A DNA stretch of 64,000 nt, from contig ML769690.1 in assembly GCA_009733575.1 (NCBI GenBank), positions 1-64,000 on the forward strand, read 5' to 3'. A model generated the notes under the pieces. That model was not told the DNA's origin. It made no database searches and was given only the letters and a program-made list of their open reading frames with translations. Below are positions 1 through 64,000 of this stretch, piece by piece. A program made the position numbers and the translations under genes. The DNA is from Gymnopus androsaceus JB14 (Eukaryota; Basidiomycota; Agaricomycetes; Agaricales; Omphalotaceae). Positions within the stretch are counted from its first letter, which is position 1. Each line of letters starts with the position of its first letter.

Positions 1-122
1 GTGAATTAGGGTTTAGGATATCTGTCGGGTTAGACAGAGGCTCTGTCGATGGAGTTCCGTATTCGGATTTCAGTGCAGCGTGCATGAAAGACAATGCTAC
101 CGGTGTCGACGGTGATGCAGAT

Positions 123-370
123 AATGAGGGAAGAGTCTGATTTTGAGTCGCTAGAGGAATCCGAGCTCGAGCCTCCAAATCGTGTGAAAGACATGACCAA
201 AACCACATAGGAAGTGAAGGGTGCTGAACCGTATGATACCGAAAGACTTGATATGCTGAATCGACGTTGGGAACGCGTGCCATACCGCAGAATTCCAAGA
301 CGAAGTCGAACCAGGAACAGAGGTAAAATAATGGACGCTGCCTATGACGAGCCTGAATTCAGTTTTGAAC
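123..370 (+). pseudogene. possible coding remnant, unidentified
   Basis: A plus-strand frame reads as charged, coding-like protein: an acidic stretch, then an Arg-rich segment (RRWERVPYRRIPRRSRTRNR), then another acidic stretch. It is broken by TAG at 208-210 and ends at TAA around 373-375. The acidic/basic alternation recalls gag-like linker sequence, but no domain is visible and I do not assign a family. It may be the tail of something that starts left of the window. Confidence 0.25.
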
Positions 371-925
371 CGTAAAAAAGAAGTGGATTGAACGTACTGA
401 CTTCCACTGTTCCAGAGATTTCGGTTTCTTTGGATTTGACCATTACAACCACGACAAACAGTCAAAGTGACTGGTAATAAACCAAGCAACTATTTTTCCA
501 AGAAAATATTCGGAGCGTAGCTCAATGTCGATTGGAAACCTCGGTGTGAACTTCAGAAGTGCCGCTAAGGACCGCTTTCCTGCTATGTAGCCTCCCGGTT
601 ACAGGGACCCCAAAGGGGGGACGTTCAATACACCTAGCGTTTCATTGAGCTCGCGGATGGATGATCATGGTGGTTGAGGTTTAACATTACATGTGATAAG
701 CGCATGCAACACATCAAATTTAATTCCGATCATTTCGGACTAGAGCTCTGCACCGTACTGTATACGGTATAACTTATCGTATAGTTTACAGTGTAAAACA
801 GTGACGGTTTGGCCGTAACCATACTATATGAATAGAGTTTCCAAAGCTCAATTATATAGTACATCAATAGTGAGAAATTAGACTAGCTTTGTTTAACCAA
901 AGGACTCAAATGCAAAAATCTTGAT
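371..925. other. non-genic stretch, nothing recognised
   Basis: AT-rich sequence without a credible reading frame, RNA gene or clear repeat on either strand. Confidence 0.5.
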
Positions 926-1078
926 TACTGTACTCTTCCGACCAACTGTTCATTCACGCGTCACGTCCAAATAATTGGACATCGGATTTAATTTTTTCTC
1001 GAATTTTCGGATTTTTTCGGTATTTTTTATTTTGTATTTTTCCGAAATCTGTGAACAGTTGGTCGGAAGAGTACAGTA
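926..1078. mobile_element. 149-bp MITE with 28-bp inverted ends and TA duplication
   Basis: The sequence at 925-952 is the exact reverse complement of 1052-1079 (28 bp; core CTGTACTCTTCCGACCAACT). The element proper runs 928-1076, with TA at 926-927 and 1077-1078. The interior is AT-rich and non-coding. TIRs plus a TA duplication fit a non-autonomous Tc1/mariner-type element; no matching transposase is present in the window. Confidence 0.75.
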
Positions 1079-1760
1079 ACCAGATTCAACGGTACATGGA
1101 GGTTATACAATTGTACAATAATAGTGACTACTGTATCAACTCAATCATAAAGTTTACATAACATGTAACAATACCCCATGAACTTAACCATTTTTGAGAT
1201 CATAATGCATAACAGGTATGCCCCAAAATCTTCCTATATAAGCATAATGGCACTAAAATAAAAATGTGTAGACATCTCTTTTGACTCTGGAAGACTTGTA
1301 CAAGAAAATTTACACTGCCTATTGGCAGCGTGGGGCATGATTGTGCAGAAACTACACAGAACTAAACTTATGTAGGGTGCATAATGCATAACGGAGCATG
1401 CCAAACATGCCATTTTACAAGTTGTGACTGTAACACATAACACCCTGAAAACCTATGGTTGAGTTGATATGGTATATTAAGTAATTGTATACAGGCTTAT
1501 CTTGCAAGATTTTCTGTAAGTGAATTATGGGTGGAACAATGGGGAAAAAGGAATGTTAAACTGCTCTGTTTAACCAAATTAAACCAAATGTTGAATACCT
1601 TTTCAACTGAAGCTAGCCCTAAGCACACATAACTATTTAAACATGATTTAACCAGTTTAAAGCAAAAAAAAAGAAAATGCAACAAAAACATTGTCATAGG
1701 AATTTATAATACTTCATAGGTAAACTAGTGACTGTTAAACCAGTTAAACTGGAACATCAG
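1079..1760. repeat. non-genic; diverged GTTTAACC-rich repeat at its right end
   Basis: Nothing coding is seen. From about 1555 to 1760 the motif TTTAACCA/TGGTTAAA recurs in both orientations (for example 'ctgtttaacc', 'aaaccagttaaac'). The same motif recurs at 6570-6990, so this looks like an old dispersed repeat family. Confidence 0.4.
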
Positions 1761-2331
1761 AGTAAAAAACTACAGAGAGACTAGGAAATTGCTGTCATAG
1801 ACTTGAATGGAATGAGTGCTTAATGTAAATACCTCTTGAGGACTTACTGAAGTTCAAGTTAAAGCAAAAGTAAAAGTGATAAGAGGGGAGCCGGCAGGGA
1901 AAATTGTGACCCACCCACTGTCTGCTGCTAAATATACTGGTACAATGAGAACAATAAGGGTCATAATTCAGCTTCACCCATCCTTCCTTATTGTTGTTTT
2001 CTTATTGTTGTGATTGTTTCAGTGCACTCAGCAGGGCATTGTCTTTCAAGTGGCCTTTATTATTCCAGCTCTATGTAAATATAAAGGCCTTACTTATTTT
2101 ACCTTCTTCCCTTCCCTCAGATGGTCTTGCTTCACCTTCTCACCTTTACCTTCAATATCCCTGGTAGCCAGTACAATATTCTCTTGCAAATGCTATGTCA
2201 CTCACTTGAACATTGACAATCCAACTTTTACCCACCACATCAGCAAAACCTAGGTGTACTGGACAGCTCTGGATAGCGTTATCCATGTTAGGAAGCATTG
2301 TGCTTCCTAACAAGTCTGCACATGACCGATC
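1761..2331. other. non-genic stretch with a lone MITE end
   Basis: No gene recognised. A MITE end (CATCAGCAAAACCTAGGTG) occurs at 2238-2256, followed by 'ggacagctctgg' as in the neighbouring complete MITE. It is probably a broken older copy into which or next to which that MITE inserted. Confidence 0.4.
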
Positions 2332-2502
2332 GCATCAGCAGAACCTGGGTGATCCCACAGCAAGGTCCCCCTCTGTACAGAACTGGACAGCTCTGTGGCT
2401 TCTATGGATTGTATTGGGGCTTCTGTACAGTGCTGTACAGCAACCCACAGCAATCCACAGCAATCCATAGCAATCTACAGTTCACCCAGGTTTTGCTGAT
2501 GC
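2332..2502. mobile_element. 171-bp MITE, CAGCAAAACCTGGGTGA family, copy 1
   Basis: The ends are a 21-bp inverted repeat: left GCATCAGCAGAACCTGGGTGA, right its complement with one mismatch. The interior carries 'ccccctctgtacagaactgg' and a short run of 'caatccacag/caatccatag' units. A near-identical copy lies in the opposite orientation at 4838-5004. Confidence 0.8.
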
Positions 2503-4837
2503 GGACCAACGGCTGATGGACCGGAATTCCGACAACAATAGCCTGCCGGTTCATGACAAGTGCCCAAATCCTTTCCTTTCCACTACGGCCACGATGACGA
2601 CTCCAGTCCCTCACCATTCCTCGCTTAACATCTCCATCAAACTATCCTCTAATTTCCCAAAGATGACAGCTATATTTCCTTCCACCTGGATACCCTGGTG
2701 ATGAGTTACCAGTAGTCCTAACTATAGTCTTTGTTGGACCACAACAAACTGGTTTCCTTACAATTTTCCCTTGAACCTCCTACAATTCCAAATCCTCCAA
2801 ATCCATCCTTGACTCCCTTTCCATAAATTCGGAGCTCAGATAACTCCAACAGGGATGTGGTCAACAATGATACCAGTCCTCATATGGGAAATGTCACAAC
2901 TGTTGCCATGCATAGACTATCCAATTGTTCAACCAATTTGACTGTCCAAACCCCACCCCCCTTCCGAATCCTTGTATCTCTATTCTCTTATGATACTAGG
3001 GGATCGCGGACTACTCTCATGACTTAATCTGACTCATAAACCATACTTGGAGCTGCGATTTCACAGCATCAAATTCCTAACCTTTCCTAATTGACTTCTA
3101 TTGTCTTTTCTTCTGATAACATCATGACAAAATCCTCTCTATTTGCTTACAATGCTTACACCCAAAGTGATGCTCCACTTGATCTTTATTCTTACATATT
3201 ATTTCATGGTGAACACTACATATTGATCCTACTGAACGATGCATTGCGTTTTCCCTTTTTGAGAGACAGCTTACGCTTACTGTGTAAGCTGTGGCCCAGC
3301 CAAATGCACCAGTTGTGTAGCTTATTTTACTGTGCAACTACGCATGTGCAGGTCAACAAGATCATCATAGTTATATTAATTACTGTTTGATGACCTATAC
3401 TATTTAGTACCCAGTAGTGAGTCACCTAAGCATATTTTAGGTTATTTCAAGACGCGGTTCGACTGCATCCATTTATTATGGTGCTCAGGTTGTGTGCACA
3501 CATCCTACGGAGAAATTGAGCATGATTTCGAAAGGATCAGAGGTAGTCTTGATCCAATATGAATATTTTATGGCGGTGGGTCCAAAACACGGTAATGACC
3601 GGGAACCGGGCCATCTGTCCGAAACGCGCCAGAAATGCATCGTCTCGACGTTGGCATTGACCACAAGGCTCAGAGAGACTTGTTACATGCTCAATCAACA
3701 TCAATACAAGTTCTATCGTAGTAATAAGTCTATCCAAACCCAAATTACATTGAAAATACCCTGAAATTCTATATTCAACTTGGACGACTGAGAATCGCCA
3801 GTTGATGACAATATTCAAGGTAGATACTGGTAAGGAGGTATTGTTAGGTGTTGGGGAGTGTTGAGAGAGCGGCCAGGTTATGTAAATGCATGATAGTTGG
3901 GATGTAGTAGATAGTGAGAATATGAGAACACTGGAGGACATCACGAAGTACTGTCCATGTGTGGTCTGGCAGTGAAGCGGAAGCTTAGAATCAGTGGTAA
4001 ATAGGAGGGGTAGCACAGTGGCAGCACACCAGTATCGCAGATCTCAGCTGTGACTACCACAGCTTCGGATATTTGATGTTACACAAGAAGGAGAGTTTTT
4101 AGTCGAGATCAACAATAAACGCGATCCTGAAGAGACAAAAAAAATTTAGAAAAACTATTCCAGGCACCAGAAGCCTTCAGAGACATACCGTATTGGCTGG
4201 CGCAAACTTTGTGAGATTCCCGTTTGACGTTGAAGAGATATGAGGAACTACCTCTTAGACAGCCCAGAAATAGCAAGCCAAGCATTGCAGGTGTATATTT
4301 TGATAAAATTTCACATGAAACTTGATATGTGTGATTCAGGACATCTTAAAGCACATAAAAAAGATATTCCATGCGCCAAAAATGCAGCAGAAGGGACAAG
4401 TTTTGATACAGCTTGAATTCTTCATGAAGATTGCTCGAAAGAGTAAGGAAATCACGCTAGCGTGTCGAGTGCCACCGGCAATCGATTTGCCACACTGCTT
4501 CCAGCTACCCACTCACTGCCAATTGGTACTCAGAGGACGATCTGAGGTTGGTCTTCATGCTATACCTCACAACTTTTATGTAGGATGTATTTTACGCTCT
4601 GTAGCTACACGATGGCTCGCTACCCAGGCTGGCCCACTTCCCGGCAGGCAATAGTATGAGCTGGGGGCCTGTAAGGTCCCCAGATCAGTTATTTTGCAAT
4701 TATATTGGTTTTCTTCTCTTGTTCAGTCTCTCTCTCTCTCTCAGTCTCTTGTCTCTTAAATCTCCAGCTCTCTCTCCTCTCTAATAATTCTATTTCTTTG
4801 TCACCAACAATGCAACCTTGATCTTGATTCCACTAAA
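2503..4837. other. non-genic stretch with a CT microsatellite
   Basis: Reading frames of up to 159 codons exist on both strands (for example minus 3537-4016) but show no recognisable domain, conserved motif or exon structure. A CT-rich microsatellite lies around 4725-4790. I see no RNA gene. Confidence 0.4.
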
Positions 4838-5004
4838 CATCAGCAAAACCTGGGTGAACTGTAGATTGCTATGGATTGCTGTGGATTGCTGTGGGTTGCT
4901 GTACAGCACTGTACAGAAGCCCCAATACAATCCATAGAAGCCACAGAGCTGTCCAGTTCTGTACAGAGGGGGACCTTGCTGTGGGATCACCCAGGTTCTG
5001 CTGA
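4838..5004. mobile_element. MITE, CAGCAAAACCTGGGTGA family, copy 2 (inverted)
   Basis: It begins CATCAGCAAAACCTGGGTGA and ends with the complementary TCACCCAGGTTCTGCTGA. The interior is the reverse complement of the copy at 2332-2502 almost base for base, indicating recent amplification. Confidence 0.8.
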
Positions 5005-6071
5005 ACCACCAAACACTCTGTTATTATTATACCTATACTACATCGCCATTTTCCAACCCACCATCTCAAGTAGACATATCTGCCCAGCAGTCTTTGTCAG
5101 TGCAAACCCCAATACCAATTATTCAGATCTGTTATCACTAAAACGGTCCCATTTTCCCACTTGACACCTCCTAGAGAAGTCAACACAACACGCTCTAACA
5201 ATCCAGCGCTCATAGCACCCATAGCACCCATAGCAAGGTCCCCATCCATCCAGAGCTATGGATTGCTATGGATTGCTATGAACTGCTATGGGTTGGTATG
5301 GATTTCGCATTTCACGGCACATCATTGCATCATCTGTCAGTCTTTCACTACATATATATGATGTCCTCGGAATTGTTTCTCTCACTTGCGAGACCAAATA
5401 ATTATAATAAATCATATATATTGTCGGATTAGTAGTGCATAGTAGGATAATTTACCAAAACAGAGCTACAGTAACTAGTATAGAGCATAGATGAAGCTAT
5501 AGTATAGTATGCAATGCTTAATTAGATATTGAACAAGGTTGAAGGCTTGAATGAAACCCACTGAGAATGCCAAGCCAAAGTAGCTCAGAACCAACTTGGA
5601 AAAAAAAGAAATTTGGGAGGGAAGGAAGGAAGGGAACTTGGAGAAGTTACAACAATGTGCCGATGCTATATACTATTGACAGAAGAGAATGATAGCTGTC
5701 AAAATGTTGACAGCTGACCAAGAGGTGTTCAAAAAATTAAATCTATACATGACCTTGTATTTCAGCTTTAAGGTCACTCATAGGCCCCTCCCCCCCCTCC
5801 TACCTACCATATAGGGAAATTCTTTCCCACAATAAGCCGGTTTTTCAAGGCAGATTGTTCCTAAAATTTTCTCAAAATATTTTACAAGCATTTAGTGACC
5901 ATTCCACATTGAAATAAGTATCATTACTACATACACAAATGCTCACCATTAAATTTTGCATTGGGTCATCTGGCATGCACAAATTTTAGGCAAGTCACAA
6001 CCAAGCTGTGATCAAGTCCTCTGAAAAAAAAAAATCTCCTTGTGTATAGATGGTTATAAGCTTCCAAGTCC
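5005..6071. other. non-genic stretch; CTATGG-rich segment
   Basis: No gene is recognised. At 5210-5305 a run of 'catagcaccc' and 'tatggattgc' units resembles the interior of the neighbouring CAGCAAAACC MITEs and may be a decayed copy without ends. Confidence 0.4.
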
Positions 6072-6219
6072 AGGGATGTTTCAGTGTGGCAAATTTTGCT
6101 GCTCCAAAATTTGCCGTAATGTACAGCAAATTTCACCACGCTCCATAGACTTTGCACTACGTCATGCCATAAAAATTTGCCGTAAATCTTGGCAAATTTT
6201 GCTGGCCCGAAACATCCCT
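6072..6219. mobile_element. 148-bp inverted-repeat element, AGGGATGTTTC ends
   Basis: AGGGATGTTTC at 6072 is matched by its complement ending at 6219. Inside each end lies a copy of GGCAAATTTTGCT, and 'tttgccgtaa' occurs twice. It is short, non-coding and TIR-bounded, so MITE-like; I could not define a target duplication. Confidence 0.6.
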
Positions 6220-6364
6220 AATTTGAGCTGTCAAACCTGGTGCAAATAGCTGTATATCACTAAAAATCTTTCAGATTTAAGGACCCTTCAGACCCCACCC
6301 CCCCCCCCTAAGGTCAATGGGCGCCTAAATTCCTGAACACCTCTTGCAGCTGGCTCAAGTACTT

Positions 6365-6487
6365 GGTGATCTCATAGCAGCCCATAGCAGCTCATAGCAT
6401 TTCATAGCACTATGGCTGCTATGGCTTGGTATAGATTGCTATAAATTGCTATAGCTGCTATGACCTTCACCCAGGTTTTGCTGATGC
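6365..6487. mobile_element. diverged member of the CAGCAAAACC MITE family
   Basis: The right end, TCACCCAGGTTTTGCTGATGC, is perfect. The left end is reduced to GGTGAT. The interior is a run of 'catagcag'/'ctgctatg' units forming an imperfect hairpin. Confidence 0.55.
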
Positions 6488-9400
6488 AATTTATTAGAAT
6501 CATTAATGCCATGATTCAACTTGACCATCTCAACTTTCACTGCTCTTCATTCTACTGCATTACTTCAGTTTGACACACTTTTGGTTAAACTGGTTCAACC
6601 TAGTTTAACCTATTTTTCATTTTTTTTACAATTGGTTTCTCTCTGGCTTATCACAGTTTAATGGTGCTGCTTTGGTTTGGGATGATATAGTTATGCACCC
6701 AGTTCAACTGACTCAACCAGATTAACCAACTTTTTTTATCTATGTTCTAATGGACCATGGACCATCCTTCATTGGTTTATCATCAGCTGCTGAACAGTTT
6801 AACCAGTTAAACCAGGTAAACCATACTTTTCCTGTTCTCTCACTTCCTTTTATGCTGTGGATGATCACTATATTACTGCCCCTTGCATGTACTAACATGT
6901 TATATTATTATTATAGAATTAATATTATACAAATAGTAAATACTAGCTTGTTGATCCAGTTAATCCAGATTTTTGCATTTGACTCCTTTGGTTTAACAGA
7001 GCTCGGGATAAATGGGTGCATTGTCACTTGAGGGTAGGCAGCATCAGGAAAACCGTTATATGCAAAAAATGAATAAAATGTGTGAAAATATGCAAAAATA
7101 CATTGATTATGCAAATTATTCAAAGTTACATGAGTTAGACATGTCCCTTGATAAAAACTGCAATATTTCCACAAGTTATACAATTATATACAATTTTATG
7201 CTCTATTATTCGCCAATATGAACAATCATATTGGCACTAAAACTTCTTATACTAGTCATACACCACCAAAGAAGCAAGAACATATATATATTGACTCGAG
7301 ACGGTCACGGTTCAGTAACAATACAGTATACATTTGACAGATGGGCAGCGAGGAGCAACAGACAAGAGGAGCAATGAGTAGCGTTCAAGAAAATGACTAG
7401 TATATATCAGGTATCCGACTCCGCGTTGCACAACACCGGTGCATGCATGCTATGAACTCGACCCAACAGCCCACCACACCGGAACACCGTGACAAGGATG
7501 ATGATAGAGGAAGCAGGTGGTCGGAGATACTACTGAAACCACCTAGAAGACCAGCACAGATGAGCGATGCAAACGTATAAACGGATGAGCACTCACGATA
7601 TCATACAATGAAAAAAATGTAACTTAGTAGAGGCGCATTCAAGAATGGAAAGAGCGTACATTACTCCCGATTTGGCTGATAGTAGTTCTACCAATCATAC
7701 TACACACACACACACACACACATACAAAAAAAGTCGAAATTGAATGCGACGGAGGGTGAAACAGATGGCACTGCTGGATATGACGGGTAGAATGAGAAGA
7801 AATTTTCATAGCAAGCCAGCCTATGCATGGAGATGAAGTTTGTAGGCTTTCGAAGCATGAAATCGACCAGCATACAGTAAATAATCCATACCAACCAACG
7901 AAGTCAAATGAGCACCTTGAACACATCGCAGACTCGCAGCGGAGCATGTCACGGTATTGGAAGACCACTGTAAAAAAAGAAACTTTAGTGCTGAACAGAA
8001 TATTGACCCAACTTGGCAAGTTAGAGTGCACGATACAGTGCTCCCCAATTAAACTCCATGTTTAAGCCAGATGTGATATTTCTTGTTTTGCTAAAGGGGG
8101 CAAAATTATGCAAAATTATGCAAATTTCACCAACTGAGCTCATAGTGTTAATTGGGATCTCACAGCATGTAAGAGGATGACTTGAGAATGAGTTCTTTAC
8201 TTATTGAGCTTTGATAAACAGGAAACTGATTTCCTTGTGCAGCTTGGAAAATGTAAAAACTTTGGATAAGAAATGTCAAAGAAATGTTAATAATGCATTA
8301 AATTGCATAATTTCTGCTGTTTTGCCTTGATTTGTCTTATTTATGCTATTTTGACGATTTTATGCAAAGTTATCATAACTTTGCATATTAAGCTTTTCCT
8401 GATGAGATCAAACTAGTATTATGTTTGAACCTTGTAGTAGTGGCGGGGAGGCAAATGGATGGGGATTGACATACAAGTAGCTCTATATACTGTATAGTAA
8501 ATGTGTTATCTTCAATCAGGGGGCCATGGTGTGCAACAGCATTTGGCACCTATCAAATCCAACACCTGGAATAGTATATCTGGCCATAATCATGTAAGTA
8601 CTTGAGATTCATGCTGCAGGCAGCACAGTTCTTGAGTCTTGACAGTATTCAAGCTACTAGGTGGCTAATGTGGAGAGTGCCCACCACTTTTCAAGTTCAC
8701 CCTGCCTGCAAAGTCCATTATTAATTTCAACCTCAGTCAAAACTTAAAATCAACTTGAAAATGTTGCCAAACAGAGGCTAGTAGCACCAAGATTTAATTT
8801 TGGTACAAAACAATAAAGATAATGGATACCTACCGGTCCACAATTAAGATAATTGTCTAAACTACAAGACAATTAACATAATTGACTATCTGAAGCAATT
8901 AAGATTATTTTCTGTACCGAAACAATAAATATAATTGTCTTTTCCAAGTACTATTACTTTTTGCAATTAACATAATTGCTTTTACTATCCATAGTCATCA
9001 GCAAAACCTGTACAAGCACAATACATTTGGAAGCATCTCTGGAGCAAGGGTACTAATTCCAGAGAACTCCAGAGACTCTGGAGATGCCAGAGCCCCTGGA
9101 GAGCCTATTTTGACAGCTGTCAGAATCTCTAGGGTCTCTGGAGCTCTCTGGAGATGATAGTAAAGGGAAAATTGAAATGATAAGAAAGAGTCCAGTTGAA
9201 TGGTTATGGAATTGTGGAAGGATGTTGGGCAGATAATTTTATTGAACAACCCTCAAGGCTCCAGATGTCACACTGGATTCCCAGTGGGAAACATTAAGGA
9301 CAATAGATACATCACACTCTGGCATCTCAGAGTCAATGCATATACTAAAAAATTGCACATTCAAGTTGAATGTTGAAGTACCTAAAAAACAGTATGATAC

Positions 9401-10127
9401 ATGGGCATGTTTAGTGCCACAACATGTAATACTCATGATGAATTGTCTATCTGGGAGCAGAAAAAGAGGGTCCTGCACAAGTTGTGCACCAATGGAAATG
9501 GGATACAGCATATCACATCAGATTACTGGTAATACATAGACTATATGCCTTCATAAAACTTAAAAGGTCTAAGCTAAGATTAAAACATCTGGAAAATCAG
9601 AAAAAAACATGCACCTGATGCAATGAACCCTTCAACCTGTTGAAGACCAGACAGCTTGAACAGTGCTAAAAATGGAATGAGTTGAGCAGAGACAGTAGTA
9701 CTGGAAGAGCTTTGGAGAAAAAGGAGGATTGAGGAGGTGCATGTGGCTTGAAAGATAACATGGAATAAGCAAGGGTGACATGGAATATGGAAGAAATGAT
9801 GATGATGAATACCTGGAAGACAACTGGCATGATGGAGATCAGACAGGTTTTTTGGGGTTATCTGGCTTATATTTAACAGTAAATGTATTCTATCTCATGT
9901 GAGGCTACCTTAGTGGCACCTTAGTGGCAATGATGTTCTCAAATAAGGGGCAAAATTAGTTAAATCATGCAAAAAGACATTGAATTTCTGGTATTTGGGG
10001 AACTGCATGAATTATGTCAAAGTTGCTGCATTGAGCACTTAACAGGTGCTAAACTAAACCCATACATATAGCTGTAATGGCTGTATATGGCATGGGTTGT
10101 ATGGTATTACAGTACTACCTATAATCA
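6488..10127. repeat. long non-genic, repeat-rich stretch
   Basis: No credible gene is seen. Contents: GTTTAACC-type repeats in both orientations at about 6570-6990; an (AC)n microsatellite at about 7701-7722; recurring 'ttatgcaaa' AT-rich words at 7055-7120 and 8090-8400; repeated CAATTAA(C/G)ATAATTG units at about 8830-8980; an isolated CATCAGCAAAACC MITE end at about 8997; and a cluster of CTCTGGAG/CTCCAGAG units at about 9030-9160. All look like decayed mobile DNA. Confidence 0.45.
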
Positions 10128-10358
10128 TAAGATATGCAAAGGACACAAGTGGCCTATATCATGTGACAAACTTAACTTAATGTTGGGCCAAAACTCAACT
10201 TTTTCCCAAAAAGGCCACAGTAAGGTTATGCAGAATTTTTAGGGCTTCCTGATGATATAAATATTCAAGGGGTTTGTGGGTTTTTGAGAGAGCCTTAGCA
10301 AAAATACTCTGTAATAAGATCACGTGATATAGGCTGCTTGCATCCTTTGCATATCTTA
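10128..10358. mobile_element. about 227-bp MITE with roughly 40-bp inverted ends, TA-flanked
   Basis: The left end, TAAGATATGCAAAGGA followed by 'gtggcctatatcatgtga', is the imperfect complement of the right end 'tcacgtgatataggctgc...tcctttgcatatctta'. Excluding TA at each border, the element is 10130-10356. It is non-coding; the TA duplication fits a Tc1/mariner-type non-autonomous element. Confidence 0.7.
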
Positions 10359-11318
10359 CTGATGTGGTTACAATGACAAGCCCAAGTATGATACAGCAGT
10401 GATCTTGGTTACATTGTAAAATATTTTCATTGTACCTACATCAGGAGCTTTTTCATTGAGATATTCCATTTTTGTGTACTATTGATGTGCCAGTAATGCA
10501 CTCGGAAATGTCTGTACTGAAAAACTTTTGTAATACTTGATGAACCATCTTCAAACTTTGCAGTATATTAGAACATACCTTAATGTTTACAATTCCAAAA
10601 TTTGGCGATTTTAGAGAATGTTTTGGTGTTGCCAAGGAGTATCTGACAATAGGTTCAAGATTGGCGGGCATTGCACTCGGATTTTGACAGGCTCCGGCAA
10701 TTCCCATAGGTGCATTTTTGACACTCTTTGCTGGCTGTTGAATGTTCATCTTTGTTTGGCACCTCCAGAGTGCACTCAATAATGTTATACAGTCCCATAA
10801 ATAATATTTTGTGACTCTTAGGGTATGGAAAAATTTATTGCTCTGTACCGAGACTCAAGAATGCAAATGCACCTGGATAATCTGAGTTGACAAAAGTCCT
10901 GAATATTTAACTCCGATTGAATTCTAAAAATAAGTAGATAGATCTCCTGAATACATGTATAAGAGTGTACAGTAAAAATTTGAGGGGAAATGGAGAGGAA
11001 ATGTGCCCTCCGCAAACTTTTTTCTCCAAAAGTGCATTACTAGGTACAGGTGCATTACTGATACATAAGGATTTTTGGGATCAATGACAAAGATGGTGCT
11101 TAGAGAAATGCCGACCTGCCAAAAATCTGCCGAAAACGAAATAACAGAACAATGACATCATTGCCATCAACTTTCAAGTGCCTTTCATGTGAGTTTCACA
11201 ATGAATAGGAAGCACCTGGTTTCCAGGTGCCCCGCGGAATGCCCCCGGTGTCAGCACTCACATGGTTATGCATCCATGATCGTAAGTACTTGGTGCTTGC
11301 ATGGTTATGCATGGTTAT
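10359..11318. other. non-genic stretch, nothing assigned
   Basis: A minus-strand open frame of 108 codons (10453-10779) has a protein-like composition, but I cannot link it to any family and see no exon context. The rest is AT-rich and featureless to me. Confidence 0.35.
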
Positions 11319-11408
11319 GACAGTTCTGTGGTATACATGCTTGTGCATCATGGTTTTCGTCAGTTCTGTGGTACTTATACATGCTTGTGCATCATGGTTT
11401 TTGTGCCA
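11319..11408. repeat. short tandem repeat, about 42-bp unit
   Basis: The unit 'cagttctgtggta...catgcttgtgcatcatggtttt' occurs twice in tandem, preceded by related 'catggttatgcatgg' words from 11270. It lies about 110 bp before the start codon of the next gene, so it is in its putative promoter. Confidence 0.6.
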
Positions 11409-11523
11409 ATACCTTCTCATTCACCCTCATCTGCTCCTTTCGCACTTACAGCTCAACTGCAGTTGAAATTCCGATTCTCCAACTTGTTTACTTTTGCAAT
11501 ATCTCTAAATTTACAAAGAGAAT

Positions 11524-14328
11524 ATGGAAGGGAAGAATGGTAATGGTCTCGGAGGTGCACGAGCTGGTGCCGGAAGGAAGAGAAAAATAGCGGGTACTAC
11601 TGCTGAGACAATCCAAGGCTTAGAGGTGACTGGCACTGTTAGTACTAATGTGGATAACAGTATGGTGTATCCAATGTTCAGGTCAACTGCACATAAAAAT
11701 CACAACACTCCATTGACCTCAGGTACACTTATCTTGCACTAATTTTGCTTTGATTCTGAATTTTATTTGGTCTATTGATACATCAGGTACTCAAGACTCA
11801 CCAGGATTACCTACCACTATCATTGACCCAAGAGCAAACCCAGGTCTGAACTTATTTGCATGCATGCCTGATTCTGACTGAAACTTTTAATTCAGACACA
11901 CCAGCAGCATTAAATAGTGCGCAGTCAAGCTCCATCCTTCGAGATTCACAGCTATGTAAGTGTGCACTTCAGTCTCTTCCAATTAATAAATGTACACTCA
12001 AAGACTTAAGTGCAAGGATTGCTACTTTCTGCTGAGCAATGGACCAACATACTTGCACAACAACATGAAGCTAATGAACTAGATCCAGAGAGACCAGGCT
12101 CAGAAAACACCATCAATGAGAGTGTCTCTGATGGAATTGATGCACCTGGCACTGAATCCCTTGATAGTGAAGATCCTCAGCCTGACAATGTTGATGAAGC
12201 TGGTGATGACCCATCTGAGAATGGGTTTCAAAAGGAATATCTGAAGAGCATCAGAGACCGGATTGTGAGACAGCTTGAGGAACCAGGAGCATGTCCTAAA
12301 TGCTACAGAGAAGGAACCTTTTGGATTCGCCCTCGTGATCCTCTATTTGCACTCAATGAATCACACAAGAAGTCAGGCACTAGTATCTCTCCAGATGAGC
12401 TATACCAACTCCCAGTATTTATATGGCTACCTCTGGCACTTCCTCTTGCACCTGACTCATTTTGGTGCCCAAACTGTCCTAGCCATTGCTTACGACGAAA
12501 GGGTATGCAAATGTTTTACTTAATTTTATTTTTCAGAGAAAATGCTCTGCTGATATTTCATCATAGGATATAATGACAAACCATTTGCTCGTCGAGTGCG
12601 GAATTTGCACTCTGATTATTATCTATTCACCAATCGCTTCTGGTGTCCAAAGGATACTGGTGGCTGTGGTCAAAATTTCTAAGGCAAAGATCCATGTATC
12701 TTATCACAGCTAGCACGCCCTATTCAAGCCTCTTTTCCTGGTAATTTGCATATAATTTTTTCTAAGAAAATTACTAATGAATTTTAAATCAGCATATTTA
12801 ACTGTAAGTGGAGCAGTAGATAAGAAAGTTGTGCAGCTTATGTGCACATTGTTTGCAAGTCGTTTTGGTCCAGAACCATTTTCTCTACTCTTGAGTGAAA
12901 TGGGACATCTACACCATTCACTCTTGGAACTGATCTATCTTTCTGTTTGCCATTCCATCCTTCGAAGCACCACTTCAGTGCCAGTATCATTCTCAAAGTA
13001 CAATGATTCATCTCGATATGCTGGCACCTATCCTTCACACAACTTTGTCAAGGCTGTCTTCACTGATTGGATGCAGACACATCGTGTTTTTATGGATAGA
13101 ACAGTAGCATGTCTTCCTGGTGAAGTCCTAAAGGGTGATCATACCTTTAAAGTGATTGTGATCTGTTTCTGCTTCATTTTGACTTTTAACTAATATGGGA
13201 ATCTATCTGGAGGTCATCAAATATCTTGCACGCCTTTCAGATGTGCCAAGTTCCAACACATGCAGCACTATATACTGTGGTGAATGAATTTGAAGAGGAA
13301 CGCCAACAAGCTCTTACACTCACAAGGAGTTTATCATTTGTCAAAGATATGTACCATGGCATTGAGCAAGGACTCCATGAACATGGCCATTCAGCAACCA
13401 AGGTGATGTTTACAGATAATGCTGCTGGTAAGCAATGAATTATGATGCATTACATTGTGATAATGTATTCAATGAATTATCTAGCTGAACAAGGCTATCA
13501 TGAATCAACCACTCATTCCCTCTCACTCAATGTGAAGCATGTAGATGCCAATCCATATGCCCGGCTTCCCTTGTTGACAATCCCACCTAGTCCATTTCAT
13601 ACAGCATGCTACAGTACCTTGGAGGCCATTAATTTAGCGTGTGAAAATATTTTTGAGCTGCTACCTCCTTTTAATCCAGAATCAAAGCTTGTAGTGGGAT
13701 TTGATATTGAATACACAGCAGAAGTCATGGGCCAGGGTGGACCTTTATCTGTGCCTCAAGCTCGTACTGGAGCTTTGGATGTAATTCAGATTGAAGGTGA
13801 AGGTTTTGCATATGTTTTCAAAGTAAGTGAGAGTTGTCTTCTATGAGTACTAGTAATAAAATGTGATAATAGGTAACACACTTCAAAAATCGTTCCTCAG
13901 CTCCAGGAAATCTTATTTGCTTGATTCTTTCACCCCGGATTATCAAAGCTGGGAGATCTGTATCAGCAGATTTACATCGGATTGCTCAAGCATGGTCTCT
14001 GACTGAACTTACAGAGCATTTGCACTCTGAATCCCCTTCATTCCTTGACCTTGGGCAGTTTGCAAAATCCAAAGGCCAAGTTTCAGAGGCAACAGTCAGC
14101 CTCTCAGCTCTTTCTGGAGTTGTTCTTTCTAAATACCTGGGGAAAGATGATGCTGTGAGACTCTCAGATTGGTCTCAAGAAGAACTCAACTCAGATCAAG
14201 AACTGTATGCAGCTTTGGATGCATCTTGTTCATGGTCCATATGGAAGGCTCTTGCCAAACTCCCTTCCATTGGTCTTCAGGTTCATAAAGAGAGTCTAGA
14301 GCTCAATCAATCTGTCACTCTCTACTGA
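11524..14328 (+). pseudogene. transposase-like protein fused to a DnaQ/WRN-type 3'-5' exonuclease, damaged
   Basis: Start ATG 11524 opens a Gly/Arg-rich N-terminus (GGARAGAGRKRK, AT-hook-like). Several short exons with GT-AG borders follow (for example introns ending at 11787 and 11896), then an acidic linker and a Cys-containing domain: CPKCYREGTFWIRPRDP, FWCPNCPSHCLRRK, FWCPKDTGGCGQNF. The middle part has GDHTFK and VMFTDNAA, which could supply acidic residues of a DDE-type nuclease. The C-terminal part from about 13690 has the exonuclease hallmarks: FDIEYT (DxE), SADLHRIAQAW and YAALDA. Introns at 13430-13482 and 13822-13873 splice cleanly. Three lesions are seen: TAA at 12680, a 7-bp duplication at 13243-13256 that shifts the frame, and TGA at 14326 followed by about 130 nt of further open frame. 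I recall similar uncharacterised proteins in mushroom genomes; role unknown. Likely a dead copy. Confidence 0.65.
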
Positions 14329-15414
14329 GGAAAGAAAATAGTTGCATATGGTTTTATAATCGTACAACCAGACACTTTTCCTATAACAACTCCTTCACCC
14401 CTTACCTCCTCTACTTCCAAAGCAGCCTCAATAAATATCACCAGGACCCGCATACTCGATTCATTTGTGACTTTTCAGTTATTCTGAAAGATGATTATTC
14501 ACACAACTTTTTATATTGTCTGAAAATACACCTGAAGGAAATATTTCACTCAGAATGATTTGACTTGCAATATATAACAAATCATTTACCATTTCAGGAG
14601 CTCAGATATACTATAATTCAGGCCCTTCTTCAGTTTATCTAAATAATGTACTGATATGTATATCTTCACACAACAAGACTGTTTGACTGAATAATCAAAT
14701 TTGAGTGAAATTTTCACTCACAAGTGATTTTTGACATGAAATTTCATAAACTAGTTAGTATTTTCTTTGAGCAGATTTTTTTGCGCTTTTGGTGTGTATG
14801 CTCTGCTACTGTAATCGCCCACTCGAGATTCTCCAAAGCTTCCGGGGCACACTGTGGACTTGGTGCATCAAGCATTGATCCAGATCCCAAGGAACACTTT
14901 AACGCATAACCACATTGCGCAGATGCTTCTGCGCAATGAAGCCTGGGTCCCGGTACCCAGACCAAACTTGAACTGTACCAACCTCTAAGTACATGCAGAA
15001 ATTTAATCTGGGTAATGCCCTCTCTCGTGTGCTCAGAAGAACAGCGCTCTCGATGCGCCGGACTGCTTGCTTTTGTGTTTAATGTGAACGCTGCAAGCCA
15101 AGCAGTCTTGACTGTCTCCCGCAGCATGAGCATTGAGCACCCGCAGCATACGCATAGGCCGTCCGGGTGCTGTGCAGAACCCGACTGTTTCTCAATGGGA
15201 CTGCGCCGATTTACCTAGCTAGCAAACGACTTTTTACCCTTCATTTGCAGCTGGTTCCGAAATCATAGATGTAGAATAGTTTGGATGATCACCCTTCATC
15301 ATTCTGCACTCCACTTTTTGCGCCGATGGCCTCTCATTGGCCAGTAGAGCCGAGAGCTCTTTAAAATTAGGTGCTTGTATTTGTAACAGCACTGTGATTA
15401 CCAAAAACTACCAT
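14329..15414. other. 3' remainder of the exonuclease gene, then unassigned sequence
   Basis: The frame of the preceding gene stays open for about 130 nt after its TGA, suggesting a lost C-terminus. The rest, including a GC-richer patch at 14.8-15.2 kb with a 24-bp palindrome (ATTGCGCAGATGCTTCTGCG... at 14914-14937), contains no gene I can identify. A 129-codon minus frame at 14744-15133 has no recognisable domain. Confidence 0.35.
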
Positions 15415-15490
15415 ATGTACAAACGATATCCGCCTGTTCCTGGCAGTTTGATGCAGGTCAGTAGCGGGGGAGCTTCGGGGCAGCCTTCCT
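15415..15490. repeat. left terminal inverted repeat of the KDZ unit
   Basis: About 76 bp, matching 33690-33615 in inverted orientation. The only clear mismatch inside is in 'agcttCggggcagcct' against 'agcttTggggcagcct'. It lies 101 bp beyond the transposase stop codon. Confidence 0.85.
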
Positions 15491-15590
15491 GGCCTCATAC
15501 TAGGTAGATAGTATGTTATAAAGATGCTCTTAGGTATATTGCAGCAATCAAGACATTGTATTAGGACTGATTATCGAATAAGGCACTTAA

Positions 15591-18500
15591 TTACAGAGAG
15601 TCATTAGCCACTGCTAATGCTGCCTCCGCCCAATCATCTGCCTTGGCCTCTTCATTGTCATCCTCGCTCTCATTGTCCTCATCATCATCCCCCAAATATA
15701 GAGGACGGTCTAACATATTGCCCTCCCCTAGCCCATTGACCGTTTGCCTCCAGAAACCGGCTCCTGGGTGAAGATAACACATATCTGATGGCTTGAAGCC
15801 CACTAGCTTCTGGATTGAGTTGAGTTGCATGCAATGAACTACGTTGAACCTCCCTCTTTCATTCCCATAACATTGTATCTGGTAGGCTAGAGCAGGATTG
15901 CTGGTATGGACCTTCCTTGCCACGGCCGGGATATACTCCTCCTCCCCATTCATATAGGTCACTAGGCGTTTGATTTCGACATGAAGTTTGTCGATTTTCT
16001 CCCCAGTACGAAGGAGTTTAAAGAGCTCCGAAACTGCTTCACGGACTTTGGGCTTTGCCCATATCTTGTCTCGAACGTCGGAGTGGGTGTCTCGGAGGAA
16101 GTCAAACTCAGATAGATAGGTGTAGTTTAGGACGTCATCCCAGTTAAGGAGTTTTCGGGGAGGACGCAGCTTTGCTGCGGCTTGATTATAGCTTTCCAAA
16201 CCAGAGTGAATGGCCGCCGAACGCTTTTGCATGGTGTGACCTATATGCTAGCGCATTTTGTATCCTATACACATCGAGTTAGAGAAATTCATGAGCATAT
16301 ACCAAGCACATACCAGTCCCCGACACATTCATCCTTGAGAGTTCAAAGATCCTGGCCACGATCAGCCCCTCTAGCTTGTCCAACGCCTTCTGATAGGCTG
16401 CCATAGACACAAGTTCTTCGGCCTTATTCCACTCCTCCGAGCCCCTGCTCCATCTCTGGTCCCTCCGAATCTTAAGCCTCTCTTCCAAAGACTGAACATC
16501 CAGGAGCAGCTTAGCCTCCAGCTCCTGTTCATTAGCCATCTGTCTCTCCAACATGGACAGCGGCTGCTCTTCCTCAGGCCCCGCTCCTAGTGACGCTTGG
16601 CCATAGCTCTGAAACGTTTGTCTTGCTCTCCGGAGTCTCTCCTGGCAGGCCGCAAGCTTGACTAGAGCAAGGTAGTAGGTGGCGCTAAGAGTCTCTGCCT
16701 CGGGAGTGGTTTTTCTCGACTCTAGCTACTCCCTCTCCTCCTCCAGATAGCCATATACCTTCCCAACGTCTACAATCCCAATGAGCTTCAACATCCTTGC
16801 GGTATCCTTTGCTCTGTTCAGGATGCCCAGCGCCTGTTTGTAGTTGGAGTATATAAATTTGGAGAGGTTGGGGTACATCTCAAAGTTGTCCCAGTGGTAA
16901 GCATAGGATGCGATCCACTGATGGCGGCAGAATTGACTCATGTACCGAGTAACGGACGCTAGAGCATTGGAGTGGGAGAAGTAGCGTTCGCAGACCTCCA
17001 GATCCTCGATACCTGCACCATAGATGTATAGCATGAGGAAGGTAAGTTGACAGAGATGATTGTGGGCATATCCGTGTAAAAGTCCGATAAGCATTTGAAG
17101 CTTCTCGTCCTTTGCAAGCTGGTTAAGAGGGCTATGTGAAATCTTGTCGACCATACCACAGGCAATGTTGTATCCTATGGCAAGGGATCCTATAGGTTCT
17201 TCCGGTAACCCTCGATGCCTTCTATCTTCCTGGCAAGCTGCCATAAAATGATGTAGAAGGGCCAAAAGATACTTCGATCTATATGAACATAGACGTCAGA
17301 GGGGCCCAAGCATAGAGAGGTAAATCACTTACTGCTCACCTGTTTTAATCATATCTGCAAATGCCAGAACAAAGGAATGACAACAAAAACCAGCGAATAT
17401 CCTGTTGACATCGAACAATCCAAACAATCATGCTGTCTTACTCTCGTTTAGATTCGACCAATGGTCAGTGCATAAGTTCTTGCTGCCCGTTCCAGTTGGC
17501 ACCCAGTCCACCCATTTTCCCCAGTTCGGCTCATCCCATAAATCAACCTGCACAGGCTGAAGGAAGTAGTCTCCACCTCCAACTCGTGCATCTGGTCTCT
17601 CTTTTGAAGGCCCAAGCAACATTCCATCCTCTGTGCGCTCTCGCTGTTCAACTCGCTTTAAAGAGTTGTTCCCATCGACTGCTGCCATGAATTGAATTGG
17701 CTGTGGTGTTTCGCCCTCTACTTCGTACTGACAGGGCGGACAAGCGTTTAGCATTTGCCAGTTGGGTGTGTTACGGCCCAGAGCGTCGAGAACTCGCTGC
17801 CTAACCGGCTCTGTGAGCTGGATGTAGAGATCGTAGGCAGAGGAAAATTGAACCGATAGGTTGTTTTTGAAGTGTACACCCTGTAAGTCACACAGGGCAC
17901 GGATGAAGGGTTGAACGCCAAGCCGTGGGCAGCGCATGAACAAATTATGGTAGAGCTCTACCATCTGCAGAGATACCAAAGACTCATTGACTAGAGGGTT
18001 GAATGGGAGAAAGCCGGAGTGAATATAGCTCGCATTATTTAATCTATCTGACTGGAATACAGGTATTTGGTACGTTGCATGTTCTAAAGCAAAGCATCAG
18101 TAGGATTTATTCGATAAAAGGCTAACGCATACCGTAGGTAGACCAGACCAAGATAACATGCCTTTCTCTTACAACTCCATCTTAAAGTTGGGCACTATTC
18201 CGGCGGTACAGGTGGTCAAGAAATGCCTTGACTAGGTCTGGCATCTCATCGTTCCAGCAATCCTGGTCTACCATGGTCTTCTGTCTTTGGGTTCAGTAAT
18301 CCTTCAATTCACTGACAATGATATTAGAAAGTGATGAAATAAAAACTCTGAGATATCATACAAATTTTGAACAACACCTTTAGCTCGAAAGTAAAGAAGC
18401 TCCTCCTCCTCCTCCTCCTCATCTTCCCACTGATCTCCAGGTTCTACGGTTTGCGTGGGAGCACCTTCAGAACCACTGTTGCTCTGTTCACCATGCCCAT

Positions 18501-18672
18501 CATCAATGTTCATCAGAACCTTGTTATACAGGCAATCATCTTCACCATTTTTGTGTTTTCGTTTGGCTCTCTTCTTGAGCATTTCAGTGGTGGTAACGAT
18601 ACGGTGCGTAGCAAAATCACGGTGAGCCATCTCGATTTTCTGGTTGGGTTGAGAAGGATTGAGGGCTGCCAA
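15591..18672 (-). pseudogene. KDZ (Kyakuja-like) transposase with one amber codon
   Basis: Multi-exon gene reading right to left. The N-terminal exon starts near 18672 with a basic stretch (TEMLKKRAKRKHKN) and an acidic run of about eight Glu. The next exon (17979-17428) has the KDZ signature ACPPCQYEVEGE followed by AAVDGNNSLKR, where Asp is the probable first catalytic residue. The exon 17265-16726 has GYNIACGMVDK, LHGYAHNHLCQ and GAGIEDLEVCERYFS, the conserved second half of the KDZ fold. A coiled-coil-rich segment (16554-16279) and a C-terminal exon (16232-15591) ending in an acidic tail follow. In-frame TAG at 16726-16728 is flanked by continuing KDZ-like sequence and would correspond to a former CAG. 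The likely role is transposition of the surrounding 15.4-33.7 kb unit; this copy may be inactive unless the TAG is spliced out. Confidence 0.85.
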
Positions 18673-18805
18673 TCCAGAAGTGCGTGGTTGGTCATCAACA
18701 TTGTCGTATAGAGGATACGGAGGCTCTCAGGTGAGTTTTTGACATTGCTGAATGTTGGAATTCTTTCTGCGTCCCATCGTTTGCTCAACGAACTGAACAC
18801 CGGCA
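18673..18805. promoter_or_regulatory. short divergent intergenic region between KDZ transposase and TET/JBP gene
   Basis: The two genes are transcribed away from each other from here, with only about 130 bp between the visible coding parts. A shared bidirectional promoter is a reasonable inference; I see no specific operator or TATA signal that I would defend. Confidence 0.35.
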
Positions 18806-20611
18806 GGCAAGTAGTGTGACCGCGATTTAAAATTTTTTTCAATTGGCGCTTAATTACCAAGCCTTCTTTCAATTCACTCCTCCCATTGAATTGGTCGGCA
18901 CTCTCTTCCTTCAAGGACCCTCTCCAGTATGCCAGGTAAGTCAAATTTTTAGAACCTATTTCTTCTGGCTATGGCGACCCCGACACCTGGGGCTGCCATG
19001 CACTTCTGGCAACCCTGACCACTGGGGCAGCCATGTACTTCTGGCAACCCCGACCACTGGGGCAGCCAAAGCACCTTTTTTGTGATATCTACTCAACCAG
19101 CGGCATACTAATTTGATTTTCTCGGCAGCCTCTCCAAGGCTCAAACGGCGGAGCAACTCGAAGAATATGAGCCTCTCAAGCTCAATAACTTTGACATGGC
19201 AGCTCTGGTGCAACCGGCGCAACTACTACAGGCACAATGCCAAGATCATGATGAAGAGCCCCCTCTCCGCAACTACAACCTTCGACCTCACCCCAAGGTC
19301 TTCAAAAGTTACCAAATTATGCCGATTTCAGACCTTGCCAGGCATCAACCCAAACTTAACACCCATGCCTCCAACAAACACCAAAGCAAAAACTACGACG
19401 TGAATTCCAACCGGAGATCTTGTTCATTGGCAAAAAAAACGTAGCTCCGAGCGTGCAACAAGGGCAAAAAATCGAGATAAGATACGTGAAGAGCTGGGTA
19501 CTAACATAAAGGCCTTCCAGAGGCGTCATGTTCAAAAAACGCAGGCGGAATCCATCACAATTAACGTCGACGTTTCTAACATAGCTGCCGAGTCATCTGT
19601 CTGGTGCGGGACAAGGGATGAGCAGATGGAGAAGGAAATGACATTTGAGCAGGTGAAGGGAGTTCAGGGTATGCGGGTAATTGAGTATGACAGAAGGTGC
19701 ATACCCTTCTATTTCAATTACCGCTTATCTAAATAGGCTCTACAGCAAGAACCTTCTCATCCGCGACTCTCAAAATTGTCCGGTGGTTCTGATGGCTAAG
19801 GACAAGGACCCAGTCAACACCCAGCTACTGCTTATCCTGTTCCAGCAGGCCATGGTTGACTTGAACCTTGCCTGTTCTGAGATCTGGCATAGGCGTGGCC
19901 GTTACTTCATGAAGATCTTCGGCATCTCCTTTGGCGGAGGGCAACAACGCCCTGGTAATTTTGCACATACCGCTAATGAGGACGCCGTGTGGGATAGGCT
20001 TCGAAACACGCCTGAAGTCCAAGCCGTTGCCCGACGCGTAGACTGTAGGTGCTTTCTTTCTCCATGAACTGTGGCTCAGCCCTTCCTCCCACTTAGACCT
20101 ACTTGCCTGCTACTTTCCGAAACTCCACAACCTCTACACCAATACTCTCAAGGACCTATGCAATGCGGACAAAAGCCTTTCGCCTAATTTCAAGGACTGC
20201 TGCTTTGCAGCAAGCTCGATTAACCTTGATCACGCCGTCACCGTTTATCACTACGACTGGTGAAACTGGTTGTTTGGGCAGTGTGCCATCAAGAATTTTG
20301 GCACATTCAACTACAAGAAGGGCGGCCACTTGGTGTTATGGGATCTCAAACTCATTATTGAGTTTCCTCCCGGTTGTACTGCACTTCTTCCCTCTGCCAT
20401 GCTTGCTCATTCAAATACCTCTATTGCACAAAGGGAGCATTGCCAACTCATGACGTTCTTCACGGTGTCTGGCCTCCTTCGTTGGAGGCATAATAACTAC
20501 ATGTTGGACAAGGACTTCATAGCAGGTGCAACGAGATCCAAAAGGCAAGCTTGGGAGGAGCACAGGGATAATTTATGGCGCACGGGCCTCGATTTATTTA
20601 GCGACTTGTAG
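18806..20611 (+). CDS. TET/JBP-like 2-oxoglutarate/Fe(II) dioxygenase (probable 5-methylpyrimidine oxygenase)
   Basis: The first visible exon ends at about 18939 and an intron (18940-19129) contains a minisatellite. The next part reads KAQTAEQLEEYEPLKLNN and then EEPPLRNYNLRPHPKV. Further exons give FGISFGGGQQRPGNFAH, typical of fungal TET/JBP proteins, and the double-stranded beta-helix core: a His-x-Asp pair in VYHYDWCN, FGQCAIKNFGTFNYKKGGHL, EFPPGCTALLPSAM, and the distal iron-binding His in LAHSNTSI. These supply the three metal ligands. In related proteins an Arg for 2-oxoglutarate follows shortly after the distal His (within E-x-R); here the aligned position reads REHCQLM, so it may be Cys. 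Such enzymes oxidise methylated bases in DNA; substrate here unknown. No clear stop lies inside the core exon, but the start and some exon joins (near 19444, 19730, 20067) are not resolved, so it may be a partial copy. Confidence 0.75.
18973..19068. repeat. 35-bp minisatellite, about 2.7 units, in a TET/JBP intron
   Basis: The unit is GGCAACCCYGACCACTGGGG followed by 'cagccatgtacttct'. Three copies lie in tandem within the intron between the first two recognised exons of the dioxygenase gene. Confidence 0.75.
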
Positions 20612-21006
20612 TTCTGAATGTTAAAGACATCGTCGTTGCAATATAGACCTTGCTAGACCTTACTTCGAGTGAAAATAAGTATTGGTACATTTTGATCTCA
20701 CACTCTGAAAACAAGATTCGCCAACTTTGACTATTAATTATCATTGTATTTTTTGATAATATCCTTCCACAGTTGGGCAGTAGGTTCTATGGCATGAATA
20801 CTTGATGCTTCATGAGTTTGATAGGTGGGGAGAGTACTGTGCTGAGCCCTAGCTCAAAATAAGTGATTTACGACAAAGTTGAAAAACGATCGGAATTTCA
20901 ATTGTAAATTTGTACACAGGATCAATCTAACTTTTGACCTTGCTTCCACCATCCCACTTTCACCCTCAACAAATACCTTGAAATCAATCTCATATCCACT
21001 CTAAAC
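20612..21006. other. intergenic, nothing recognised
   Basis: AT-rich sequence between the dioxygenase stop and the next start codon; no feature identified. Confidence 0.5.
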
Positions 21007-21457
21007 ATGCCTCGCAAATATACTGAGTCCGCCATATATAAATCAGAGCGCACTCAAGAACAAAAAAAGGCAGACAAATCCCAAAGTCGTCGTTTGGCTA
21101 ATTGTCGATACTGACGCAAGTAAGTCTTTACTTTTAACAGATATTATATTAAATTATTTCTTAAATTATTTCTTACAATCTACACCCTCTTCAGGGTTAA
21201 TCGCAAAGACCCAGAGAAAAGAGCCTTGCAAATTGCAAAGGAAAGGAATAGTATGTCAGAAAGTGAGAAAGCTTTCGCGAAGGAGAAGCAGAAGGTATAT
21301 AATTCAGTCTACTATCTCAGGTATGTCCTCAAATCAATTTCCATTCAATTCATGCCTAAATATAATATGCTATAGGCATCGTGAAGATATCCTCAACAAG
21401 CAAATGAAGAAGCGTGCCCAGTTTGTGAAGTCAATGGCCACGCATTTCATTCACTGA
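21007..21457 (+). pseudogene. small basic Lys/Arg-rich protein
   Basis: ATG 21007 opens MPRKYTESAIYKSERTQEQK, a short highly charged protein. A TGA at 21112-21114 (a possible former CGA) sits immediately before an intron donor. Two introns (about 21118-21194 and 21319-21375, GT/AG borders) join exons reading NRKDPEKRALQIAKERNS and MKKRAQFVKSMATHFIH, stopping at 21457. It has helical, basic composition with no domain I can name; DNA or RNA binding is possible but only inferred. It lies downstream of the dioxygenase in the same orientation within the KDZ unit. Confidence 0.45.
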
Positions 21458-21607
21458 AGATCACCACAGGTCCTATGTTATGAAGCATGGCGAGTCTGCA
21501 TATTGGGCAAGCTATCCTCACCGAAAGGTTGAGTGTTGCAAGTCCTTGACATTCCAAGTCACTGAATGAGGGACTGCTGCCTCCTGAGATTGATCATTAA
21601 TTTAGAT

Positions 21608-21619
21608 ACTCAGTACTAT
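21608..21619. repeat. target-site duplication of the LINE, left copy
   Basis: ACTCAGTACTAT, identical to 28590-28601, immediately followed by the T-rich run (poly(A) on the minus strand) of the LINE. Confidence 0.85.
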
Positions 21620-21953
21620 TTTTTTATTTTTTATTTTTAAATCCTTGTTTATTCGCCGTTGTGCATTAGCATATGATAGCGATCTCCTACTAGTATGTAT
21701 CTATCATACTGGTCAATGGTATAACTGCTCGGGTCTGGATCTTTCAACAACATTAGGCTCCCAGTGGGAGGCCTTGACAGGGCGGGCTCTGTCTAGCCGC
21801 TAGGGCTCAATTAAGCAGTTGTCGTAAATCAGGAATTGTCCGTGCTATAGGTAGTATTGTAGAGAGAGAGAAAGAGAGAGAGAGAAATAGAGAGAGAAAA
21901 GGATGTCATGCATAAAAATTTTTGTCCGCCCATCCTATTTTGCCTGTCCCTCC

Positions 21954-24900
21954 TTATGCATCCTCACCCCATTGGGGTAGCTCCCCTACAATGTGTGTAA
22001 ACCTTCCCATCTCGCTCACGTATCGGAATAAGTCGCCGAGGGTCTGTGGTGTTGTTAGCAATGCGGAGTAGGTGAAGTTCCTGGGTCCTATCTTCCTCCT
22101 CAGTTGTTCTCTCGGGGCTCTGTGCGCTGGGCACTCCATGAGGTAGTGGTAGACCATCTCGGGATGGCGTTTGCAGCATGGGCAGGTCGGGGAGTCAGCT
22201 CAGTGTATTGTGTTCAGGTGTTTTTGCAACGGGGCGTGGCCCGTTCGGAGCTGCGTCAGGATCGAAAATAGTTTCCTTGGTAGCCCCCTCGAGAGCTTCC
22301 AATAGGCGCGGCTAGTGGTGGTGGCTGGGGATGGATTGACTTTCTTAAACTTCCTGTATCTCGGTGATCGTTTCCACATCGAGTCATGGGTCTCCTCCAA
22401 GCGTTTACGGAATGTGCGGATGATGGTGGTTTGACTCCTTGGGAGAGCCTTACGTAGTTGGGTTGGGAGCTTGGCTTTCACACTCGAACGCCCTGTGGCT
22501 GCCCTTTTCGCTTCTTGGTCAGCTCTCTCATTCCCTGGGACTCCTGTGTGTCCTGGGAACCAGCAAATACAGACTGCAGCTTCTCGGTAGGAATCGCGAA
22601 AGTCGAGAAGCAGCTCATGAAAGATATTGAGGAGATAGTGAGATGGGCCTGTGGCTGAGGTGTCTGTAGCAATGATGGAAGAGGTGTTGTCAAGCCATAT
22701 GGATAGCTTTCGAATGTGTTCCTGTTGTTGGCGAGCCTGATGGAGAGCAAGACTGAGTCCTACGCACTCCCCTTTGTAGACCTCATGGTCCTGTTCCGAC
22801 CCCAGCCTGAAGCGTAAAACCCCCTTTTCCCTCTCATTCCTGTACAAAACCAAAGCCGCCCCCACACCCCCTTTGTATCCTGAGCCGTCCGAGAAGCACT
22901 GTACATCCGCATCATCCTCCTCGAGCATCTCGTCTGCTTACTCCTTTCCCTCCGCTACCTTGTCTTGAGGTTCGGATCCCAGCTGGACTCAAATCGGACT
23001 GCACTCTTCTTCTCTATGGCTTTTGGCTTCAGGTCGTACGCGCACATGAGGTCATGTAATGATGAAAGGTGCCAGACTCAATACGTGTTTCTAGCAGCAG
23101 TGGCAACTCGTGAGGCGATTGGGTGGGTATTTGGGAGAGTGGTTAGGCGAGTTGCCACCCTGTAGCCTTGTCATTCTACTTCGAGGTCGAGAGGAAGGAG
23201 TGCTGCGTGTATGTTAAGGATATCTGTCGCTGTAGTCAACATTGCCCCGCTGATCAGGATGGCAGCCTGGCGTTGGATGGAGGTGAGTCGCTGGAGCACT
23301 TGGGTCTTCTTTGCCATTTGACCCTTCCGTCGTTTCTGTTGTGGGGTGAGAGTGACATCCGCAGCGTAGAGCATGCGCGGAATGGCTTTGGCCTTGTAGA
23401 GTTGCCGGATATGCTTTCCCGCCATACTGTCCTTCATTCTCGCAAGCCTCCGGAACTGGACTAACCATCCCTGGCCCTTCTTCACCATCACCGAATGCTG
23501 CTCCTTCCACCGTAGTGCCTTATCCATTGCTGTTCCCAAAAACTTTGCGCTATCCTCCGACTTCACCACTATGTCCCCTATCCTGACTCCCGGTCCCTTT
23601 ATCAAAACTGTCTTTGTTCCCCCTTTCTTCTTCTTTCCTAATACTACTGTCTTTCTTCCCCCTATCTCTACCGTGTCCAAAACTGTCTGTTCTCCTCCTT
23701 TCGCCTTCTCCCTTTTTTGAGTAAAATCTACCAATTTGAATTTGTTGATTCTGAACGAGCAGTTGTGTCTGTTCGCCCATTCCAAAATGCCTCCGTCTCT
23801 TGCCATAAGGTCCATCAAACCCTTGTGTGTTTCCTCCACATTATCCCCCACCTTCATTGCAGCTATGTCGTCCATGAATCCAAAACCTACCTCCTTGTTC
23901 TCTCTCCTAAACGCACCCAAGACCCCCACTGCATAGAGGATGTATCCTATCCCTGCAGCCGGGTCACCTTGGTCTTCCCCTCCGACTATCCTTATTGGTT
24001 CCGAAACAAAGTCGTCGAAGGCCATCCTTGTAGTTCAGTTTGCGTATCTCCTTCCCAGCCAATCCACCAACTCGCACGGGATGCCCAGCACTTGTAATTC
24101 GTGGTAGAGCATTTGTAGGTCAATGCTCGGAAATGCTCCCTTGATGTCCATGTAAAGCACCGACACGACTTCTCCATGCTTCCATGCCTCCTTGATGCTG
24201 TCTACCATCATGTGGATGGAGTTGGTGGTATTCCTGCCAGGTTGTGCTCCGAATTGCTGCGAGGGAAGTAGGCCCGGAATCTCAGCTCAGCGCGTGAGTT
24301 CATCCGCTACGCAAGCATTGAGGGCCCTTGTGTGTCCATGGGATAGGACGATTGGGCGGTGTGCACCGGGAATTCTGTAATCCGGTTTTCCAGGCTTTCT
24401 CAGTACCAACATTTCGATTAGAGCCCAGTCGTCCGGATACACACCTAGGGTGAAAGTGGCCCTATAGATTGGACCAAGATGAGGGACAAGGATGCTGCTG
24501 GTGGCCTTGTAAAGGTCGTTTGGGAACGTGCCTGGTCGCGTGGCCTTGCCGTTCTTCATCTTCCTAAAGGCTGCGGTGATTTGTCGATTGGTTGGTGGTT
24601 CGAATTCCCATGCCAGCGGTGGATAGGTGGGAGCTGCGGGCACGTTTGATGAAGTTGGTGGCAGTGGGAAAAAGCGGTTTTGAAAGCTTCAACCTTGCCA
24701 GCATTATCTCATACCACTCTCTCAGTCCCTCCTTCCTTCACCAATAACTCCGGTATCCTAGCCCTGCCCCCATCCTTTGGCCCAGCTTCAACCATCCGTC
24801 CTATTTCCCACATCGAGTTCCCATTGGCTTCAGACAGAAACTCGACCCACTTCTCCGTTTTCACCCTCTTGATCTCTGCCGACATTGTCTGCCGCGCCCT

Positions 24901-25992
24901 CCAATACTGCTCGTGTACTGGGTGGTCTGCCTGGACTCTCTTCCTGAACGCTTTTCCCGACAGGCTGTCTCGGATCCTTCTCATCTTCTTCAACTCGTCT
25001 GTCCACCATCGCCGTTGCATTGGGCTAGGCTTTATTAAAGGTACTTCCTCTTTTATCACCTCCTCGATTGCCCCGTCTAACTCCTTCAGCCTTGTCCAGA
25101 ATTTCTCCTCGTTCTCAATCTCTTTTGGTGACGCCACCATTCTTAATCTACCCTCCAGCTTCTCCCTGAAGCTATCCCAGTCCACTCTCTTCCAATCTCT
25201 TCTCTCTTGCTGGTCCACCAGCTCTACCCCTACATCAATTATCATCTCTATTGGAAAGTGGTCTGTGTTGGTCGGCTGTCGATGTGGAATCGCGTCGCAT
25301 TTGATAATGCGTTCGAGAATTTGCTTCGTTCAGAATACATTGTCGACTTGGGTGTAATTCCTCGTGGCAAAGGATTTGAGGGTTGGGATGGACTCCGGGA
25401 GCGCCATAAAGAGTCCTTGTTCAGCAATTGCTGCAAGGAGGCGCTGTGCGGCGTCCAGGTTCCGTGCGGTGAACAGGTGGTGGTTTCGTGGTTTGTCCCA
25501 CATTGGGTGGTGGCAGTTGAAATCTCCCAGCCATACTGTATTAAGCGGTCGTCGAGGTACGTTCCTTGCCTCATCCGTGTTGTTCCACTTTCTAATGCTG
25601 TTTACAGCCTCATCGTTGTCGCCATCGCTATAAATATTGAAGAGCCGTATAGTCCCAAAATCCCCTTCCATCTGGATTGCTGTTACGTCGGGGTTATCTA
25701 TCGGTATCTGGGTCCAGCTCCCTGTGGGTATCTGTGCGCTGATCATCAAGACCAAGCGCGTGCACTTCTCCCTGAAGTCTCTAAAATGATTAGTTGGGTA
25801 TATCGTTGTATAGTGGAAAAGTGCTCTGGTCATGCCCTGGAAGTCGATCCACGGCTCCTGAAACGCTATAATGTGGGAGTGGCCCTGATTGCCGTGAAGG
25901 AAGTCATGCATGCTGGTATCGGACTTGCAGGTATTAATCTGGGTGATGGTGAGCCTTGTGTCATTCTGTTCTCGTCTACTGTTGTGACTCAT
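21954..25992 (-). pseudogene. LINE ORF2: endonuclease, reverse transcriptase, RNase H
   Basis: The start ATG (25992-25990) overlaps the ORF1 stop as ATGA. Endonuclease region: ITQINTCKSDTS, IIAFQEPWI, WLGDFNCHHPMWD and QVDNVF, giving the Asn, Glu, Asp and His residues of the APE-type fold. Reverse transcriptase region: KMKNGKATRPGTFPNDL, QFGAQPGRNT, VLYMDIKGAFPSID, GGEDQGDPAAG and the catalytic box GFMDDIAAM. RNase H region: CFSDGSG, GECVGLSLAL, WLDNTSS and WFPGHTGVPGNERADQE, so the D-E-D-D set is complete. A last CCHC-like motif (CPCCKRHPEMVYHYLMECP) lies near 22.15 kb. The reading frame is broken by several stops and shifts (for example near 24709, 24287, 24046 and 22200), so the copy cannot make ORF2 protein. 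Confidence 0.85.
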
Positions 25993-28435
25993 TGGGATCT
26001 ACACTGCAAGGCTCCTTCCTCGTAATCAGCCCAACCTCCACTTTGTTGCTCTGGGATGTCTGGAGATTGACCGCGGTATTGAGAACAGCTGCGGTTTGGT
26101 CCTTTGGGCTGTGCACTCCAGCAGTAACTGTCGATTGTGTGCGGTCTAGCATCAGCTCTATTTGTCAATTGGGTCTGCAATTGGACCTGGGGTTGGGATG
26201 TAAAGGTTGTTCCCCCGCCTTCGCCATGAGCTCCGCCCGCCAGTTTCCCTTTTCTACCACCCTCTGCTACAAAATTCATCCGTTTGTTATACCCCCTTTG
26301 CACCTTAACTCGCCAATCCTTGTTGTAGTCACCGGAGGAGGCATTATCCCTGATCCAGGTGTCCGGGTGGTTCGTTACGAAAAGCCTGTATCCTGCTCCG
26401 GGGTGTCGTCGGGCTCTTTCTTGTATCTTGCGGATGAGTGTCGGGCACCTCCTGTCTGCCGGGGTGTGGCCATGCTGCTTGCAGACAGTGCAGAAGAATC
26501 TGTCGCTCATTGCCAGGCATTCGCTGGTTCGGTGGTCCTCCCCGCATCTACCGCAGACATCCCTTTCCGACTTGAACTCCTTAGCTATGTGTCCATACAG
26601 CTGGCACTTCATGCAGCGCTGTGGATCCTTCTGGTCATGATACCCATACACCCATTTTCCTCCTATCGACAGACCGTACTGGATTGCCTGATTCACTGCC
26701 TCCCTGGTCTTGAAGGAGATGATGGCATGGGCTGTCTTCTGGTGAGTTTTCCTTTTCTCCTCCTTCTTCACCCATCCGATTTCTGCAATGGTCCCGTTCT
26801 CAAGCTCGCTGCTGACCTCGACTCTCGTGTAGGTTTCTGAGCCGATAGGCACATCAACTGGAACGAATCTGGCAAGAACGCTGTACAAGCTGGGACGCGC
26901 TGTTACCGGAGCTCCCCACCACTTGCAGAAACGCTTCAGTCTGTCCCCTTGCTTTAGCCATTGCATTTTGTCAGTTGTCCGCATCACACATATCACTCCC
27001 CTTCCTCGTATCTTCTGCACTGCCACTACCTGGGATGTGCCCTTTGTCTCTCCTTCAGCTTCGAGCAGCATATCCAGAGCGTGCGTTGCCTTCTGGAGCA
27101 GTACTGGCTCCGTCATGTCAATGTCTGTCTCATCCTCCGACCTTAGAACAAATTTCCTGTCATTCATCTGTCCGGCTCTTATAGCCGCGGTGTGTTGTGG
27201 CCGCTGGAGTTGGTGTGCTATATCACTCACCCCCACCCCTGCCATCTGAGCGTATGTCGGTTGGGTTGGGATTTCACCTGGTTTGGTGGGCTGGGCATTG
27301 GCAAGACCCATTTTGAACGTGATAGGGTCAAAAGTGTTTGTTTTGTCCTCCAAGTTTGCAAATTTTTCTGTTAACGTCTCAAGTCTCGTGGATGCATTTC
27401 TGAGTTCTGTAGTTGCCTCATTGACCCAGTCCTTTGTTCCGCCTATCTTCTCCTCTACCTTCTCCACTATTTCCTTCACCAATTTGGCAGTGATAGCTGG
27501 TTGGCCCACTGCCAATTCAGGAGTTTTGCCATCACCTGCACAGTCTCCCATGCCTTTTTCCTTTCGGGCAGGTTCAATGGCGCTAGTGGTATCTGCTTGT
27601 TTGCCAGTTTGAGCAGGTGGTTTGGGAAAGCCTGAAAGTAGTCCTCTCCCTCTGCCATTGTTCTCTGTACTCAGGGTCACATAAAGTGACGGTCCCAGTT
27701 TTGTTTTCACCATATCACCAGAATAAGTAAATATTTTCTCATGGTCCCAGTGGTAGAATTAACAACTCGATGTCTAAAAATCTTTTGACCATACTTACTA
27801 GCTACTCCCGTGAGAATCCTGTTCTATATTAGGGAAAAAGTGGGGATTTTTAGCATAGAATATGAAAAAACTGGTTTTTAGAGATGGGAGGTCATCACCA
27901 TTGGAAAGAGCAGCATCGAAAATGGGGGATACACTTTACCCCACAAGATTTCAATGAAAATTGAGTGAGATATTGGAGGAGCAAACTGGGCACTTACCTG
28001 CATTTTCAGCGGGCCGCCTGCCAGATGCCCCGGTAAGTGCCCACTTTTGTGCTCAAATATCTTGCTCAATTTTCATTGAAATCATACGGGGTAAAATGTA
28101 TCCCCCATTTTTGATGCTGCTCTTTCCAATGGTGATGACCTCCCATCTCTAAAAAAAAGTTTTTCCATATTCTATACTAAAAATCCCCACTTTTTCCCTA
28201 ATATAGAACAAGATTCTCACGGGAGTAGCTAGTAACTATGGTCAAAAAATTCTTGGACATTGAGTTGTTAATTCTACCACTGGGACCATGAGAAAATATT
28301 TATATGTTCTGGTGATATGGTGAAAACAAAACTGGGAGCATCACTTTATGTGACCCCGAGTAGCAGCATTCTCTTTTCCAATTCAGTCTTTTCCTGGTCA
28401 GTTATCTGCTTTGTACTTGATCTTGTGGTCGACAT
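25989..28435 (-). pseudogene. LINE ORF1, nucleic-acid-binding gag-like protein, split by a palindromic MITE
   Basis: The original start appears to be ATG 28435-28433 (MSTTRSSTKQITDQEK), just outside the 691-bp palindrome. Across the empty TA site the frame continues as QRTMAEGEDYFQAFPNHL; a later one-base shift (near 27.5 kb) joins it to the long open frame ending at 25989. That frame contains a coiled-coil segment (IVEKVEEKIGGTKDW) and a cluster of CCHC-type knuckles (CGRCGEDHRTSEC, CTVCKQHGHTPADRRC, and one with the last Cys replaced in CMKCQLYGHIAKEF). An ATG inside the palindrome at 27713 also leads into this frame by chance. The known role of such proteins is to bind the element RNA. Confidence 0.75.
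27670..28360. mobile_element. 691-bp near-perfect palindromic fold-back MITE, TA-flanked
   Basis: The two halves are reverse complements of each other with only scattered mismatches. The outer ends are CTCAGGGTCACATAAAGTGA and its complement; the centre lies near 28015. It is flanked by TA at 27668-27669 and 28361-28362. The ends plus the TA target suit a Stowaway-like Tc1/mariner derivative. It interrupts ORF1 of the LINE: joining the flanks at one TA restores reading frame across the site, so the insertion is later than the LINE. Confidence 0.85.
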
Positions 28436-28589
28436 GTTGGCGTCTGTGGTGTTTTAAGTTTATAGAATGATTCTATCTACTTCTACAATCTGAATACTGG
28501 AGCCCCGAGGCTTCTTTTGCGCCCAACAGCCCTTTTTTGAACTGTGGGAAAAATTGAAGTGGTGACTGTATTAGATCAAGAAGCGTCCC

Positions 28590-28601
28590 ACTCAGTACTA
28601 T
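28590..28601. repeat. target-site duplication of the LINE, right copy
   Basis: ACTCAGTACTAT directly after the 5' end of the LINE, identical to 21608-21619. Confidence 0.85.
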
Positions 28602-28719
28602 AACTTGCTACCTAGTGCTTATATCATTGTAACGAGTATCAGAATATATTCAGCATGAGTATATACATTGAGCAGTCAAAAAGTGTAGGAAAAGCATAGG
28701 TAAAATTGCATTGGTACAA

Positions 28720-29851
28720 TTAGAAAGAGGTGCAGAACTCATGGATCTGCCTCACAAGTCCGTTGGCCTTGAACTCGTTAAATTTCACCCAAGCCCCACC
28801 AATGTCACCTATAAACCTATATGCAACACCACCGCGGAATTGTAAAGTGTTCATGATGAGGCTCTTACGGCTATCGCAGGCCATCGGCTTCACCCCCTCT
28901 ACAACAATAAAGCACTCATCTTCGCTTGACTCTTGCTTGGCAAGAAGCACAGGGATTTTGGAAGTACAAAACTCATTGTAAAATAACTCTGCAAGAGCTC
29001 GAGTAGTAAATGAATGAACAATGTGATGGTGCACGTTGTGGTCGTGAGAAATCCTTTGCTCCCTGCACACCCTTTTGAGTCGACCTAGTTAGATCAGTAT
29101 GGGATTGAAGATGGAGAAAAACAACAAAGTGCTTACCAGGCATAGAAAACCCCATGAATGCCTGCTTTTCCATGATATACGACATAAGCTGGGTATTTAC
29201 TCCCTGGGTAGACGGGGTCCGAACATTCAGTCTGTGTGAGCGTAGTACCTCTTGGGGGACAGCTGAGCAAAGGGCTAACCACAGCCGCGTGATAAGTTGG
29301 GGTAGCAGGAGGTGAGGTGACAATTGCTCGTTGGCGGCTTGGCGTAGCAGGAGGTGAGTTGATGGGAGAGGCATGGGTCGGAGTTTTTGCCCTAGTGAGC
29401 AAGATCTTGCGGAGCTCAGCTAACAATACATGAGTATGTTGGTTTAAAAAATGCAGAAAATGCCTACCTGCACTGACATTCATGCGTTGAAGCATGTCGC
29501 TCACCTCCTCAACATCGCCGTTGACTTTCCGAGTGAGAGAGCTGAGATTCTCCTCAGCTTCCTGCCTAGCCTTCTCATTTTTTAGAAGAGCTTTGGTATC
29601 ACAAGACGTTAATACCATTCATATGATATGCAGGTAGAAAGGAACTTACTCTGTTGCTTCGCAGTAACCTTGTCAGCCTCAGCCATGGCTTGTTCAATGA
29701 GTCTCAAGCGGGACTGGGAAGTGGGAGACCTTGGGGCTTCAGAAAAACAAGTAAAAATTAGCATGGGTAGTTCGGATAGGAATGACTTACAGTTCATAGA
29801 TGATAGAGAGGAATAAAGAGAGATGAACCTCACGTGAACTATTTTGGTCAC
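28720..29851 (-). CDS. coiled-coil protein with RNase H1 N-terminal-like C-terminal region
   Basis: Read right to left through several exons separated by introns of roughly 55-70 nt. An early exon gives SRLRLIEQAMAEADKVTAKQ and the next LLKNEKARQEAEENLSSL, both strongly helical and likely coiled coil. A Pro/Thr/Ser-rich exon (SPPATPTYHAAVVSP) then leads to YPAYVVYHGKAGIHGVFYAW, continued after an intron by HHHIVHSFTTRALAELFYNEF. That pattern (aromatic, VY-x-G-x-xG-V-F-x-W, then a short helix) resembles the small RNase H1 N-terminal/viroplasmin fold, which binds double-stranded RNA or RNA-DNA hybrids. The C-terminal part after it is unassigned. It ends at 28720 just inside the LINE junction and belongs to the KDZ unit by position. 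Start not fixed. Function uncertain. Confidence 0.5.
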
Positions 29852-29973
29852 ACATTATCAAATCGCTCACCGTTTACTTATCCTTTTGACGCAAACTAAG
29901 TATGCAGCAAAATAATTGTACTGGGCTTTGAGAAGAATTTTATGGCCAAGTTCATCCTTTTAATAGCCAGCCA

Positions 29974-32900
29974 ATGGATCACGGTCATGCTCAGGCCGTT
30001 GAATATATTTGCCCACAGGCAACTGAATACAGTGGTAATTTTGGAAATCAATTCCATTCAATGGGTACGTCCGTATCCTCATATTTAATTCATCTGAATT
30101 CAATTCAATTCTTAAAGGACATTCACATTCAAATGCCTCCAATAGTATATCGAATCTTCAGCTTCAACATCCTAGACCAACAGGTATGCCTTCAACATTG
30201 CAGAATAAATAAGACTTTGACACCTTTTCAGGCTACTTGACATACCCAGAATCATCTCCTGCGTATGAACGGTCACACTCAATTGGTAGGCTGCAGTCAT
30301 TTTATTCTTAAATGATCTATAGATTTAAACAAGCTACAGGTGCTCAGTATACGGGCGTTCCAGCTGGTAATTTCACGCGTCCCTCATCTTCTCTCTCTCG
30401 AAATGCTCTGCAATCCCCATATACTAACTCGCCTCAATCAGCAGTTTCTGCTAACGGGGTAAATCTGAACCACCAAGGCAGGCATCCGTTGCCCTTCATG
30501 GGTTATCAGTCTCCTGTTTTTTCTCCGGCTCATTCCTCCACTCCTTCTCGGCCATCTTCTCAACCTCCAGAGAGAGGATTGATGCTTCTTCCCTCCGCAG
30601 CTCAGAATGTACCTCCCCAGAGCCCAGCAGTACTCTCTCAACTGAAGACTCATGCATCGATGGTGAGGTGTTCCGAGAACAACCAACAACGCCTGCCCAT
30701 CTATGTGCCATTTAATCCAACCTATGTGGTTGATGCTAGGGGTTTAATGGAGGAGGAGGTACAGGCCAAGGCTCAGGCGTCATTTCAATGGGCTCAAGAT
30801 GAAAAAGAGCAATCTCAACCTATGGATTCCTCATTTCTTCATCGAAACGCACCACCATCTATGTCTAATCAAGGTATGGCTGCCGTTTCATCTCTACTTA
30901 GCAGGCCTGTTCCTCCACAATCAACTCTGCAAAACTTCCAGCTTGAACTTCTACCTCTCAGACTTCCCTCTATACAGCAACAACCTCAGTGTCAGGTTAG
31001 TCCCGCTCCTGTCGAGGAGCCCGCTCGCATCCATGCAATGAGTGGGCGGTCTTCTCCTGATCAGGTTACTCCTGGGCCAACTCGTATCTACAGAGGGTCT
31101 TCTCATCAGGCTACTCCCGGTCCAACTCGCATCTACGGAGAGTCTTCTCCGTCAGCCTCCGTGCCACCATCTCCTTCAGCTACTCACATTGCTCCATATG
31201 GCAGAGATGTGTCTGGGGCCAAGCAGGGTGGCTCAAGTGAACAGGTGCCGGTTGTTCAACCTAAAATGGGCACAGGAGAATGCCAGGTCAAAGTTTGCAC
31301 CAACGATACAGCTTTTAGCAACACTATACGCGCACTCACTGAACATATCAACAATGAGGTGAAGAGGATTGCTGCAGAGCATAAGAAGTCCCTTCTCACC
31401 GTCAAAAAGCTTATGGGAGTACATCAAAGGTTTAGAGAAAAGAAATCCGCCAGCCTTTACAATGCTGTAATCCACAAAAAAGCGCAAGAGCTTCATCATA
31501 AGTATTTTATTCATCAACTATTTATCTATTTAGCTAATAGCATAACAGTGCAAGGGAAATGTCTTGGACCTCGTTTAGCAGATTGACACAAAGCTGTAGT
31601 GGACAATGAAGACCTACAGGAGATCCTTCAAAACCCGGACAGCGAGGAGGCTAAGGAGGCCTTGGATGATCTTAGGGAGTATCAGGAGGCAAAATTCAAG
31701 GGCGCTCGAGCTAGCGCCAAAGCAAATGATAACGATATCATAAAGACATGGGGCAAAATTGCCACTACTGTAAGATGACAATCTCATATCCATGAGCTGC
31801 ATTCTGACAATGATTTTACAGGCTCAAAATCTATCTCACCAGACCAGCGCCGCAACATTTGGTTTTGTGTGCAGCTCGAAAGCAGGGCAGAATGTTACTC
31901 GACAATTCGTCGGTAGTGGGCCCATTGAAGCCTTCCTAATGGCCAAGTTTGGTATGACAGGCGCTGAACTCATTGAGTCAGCTGAATCCTACCTCATTTA
32001 CACCTCAGCTGGACGGACGGCGACTGGATTGGGTGTAAAGAAGATGCGAAGGGAGATTGTAAAGATTATAAGGTAGAGAGCATCCAAGCTCCAGCAAGGT
32101 CAGCTGACTTTGTCACATGGCTGTCACATACCTATATATGGTGAAAATCACCTCGAAAATAGAATGAACATTATTCCACTCATCATGAAGCTAATTCCTT
32201 CCATTCAACACTTTATATACTGTATAAATGTCTGAAAAATAAACTGGCAGTAATTTGGATAAAATCTGAGAGAGGAGTTATCAGTTTAGCGTAAGAAGCA
32301 CTGTTTGGGTAACTCTTCAATCAAAATTACATATGTGCTCAAAGTCTTGGGTGATACACCCTTTTAAGTACATTTTCCAGGGTTGAATGAAGCAGATTTG
32401 TGAGGCAGTACCTACTTGTTTTTTGAGAGAATTATCTATGGAATTTCACCATATTAAGGAGTCACATGGAGGTCAGCTGACCTTGCTTGAGCTTGGATGC
32501 TCTCTACCTTATTGGAAGGCCTTCGTAAGTCCTTGCTTAGTACCTATGCTTGCTCTCATATACTAATGGCTACATTCCTGTAGGTGAATTATCAAAGAAC
32601 AAAAAGCTAGGCATGGAGTATGACCACTACGAGGTCCTCATTGTCAAAGAGTATGGGGTCAAGCTAATGGGGTGGCCCGATGCTGTCAACTTCTCTAGCC
32701 CTTACAACCTCAATGCCTCCAAGGTCATCAAGCTTTACCATGCAGTCCACAGCAAAGAATGCCGGTGGAAAAAGCTGGATGGGCGAGAGCTCCATGCTGT
32801 CAAGAGAGATATCGACGCGCCCATCAAAAGTGGAGATTTAGCGATACCGGAGCGACAGTGTCAAGGGGGGAAGCAACGATTAGCGGAGGATGAGGATGGC

Positions 32901-33443
32901 AAAAGTGAAAGGAAGAGGCGCTGGAAGAGCAGCAGCAAGTCAACGCGGAGCTCCAGCAAAGGGAAAGAGAGAGATTTGGATAAACGGGTTTATGGTAAAG
33001 GGAAGGGGAATGAGTCAGAAGGTTGGAAAGAGAGGAGGAAGCGAGTCGGGAAGAAGGTGGCCACTGAAAGCAACGTTGAGGTTGGTAGCGAGCTTGAGGG
33101 GCCGGTTCAACGTCGAGAGGAGATGGCAGAGGCAGGAAAAGGGAAGCAGCGCCCATGGCCAAGGCTTATACACAAGCCTTCCGGCATTCAGGTTGTTGGA
33201 AGGACAATACTGAGCGTTGATGAGGGGGAGGGGAATGATGACGATGGGAAGGGACAGGATGATGATGATGATGATGATGAGGACCAGCTGGATGATGATG
33301 ATGAGGAGGGTGAGGACGAGTTGTCTGACAGTATCAACCTTTCCGAGATTGACCACAGGGATGACTACCTCGATGACAACTTTGATTTGTTGGGTGCTGA
33401 GGGTGCCGATGAACCGGATGATGAATCGGATGACTGGCTTTAG
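29974..33443 (+). pseudogene. large uncharacterised fungal-family protein, exon split by a MITE
   Basis: ATG 29974 opens small exons with good GT-AG borders, then a long exon (from about 30340) of a Pro/Ser/Gln-rich, probably disordered region with a tandem segment (GPTRIYRGSSHQ/GPTRIYGESSPS). The conserved part starts near 31290: a helical segment (RFREKKSASLYNAVIHKK), an acidic helix (LQEILQNPDSEEAKEALDDL), FGFVCSSKAGQ, GSGPIEAFLMAKFGM, and after the MITE MEYDHYEVLIVKEYGVKLMG and CRWKKLDGRELH. The C-terminus is Lys/Arg-rich, then strongly Asp/Glu-rich. I recognise this arrangement as a recurrent uncharacterised family in mushrooms; no enzymatic motif is visible. TGA at 31584-31586 interrupts the frame, and the 439-bp MITE lies in an exon. 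Last gene of the KDZ unit, reading towards its right end. Confidence 0.6.
32071..32509. mobile_element. 439-bp MITE with about 38-bp inverted ends, TA-flanked, inside an exon
   Basis: The left end AGGTAGAGAGCATCCAAGCT continues as 'ccagcaaggtcagctgac'; the right end is its complement with an indel. TA lies at 32069-32070 and 32510-32511. The interior is AT-rich and non-coding. Deleting the element and one TA joins GTAAAGATTATA to TTGGAAGGCCTTCGT, restoring an open frame VKIILEGLR that runs into a canonical intron donor (gtaagt). Confidence 0.85.
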
Positions 33444-33614
33444 TTGTGGTAATACTGTAGTGTAGCTTCTTGTAAATTCAGACTTATTCTTGCTTGTAAC
33501 CAGTAATATATACTCCCTTTAATACAATGACTCCGATGAGCTCTAATGTGACTGGAACTGAGTAGTACACATGAATATTGTTAAGATACATGGTATAGAA
33601 TACTCCCTGAGGAC

Positions 33615-33690
33615 GCAGAGGCTGCCCCAAAGCTCCCCCGCTACTGACCTGCATCAAACTGCCAGGAACAGGCGGATATCGTTTGTACAT
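33615..33690. repeat. right terminal inverted repeat of the KDZ unit
   Basis: Reverse complement of 15415-15490. It lies about 170 bp after the stop codon of the large gene at 33443. Confidence 0.85.
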
Positions 33691-34312
33691 CAATGTTTGA
33701 TTGGTACATCAAACGTTTCTAGGTAAGGCATCAATTGGTCATAACAGGTGCAATTTATACAAGGTTTGTTGAGGCAAGCTCCAGTCGACGAGTCATGAGG
33801 ATGAGTTAGTAAGCCTGACCTTGAACTCTAAAGGTAAATCAAAGGTAAATCAAAACTGTCTTCTTGCCATGACTCGTCGACTTCCATTTGAACCTGCCGA
33901 CAAAACACTCACCCTCCCTGGGGAGTCTGGAGTCAGCATAACCTTAGATATGTAAGCTCCTTTCCGCACTTCTTTGCTGCACAATTCAAGTAAAGTGATA
34001 TAGCACAGGTGACTATGCCAAGGAAATACTTGCTCTAGCCAAAGTCTGTGGCGTGAGAAAACACAATGCCACGTAATCCCTTCTGGCTTTGCGAATCTAT
34101 TCTCGAGATCAGTCTCAGTGGAAGTGGGTCCCATTTCTTTTTTCACATGCTCCGCCACACCTGATTTCCTGCATGCAGAAACTCTAAGACAAACCAGCGG
34201 AAATCCGAACTCAAACATCCAGTGTGCAAATTGCAGCAAGTCAGCACCAAAGATGTAGAAGCATGGGTAGGCAGGCACTCTCATTTTTAGTTCTTCCTCT
34301 AAATTTTCCCAG
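33691..34312. other. intergenic; one unassigned minus reading frame
   Basis: A minus-strand open frame of 158 codons (34326-33850) is unbroken but has no domain I recognise; its start overlaps the next plus-strand gene. Short inverted words 'gacgagtcat'/'atgactcgtcgac' occur at 33787 and 33868. Confidence 0.3.
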
Positions 34313-36027
34313 ATGGATCGCGTCAAGGCAGCCGAACTTGCACCTGCTGGGCCTGGCTCTCTTCTCTCTCAGGCGCAACAGCCGACCTGTCTACAGTGCT
34401 CATCCACTAATCAGCTCGGGCTCTCCCAGAGTTTTTCTTTAATAGGAAACTGTGCATCTATATCGTCTTTTAGTCCTCCATCCTTCGCATCCTTTAATCC
34501 AAGAGAACCTGTCACAGTTCACCTCGCTCCTGGAAGGTCAGTTACCTTTTTTAGGTCAGACCTCCCAGAATATCCAGCTGTGAAGATGCCCTCGCTACCC
34601 AAGCCTTATTTGATGATGCTTTTGACTATATGGGATGACAATTCAGATGACTGGAATTTTCAGTCTTGTCCTGAAATCAGTGGCGTTAGAATTCCCGCGC
34701 ATTACTGGAGGGACATATTTCTAAAGAGCTCTCAGTGGAAAATCAGCCGTAATCGAACGCAGTGGTATTTTTGGAGGGTCAGACTTTTCATGCTTAGAGC
34801 TTTATAAATAGGTGGCTCATGCTTCTCTCTAGGATTTGATCACTGCCCTCCACAAAGATGGCGATTCAATTGACAAAACATGCACCAGATACACTGATAC
34901 CACAGGGCGGTTTCTGGGCCTCAAAGCTATTGTTCAAGGTTTGCGCAGGGAGCAATCGGTAGCAGAAGAGGACCAGTTAGTATGGAGATAGAGTTTATTG
35001 ATACTTACCTTGGAGTTCGCATGCCATATCAGCAATCGACGAAGCTAGCATCTCGGGATTTTCTGAGCTTTCTTCAACATATAAATGACCACCAGCTTAG
35101 TATGTTTTGAGCAGAAAGCAACGCCCAAGAATCCAGTCATCAAACAAATGCAAAAGCGAAAAAATACTCCAGGCAACGTTGAGAAATGGGTAAGCTTATT
35201 GTTTGTCTCTGAGTCCTGCAACTAGACACCCCCTTTTAGCTTCAGCAAGTTGATAGTTGCCGAAAATCAGAGGGATTTGTAGCCCCAGAAAGCTTGAGTG
35301 GGTGGTCTTCCTCTCATCATCTCGAATCAAGGCTGGAATATGTCAAAGACATTACAGATCTTTTGGAAGCGTCTGTGCGACAAAATGCTCAGATTATTGC
35401 ATTTTTAGCTTCAACCTCCCTTCCATCCGTAGTACAAGCTCCACCACCATTCATGATTGCGCAAGCTCGTACCACACCTGGGGTTCATCGCATGTTTCAC
35501 GCTGGAAATACTGCACCAGAAATTGGAGAAACAATTTTCTCACTGACTCAGTTTTTCTCACTGGAGATTGCCAATGGCCAAATCATATCCTATAGTTCTG
35601 ATGATTTACCTGATAACTGCGACTGTCTGTGGCCCACAGTGGGTCCCAAACAGGATATGAGGAATCTTCAGACAGTCTGGGATGATGAGGATCCGCATTG
35701 GATGAACAATAAGAGTGTACTTATTCCTCTGATGATAGGGGGGAAGTGTATCGCTCTGAGATACTGGCGCAAAATGTGGAATGCGACTGGTAAGCGGTTT
35801 CCATCAAAATTGTTGACAAGCTGGCACAATAGAAAGGTGAGTTCAGCATATCTTTACTCTACTCTTAAATTGAATGTTTTCAGTACTTGACAGAGGAGTT
35901 GAGAAAGTACCCAAGTGTTCAACATTTTCTAGCTGCTTTTATTCAGACCACTGGGCGACCGGGTACTATCACTCAGATAATTAAAGCTGTCAGGAACAAA
36001 AGATGCAATGAGGCGAGAGTTGATTAA
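34313..36027 (+). CDS. uncharacterised fungal protein with two copies of a WDD...YW domain
   Basis: ATG 34313 starts a Ser/Pro/Gln-rich leader (LAPAGPGSLLSQAQQPTCLQ). The first conserved block follows: PVTVHLAPGRSVTFFRSDLP, LLTIWDDNSDDW, GVRIPAHYWRDIF and a Trp-rich end (RTQWYFWR). After introns and a middle region (KRKNTPGNVEKW), a second block repeats the pattern: FSLEIANGQIISYSSDDLP, LQTVWDDEDPHW, IGGKCIALRYWRKMW, then YPSVQHFLAAFIQTTGRPG and TAA at 36025-36027. The shared order (beta-rich start, WDD-x3-W, small Gly loop, YW) indicates internal duplication of one domain. I recall single-block versions in many mushroom genomes; no function is known to me. Some middle exons around 34.9-35.2 kb are hard to join and may be damaged. 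It lies just outside the KDZ unit. Confidence 0.5.
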
Positions 36028-36084
36028 ATTCTGGTTTATCTTGCTGTATCAGATGACAAACAGTAAATGCCGGTTCTAGTGTTC

Positions 36085-36650
36085 TCAAGTTCTCATTGAG
36101 TGCAGTAACTTTGCTGCAGATTGCAGTAGAACAAAGGAATAGTGCTTGTTGTCAAGCCTCATATGCACCTGCGTGTGAATCTCAATAAGTCCCTTTAACA
36201 ATACTTTCAATATGGCGGGATGAAAAATGATAGAAATCCTTTCAGCGGCACCAAGAGCAGCACTGATACGCAAATAATATTGTGCCGGATTTAATAATAG
36301 CCTTCGCATTTCCTCACCGTAATCAGGTGCGGGATACGCGGCAGAAAGTAGTCTATACCCTCTGCATATTTTTGCATAATTTTGGTCCAGTTATAAGGGC
36401 GGTAGGTGGAAGCTGTGAGCTTCAAATTATTTTGCCAACATCAGCCCACGTCACAACCGGTTGGCCCTTCCGGGTAATGATGCAATATTTCTGCGTAAAA
36501 TGAACTTTTTGGAATACCCGTCCGAAACCTGCTCCGAGAACCAGGCCTCGCTTCAATCCCATTTGTGACTAGGTATTTTGTAGTTTCATCAATGTCTAAA
36601 TAAAGTCCCCCCAATTCATTCAAATCGGCGCGCGCCCACCAATAGCTACC
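36085..36650 (-). pseudogene. unassigned minus-strand coding remnant
   Basis: The minus frame near 36.6 kb reads GGLYLDIDETTKYLVTNGIE and RFRTGIPKSSFYAEILHHYP, protein-like and continuing in another frame as YRPYNWTKIMQKYAEGIDYF before stops near 36.3 kb. Composition suggests real former coding sequence, but I cannot name a family. Confidence 0.3.
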
Positions 36651-37397
36651 TGCTCAATTAATACCGACACATCAAGCAATTGTAATTTACAATAGCAAGA
36701 ACATGGCAGTATTATTCTGAGGCAAGAGCAGAAGTGAAGGGAGATCTAGCTTGCAAAGAGTGAAGGCCATGTAAGATGTGTGTGGAGCAGAGGAAGGGAG
36801 AAAAAGCAGCACTGCATGCATTAAGCTGGAAGCAGTCAGTGGTTAAACAAAGATTACTCAAAGAAAAGCTTTGGCACGCACCGGAAACCGTGACCCATCC
36901 TACAAGGAATTAGTAGCTTTTGAGCTTTGAAAGCAGCGCAGGTGAAAACTGAGCAAGCAAAACACGTGAGCACGAGCAGCAGGGTGAAGGGCAAGGGCAA
37001 AAGAATAGCGACGCGTAAGGGCTGGCGCTCCTAGCACTTCAAGGCGCTACCTGCTCCAGTGAGAGAGTTAGCTACACCTCTAGGCCTTGAGCTGCCAGTA
37101 GCCCCCTAAATAAAATAGAAAAAGGGCGATTTGAGCATAGCACGTACTGGGCATACTAGAGCTTGCGCGGCCTAACCAATAGGAAACGATAGGGAACGAT
37201 AGGAAAAGGGCCTAAGATGGTGCCGGGTATCGAGATCCAGCAAGCTGAGCAATGGCGGATCCTAGGTTGAAAGGGCAGAGCCAAAAGAGATTAAACAACT
37301 TGGTGTGTGAATTCGATCAAATTCACCATGGGCCACATGACCCAGGATTGCTTGACAACTGTACTAAGCTCAAAGTTGATTTGGAGGCAGAATAGGA
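36651..37397. other. unassigned A/G-rich insert downstream of the truncated kinase
   Basis: Purine-rich sequence with many stops in all frames. It directly replaces the expected 3' end of the kinase gene at 37398. A plus frame near 37.24-37.39 kb (ADPRLKGQSQKRLNNL) looks vaguely protein-like. It may be part of a decayed retroelement; no LTR or domain was identified. Confidence 0.35.
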
Positions 37398-38660
37398 AGA
37401 CCGTACCCTAGTCCGGCAATAGTACCAAGACCAGTTTGTAGACCCTTGCCAGTAATCTTACCAAACAGATTGCCTTCTCTGTCCCCTATGGCTGCACTCC
37501 CTCCAACGTGTTGAGCAGCATATGGGCCCCCTCCGCTTCCATTGTCACCACTCGAACCTCAGCCTGCAGTTGTAAAGGCATAGGAAAATATTTGCAGAAC
37601 ATTGGCTGGTGTAACCCCACCACCTTGATCCCAAACGTGTATCAAAAAGTAGTTGGAACTTGACCCTGGAAGTCGTGGAGGAGCAGACAAAGTTATCAAC
37701 ACAGGCAGTAATAAGCCTGATCCTTTGTTCTTGTTGTTGTGGTGCTCTACTGTAGCACGAAATGCATTTTTCAAAATCTCGGTCAGGATGTATTCGAGAT
37801 GCACCGGTACATAGCTGTTAAGCAAGTAGATTTAGGCACATCGTGGCCAACGCAATATTGGAGGCGGACTCGGACTTACATGAACGTAGCTTCTCTGTCA
37901 CCCTCAATAGTAACAATAGGACTCAATCCCAGTGTAACCTCACAAAGCTCACTGAAAAAAGAGCCACACATACGAACCATCTCTGCTGGCGAGCATTGGG
38001 TATTGACAACTCCCACATTAGGAGGTTTAGAACACTGTATTGCCCTGGACAAGGATATATGTTGCTCTGCAATCAATCGTACCAATATACAACTGCGAAT
38101 TGCACCATCTAGAAATTCACTCATCTGAGAGCTAGTCATGTATTTGGAGCATTCTTGAAAGCTGGAAAAGGATGGATGAGTCTGAATTATCCCCAATGTG
38201 AGATGAATATGTACCCTTTTGTGAGTGTGGGGATATCATTTGCATGCTTTTCAACCAAATCTTCCAAAGTTTCAGCACATTTTGCGTTCTCTTCTAGTGT
38301 TTTTGGCATTGGATATGTTGCAAGCCACATGAAGCTTTCCCTGTGCGCAGCTAAAGTGCTCGCAACATATCTAAGGGTCATGTAGTATAAGGACGTGGAC
38401 GTGGACGAAATAGCGGAATCGAGCGCACGGATTAGTTCCAACAATGAATGGTAGCACTTCCAGCAATTGGACTAGCGTGCTTAGCCGTCTGGGTATTTCT
38501 TCCAAGGCATATGCTACGGAAGCAAGTACCGAGTCAGGAGTAAGAGGTCGTCCAAAGGATAATAATGCAGAGAGATTTAAAGGGCGATGCGGAGAAGACG
38601 CGTATGAACCTAGAAGTTCTGTGACTTCTCTAGGACTTGGAGCTGGAGCATGTCAAACAT
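37398..38660 (-). pseudogene. mitochondrial PDK/BCKDK-like protein kinase, 3'-truncated
   Basis: Right to left: an N-terminal exon with SPREVTELLGSYASS, LSALLSFGRPLTPDSVLASV and PRRLSTLVQLLEVLPFIVGT; then, after an intron of about 60 nt (GT-AG), YVASTLAAHRESFMWLATYP and KTLEENAKCAETLEDLV. The central exon has RLIAEQHISLSRA. The ATPase part has the N-box (LEYILTEILKNAFRATVEHH), the G1 box (VWDQGGGV) followed by FSYAFTTAG, and the G2 box GLGYGLP at 37398-37418. This is the standard order of mitochondrial pyruvate or branched-chain 2-oxoacid dehydrogenase kinases, which phosphorylate the E1 subunit. Directly after the G2 box the family sequence stops and unrelated sequence with a stop codon follows, so roughly the last 40 residues are lost. 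No targeting peptide is resolved upstream. Probably a duplicated, broken copy of a host gene. Confidence 0.75.
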
Positions 38661-38939
38661 AATTTTGATGAGGTTGGATTAACAAGAAAGATTCTCTAAA
38701 CAGTTGAGTCTTGCGGTTTATAATAGTAAGGAGGAAGATAGAACTTAGAAGTGATGTCGGAACCTGACTCGGATATGATGGTGTGCGTGCTTTCATTAAA
38801 TAAATAAATTGGTATGCTAATGAGTCAAGCTCCGTATTTTACAGCTTCAGTCAAAATATCTAAAGAGATTGCATTACGAAGTAGGAAATAACAGGAGATC
38901 TAGTTGTACACTTGGTATAGCAGCCTGGAAGAAAAACAG

Positions 38940-39420
38940 TCATTACGTGTTCGGAAAAACTGTTCAGAAATAAAGAGAACTTGGTGCCCTGTCTAACAAC
39001 CTTCTCCACAGTGTTGAGGAAGTCACGTTCTGAAGCCACTTTCCGTCGTGCACAAATAGCAAACATCCCAGCCTATTATCAAGAGTAAGACAAGGGAATA
39101 TATTTAATTTGAAGACTAACCTCAGTTGCAACGGACCGCAGCTCTGCACCGGTAGTGTTGGGACATGGATGAGCGATGAGGTCAAATCGGATATCCCTTT
39201 CTATGCTCATACTGAAACACAACACTGAGTACATAATTTGAAGAAGAAATGCAAAACATAACAAACCTTCGCGCATGGATACGAAGGATGTGTGCTCGCC
39301 CTTCGTTATCAGGCAGTGAGAACTCGACACGACGGTCGAGCCGCCTTGGCTGGAACAAAGCCGGGTCTAGCGTATCGGGACTGAAACATCAGGAGAAACT
39401 TACCAGAAGGAAGTAAAAGC
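38940..39420 (-). pseudogene. fragment of a 26S proteasome AAA-ATPase, Rpt1-like
   Basis: Three short exons on the minus strand give [20 protein letters not shown] and AHILRIHAR, then [20 protein letters not shown] continuing AELRSVATE, then [20 protein letters not shown] and [12 protein letters not shown]. This is the end of the AAA domain and the C-terminal helical part of proteasome regulatory subunit Rpt1, from the Arg-finger region to near the C-terminus. The canonical RPGRLDR reads QPRRLDR here. Everything upstream (Walker A, Walker B, OB and coiled coil) is absent: the sequence changes near 39420, just behind an exon end with a good splice donor (CTG|gtaag). It is a captured or duplicated fragment, not a functional subunit gene. 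Confidence 0.7.
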
Positions 39421-39507
39421 CACTGTTGTAGTGGTTGAGTCGGTTTGAATCAACTGACAACAAACGCGAACGCACAGTCACGTCAAGTCGTGTCACATGC
39501 CAGGGCC

Positions 39508-39561
39508 GGTGTTTGTTCAAGCATCTGGGATCACTCCCCCGATCCCAGATGCCTGAACAAA
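39508..39561. repeat. imperfect hairpin, 22-bp arms
   Basis: GTTTGTTCAAGCATCTGGGA and, 14 bp later, the complement TCCCAGATGCCTGAACAAAC with one mismatch. The loop is C/T-rich. It lies at the left break of the Rpt1-like fragment, so it could mark an element end. Confidence 0.55.
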
Positions 39562-39649
39562 CAAAGCCTCGGAAACGGCCCGAACAATCGACCGTTGGAA
39601 ATATTGTCATTTCAAAATAATTTGAAGCACACAAGCGGGAGGGACGGAC

Positions 39650-40880
39650 TTGTCGCCTAAAATAGTTTGGGCGCTTATTGCAAATTTCATCCGGAGCCGC
39701 CTGCTACCATCCTTCCACCACTTCCCTGTATCCGGTCGTCTGTTCTTCGGCACCGATATACACTTATCACCGTTCTATCGATTTTTTAACGCCCCAACGG
39801 ACATTACCCGTAACTCAACCGAAAGAAGGCGAAGTCACTCAGCAAATTTTGAGTTTCGCCTCATCTAAAGGTTCCCCTCACTCCTGTGTAGTCCACTACC
39901 CAAGAAGATAAGGAAGGAATTGGCTTGGAATTGTTCAGACGGTGCGTTTTGAGCTAAATTTTGCGATTCAAGACTAACATAATTATAGGAAATGGTTCTG
40001 AGTCAGGAGGCGAAGTAAAGATGCTACCTATGCTAACAAAACTCCTTCTAGGCTTAATCTACCTTGCTGCCTTTTTCATGCCATATATCCTGCTGCCGGT
40101 AAGTTTCAGAGTATTTCTTTGCAGTTTTTCCTAATCACTGCCTTGAAGATGTTTGCCCCTCTATCCCTACGCTTATCAGACGCCTATCACCTCCTTTACC
40201 TTGACCTTTTCCGGAAGTCTGTCGAAAAGCACGAGGAACTCGTGCTTGACGATGAATCGTATGGGGTAGGATATAGCAAGCAAAGGGGCTCTCAACTACA
40301 AACAAAAGGTGTTTTACCTTGGGCCGCTTGCTCTTGGCTTCCTAAAACACGCGGCAATTCCTTTTGCAGGAGACAACCCACCCGCAGCAAGTTGTCGCCG
40401 CTTCAAACCACCTCTCCTTTCGACTTTCTCGCAGGCCAACAGTAGCACTTCTTCTTCCCTGCAGCCTCATACAACTTCTTCCGCATTCTCCGCTGCTCAA
40501 CCTGCATGCTTACATCCTTCTACAGCCGCACCGTTGTCCCCTGCCACCGAGCCGTTTTATCCTCCTAGCAGGCACTCCGATGGCCTGGACAATCTCATGG
40601 CTGTGTGTCAAGTACCAGGGCAGGTTTTCTCAAGAAAGTCGTTTTATACTTAAGTATACTCAAGTACAACTTGAGTATTTCCTTTAGTTGAAGACAAGAA
40701 AAAAACTTTCTATTGAGCATTAGTACTTTCAGATTTTCTGAGTACGTTCTAAGTAAGTCCTTGAGAAAATAGATATCTGCTTTACTTGAGGATTAGACAG
40801 TAATACTTTGATAATTTCAAATCTTCTAAGTACATACTAAGTAAGAACCATTCCAGTCTACCAGGAAAAGTAACTAGTTA
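39650..40880 (+). other. unassigned region, possible small gene
   Basis: Around 40015-40100 a plus frame encodes a hydrophobic segment (LLLGLIYLAAFFMPYILLP) ending at a plausible intron donor (gtaagt). Later frames read FAPLSLRLSDAYHLLYLDLF and FYLGPLALGFLKHAAIPFAG, then become Ser/Pro/Thr-rich until about 40650. They could be exons of one membrane-associated protein, but I cannot identify it. After 40650 the sequence is AT-rich 'cttaagtatactcaag' type without features. Confidence 0.3.
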
Positions 40881-41029
40881 GATAGTCCAAAGTGTAACAA
40901 TCCAGTAACTAATATGATCAAAATCCACAGGAAATCCAGGGCCCTGGAATCCATACGCCCTGCCTGGAATCCATACGGCTAGGACCTCTGGCACCCTTTG
41001 GATATGGATTCCATGCAGGTTGCATGGAA

Positions 41030-42462
41030 TCCATGCACTAGTAAAATAGTAGCGTATGGATTCCATGCACTAGTAAAAATAGTTGTGCATGGATTCCATA
41101 CATGTCGCAGGGAATCCATGCACTAGTAAAAATAGTAGTGTATGGATTCCATACGTGTTGCATGGAATCCATGCACTAGTAAAAATAGTAGTGTATGGAT
41201 TCCATATGTGTTGCATGGAATCCATGCACTAGTAAAAATAGTAGTGTATGGATTCCATACGTGTTGCATGGAATCCATGCACTGGTAAAAATAGTAGTGT
41301 ATGGATTCCATACATGTTGCATGGAATCCATGCACTAGTAAAAATAGTAGTGTATGGATTCCATGCACTAGTGAAAATAGTAGTGTATGGATTCCATACA
41401 TGTCGCATGGAATCCATACACTAGTAAAAATAGTAGTGTATGGATTCCATACGTGTTGCATGGAATCCATGCACTAGTAAAAATAGTAGTGTATGGATTC
41501 CATGCACTAGTAAAAATAGTAGTGTATGGATTCCGTACGTGTTGCATGGATTCCATGCACTAGTAAAAATAGTAGTGTATGGATTCCATGCATGTTGCAT
41601 GGACTCCATGCACTAGTGAAAATAGTAGTGTATGGATTCCATACACGTCGCATGGAATCAATACACTAGTAAAAATAGAAGTGTATGGATTCCATGCATG
41701 TTGCATGGACTCCATGCACTAGTGAAAATAGTAGTGTATGGATTCCATACACGTCGCATGGAATCAATACACTAGTAAAAATAGAAGTGTATGGATTCCA
41801 TGCATGTTGCATGGATTCCATGCACTAGTAAAAGTAGTAGTGTATGGATTCCATACGTGTTGCATGGAATCCATGCACTAGTAAAAATAGTAGTGTATGG
41901 ATTCCATGCACTAGTAAAAATAGTAGTGTATGGATTCCATGCACTAGTAAAAATAGTAGTGTATGGATTCCATACGTGTTGCATGGAATCCATGCACTAG
42001 TAAAAATAGTAGTGTAAAAATAGTAGTGTATGGATTCCATGCATGTTGCATGGAATCCATGCACTAGTAAAAATAGTAGTGTAAAAATAGTAGTGTATGG
42101 ATTCCATGCATGTTGCATGGATTCCATGCACTAGTAAAAGTACTAGTGTATGGATTCCATACGTATTGCATGGAATCCATGCACTAGTAAAAATAGTAGT
42201 GTATGGATTCCATACGTGTTGCATGGAATCCATGCACTAGTAAAAATAGTAGTGTATGGATTCCATATGTGTTGCATGGAATCTAGTAAAAATAGTAGTG
42301 TATGGATTCCATGCATGTCGCATGGAATCCATGCACTAGTAAAAATAGTGGTGTATGGATTCCATGCATGTCGCATGGAATCCATGCACTAGTAAAAATA
42401 GTGGTGTATGGATTCCATACATGTTGCATGGAATCCATGCACTAGTAAAAATAGTAGCGTAT
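41030..42462. repeat. 53-bp tandem array, left arm of the fold-back element
   Basis: The unit is GGATTCCATACGTGTTGCAT + 'ggaatccatgcactagtaaa' + 'aatagtagtgtat'. Each unit contains its own small palindrome (GGATTCCAT...ATGGAATCC). Roughly two dozen units and truncated versions occur, with unit variants (cgtgttg, catgtcg, catgttg). Confidence 0.85.
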
Positions 42463-43974
42463 GAGTGATAGATAATTTATATAGGTATGTGAAGACGCCT
42501 TCGGATCCCGGAAATCATGACTGACTCCCTGCCAAAGTCAATCAATGTCACTACCAATCATATGCATATGCCTCCCGCTCATTGATCCCTCTCTCCCCAC
42601 CACCTGATATTACCCAATGATGGTATCTTTACATAGCATTGATAGGATTGTCTTCGCTACGTAAAGATAGCGTTAAGGGTAATAGGACAGATTTAGCGAA
42701 ACATTGTAAAGTACTAGTAATATACTAATGAGTTTACTGAGGCTAAGACTTGGGTGCGCGGGTTTGAAATCCAAAGGCTTGTGCAGGCGCCTTCGGATAT
42801 CATGACCGACTTACCGTCACTCATGCCATCAGACAGTACATCACCACCTCTCTCACGTCACCGCCATGACATATGTACATCCCGCTTTCCCGCTCACTGT
42901 CCCCGCCTCCCCGCCCATTATGACAATGGGATATGTAGTATCCCTACTTGTAAAATTCGATAAATAGAAACGTAGTCAATAATAACGACCATTGAGTATT
43001 TGAACAGTCCACATGACCTGAATGCAAGGTCATAGGATGCACGGTTACATGCTAAAAAAAAAATTGAGCGCCGCCATTATAAAGCACGGAAGCATGCTAA
43101 CATACCTTATCTATGTCTGCTCCGTGAAGGAAAGCACTTCATTACCATTTGTCACCTCTAAAGTGGACGTTCGAAGACGTCCGGAAATGCGGTCCGTGGG
43201 CGCTTAGCTCGTACTCAGTGCTCGAAACGACGAGCTTGAGCAGTCGGGACATATCCACAATCATCTGACTGCTCAAGCTCGTCGTTTCGAGCACTGAGTA
43301 CGAGCTAAGCGCCTACGGACCGCATTTCCGGACATCTTCGAACGTCCATTTTAGAGGCAATAAATGGTAATGAAGTGTTTTCCTTCACGGAGCAGACAAA
43401 GATAAGGTATGTTAGCATGCTTCCGTGCTTTATAATGGCGGCGCTCAATTTATTTTTTTAGCATGAAACTGTGCATCCTATGACCTTGCAGTCAGGTCAT
43501 GTGGACTGTTCAAGTACTCAATGGTCGTCATTATTTACTACGTGTCTATTTATCTAATTTTACAAGTAGGGATACTACATATCCCATTGTCATAATGGGC
43601 GGGGAGGCCGGGACAGTGAGTGGGAAACCGGGATGTAACCATAATTGGGTAATGTCAGGTGGCGGGGAGAGAAGGATCAATGAGCGGGAGACATATGCAT
43701 ATGATTGGTAGTGACATTGATTGACTTCAGCAGGGAGTTGGTCATGATTTCCGGGATCCGAAGGCATCTTCACGTACCTATATAAATTATATATCACTAC
43801 TGGGGTTTGAATGCATGCAGCAAGTCTTACCCTCAGTGAACTCATTAGTAAATTTACTAGTACTTTACAGGTATCTCGCTATATCTACCCTATTACTCTT
43901 GACGCTATCTTTACATAGCAGAGATAATCCTATCAATTGTATGTAATGTTACCATCAAGGTGTAATATCAGGTG
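42463..43974. repeat. hairpin core of the fold-back element
   Basis: The sequence up to 43245 (GACGAGCTTGAGCAGTC) is mirrored from 43267 (GACTGCTCAAGCTCGTC) outward, with increasing divergence and an internal duplication in the left arm (two 'cgccttcggat' copies at 42489 and 42788). No open frame with a recognisable domain. Confidence 0.8.
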
Positions 43975-45150
43975 GCACTAGTGAAAATAGTAGTGTATGG
44001 ATTCCATGCGACATGCATGGAATTCATACACTGCTATTTTGACTAGTGCATGGATTCCATGTGACACGCATGGAATCCATACAGTACTATATTTACCATA
44101 CCCTACTATTTTTACCAGTGCATGGATTCCATGCGACATGCATGGAATCCATACACTACTATATTTACCAGTGTATGGAATCCATGCGACATACATGGAA
44201 TTCATACCCTACTATTTTTACTAGTGCATGGATTCCATGCGACATGCATGGAATCCATACACTACTATATTTACCAGTGTATGGAATCCATGCAACATGC
44301 ATGGAATCCATACCCTACTATTTTTACTAGTGCATGGATTCCATGCGACATGCATGGAATCCATACACTACTATTTTTACTAGTGCATGGATTCCATGCG
44401 ACATGCATGGAATCCATACACTACTATATTTACCAGTGTATGGAATCCATGCGACATGCATGGAATCCATACCCTACTATTTTTACTAGTGCATGGATTC
44501 CATGCGACATGCATGGAATCCATACACTACTATTTTTACTAGTGCATGGATTCCATGTGACATGCATGGAATCCATACACCGCTATTTTTACTAGTGCAT
44601 GGACTCCATGCAACATGCATGGAATCCATACACCACTATTTTTACTAGTGCATGGAATCCATGCGACATGCATGGAATCCATGCGACATGCATGGAATCC
44701 ATACACTACTATTTTTACTAGTGCATGGATTCCATTCAACATGCATGGAATCCATACACTACTATTTTTACTAGTGCATGGAATCCATATGCTACTATTT
44801 TTACTAGTGCATGGATTCCATGCAACATGCATGGAATCCATACATTACTATTTTTATTAGTGCATGGAATCCATGCGACATGCATGGAATCCGTACGCTA
44901 CTATTTTTACTAGTGCATGGATTCCATTCAACATGCATGGAATCCATACACTACTATATCTACCAGTGCAAGGAATCCATACGCTACTATTTTTACTAGT
45001 GCATGGAATCCATACACTACTATTTTTACCAGTGTATGGAATCCATGCGACATGCATGGAATCCATGCGCTACTATTTTTACTAGTGCATGGATTCCATG
45101 CAACATGCATGGAATCCGTACACTACTATTTTTACTAGTGCATGGAATCC
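43975..45150. repeat. 53-bp tandem array, right arm of the fold-back element (inverted)
   Basis: Reverse complement of the left-array unit: 'actactatttttactagtgc' + ATGGATTCCATGCGACATGC + 'atggaatccatac'. Fewer copies than on the left. Confidence 0.85.
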
Positions 45151-45275
45151 ACATCCAAAGGGTGCCAGAGGTCCTAGCCGTATGGATTCCAGGCAGGGCG
45201 TATGGATTCCAGGGCCCTGGATTTCCTGTGGATTTTGATCATATTAGTTACTGGATTGTTACACTTTGGACTATC

Positions 45276-45643
45276 TAAGAAGATATAAAATGGGGCAGCC
45301 TGAAGTGTAAGAACTCAAGAAAAGTAATTATAATGCAAGAAATGACTTAAGCAAAACTATAAATAAAGTAACTTAGCAATACTTAACAAGTAAACACTTG
45401 GTAAGAAAAGTGATAAAGTAAAGATACCAATAGAGTAAGAAGACAAAACGCGAATGTTGAGAAATATTTTGCCTACACTAAAGCAAAGTAAAGGTTGTAT
45501 GTACTCACGAGGGCCTTAGGGAGAAATATTATAGTAAGTAATAGTTGAGTAAGAATATTGAATCTCGCACCTTGTTCTCTTTGGAACTGGGTTGGCGTAC
45601 ATTCCGCCCATGTCTGAGCCGAAGACCTGCAATTAGCAATTAA
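45276..45643. other. intergenic, nothing recognised
   Basis: A-rich sequence between the fold-back element and the 3' end of the second KDZ gene; no feature defended. Confidence 0.5.
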
Positions 45644-48600
45644 TTAGACCCCAAAAAAATTTAATATGAGACCACTTACCACATCTGCTCGTACAATATC
45701 TGAATCACTCATCCACTTGAGCTGATCTTCACGGAACTCCACAACCAGACCCACCAAGTGCACCTCAAAATTCACAAAGGCTGGATGTCCTACTTCTGTG
45801 AATTTTGCCCAAGCAAGGCCTCCTAGGTCGTCAAAGATAGCAGATTGCCGTGTAGCGCGCGCAAGGCAGCAACCTCTGAAGAGGTTCAAGCAAGTTCATC
45901 AATGCAGACCTCACTCGCGGCAGATGTCCAGATGCGGGACATGGAGCTACAGTGGAGAATGTACCATTGAAGCTCCACATGCCGCTGCGCAAACGTTTTG
46001 AGCCACCGGTACATGTTGGCTTCCGCGCGGTACCACGTAATTGCATTGCCTAAAGAGATAAAGAGATTGGACTTGGACTTGGCAGGAACAGAAAGATAGT
46101 GCATCTTCCGTCTCCCATTCATCCGTGTTGTTCAAGTCCGAGGCTGCCCGCTTTCCAAGCGACCATAGCGAGCCTTGCTTGTCCTCGCTTACTAAAATAT
46201 CAGGTTAGTGGACCAGTGTTGAAGAGCCGCTCTCCAATGCACCACAGCTCACGTTTGTCAATTCTTTAGGGGCGGTTGATGTCTTGGCCTGTACATTGCC
46301 CGGACAAGGTTCTGCAGAAAGAAGACCATAAGCTCACTGTCAGGAAAAAAAATAAGTAGACGTACGTTGGCGTTTAGTAAGCTGTGTTGCTGTCCTGAGC
46401 TTGACCTTTTCTGCATGTCCACAAATACCTGTTGGCAGGTCTTCTCCCAACTCCGTCTCAGCTAGCCTCTTGTGCACCTCGCCAACAGTCCATAAAATTC
46501 CCTCGCATCGCTTTGAGTCTCCCACCCTTCATTTGTGATTGACGTCCTTCTTGAAGGTATCAGAAGCGGCGAGGTGTGGATACATTGACAATGAGTCCTT
46601 CAGAGCCTGGAGTGAAATCAAAGCCTGGTGGTACTCATTATATGCCACGATTCCTATATCTCGTGCAATGATAGCCTTTATGATTGATTTGCCTGTCCGT
46701 GTCCGAAGCTTCTCTGAGTCTACGTTCTTGTCCTTATAGTTGAGAAGTGATAGTAGTCGGTTAACGGTATGCTTGAGGCTTGAAATGGTGCTGTGAAGTT
46801 GTGCTTCTCATAAACGAACTTCCTGGTCAGCCAATGCTGCAAGGCCGTACTTGCATCACTTGTTCACTGACAGGTTCGAAGGGAGCCCCAAGGAGAAATC
46901 ATCCGGACCTCTGTCTGATAGGTTGTGCGCAAACAACTCCGGTGGTAGATCTGCCATCATGACAGCCTGGTGCACGTGGAATTCTTTGAGGACCTGAGTT
47001 AGTTGGTCACGGAGCTCCTCAATATGTAGCTCATCTCATTCAGTATAGAAATGTTGTAGGACGGCTACAGATTCATTTATATCTGCCCTATTGCATCTGT
47101 TAGCCATCAAGATATTTTCTAGTCCAAGTCAGTACTCACCGTATATTCTCCGCTTCAACTGCTTTGGACCAGTACGCCTCGAGTGTAACAGTCATTTCAT
47201 TCTCCCCCAGGAACATATTTGCTGGAACACAGCCTTCCTCCCTCAACAAGTTAACAGCAGCTGTTGCACCATCAGAATCTGGGAATGACGGAGGTGATAC
47301 ACACTAGTCCATAGCTTGTGGTGCTTGGGGTCCTGCTTTGGACAGCGAGGGGCACGGGACCAGCTAGAAACAGTGTCCTTATGGGCACGGCTAAGCAGCT
47401 CCAATTCATCTCGAGCTTCTTGGTACATGATTCGCGCCTCCTGCAACTGTCTTGCTACAGTGTCATCTATGATTTGTTTCGCAGTCAAAATACAAGTCTA
47501 GACAGCAAATCAGCGACTCACAGCTGTTTATAAACTTCTTGTGATTCCAGTTGTTGATGTGTGCGATGATAGTATCTTCACGGTTGGCATCGTTCATCTG
47601 GCGTGTGTAACCACCAACCTGATTAAACTCAATCCATAACTGCTCGATGCTCTTGCCATGGGTGTTTGCATTGCACCAATGGTACGGTACATTGTACTTC
47701 TCCCAACAGTCAAACTCGCAGTGTTTCATCATGTGAACAACTGGAACGCCACGTTCAACTTGACGTATGAACTGTCGATGAGAACGCAAATATGGGAAGC
47801 ATGCAAAGCAAATTTGAACATTGGGGGCGAGGTCACATTGAGCGTTGTAGGTGTGTTTGTGCCGAATCATATCGCGACTATCAAGTTTCACGTCATCGCC
47901 ATAACCATACAGAGTGTAGGCGCGCGCGTAGGAGGCGTCTACGTGTGCTTGACTAGTGAACTACTCAGTGAGAGCAAGAATCTAGTAACTTATTGACTCA
48001 CCTCTCTGCACTATACATATCAGTTGCTGCCAAAATGAAAACATGGCTACACGCTGTGCTAACCACTCCAACTGTCTTCTTTGGGACGACTGTTTGCAGA
48101 GCTTGATTGTGTTGTTGGTTGATGACCTTTATATGGCCGCATTCTGACACTGTTGACTACACCAACTGAGTCTGTGAATCAAACCAAAACACTCCAATTA
48201 CTCACCACATAGGCAGATTTTTTTGTGCTTGCTAGAAACTCCTTGTAGGGCTGTACAGGTGGAAAGTAAGAGTTTCCCCTGAACATTGACTTGTCATCCG
48301 CTCCGCTGTTCTTGTGGAATTGACTGAGTTTGAAGTTGCCATCGCTTGCTGTGCTCATCATGAATAAATGGCTGATACGCAACAACATAACAGTAAGTGA
48401 AAGAACCCTAGTGCACAGGAATGGCATACCGTAAGTGTAATGGAGTTTTCTCCCAATCACCGAGCATATTAGTTGTTGGATCTGGGCATATAGGGCAATA
48501 ATTGATCATTGCCTCTGGTGGACAATGCAGAAGGTATTGCTTATTCAAATTGAAAATCCCGCCAAGGCGTATCTGTGCTTTGAAGTACCTCCATGCGCGT

Positions 48601-49551
48601 GCTGCAAGCATGAACGGCTGGTAAGGATCCTGGGATAGTTAAGGTTGATATGTTAGAACTGTGGTATATAAGTACATGAGCATAACTTACATTAACTTGG
48701 TCCATGTGGACATTATCCGTGAGATGACACAGGCTCAGAAAGTAGTTGTAAGCCGCAATCTTGCCCTGCAGACTCTGTAGGTCATATTCTCGCATCACTG
48801 TAAAGGTGAACGTGGTCTCCGGCTCTGCTACGGAAGCTGGGAAAAGCTGAGCTCGCATGAGCTGCTTGACACGAGAACCTCGGCCACAGTTACAAAACAA
48901 AATATATGTACGGTGAACCCCATTAGAGTGTGTGACAGTGAATTTCACTGGTTTGGGCTCGTCAAGTGTAGGACATGCTTTGCCATGACGTCCGAGCTGA
49001 ACAGCATAGCGCTTGCGTAAAGTGCTGATATTGCTTCGAACAAAGAATGAACCTTTCCAGACACGAGCCTAATGCCAAGGATTACTGAGATGGTTACTGA
49101 TCCAACAATCCTGGCACGAGAGCTTGTACTCTTGACAGTCCTGGCATTGCACAGTTCTAACACCTTTCCCACAAGAACAAGGTGTTTCAATGTCGGGGTC
49201 ATATTCATGCATTATGAGGAGCATGATTAGGAGTGTCGCGCTGTCAACAAAGTCCTGCGAAGGAGGTTTATGAGGTTGTTTGGGTTTACTGTGATTGCCG
49301 GGACTGTCCTGCGGGGGGTTGTTGCATTGAGCTTCCAAGCTGGTAGCTATCGGAGGTGAAGATATAGCAGCAGGGACAGGTTTGGGAGGCCTGCTAGTAG
49401 TGACTCGGAACACCGTTTGCATGCTAGATTGTATATTATCAACAAACTTGATGTGGTGTTGATCAAAGCATAAACACTTGACTGAGAGGCCTTCGTTGGG
49501 AGCAGTGGAGAGCTGTGAGAGGGCTGCACCTCGCTTGAGACCCCTTGGCAT
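45644..49551 (-). pseudogene. KDZ transposase with CxC2-like cysteine cluster
   Basis: ATG 49551-49549 starts MPRGLKRGAALSQL. A cysteine-rich N-terminal domain follows (CSCGKGVRTVQCQDCQEYKL + SCQDCW, later CNCGRGSR), as in CxC2-type clusters attached to KDZ transposases. After FNLNKQYLLHCPPEAMINYC the catalytic region has ASDGNFKLSQFHKNSGADDK (first Asp), CSHVFILAATDMYSAER (second acidic region) and KSIEQLWIEFNQVGGYTRQM, where family members usually read GExxE, so one acidic residue may be changed to Lys. Coiled coil (ARQLQEARIMYQEARDELEL) and the C-terminal EANMYRWLKTFAQRHVELQW complete the family order. Introns of about 50-60 nt separate exons; some joins in 46.1-47.1 kb are uncertain and stops occur, so I treat it as probably inactive. 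No terminal repeats found for this copy. Confidence 0.8.
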
Positions 49552-49909
49552 GATGGTTGGGACAGAAACAGATGGGACAGCAAGAAAGGTACATGGCGCC
49601 ACACTACATGAATTTGTTGAGCTACTGGAATCAGACGAACAATGAAATAACACACCAAAGTAAGACTTGAGGCCACCAAAAGTAGTTATTGTCCTTAGTT
49701 TAACATCATCTCGGACGATCTGAACCTGATTCCCAATCTGGTGGTCAAAGCAGTTCAGTCAACTCTTATTGTTAACAGAAAACCGAGATATTTTTCATTT
49801 ACAAATACAATGAATTACGGTCCATCCATATATTGCTATATACATCAAAGTCCTATAAGAAAATAAGTTACAAAAAAATGATTTAGCAATACAAATGTGC
49901 TTAATCGAC

Positions 49910-51740
49910 CATGAAATACATTATCTACACAAGAATCTATTCTCCTAAAAGAGCCCTCTCTTTGTCTGTAATCTGCATTCCAAGTAGCTGCTTTTCAAGG
50001 ATGTCCTGTAGCTGTGTTATTGCAATGGCACCCTTCCCTGCCTTATCCTCATCCGGCATCATAGGGACATGTGCACAGACGAGTTGCAATACTCGTAACA
50101 AAGGACCATCCACAGGAATTTCCTGAAAACGTCTTGTTTTGATTTTCTTTCCCTTCTCCTGGCATTCATGTCAAACAGGCTTAAGAGCAATATTGTCAGC
50201 TGCACCCCAAAATACAGCGCGTCCCAGTTTTCCAGCATGCTCTCCACTGCACACTAAGAACAACTTTGAGCTATATGAATTAGCTGCAGTATGAGAGCAC
50301 TTTGAGGGGTCAAGATGTTGGGTAGTGTTGATGGTCTTTATGGGAGCTCGAGCTTTGGGCTTTGCCAGGTATACTGCTTCGTTGAGACCATCCTGCGAAG
50401 AGATGACCACTTCCAAATCATCATCTTGCCCCCGTAAAGCTACAAAAACCTTCCCCCGAGGCAATACCTTCGTAATTTCTGGATCGTCAATCCAATCCGT
50501 CCATGGGGGTGGGGTTCCAGCTCTGAGTGTGAGTGGAGCCCCCCCTTGTGTGAACGTAGCATTTTCTAGTTGATTGCCAAAGCTTGGGATTGCCAGTTGC
50601 TCATGGGCAGCATCCTTTGCCCTTTCCTCGTCTTCCAACTTTTTCTCATTCTGAATCTGCATGATCCTTTTGGGATGGCCATACACATGACGGATCTCCG
50701 CCGGAGAGTGGGTTGGAATGTAACCTGGCTTGAATTGAAAGTAAGATGCGGCATCAAGTGAATAGGCAAGGAAACAGTCATTATCGCATCAATGAATACA
50801 ATCAAAGTCAAATAAAGTATTGGGTGATGTGGAAGGGGCATTGAAATGCACAAGTATGCCAATGCCGCTTTTCATTGACAAGTTTTTGACAACATCCATA
50901 ACACGTCCAAGAGAACCCTTGTGCATCTGAGCAAAGTTGTCGTTCTCAACGCCAACAACTTTGATTTCCGTATTGGCCCAAGGTATACGTCCCATCAATG
51001 TATCAATAAGAGAGTTGCTAGTACCGGGCTGGCCCATAGTCAGCAGTTCATTCCGAGGATGATAGGGTTCATGAGCGAGATGGATTTGGGGCATTAAGGA
51101 AAGATTTTAGAGGCTGTTGGTGTGGAAAGGATGTGTAAGATCATCACTGCCGTCGAACTTGACAGCAATAACATCGCCAACCGCAACCACCAGCCCTTCA
51201 CGAGCAACGCCTGAGTCTTGTCAAACTTCAACTCTCGACCCCACTTGCATGACCTTGATCAAGAATCAAAACGGTATAAACCATACTCCCAAAAACAGTG
51301 AGATCGTCGTCGAGACTCGGAGCATTGGCCTGGTTGATGAAGGCAACGTCGCACCCTGAGGAGTGAACGCACTCTATCCAGCCTTCAGAACCGCTCATAA
51401 TCTCATCGTCAATCTCTGCATCTCAAGTAAAAGGCCCATAGTGAAGAGCCAGTTGTACTCTTTCACCGTGATCAAAGAACCAGGAGCTGGGCAAAGGCCA
51501 TCAACTACTGATCAAGTCAGGTAGACATTTCAGCCACTGACTAAGATCCTTGGCGAGAATAGTAGTGGCCTCCTGCATGTCGACATGATTGAGAACAACC
51601 AATGTGATACCGCTGTCAGTGACAGTTTGGACGTCAATGTAATTAAGACCTTGATTAAGAACAATTGTGCAGACGTCCACCATACCGAACAGATTTGCAC
51701 TTCCGGAATTAATATCCACAATATATCGGACCTCCATCGA
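49910..51740 (-). pseudogene. KOW-motif-like protein, probably damaged
   Basis: Minus-strand exons: an early one near 51.7-51.5 kb (MEVRYIVDINSGSANLFGMV, ending in a stop), then MPQIHLAHEPYHPRNELLTM, HKGSLGRVMDVVKNLSMKSG and GIGILVHFNAPSTSPN; after an intron IPSFGNQLENATFTQ, WIDDPEITKVLPRGKVFVAL and CSGEHAGKLGRAVFWGAADN. The two glycine-rich strands (HKGSLGRVMDV and GEHAGKLGRAVF) match the KOW pattern known from Spt5 and ribosomal proteins, which binds nucleic acid or protein partners. The N-terminal part between 51.1 and 51.5 kb has stops. It sits directly upstream of the second KDZ gene in the same orientation and may belong to the same transposon. Confidence 0.45.
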
Positions 51741-51998
51741 ACCCTACAACAATTAGTATCTGGATAACAAATTAAATGTCGGACAAGCCGATTCCAAAGA
51801 TGAATTGTAACCACGGTATAAGATAAACTCAAAAGACACCCCCTGAATTCCAATTACAAAACCTGCCCCACTGAACACGCATAACAAGCCTTCATAACGA
51901 GTCAGTATCTATTTCCATTGAAATCTTGGCACACAACGTAATTATACTATACTATTCATTAAATAGGCCTGGATCGTGACTTGACCTCCCTCATTCAA
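51741..51998. other. junction between KOW-like gene and Copia element
   Basis: AT-rich, no gene. The indel-rich, G-poor character of the following Copia half may already begin here. Confidence 0.35.
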
Positions 51999-52320
51999 TG
52001 TTAGAACCATTCACAACAAAAGTAAAAAACCCACACAACTAATTCCACTAATACATAAAATTAACAATAAACAACATGGAGAACGCATATTCCTAGTAGT
52101 CTCCACTTGTTTGTAATATTCCCGACCACAATCCCATGCATCCCTACACTCATATATCGTCTTTCGCACCATAAGGCACCCCTCACCACTCAGTAGTTCA
52201 TCTTCGTCCGCTAATACCAACTTGCTTCTCCTCCGCTCCCAAAAAACCAGTTAAAACCCACTATGATACCCAGTATGGATACGTCCAGCCACACAAGTAT
52301 TTACAACGCAGTAGACCACC
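51999..52320 (+). repeat. 5' LTR, recognisable part
   Basis: Alignable by eye to 59126-59340 in broken blocks: 'catgg(ag)aacgc', 'tagtctccacttgtttgta', 'atcccatgca', 'cagtatggata' and 'cacaagtattt'. Between blocks this copy has additional A/C-rich bases. Where the LTR ends is not clear; a candidate leader 'ggtgcatttgaatcagattc' lies at about 53784. Confidence 0.6.
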
Positions 52321-53819
52321 TTCGCACGATAATATTCTAATTCGATCCTCAATGTCACCTAAATAAGGGGTACTTTTAACCTACATAAAAAGGCTTATTT
52401 CTCCGTACCAAATACCCCTAGTAAAAAAAATTATTAAGATACCATAACTCTCGTCATCGGCCCCAATTCTTCCTGATTTACTATTGCGTCATGTCTGGAA
52501 AAAACCTCCACCGTTCAATTCAATTACTAAACTAACTCGTGTCCTTGGTAGTGAATCTTCTTATCTCCTGAACGTAAACATAATCCTCATATTTAGGAAC
52601 GTAAACTACTAATAAAAGCTAAGGATTTTCACACTTCTGGGCCCTGGCCATACTCAACCTCCCCACTTCTACAGACAACGTTCTACTTTTTGTGGACATC
52701 ACACCGACTTATTCAACCTGTTGATGTCACAACTCACACCTATACTGGCCTATACATCTGCACACCCAGCAAGGTCTCCGTTCAGTATAACAGCAGCTAA
52801 GGGGACAAGCTGTCCGCCGACACCGGCGCAGAAAAGCATCCAGCAAAGCTAAACGTACCCAGAGCCGTATTTACGCCTTTTTACAATCTAATTAACCATA
52901 TTTCAGCCCCCCAACCAGCCCACCTTGACTTCGAAGGCACCTTTCGCTTTTCGAAAATACTCAATTATATGTCACGGAACCACGAAAGATCCTACGGAAA
53001 AAAAAATCCTTGACAGACATCCAAAGCGTCCGCTGTGTGCAAACCGTTCTGTCTAAAGTCGAAAAAACCAGATATATGTTGGATATTGTATTTGTCCCAT
53101 AAATTATCCAAGCCTTCTTGCCCCAACCTAACACCGGTACTAATCGACAATCTCCTCACTAAGAGTATAACACAATAAACTCCCACCCATCTCAAAATCC
53201 TCTTACTGCATGAGTTATTACCCCACACCCACGCAAATGTATACGCCGAACCTCACTTATAACCCAGTCTTCCTTTGTACCCCTAATCCAATCTGCTTCT
53301 AAGAGCAATTCCCAAAGAATAATACCATCACTCATAATAAAAATATCGCAAAGATATAAACGAACTCCCAAGATCAGGAAAGAAAAACAAAAGACGTAGC
53401 GAACGGTCTAGCTGGCAAAGAACTACAACAGAAACACACGGCATGCAGCCTCAATCCTTCATCTATATAATTAATATCCATCCAGGCAACCTTCAATATC
53501 TTTGTCCTAAACTACCCTTCACCACCGCCTCCAGTTTCCCGTATATCCTCCCAGAACTGAACAAGAAAACCATTCCAACGCCATAAATCACAAAACAACT
53601 TCGCATCCCTCCACTTCCAACCAGCAAATCCACCAATCTCTCCCAAAAGCCTACATTCCTACCACAGCAACCACTCACAGCCCTCATATCTCACAGAATA
53701 AGTGAACTAACTTCCACATTCTCAAACAGAATAATCTCCAACCCTCATGATCCATCAGAATTTACAGGATTCTGATTAATTCATCGGTGCATTTGAATCA
53801 GATTCCAACGACGACAATA

Positions 53820-54210
53820 TGTCTAAAGCACTAAAAGCCTTTGATAAGGTTACAACCTTAAAGTCGGACGGATCAAACTGGGATACGTGGAAAACTCGAG
53901 TGGAATTTGCAGCCAGATCTATCGGCTACCAGCGTTATTCGAATGGAATCCACATTTGATAACGGATCCAGACGCAATGGAGAATGATAGAGAAAAGGAC
54001 AACGACCTTTTGAATGCTATCATTGGGCAGGTTATCGGATGGAATATTCCGGAAGGTATAGGAACTACGACAACACGAAACGGTTGTGGGAAAATTTTAC
54101 TTGCTGATTATGATTCTAAAAAACACTACTTATCCGAATCATTTTTGCAAAGACGACTCCACACACTATGCGAATGGCATTTCAGGAAAATCCCCTTCAT
54201 AATACCATAA
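53820..54210 (+). pseudogene. Copia gag N-terminal remnant
   Basis: ATG 53820 reads SKALKAFDKVTTLKSDGSNW then DTWKTRVEFAARSIGYQRY, the usual Copia gag beginning (LxGxNWxxW). The frame shifts repeatedly afterwards; pieces such as NAIIGQ, WENLLADYDSK-like and SFLQRRLHT can be read by jumping frames, mostly across single extra bases. No intact gag remains. Confidence 0.65.
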
Positions 54211-56463
54211 AATAGGGTCAATATCATACTAAACATATCAATACACATAAAAAAATCTGGTATATTCTCCGACTCCCTCCATGTACTAAGAGCAATCCAT
54301 GCTGTACGACCTCCAAACAACTAAAACCTATAGAGGTGAATTCCCAGAAAATTCTGTCCATGAATCAACCCGCATCGATTACCCCTAATATATTTCGAAC
54401 AAAAAACAAACAACAACCATTCATTAATGTCTCCTCTGTTCTCTCCCCGAACACCTTCAAAACCACTACAAGCCAAAGCACAAATAACACGCATTATATA
54501 GCCCTGTTTCTTAATCTCTGCGTGTACACAAAGCAGAACAAGAAGATCTATTCAATGCCTCGCTGAATACATCTTATTTTCCCATTCTTCAATTTTACGT
54601 GCTCCTAAAACATATTTACATCGAAATTCCGGCTAACATCCAATCCCCACCACACGTATAGCGGATCGCGAGATCTACAAAACTGAAGAGAATACTCGCC
54701 CAAACACAATGTATGTTCCCGGAGATTCAGAAACAGGGGAAGAGGTAGGTTTCCCGACACTACAACAAACATTATTCCTGCGGTCGTGGAACATATATCC
54801 TAATCTATTAAGGGGATAACAATAACCTGTTTCCCGAATCAGCAGAAATACTATTCGTAAATCTGAAGCACATGATTAAAATACGGTCACTGCGGACGAG
54901 GACGTCTCGAAAATCTAAAACGATGTACGGTGCACGACTTCATGTTTGTATAAACAAAACTACAGCCGCGACATTAACTGAATACCCCATTCCTCCTCTG
55001 GTACAGGATTAACGAAAGTTTACACCCGTAGGTCATCTTGAGAATCTGATTACATCTCCAAAATTTACCTATGTCCCATCGGCCAGCACAGTATCGCCAT
55101 GGATCAGCGAATCGAAGACGCCTTTAACGAGACGAAAGGAGCTCCAAAAAGAAAAAAAGCAACAAGAAGTGACACATTCAGACCGAAAACAATTCGGAAA
55201 TCGAGAAAAACTAGGAGAACCGGATCAACTCAAGCACGCATTAAAACTCAATTCCAGTATATCAATCATGCTAAGTCTGGCACCCTTCCCTCCTCATTAT
55301 CCCTAATAATGAATTGAGGAAACCTTCACATCCCCTACTAGTAAACTCCAAAGGCCCATTCTTTATCTAACATTCTGGCATGACATGTTATCACGTGAAA
55401 ATACTCTCCCAGCTATAAGTTAAGCATTCGGCGAATCTCGTGTATTTCGCGATTCTTTCTCTCAGAAAATCAGCCATTATCAAATCCAATAATCGCAATT
55501 TATAGTTAACATTATACAATACGACCGAACTAGCGAATCGCAAAGCCAAGACTGCAATAGTAAGCAAGAAAACATCTACAAATGTCAAAAACAACTCCGC
55601 TATCTCTCACTCCCACCTCATTAATGATTGATAAGAGGAGGCGAGAGGAAGAATCATTTACACTCTCATAAATCGTAACCGTATTAAAACTTCTTTCTTC
55701 CATTCTCTATGTTAAATTTTTGGCATCATGTACACCAAAGACTAGGTATATGGAAACATCAACGCGTGATCATCTGCTATATACTGTCTCAGTTCCCTTC
55801 AGTTACTGTTTAGCAATCTATCTTGACTCCGGATGATGAGGCTTACCAACCTCAGACAAAATGACGCACACTATACCAACTCGATTCGACATACATGCAA
55901 AAATAATACAACTGAGCGACCACATTCACACATCCGATAGTCATCACAGTCCTGCATTAAACGAAGAAATACCTTCAACAGGCTATAAACAACACCCTCC
56001 ATCCTCCAACTACTCCATCAAGGACTATTCCAACAACAACAAACAAAAATAAGTAAATATGTTAAACGCATCCCCCTCAAATCCACCCCCAATATAGAGA
56101 TCCAAGACTACACCTCCCTCAAAACACACTCCAGTAAAATCACTGGGAATACAATCCACAAATCTGACATCAATGTCCTGTAATGGTCGACCACTCCACA
56201 CCGACGATAATGTGTTCTAATTATATTCGAATCGACCTCAGAGACCTCCAGCCAACGCACAATACTTATATTGTGAGGAGGAACCCCAAAAGAACTATAA
56301 ACGGTATCCAATCAAACTAACCTAGCACTCAACCCATACACCTAGAGAAGCACATCCCCATTATCTCGTTACTAAAGTTATCGGCATTGATTTCAGCGAT
56401 TTATACTTATTACGAGGCAACATTGGCATACTATAGGTAAACAACAACAACAAAACAATATAT
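54211..56463 (+). pseudogene. unreadable interior of the Copia element
   Basis: This should hold the end of gag, the zinc knuckle and the protease. No open frame or motif survives. The plus strand is visibly poor in G (53581-53640 has only two G in 60 bases) and rich in A and C. Confidence 0.5.
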
Positions 56464-59118
56464 ATGACTTTATCCACGCGTAAGCATATGTTCCGAGACA
56501 ACCAGGTTCGTGGAATCGCATTGGATCCGAAACAAATGGATGAACCGGAATGCCGTGCTTGTATGCTTGGGAAAGCATCCAGATATCCTATTGCTCAGGT
56601 GCGATCATCGCCACGTGCGGAGAATTTTGGAGACATCTTCCACATGGACGTGTGGGGACCATCACAAGTCAGAACGGTAAACCATTGCACGTACACGCTG
56701 ACTCTAGTTGATGAAGCAACTGACTGGTTGGAGGAACCTCAAATGAAGTCGAAGGACGAGTCATTCGCACAGTACGTGGTTCTCCAAACAGGTCTCCAAA
56801 CTCAATACGGCACAACTGTTAAAGTTCTCCACTCTGATCGAGGGGGAGAATTTCTCAGTAACGAATTCACGGCATATCTGGAACGCATTGGGACACGACG
56901 ACGTCTCACGGTACACGACACCCCGGAACACAATGGTATAGCGGAACGCGCACATCGAACGTTGCTTAACGCAGTTCGAAGTCTTTTGATCTCATCAGGA
57001 CTCCCAAAATGGCTTTGGGGATTCATGATGAAATATGCGGTATATGTTTGGAACAGGACGCCGAAGAAAGCCATTCGGAATGGCCACTCCATACGAGAAA
57101 CGGTTTGGTATTAAACCGGACATTACTAATCTTCGAATCTTCGGCAGTATCGTTTATGTCAAACGAGAAAAGGAACCCGGCAAATTGGAACCACAGGCCC
57201 AGGAAGGACGCTGGATAGGACTCGAACCCGAATCGAATGGTCACTACATCTACTGGCCAACACGTCACACTGTCACAACGGAGAGGAACGTAGTTTTCTC
57301 TGACAGGCAGATCCAACCCGTTGAAGGGGAGGATGGAAATTTGGGAAATTTGGAAACATCAGTCACCGAGTCGGAACAGCCTGTCATACCAGTTCCAGAA
57401 GAAATTGCCGAACCAATTGCACCAGACGAAGTATCTGGGAAACGAGTCAGACGACCCACCAAGAAGATCAGGGACGTCATTGAAGGACTTGGAGAAGGAA
57501 GTGATGAGTTGCGACATCTTACCGCATCTCTAGGTCAGGTAACATCAGAAATCGAATCTGATCCTTTATCTGTTGCAGAAGCTATGCGACGACCTGACAG
57601 CTCCAAATGGTACGATGCCATGAAGGACGAAATCTCCAGACTCCAGGAGCGTGGAACCTATACAATTGTCACTCCACCTCCAGATGCCAATATTCTCACA
57701 TCCAAATGGGTCTATCGGACCAAGAAGGATGAACGAGGTCACATTACAGGACACCGAGCTCGTCTTGTTGTACGTGGATTTAATCAGATCCCAGACGTTG
57801 ACTACTTCCCAGACGAAACTTTCGCATCTGTCGCGAAACTTGCATCAGCCCGTGCTATACTCAGCATCGGAGCTGAGAAGAGCATGATTATTCACCAAAT
57901 GGACGTGAAATCAGCTTACCTTTACGGGAAATTGGACGACAACGAGCGCATTTTTATGAAGGCACCTCCAGGCATTGATATAGGGGTAAAACCAGGTCAA
58001 ACCTTACGGCTTAAACTCGCACTTTACGGACTTAAACAAGCCGGTCGACGATGGTACATGCGATTCAGGGAAATCATGACCCAACTAGGGTTTAAACGGT
58101 CTGATTTTGATCACGCTGTTTTCTATCGCACTAATCCCTTCACCATCATTTTCATACATGTTGACGACATGACATTGGTTACCGAAACCCTGGCCATCAT
58201 GGAGAAACTGAAGAAAGATATTGGGGCTATAATCGAAGTTGTTGATTCCGGAGAAATCCATTGGCTACTTGGGATCGAGATCCGAAGATCTCTCCATAAT
58301 AGGACGATTCACCTATCCCAGCGGTCATACATTGACGCCATACTCTCTCGCTATGGATTCTCGGATATAAAGCCACTCTCTATTCCCTTCGATCCCCACA
58401 TTCACCTCACCAAAGACCAATCACCCAAAACGGTCGAGGATATCGCTTTCATGCGCGACAAACCCTACAGAGAGGCACTTGGTGCTCTCCAGTACTTATC
58501 CGTTGCTACGAGACCTGACATCACGTATGCAGTCTCTATCCTTGCTCGCTTTTCACAAAACCCCGGCATCACTCATTGGAATGGTGTACGCCGTGTCTAC
58601 GCCTATCTCAAATACACTCGAGATTTTGGCTCAGTACGAGCAACCAGGAGACAGTCCAAGGTTACACGGATGCGGATGGTATGTCCCAAGAGGATCGACA
58701 TGCTATTTCCGGGTACGTTTTTATGTTGAATGGCGGAGCAGTATCTTGGTCGTCGAAACGACAAGATACCATTTCTTTATCCACCACGGAAGCCGAGTAT
58801 ATCGCTTTGACCCATGCGGCAAAGGAAGCGATCTGGCTTAGGAATCTTTTGTCGGAAATCTTTGGTCCAATTACTCATGCGATCCCTATCATGTCAGACA
58901 ATCAGTCCGCCATCGCATTGGCAAAGGATGATCGTTTTCATGCCAGGACCAAACACATCGATATCCGATACCACTTCATCCGCTATGTCATCGAGGAAGG
59001 TAAAATTCGTCTTACATACTGCCCTACCGAAAACATGACGGCAGACATCTTCACCAAAGCCTTACCTTCGATGAAAGCCAAACACTTCGCAGCATCCATG
59101 GGATTAGCAAAGGTTTGA
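56464..59118 (+). pseudogene. Copia pol: integrase, reverse transcriptase, RNase H (frameshifted)
   Basis: The GAG-pre-integrase end CRACMLGKASRYP leads into the integrase core: FHMDVWGP (Asp), VLHSDRGGEF (Asp) and TPEHNGIAERAHRT (Glu), so the DDE triad is present. One frameshift near 57.08 kb (between RTPKKAIRNG and MATPYEKRFG) separates it from the RT frame. RT: WVYRTKKDERG, RLVVRGFNQ, QMDVKSAYLYGKL, ALYGLKQAGRRWY and the catalytic box FIHVDDMTL. A second frameshift near 58.64 kb separates RT from RNase H, which reads GYTDADG, STTEAEYIAL, SDNQSAIALA and HIDIRYHFIR, ending KALPSMKAKHF and TGA at 59116-59118. With two shifts repaired this would be a full Copia pol, hence a fairly recent insertion despite the state of its 5' half. 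Confidence 0.85.
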
Positions 59119-59125
59119 AGGGGAG

Positions 59126-59400
59126 TGTTGGAATATCAAAGGTAAATATATTCTATCGAACTATACATGGAACGCTTTCTCGTAGTCTCCACTTGTTTGT
59201 ATCACCATCCCATGCACTCCACTACTATCGTCTCGCAGACTCCACTCAGTCTCTCGCCGTATCCACTTGCTCTCTCGCAGTACCCACTGTACCGTATGGA
59301 TAGTAGCCACAAGTATTCACGCAGTAGCCAATGTCAAAGTGGCATGCAAGAAGTGCTGCGATTGTATACACATGCTCTAGCTGGAAAAGAAGAATCATAG
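59126..59400 (+). repeat. 3' LTR of the Copia element (end approximate)
   Basis: Begins TGTTGGAATATC directly after the polypurine tract, 8 bp behind the pol stop. Contains a compact region of 'ctcgcag' and 'tccact' words and 'ctgtaccgtatggatag'. The right end is a guess; no confirmed CA end or target duplication. Confidence 0.6.
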
Positions 59401-59640
59401 CGGCTAAGTACAGCCTGCAAGTTATGTCGAAAGGGAAAAGATTTGGAATCCAGCCCAGAATTGGCGTTGATAGCAAGAAAGTCATTTAAAGATGCTGCAG
59501 TATGATATCAAAGGGCTTCGGGATGTAGAGAGAGAGTTGTATAGCGGCTGAATATAGCCTGCATATTTGGCGAAAGGTCAAATTGGCTGAGTACAGCCTG
59601 AAGTTCATACTTGAAATTCGGCTGAGTACAGCCTGAAGTT
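59401..59640. repeat. dispersed 'gcggctaagtacagcctg' repeat, several units
   Basis: Units GCGGCT(A/G)A.TA.AGCCTG at about 59400, 59535, 59589 and 59621; the last two form a short tandem (about 33 bp). A related segment including 'cctgcaagtta..gcgaaa' and ATTGGCGTTGATAG lies in the same orientation at 63705-63785, beyond the Plavaka gene. Confidence 0.5.
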
Positions 59641-59887
59641 CAGGATGAGATTGGTTCGGGATAGAAGGTTACATGAGGGGAGAAAAGAAAGGACCACGAC
59701 GGCACCAAATCGCATCTCTCCGAGATCAGACCTTACATAAGGGTTCGCGAAAGTTCCGGCTAAGCTACCCCCGGTCCGGGTGATCAAAGCGATTCATGGG
59801 AAGACCTAATTGAGGTTAAACAGCAATTTTTCATACATGCTCTTGAGACCTTAATAATGTTTAATTAATCTCAATGCCACCACAATC
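59641..59887. other. intergenic, nothing recognised
   Basis: Sequence between the repeat and the Plavaka stop codon; no feature assigned. Confidence 0.4.
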
Positions 59888-62800
59888 CTAATAGATTGTA
59901 CCGAACGTGTACTTGCTCTGAAAGTTATTCACAAAAAACCTTTTACAATTATCTAAAATGTTTGATGACTCCCAGTCCGTTGCCCAAGTTGTCCTCAATG
60001 ACATATTTGGTGTGAGCATGCAACATTGCCGGATGTTTGCCACATGTATAATATCTGCCTGTCGAGGGACTCCTTTCTCTTCCAGCCTATCAACAGCATA
60101 CATCAGGGTATCTGAGTCAGGACAATCCTTGAATTTTGAATACCACTCAATAAATGCAAGGGGCTGTCCCATGTAATTCTTCCATTCCTGGGGTGCTGGT
60201 CTTCTGAAAAGTGGTGTACCTATAGCATCTGGAAGGTAGAAAATCACTCGGATACGACCAGCGCGACATCCTGAACACAGAGGATAAGAACACAGCAGAC
60301 CCTTTGTGACATCATTTTTTCTTACCTGCAACACCTGTGGACTCCCCTGCATTGCTATCCAAGACAAGGACAGTATCAAAATGGCTAATTTCTGAATGTT
60401 TCCATATGGGTAATGCCTTTACAGTTTCTGATAATTCTTCATCTTCAAATAAGCTGAGTGGAGCAATTTTGACCTGATGCCACACATTCAATGAATCAAA
60501 AGGAAGTGGGGTTTTAAGTGCATCAGTTCTTGACTGTGGTTTTGGATGAAGTCCATTTAGAAAAAGCTTCAAACTGGTAATAAAGGTAGGTGCATGATGG
60601 TCACGAGCAATTGTGACAATGGGCTTATTTGGCTCTGGTGCACGCTTGGCCAATTGGATGCCAAAGTTCACCTTGCTGTTGTTCTCTGGTACCACCTCCT
60701 CATCACCGTTAACAACAGTGACTGATGCATCATTGTCTGCATCATTGTCAAGTCCACTCTCCTCCAATTCAATGTGGCTTTTCCATTGCCTAAAGAAATC
60801 AAAAGAAGCCACCTTTTCCTGTCAGGAGAGCTAAGTAATCATCTGTGGGAAGGCATCCCTCTTGTTACTTGCTCGCCATCCATCTTTAGCAAAAGTGATA
60901 TGAAGGTGCTCAAACGCCTCTGTATTGCCATTGTCTGTTGTCCCTTGCATCTGAATAGAGGGGACGTAGTGTAAAAGTGAATGAAATTTAGGGATATTGA
61001 AGTTCTTGCGAACTTCCTTTTCCTCGAAGAATTCCCTCTTAGCATGCCAGGAATCCAGTGCCTGTGTCATATTTGTCAGGGTTCTACCATCATGAGAAGG
61101 GTATTGTGCAAGAAGGATGAAATCCAAGAGACTGTGGGTTGCAATGATACCCCGGGAGTCTATCTTGCCAACAAGACAGGCAATAAGGATCTTTGCCAGA
61201 TTTTTTCTTTCTGGGCCAGTGACCTGACTGAGGCTGGATATGCCACCCTTGAAATGACGAACACCAAATGCAGGAGGAAGAGACTGCAGCCGGAAATCAA
61301 ACTCATCCTCAGTCATCAAGGACTGGATCCAAGCAATCAAGTGCTTTATAACCCCCTGGTATAGTTGGTGGAGAACATCTGGTGTTATTGCATCATGGAT
61401 ATCGCAGAAGGGAAATCCTTTCCAGAATGGATTATAGTCCCCACCAGCAACATCATCTTCCATTGCTATTGAATGTATATCAGTGGGAGTTTTCCCACTC
61501 AATCTAGCATTGTTGATTATTGTTTCAGTCCAGGTCTGGGTGCGATCTCTGCCAATTGTCATTTTCTCAAGAGTACTTGCTCTTTGACGACATTTGGGGC
61601 ATGTTCCATACTTGGTGCATGTAACCAAGCATTGCTCAGGATAGTCGGCCACATATGAGGAAATAATGGGGTGAACCATGCGTCGTTTGCCATCACCACT
61701 GGTCATTACTTCACCCTTGAGGCCTGCTTCCTTGAGAGGTGAGAGAACCTCCGCCATTGACCGGTGAAATAGCTCATAGTTTCGGAGGCGTAATTTTTTC
61801 TTCGAAACACCTTTTTTTTTGACCGGTTTGATGACTGAGAGATATGCAATAAGCACACAAGCCTGTGCACTTGGTTTCCGCCTAAGTGCTTTCGGAAGGT
61901 TGCCTATGGTAAGGTAGACTGGATAGGCTGCCTTCCCTCCACTGAAGTTCGTGAGTTGCGCCTTGTCGGAAGCAATGATTACAGGAGCTACAGTAGCACC
62001 AAGAGGCAACAATTTCTAGTATAGTTGGTGAGAGTTGAACTAGAAATTGATCTGCACATACGCACCTGGACAGCATGCCATCCATGTGCAGACCACATCT
62101 CGTGGAAGATACGGTCCTTCTCACTGCGGTCTTCAGTCGCAAAGAATTTCCCCGGTTTGTAGACCAAGTGCTTAGCAAAGGCAGGATCACCCCAAAGGCC
62201 ACGAATTGCTTCGAGAGAATCTCAATGATGAACAATGAAATGCTCGTTGGGCCGATCTTTGAAGGTGAACCGTTTGGTTTTCCAGGTCCCGCAACGTTCG
62301 GGGAGCTGGTCAACTATGTCGAACAGGGTCCTGGTGTCTTTGAAGGAGAGACCCAGTCAATCTTTCAACTATAAGTTGTTTAGCTACATGAAAAGGAAAC
62401 ACAGACATAATTCTCACCTCTGGTATGGCCAGTAAACGGTTGAGCGACCCGTGCCCAATCTTCTCTTTGACAGCCCATTGAGCTATTTCCCAGTCAAGCC
62501 GAGAGGAAAATGGGTGGTAGCCTGTATTAGACAAGTCTGTCTTTGCACCAAACAATCTATCCCATTGCTCTCGTATGTTCTCCTCTAAACCTGTAGAGAG
62601 GACGGCGCCGGCAGTCTCATCCCAGTCAATGACTCGAGCTTCGGGAACATCACTGAGTTGGCGGTTAATAGGCGAGTCAGGCGGAATTGAGGCAACAGGC
62701 TCCGGAGGCTGGAGGTAATGAGCATTGCGTTCATGCAGCAAGTCTTGCTGCTCTGAATATTCCTCCATGATTACATCTATCGGAACCTCATCGACCATTT

Positions 62801-63372
62801 CATCCGCGTCGACCATCTCATCCGCGTCGACCGTCTCATCCGCGTTGTCCATCTCATTCGCATCGACCATGTTGACGTCGGCCATATTATCGGTTTCAGC
62901 CACATTATCGACGTCGACCATCTCATCGATGTCCCCTTCTTCGAAGATCAATGAAGCGATCTCACTGTGATCAGAAAAGACGGAGGCTGCATCATCGTCG
63001 TCGTCGTCGTCGGTGTCGGAATCGTCGTCGTTGTCGGAATCATCATTGTTGTCGGAATTGTCGTTGTTGTCGGAATCGTCTTCGTTGTCGGAATCGTCGT
63101 CGTTGTGATCGTCGTTATCGACTTCGATATACTCAGCAGTAGTAGAGTTGCGATCATCCAGAGCTTCAGCTGGCGTTGTGTGGGGGGGGGGGATGAGAAG
63201 GCAGACGAGGAATACCGCTTGGTTCAGGTGCCAGAGCGAAATCTAATGCATAATATTGCGCATTAAAGGCGTTTTGGTGCCTGGCTTGCTGAGAGTTGCG
63301 CATATGCACCTGCAACGACCTCGATGTCGCGAACACGTCGCGGCAGCCAGAGACTTTACATGAAAACTCCAT
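59888..63372 (-). pseudogene. Plavaka-type transposase, near-complete, poly-C frameshift
   Basis: ATG 63372-63370 starts MEFSCKVSGCRDVF, a C2H2 finger ending at the His of HMRNSQQARH, as usual in Plavaka proteins. A run of ten Cs (on this strand, around 63181-63190) then puts the frame into a stop; one base more or less opens it into an Asp/Asn/Ser-rich acidic region and on to YHPFSSRLDWEIAQWAVKEK. Later exons give IFHEMWSAHGWHAVQ, then a long uninterrupted exon (62012-60831): VIIASDKAQLTNFSG (Asp), PEQCLVTCTKYGTCPKCRQR, ITPDVLHQLYQGVIKHLIAW and NTEAFEHLHITFAKDGWRAS (Glu). The C-terminal exons include HFDTVLVLDSNAGESTGVAG and, after an intron, RVIFYLPDAIG. The fold is a DDE transposase known from Agaricomycetes. 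Except for the homopolymer, I see no lesion, so it may be the youngest transposase here. Confidence 0.85.
62951..63160. repeat. trinucleotide-rich tract encoding an Asp/Asn/Ser repeat
   Basis: Plus-strand TCG/TCATTG/GTCGGAA repeats read on the minus strand as (D)DSDN(D/E)D units within the Plavaka N-terminal region. Confidence 0.7.
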
Positions 63373-63790
63373 TGGCGAGGTTGGAGATCTAGAAGACAAC
63401 AAGATGGGAATGGGGCATAATAAATAGTCGACTCGGTGCGCAAAGCACATGGCAAAAAGAAGGCACGAACCGATAAGAAGTGCACCCAGGAAGGAAGATT
63501 GGGGCATAATAGAGAGAGCACATGTCAAATTTTCAGAATCGATGAAGGCATGGATTGATAAGAAGTGCACACAGGAAGGAAGATTTATTCTTGGAATCGA
63601 AGTATTAATCACCCGCTAAAGTTTTATGGAATTGACCAATAACTGGCCGGTAGAAAGGATTGGGGGTGAACGGGAAATGAAGGCGATCGTCGCAAAGTTA
63701 CACAGCGGCCTGCAAGTTAGGGCGAAAAGAACAAGACTCGGAGGTCGGCTGATCACAGCCCTGATTGGCGTTGATAGTAAAACAATTCCT
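63373..63790. repeat. short duplication and dispersed repeat upstream of Plavaka
   Basis: 'ggggcataata' (63413 and 63501) and 'gataagaagtgcac.caggaaggaagatt' (63474 and 63557) occur twice about 85 bp apart, an imperfect tandem duplication spanning about 63413-63595. The 63705-63785 part matches the repeat near 59400 in direct orientation. Confidence 0.55.
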
Positions 63791-63879
63791 TGACATTGAC
63801 CATGGAAGTCTCGATTCGTAACAGGGACTTCTGAGCTCAGAGGTCTCTGTTGCGAATCGAAATATCCATGGTGAAGTCA
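63791..63879. repeat. 89-bp imperfect palindrome
   Basis: TGACATTGACCATGGAAGTC at the left mirrors 'gatatttccatggtgaagtca'-like sequence at the right; the centre is GAGCTC at about 63833-63838. Arms include TCGATTCGTAACAGGGACTT and its near complement. A further 'acgaatcgacgcg..atggtgaagtca' word follows at 63891, so the palindrome is part of a repeated sequence. Confidence 0.55.
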
Positions 63880-64000
63880 AGAGAACTTTTACGAATCGAC
63901 GCGTTTATGGTGAAGTCACCTGAACCCTAAGTCTGATACGTTGGGATCCATGATCTTCAAGTTGGGAGACGTATCGAGCAGCTAAAGCCGTTTATACGCA

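What the first reader, a model, noticed from the sequence alone, without database searches (positions are those of the whole stretch)
15415..33690. A KDZ transposon that appears to carry a TET/JBP dioxygenase and three further genes
Seen: 76-bp inverted repeats with about one mismatch bracket a KDZ transposase, a divergent TET/JBP-like gene, a small basic protein, a coiled-coil protein with RNase H1-N-like end, and a large uncharacterised protein; the outermost genes both read outward and stop 100-170 bp from the repeats. Known: fungal TET/JBP families are expanded and linked with KDZ transposases. Inference: all five genes form one mobile cargo set, in which a DNA base-modifying enzyme may affect silencing, target choice or excision of the element. 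The three accessory genes have no assigned role.
Basis: partly seen in the sequence, partly recalled or inferred. Interest (0 to 1): 0.9.

Follow-up and report, generated by a model that had tools for sequence, protein, structure and literature searches.

The report
Decayed five-gene mushroom transposon with TET
This is a broken copy of a jumping-gene family in a mushroom that carries five genes, one related to enzymes that oxidise methylated DNA; sister copies show that the five genes belong and move together, which turns a suspected package into one that can be tested.

Summary
The finding is real and its main inference holds. The genome is almost certainly Gymnopus androsaceus JB14. The repeats at 15415-15486 and 33619-33690 are 72 bp with one mismatch and enclose KDZ transposase, TET/JBP-like, small basic, RNase-H1-N-like and large genes.

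A diverged copy (C330) keeps all five in the same order. C106 (11 kb) has them between terminal repeats identical over 126 bp, with an 8-bp target duplication, so the set moves as a unit. All five genes show purifying selection in the exon pieces tested; the small gene's case is weakest.

Corrections. The true right end is 33750. The left repeat lacks its outer 60 bp. A LINE lies inside, unreported, and a 440-bp insert interrupts the large gene. This copy is broken. TET is not obligatory: 3 of 9 repeat-bracketed elements have it, against 9 KDZ and 8 large.

TET-bearing KDZ transposons are published. What looks new is the long-repeat, 8-bp-duplication, five-gene architecture and a TET scoring below the Pfam cut-off and not of the HxE type. 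Its role is untested. Copies differ mainly at CpG sites, so the elements look methylated, TET-lacking ones too.

The parts
15415..15497 (+). left inverted repeat; inner part only, outer ~60 bp missing
   Evidence: 83 nt at 93% to 33608-33690; core 72 bp with one mismatch; missing outer part not found to the left, best local score 13 against shuffled mean 13.5
   Evidence: C330 homology reaches window 33751; C76 2.3-kb element ends match window 33651-33750, with 8-bp duplication TCTAATAT
15591..18729 (-). KDZ transposase gene, several exons, five in-frame stops in the aligned pieces where C330 has none (some may be exon-edge effects; the last exon was not in that comparison)
   Evidence: PF18758 at 3.4e-32; dN/dS 0.13 against C330
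19133..20611 (+). divergent TET/JBP-like dioxygenase gene, one internal stop, active-site Arg replaced by Cys
   Evidence: homologs with invariant HxD, H and R; PF12851 sub-threshold in homologs and no match for the C330 protein at E<=1; dN/dS 0.11
21007..21430 (+). small basic protein gene, in three short exon-like pieces, one in-frame stop
   Evidence: dN/dS 0.18, 95% 0.07-0.39; relatives mostly lie downstream of TET on the same strand
22200..27758 (-). nested LINE-type retrotransposon, frames broken; not part of the transposon
   Evidence: RNase_H 5.5e-08 and Exo_endo_phos_2 7.7e-08; absent from the same place in C330
27668..28362 (.). palindrome, two 331-nt arms at 92%, over the 5' end of the LINE
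   Evidence: pair I1
28723..29749 (-). coiled-coil protein gene with RNase H1 N-terminal-like end
   Evidence: Cauli_VI sub-threshold (0.11 and 0.092; 0.0011 in one of five homologs); dN/dS 0.25
30312..33443 (+). large protein gene, acidic C-terminus, conserved GWP-containing region, one in-frame stop and an insert
   Evidence: 13 Lentinula homologs, best 51% over 100% of the query; dN/dS 0.26
32071..32510 (.). 440-bp MITE-like insert with 41-bp inverted repeats inside the large gene; empty in C330
   Evidence: pair I3 (arms 32068-32108 and 32472-32512); C330 contiguous at 43610/43611

Best explanation
The window holds a broken, nested copy of a multi-gene KDZ cut-and-paste transposon family. 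Its sister copies have long terminal repeats that begin CACCTG and 8-bp target duplications (shown). That the KDZ protein is the transposase acting on those ends follows from the known family (not tested here). The other four genes are element genes kept by selection in the element's lineage (shown for the pieces tested). Their roles are inferred: TET, with the small basic protein that usually follows it, oxidises methyl-CpG on the element's own DNA long enough for the genes to be expressed and the DNA to be cut; the RNase-H1-N-like and large proteins act as nucleic-acid or chromatin partners of the transposase. Shown: anatomy, recurrence, duplications, selection, CpG-biased change. Inferred: enzyme activity, methylation itself, any effect on silencing or transposition.
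For: Second copy C330 with the five genes in the same order, 68-79% DNA identity in pieces over 100 bp. C106: both terminal repeats, AGCGAATT on both sides, all five genes in the same order and orientation. C65 also has all five. The C106 repeat has 40 scored matches genome-wide. 8-bp duplications in 6 of the 10 elements whose ends I read (C106, C187, C560, C342, C555, C76). dN/dS, window v C330: 0.13, 0.11, 0.18, 0.25, 0.26; shifted frames 0.89-1.62. C106 v C65: 0.08, 0.11, 0.30, 0.19, large not estimable (dS saturated); small interval 0.09-0.67; shifted frames 0.70-3.4. TET loci with a listed KDZ match within 8 kb: 42 of 86, against about 2.6% under uniform placement. CpG-type changes C106 v C544: 189 of 266 substitutions, rate 0.216 against 0.011 elsewhere.
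Against: No significant TET in 6 of 9 elements with paired repeats, and 4 of those 6 (C187, C342, C560, C555) have target duplications, so either they moved without it or lost it later. Excess CpG change is seen in TET-bearing and TET-lacking repeat pairs alike (8 of 9; C65 none), so no lasting protection is visible. The abstract of PMC8889193 links oxidised methylcytosine to silencing of transposable elements, not escape. In Cryptococcus, mobile KDZ elements are mostly unmethylated (PMC12810828, passages), so TET is not needed there. No duplication was seen for C225 and C227; C65 and C393 have a damaged left end. Pfam cut-offs for TET and RNase H1-N are not reached. No structure was obtained (job unfinished).
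Confidence: 0.7

Rival explanations
1. TET and the small gene are a dispensable passenger cassette. The core transposon is KDZ plus the large gene, with the RNase-H1-N-like gene; TET gives no strong advantage to the element.
For: Of 9 elements with paired repeats, KDZ is in 9, large in 8, RNase-H1-N-like in 5, small in 4, TET in 3. C225 keeps only what looks like a TET C-terminal remnant.
Against: TET dN/dS is about 0.11 in two separate pairs, close to the transposase (0.13, 0.08). Three of the six TET-lacking elements are short (3.9-6.5 kb) and look like internal deletions that could be mobilised in trans.
Confidence: 0.22
2. The inverted repeats enclose unrelated genes by nesting or segmental duplication; there is no five-gene element.
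For: The window element does contain two unrelated insertions and its own repeat was found at few places.
Against: C330, C106 and C65 repeat the order and orientation of all five genes; C106 has a target duplication.
Confidence: 0.02
3. The TET protein modifies host or target DNA (target choice, excision) rather than shielding the element from silencing.
For: Nothing direct. Target duplications differ in sequence.
Against: Nothing direct; published maps in two other Agaricales find oxidised methylcytosine enriched on transposable elements (PMC8889193, passages; PMC12730594, main text).
Confidence: 0.1

Closest known systems
TET+ Kyakuja and Zisupton transposons of Agaricomycetes (Kojima 2025, PMC12730594; Iyer et al. 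2014, not held, recalled)
   Same: KDZ transposase and a TET/JBP gene in one DNA transposon; TET with the HxD motif, as in their AG type.
   Different: The two Laccaria Kyakuja families there have 7-bp duplications, CA..TG ends and no terminal repeats; here 8-bp duplications, CA..TG ends and repeats identical over 126 bp and recognisable over about 200 (C106). A word search of that main text for RNase H, third protein, additional protein, accessory and gene order showed no RNase-H1-N-like or large gene for KDZ elements; its supplement was not open to me.
Cryptococcus neoformans KDZ1, KDZ2, KDZ3 (PMC12810828, passages)
   Same: About 9-11 kb, terminal repeats of 139-241 bp, 8-bp duplications (4-8 bp for KDZ2 and KDZ3), KDZ plus CxC1; shown to move in culture.
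   Different: The only occurrence of TET in that text is in a reference title. Here the CxC1 and CxC3 matches are sub-threshold. Its KDZ copies are mostly unmethylated.
CcTET of Coprinopsis cinerea (AG type)
   Same: HxD...H...R dioxygenase motif (the Arg recalled).
   Different: A profile of 18 relatives of the present TET finds no TET structure at E up to 10, and Pfam TET scores stay below the cut-off. I did not check that CcTET is in that copy.

Membership tests
KDZ transposon | KDZ transposase domain (PF18758) | tested here: met
   3.4e-32, 112 bits, cut-off 26.6
KDZ transposon | terminal inverted repeats | tested here: met
   window inner repeat; C106 and others; the window's left outer part is lost
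KDZ transposon | target-site duplication | tested here: met
   8 bp in 6 of 10 relatives read; not testable for the window copy, whose left end is missing
Kyakuja (as described for two Laccaria families in Kojima 2025) | 7-bp duplication and no terminal repeats | tested here: not met
   8 bp and long repeats; transposase phylogeny not tested
Zisupton | 8-bp duplication with terminal repeats | tested here: met
   structural criterion only, and Dileera also makes 8-bp duplications (PMC12730594), so it does not decide between them
Zisupton | transposase groups with Zisupton in a tree | not tested
   no reference sequences available
TET/JBP dioxygenase | HxD, distal His and Arg | tested here: met
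   invariant in 18 homologs; complete in C330, C544 and C65; in the window copy the Arg is lost and a stop intervenes; C106 and C227 also lack the Arg
TET/JBP dioxygenase | Pfam Tet_JBP above curated cut-off | tested here: not met
   C330 protein: no match at E<=1; homologs: best 18.6 bits against 34.9, 8 of 18 at E<=0.05; one weak match in the genome
PE-type TET (Kojima 2025) | HxE in place of HxD | tested here: not met
   HxD in all 18 of A1 and in the copies read
AG-type TET (Kojima 2025) | groups with CcTET in a tree | not tested
   no reference sequences available; profile search of solved structures gave no TET
RNase H1 N-terminal (Cauli_VI) protein | PF01693 above cut-off | tested here: not met
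   13.2 and 13.5 bits against 21; 0.0011 in 1 of 5 homologs
TET/JBP dioxygenase | oxidation of methylcytosine | not testable with these tools
   no assay

The most novel reading that the evidence does not exclude
The element carries a self-directed desilencing machine: a fourth transposon TET type (HxD, but not close to CcTET) paired with a small basic protein, and an RNase-H1-N-like protein that binds RNA:DNA hybrids and so brings the oxidase or transposase to copies being transcribed.
Probability: 0.1. Interest if true: 0.85.

Novelty: new variant of a known kind. Interest (0 to 1): 0.45.

Why it matters
It turns a loose association, TET genes near KDZ transposases, into a defined mobile unit with known ends, duplications and five selected genes, in a mushroom with at least 139 listed KDZ places and 86 TET loci (my merging of the lists). 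Two uncharacterised proteins are shown to belong to it. CpG-biased change suggests that the elements are methylated, which makes the anti-silencing idea testable with methylation maps, and TET-lacking sister elements give a natural control.

Tried and rejected
Rejected: chance repeats; the idea that the RNase-H1-N-like gene is the LINE's RNase H (different place and domain); 33690 as terminus; Kyakuja as subfamily on structural grounds.

Iyer 2014 could not be read, so whether its accessory proteins include these genes is open; I recall that its abstract mentions a divergent HMG protein.

Searches for prior description: (listings). Of PMC12730594 I read main-text parts 1-5 of 7 (the last two not opened), the figure legends and one find; of PMC12810828, PMC8290104, PMC8889193 and PMC7641404 passages only.
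Full report
OBSERVATION. The inverted repeats are real: 15415-15497 and 33608-33690, 83 nt at 93%, with a core of 72 bp and one mismatch. Between them lie, in order, KDZ transposase (-), TET/JBP-like (+), small basic (+), RNase-H1-N-like (-) and large (+) genes. The finding does not mention a nested LINE at 22200-27758, a palindrome over its 5' end and a MITE-like insert at about 32071-32510.

SECOND COPY. A search with the left repeat found three places: the two in the window and one at C330:44686-44747. C330 is collinear with the window over all five genes at 68-79% in pieces over 100 bp, in the same order and strands. C330 lacks the LINE and the MITE-like insert and has its own insertions elsewhere; its left repeat was not found. 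The outer 100 bp, window 33651-33750, match both ends of a 2.3-kb element at C76:217100-219393, which has 8-bp duplications TCTAATAT, starts CACCTG and has no match to the element's genes. So the true right end is 33750. The left repeat lacks its outer 60 bp; the window to the left holds no such sequence above chance. Window 15248-15411 matches dispersed repeats; that such a repeat replaced the outer part is inference.

PROOF OF MOBILITY. C106 holds an element of 10,978 bp as cut, ends TCACCTG..CAGGTGA, with repeats identical over 126 bp, 96% over 145 and 85% over 220, and AGCGAATT on both sides of CACCTG..CAGGTG. Translated comparison with the window finds KDZ, TET, small, RNase-H1-N-like and large in the same order and orientation. 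C544 is a 96% copy of 8.2 kb of it, without the KDZ end. The C106 repeat has 40 scored matches. Nine contigs have it paired and inward-facing: C106, C227, C65, C560, C555, C225, C187, C342 and C393; I left out C127 (about 35 kb apart) and C129 (same strand), and did not examine the unpaired ones. Of these nine, KDZ is in 9 (part only in some), large in 8, RNase-H1-N-like in 5, small in 4, TET in 3; all five in 2, C106 and C65. C227 lacks most of the RNase-H1-N-like gene. C225 keeps an apparent C-terminal TET remnant. Duplications of 8 bp: C106, C187 (ATCTCTGT), C560 (ACAATCAC), C342 (CAGGTTTG), C555 (TCCACAGG) and C76; none seen for C225 and C227; C65 and C393 have a damaged left end.

SELECTION. 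Exon pieces were picked by me from ungapped translated matches, so they favour well-conserved parts; the last KDZ exon was left out. Window against C330 (719, 463, 83, 263 and 570 codons): dN/dS KDZ 0.128, TET 0.107 (dS 2.0, near saturation), small 0.182 (0.07-0.39), RNase-H1-N-like 0.253, large 0.259; shifted frames 0.89-1.62. C106 against C65 (678, 284, 39, 159 and 211 codons): 0.078, 0.111, 0.295 (0.09-0.67), 0.185; the large gene has dN 0.115 with dS saturated; shifted frames 0.70-3.44. For the small gene the intervals of true and shifted frames overlap, so its case is the weakest. The window copy carries stops in KDZ (5 in the pieces; some may be exon-edge effects), TET (1 internal), small (1) and large (1); C330 has one in large. 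The window's TET has lost the active-site Arg, as have C106 and C227; C330, C544 and C65 keep the motif. dN/dS here measures the shared past, not present activity.

TET. 20 homologs, all in genera that I know as Agaricomycetes; 18 aligned (P0007 and P0020 left out) with invariant H, D, H, R. Pfam Tet_JBP gives no match at E<=1 for the C330 protein; in homologs it reaches at best 18.6 bits against 34.9, 8 of 18 at E<=0.05. The model finds one weak place in the genome, so the 86 TET loci (94 matches, merged by me; 91 of 132 candidates scored) lie far from it. Kojima describes AG (CcTET-like) and PE (HxE) types in Agaricomycetes; HxD excludes PE as defined, and the profile finds no solved TET. 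I do not claim a new type: no tree was made and the structure job did not finish.

LINKAGE. 42 of 86 TET loci have a listed KDZ match within 8 kb, against about 2.6% under uniform placement. Small-gene matches fall on 13 contigs at E<=1, five of them only at E above 0.05 (C90, C31, C330, C667, C600); on 10 of the 13 a TET match lies on the same strand nearby (within about 11 kb; C330 has an insertion between), and C225 has the remnant. The window's own small gene was not found by that C106 query.

OTHER SPECIES. Large-gene homologs: 13 of 14 in Lentinula, one from the window's own contig (only the 8000 best candidates were scored). In L. raphanica one gene model (P0038) joins a TET N-terminal-like region (27%, 1e-24, convincing up to about residue 212) to the large protein (46%, 3e-93), so both lie together there. 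No Lentinula protein appeared in the TET search, which neither shows an intact TET there nor rules one out. RNase-H1-N-like homologs: five, one from this genome and four on unnamed short contigs of 1-3.4 kb. Genomic context in other species could not be read.

METHYLATION TRACE. C106 against C544: 266 substitutions in 8137 bp, 249 transitions, 189 of CpG type; 0.216 per CpG position against 0.0106 elsewhere. Between the two terminal repeats of single elements, 8 of 9 pairs (C76 included, C393 not) show a higher CpG than other rate, TET-bearing or not, on small numbers; C65 shows none. The elements therefore look methylated, and TET does not visibly protect old copies. Methylation itself was not measured.

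PRIOR ART. TET-bearing KDZ transposons are established (PMC12730594). Long-repeat KDZ elements of 9-11 kb with 8-bp duplications are known and mobile in Cryptococcus, mostly unmethylated (PMC12810828, passages). KDZ and Plavaka terminal repeats were characterised in Marasmius oreades (PMC8290104, passages). In Laccaria and Coprinopsis oxidised methylcytosine lies on transposable elements, and the abstract links it to silencing (PMC8889193, passages, one of them from the abstract). The listings showed me no description of this five-gene set, but Iyer 2014 and the Kojima supplement were not readable.

Noticed in passing
22200-27758: LINE-type retrotransposon nested in the transposon, frames broken; other genome copies 66-74% identical apart from one 70-bp piece.
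   Followed up: partly
27668-28362: Two 331-nt inverted arms with a 33-nt spacer over the LINE 5' end; origin unexplained.
   Followed up: no
32071-32510: MITE-like insert with 41-bp inverted repeats in the large gene; the site is empty in C330.
   Followed up: partly
L054 (C76:217100-219393): 2.3-kb non-autonomous element with 590-bp inverted repeats at 96% and 8-bp duplications, sharing the window's end sequence and none of its genes.
   Followed up: partly
L046-L049 (C106 against C544): About 20-fold excess of CpG transitions between two copies, larger than I would expect from ordinary deamination; a CpG-directed mutation process is possible.
   Followed up: partly
15248-15411: Dispersed repeat abutting the truncated left terminal repeat.
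   Followed up: partly
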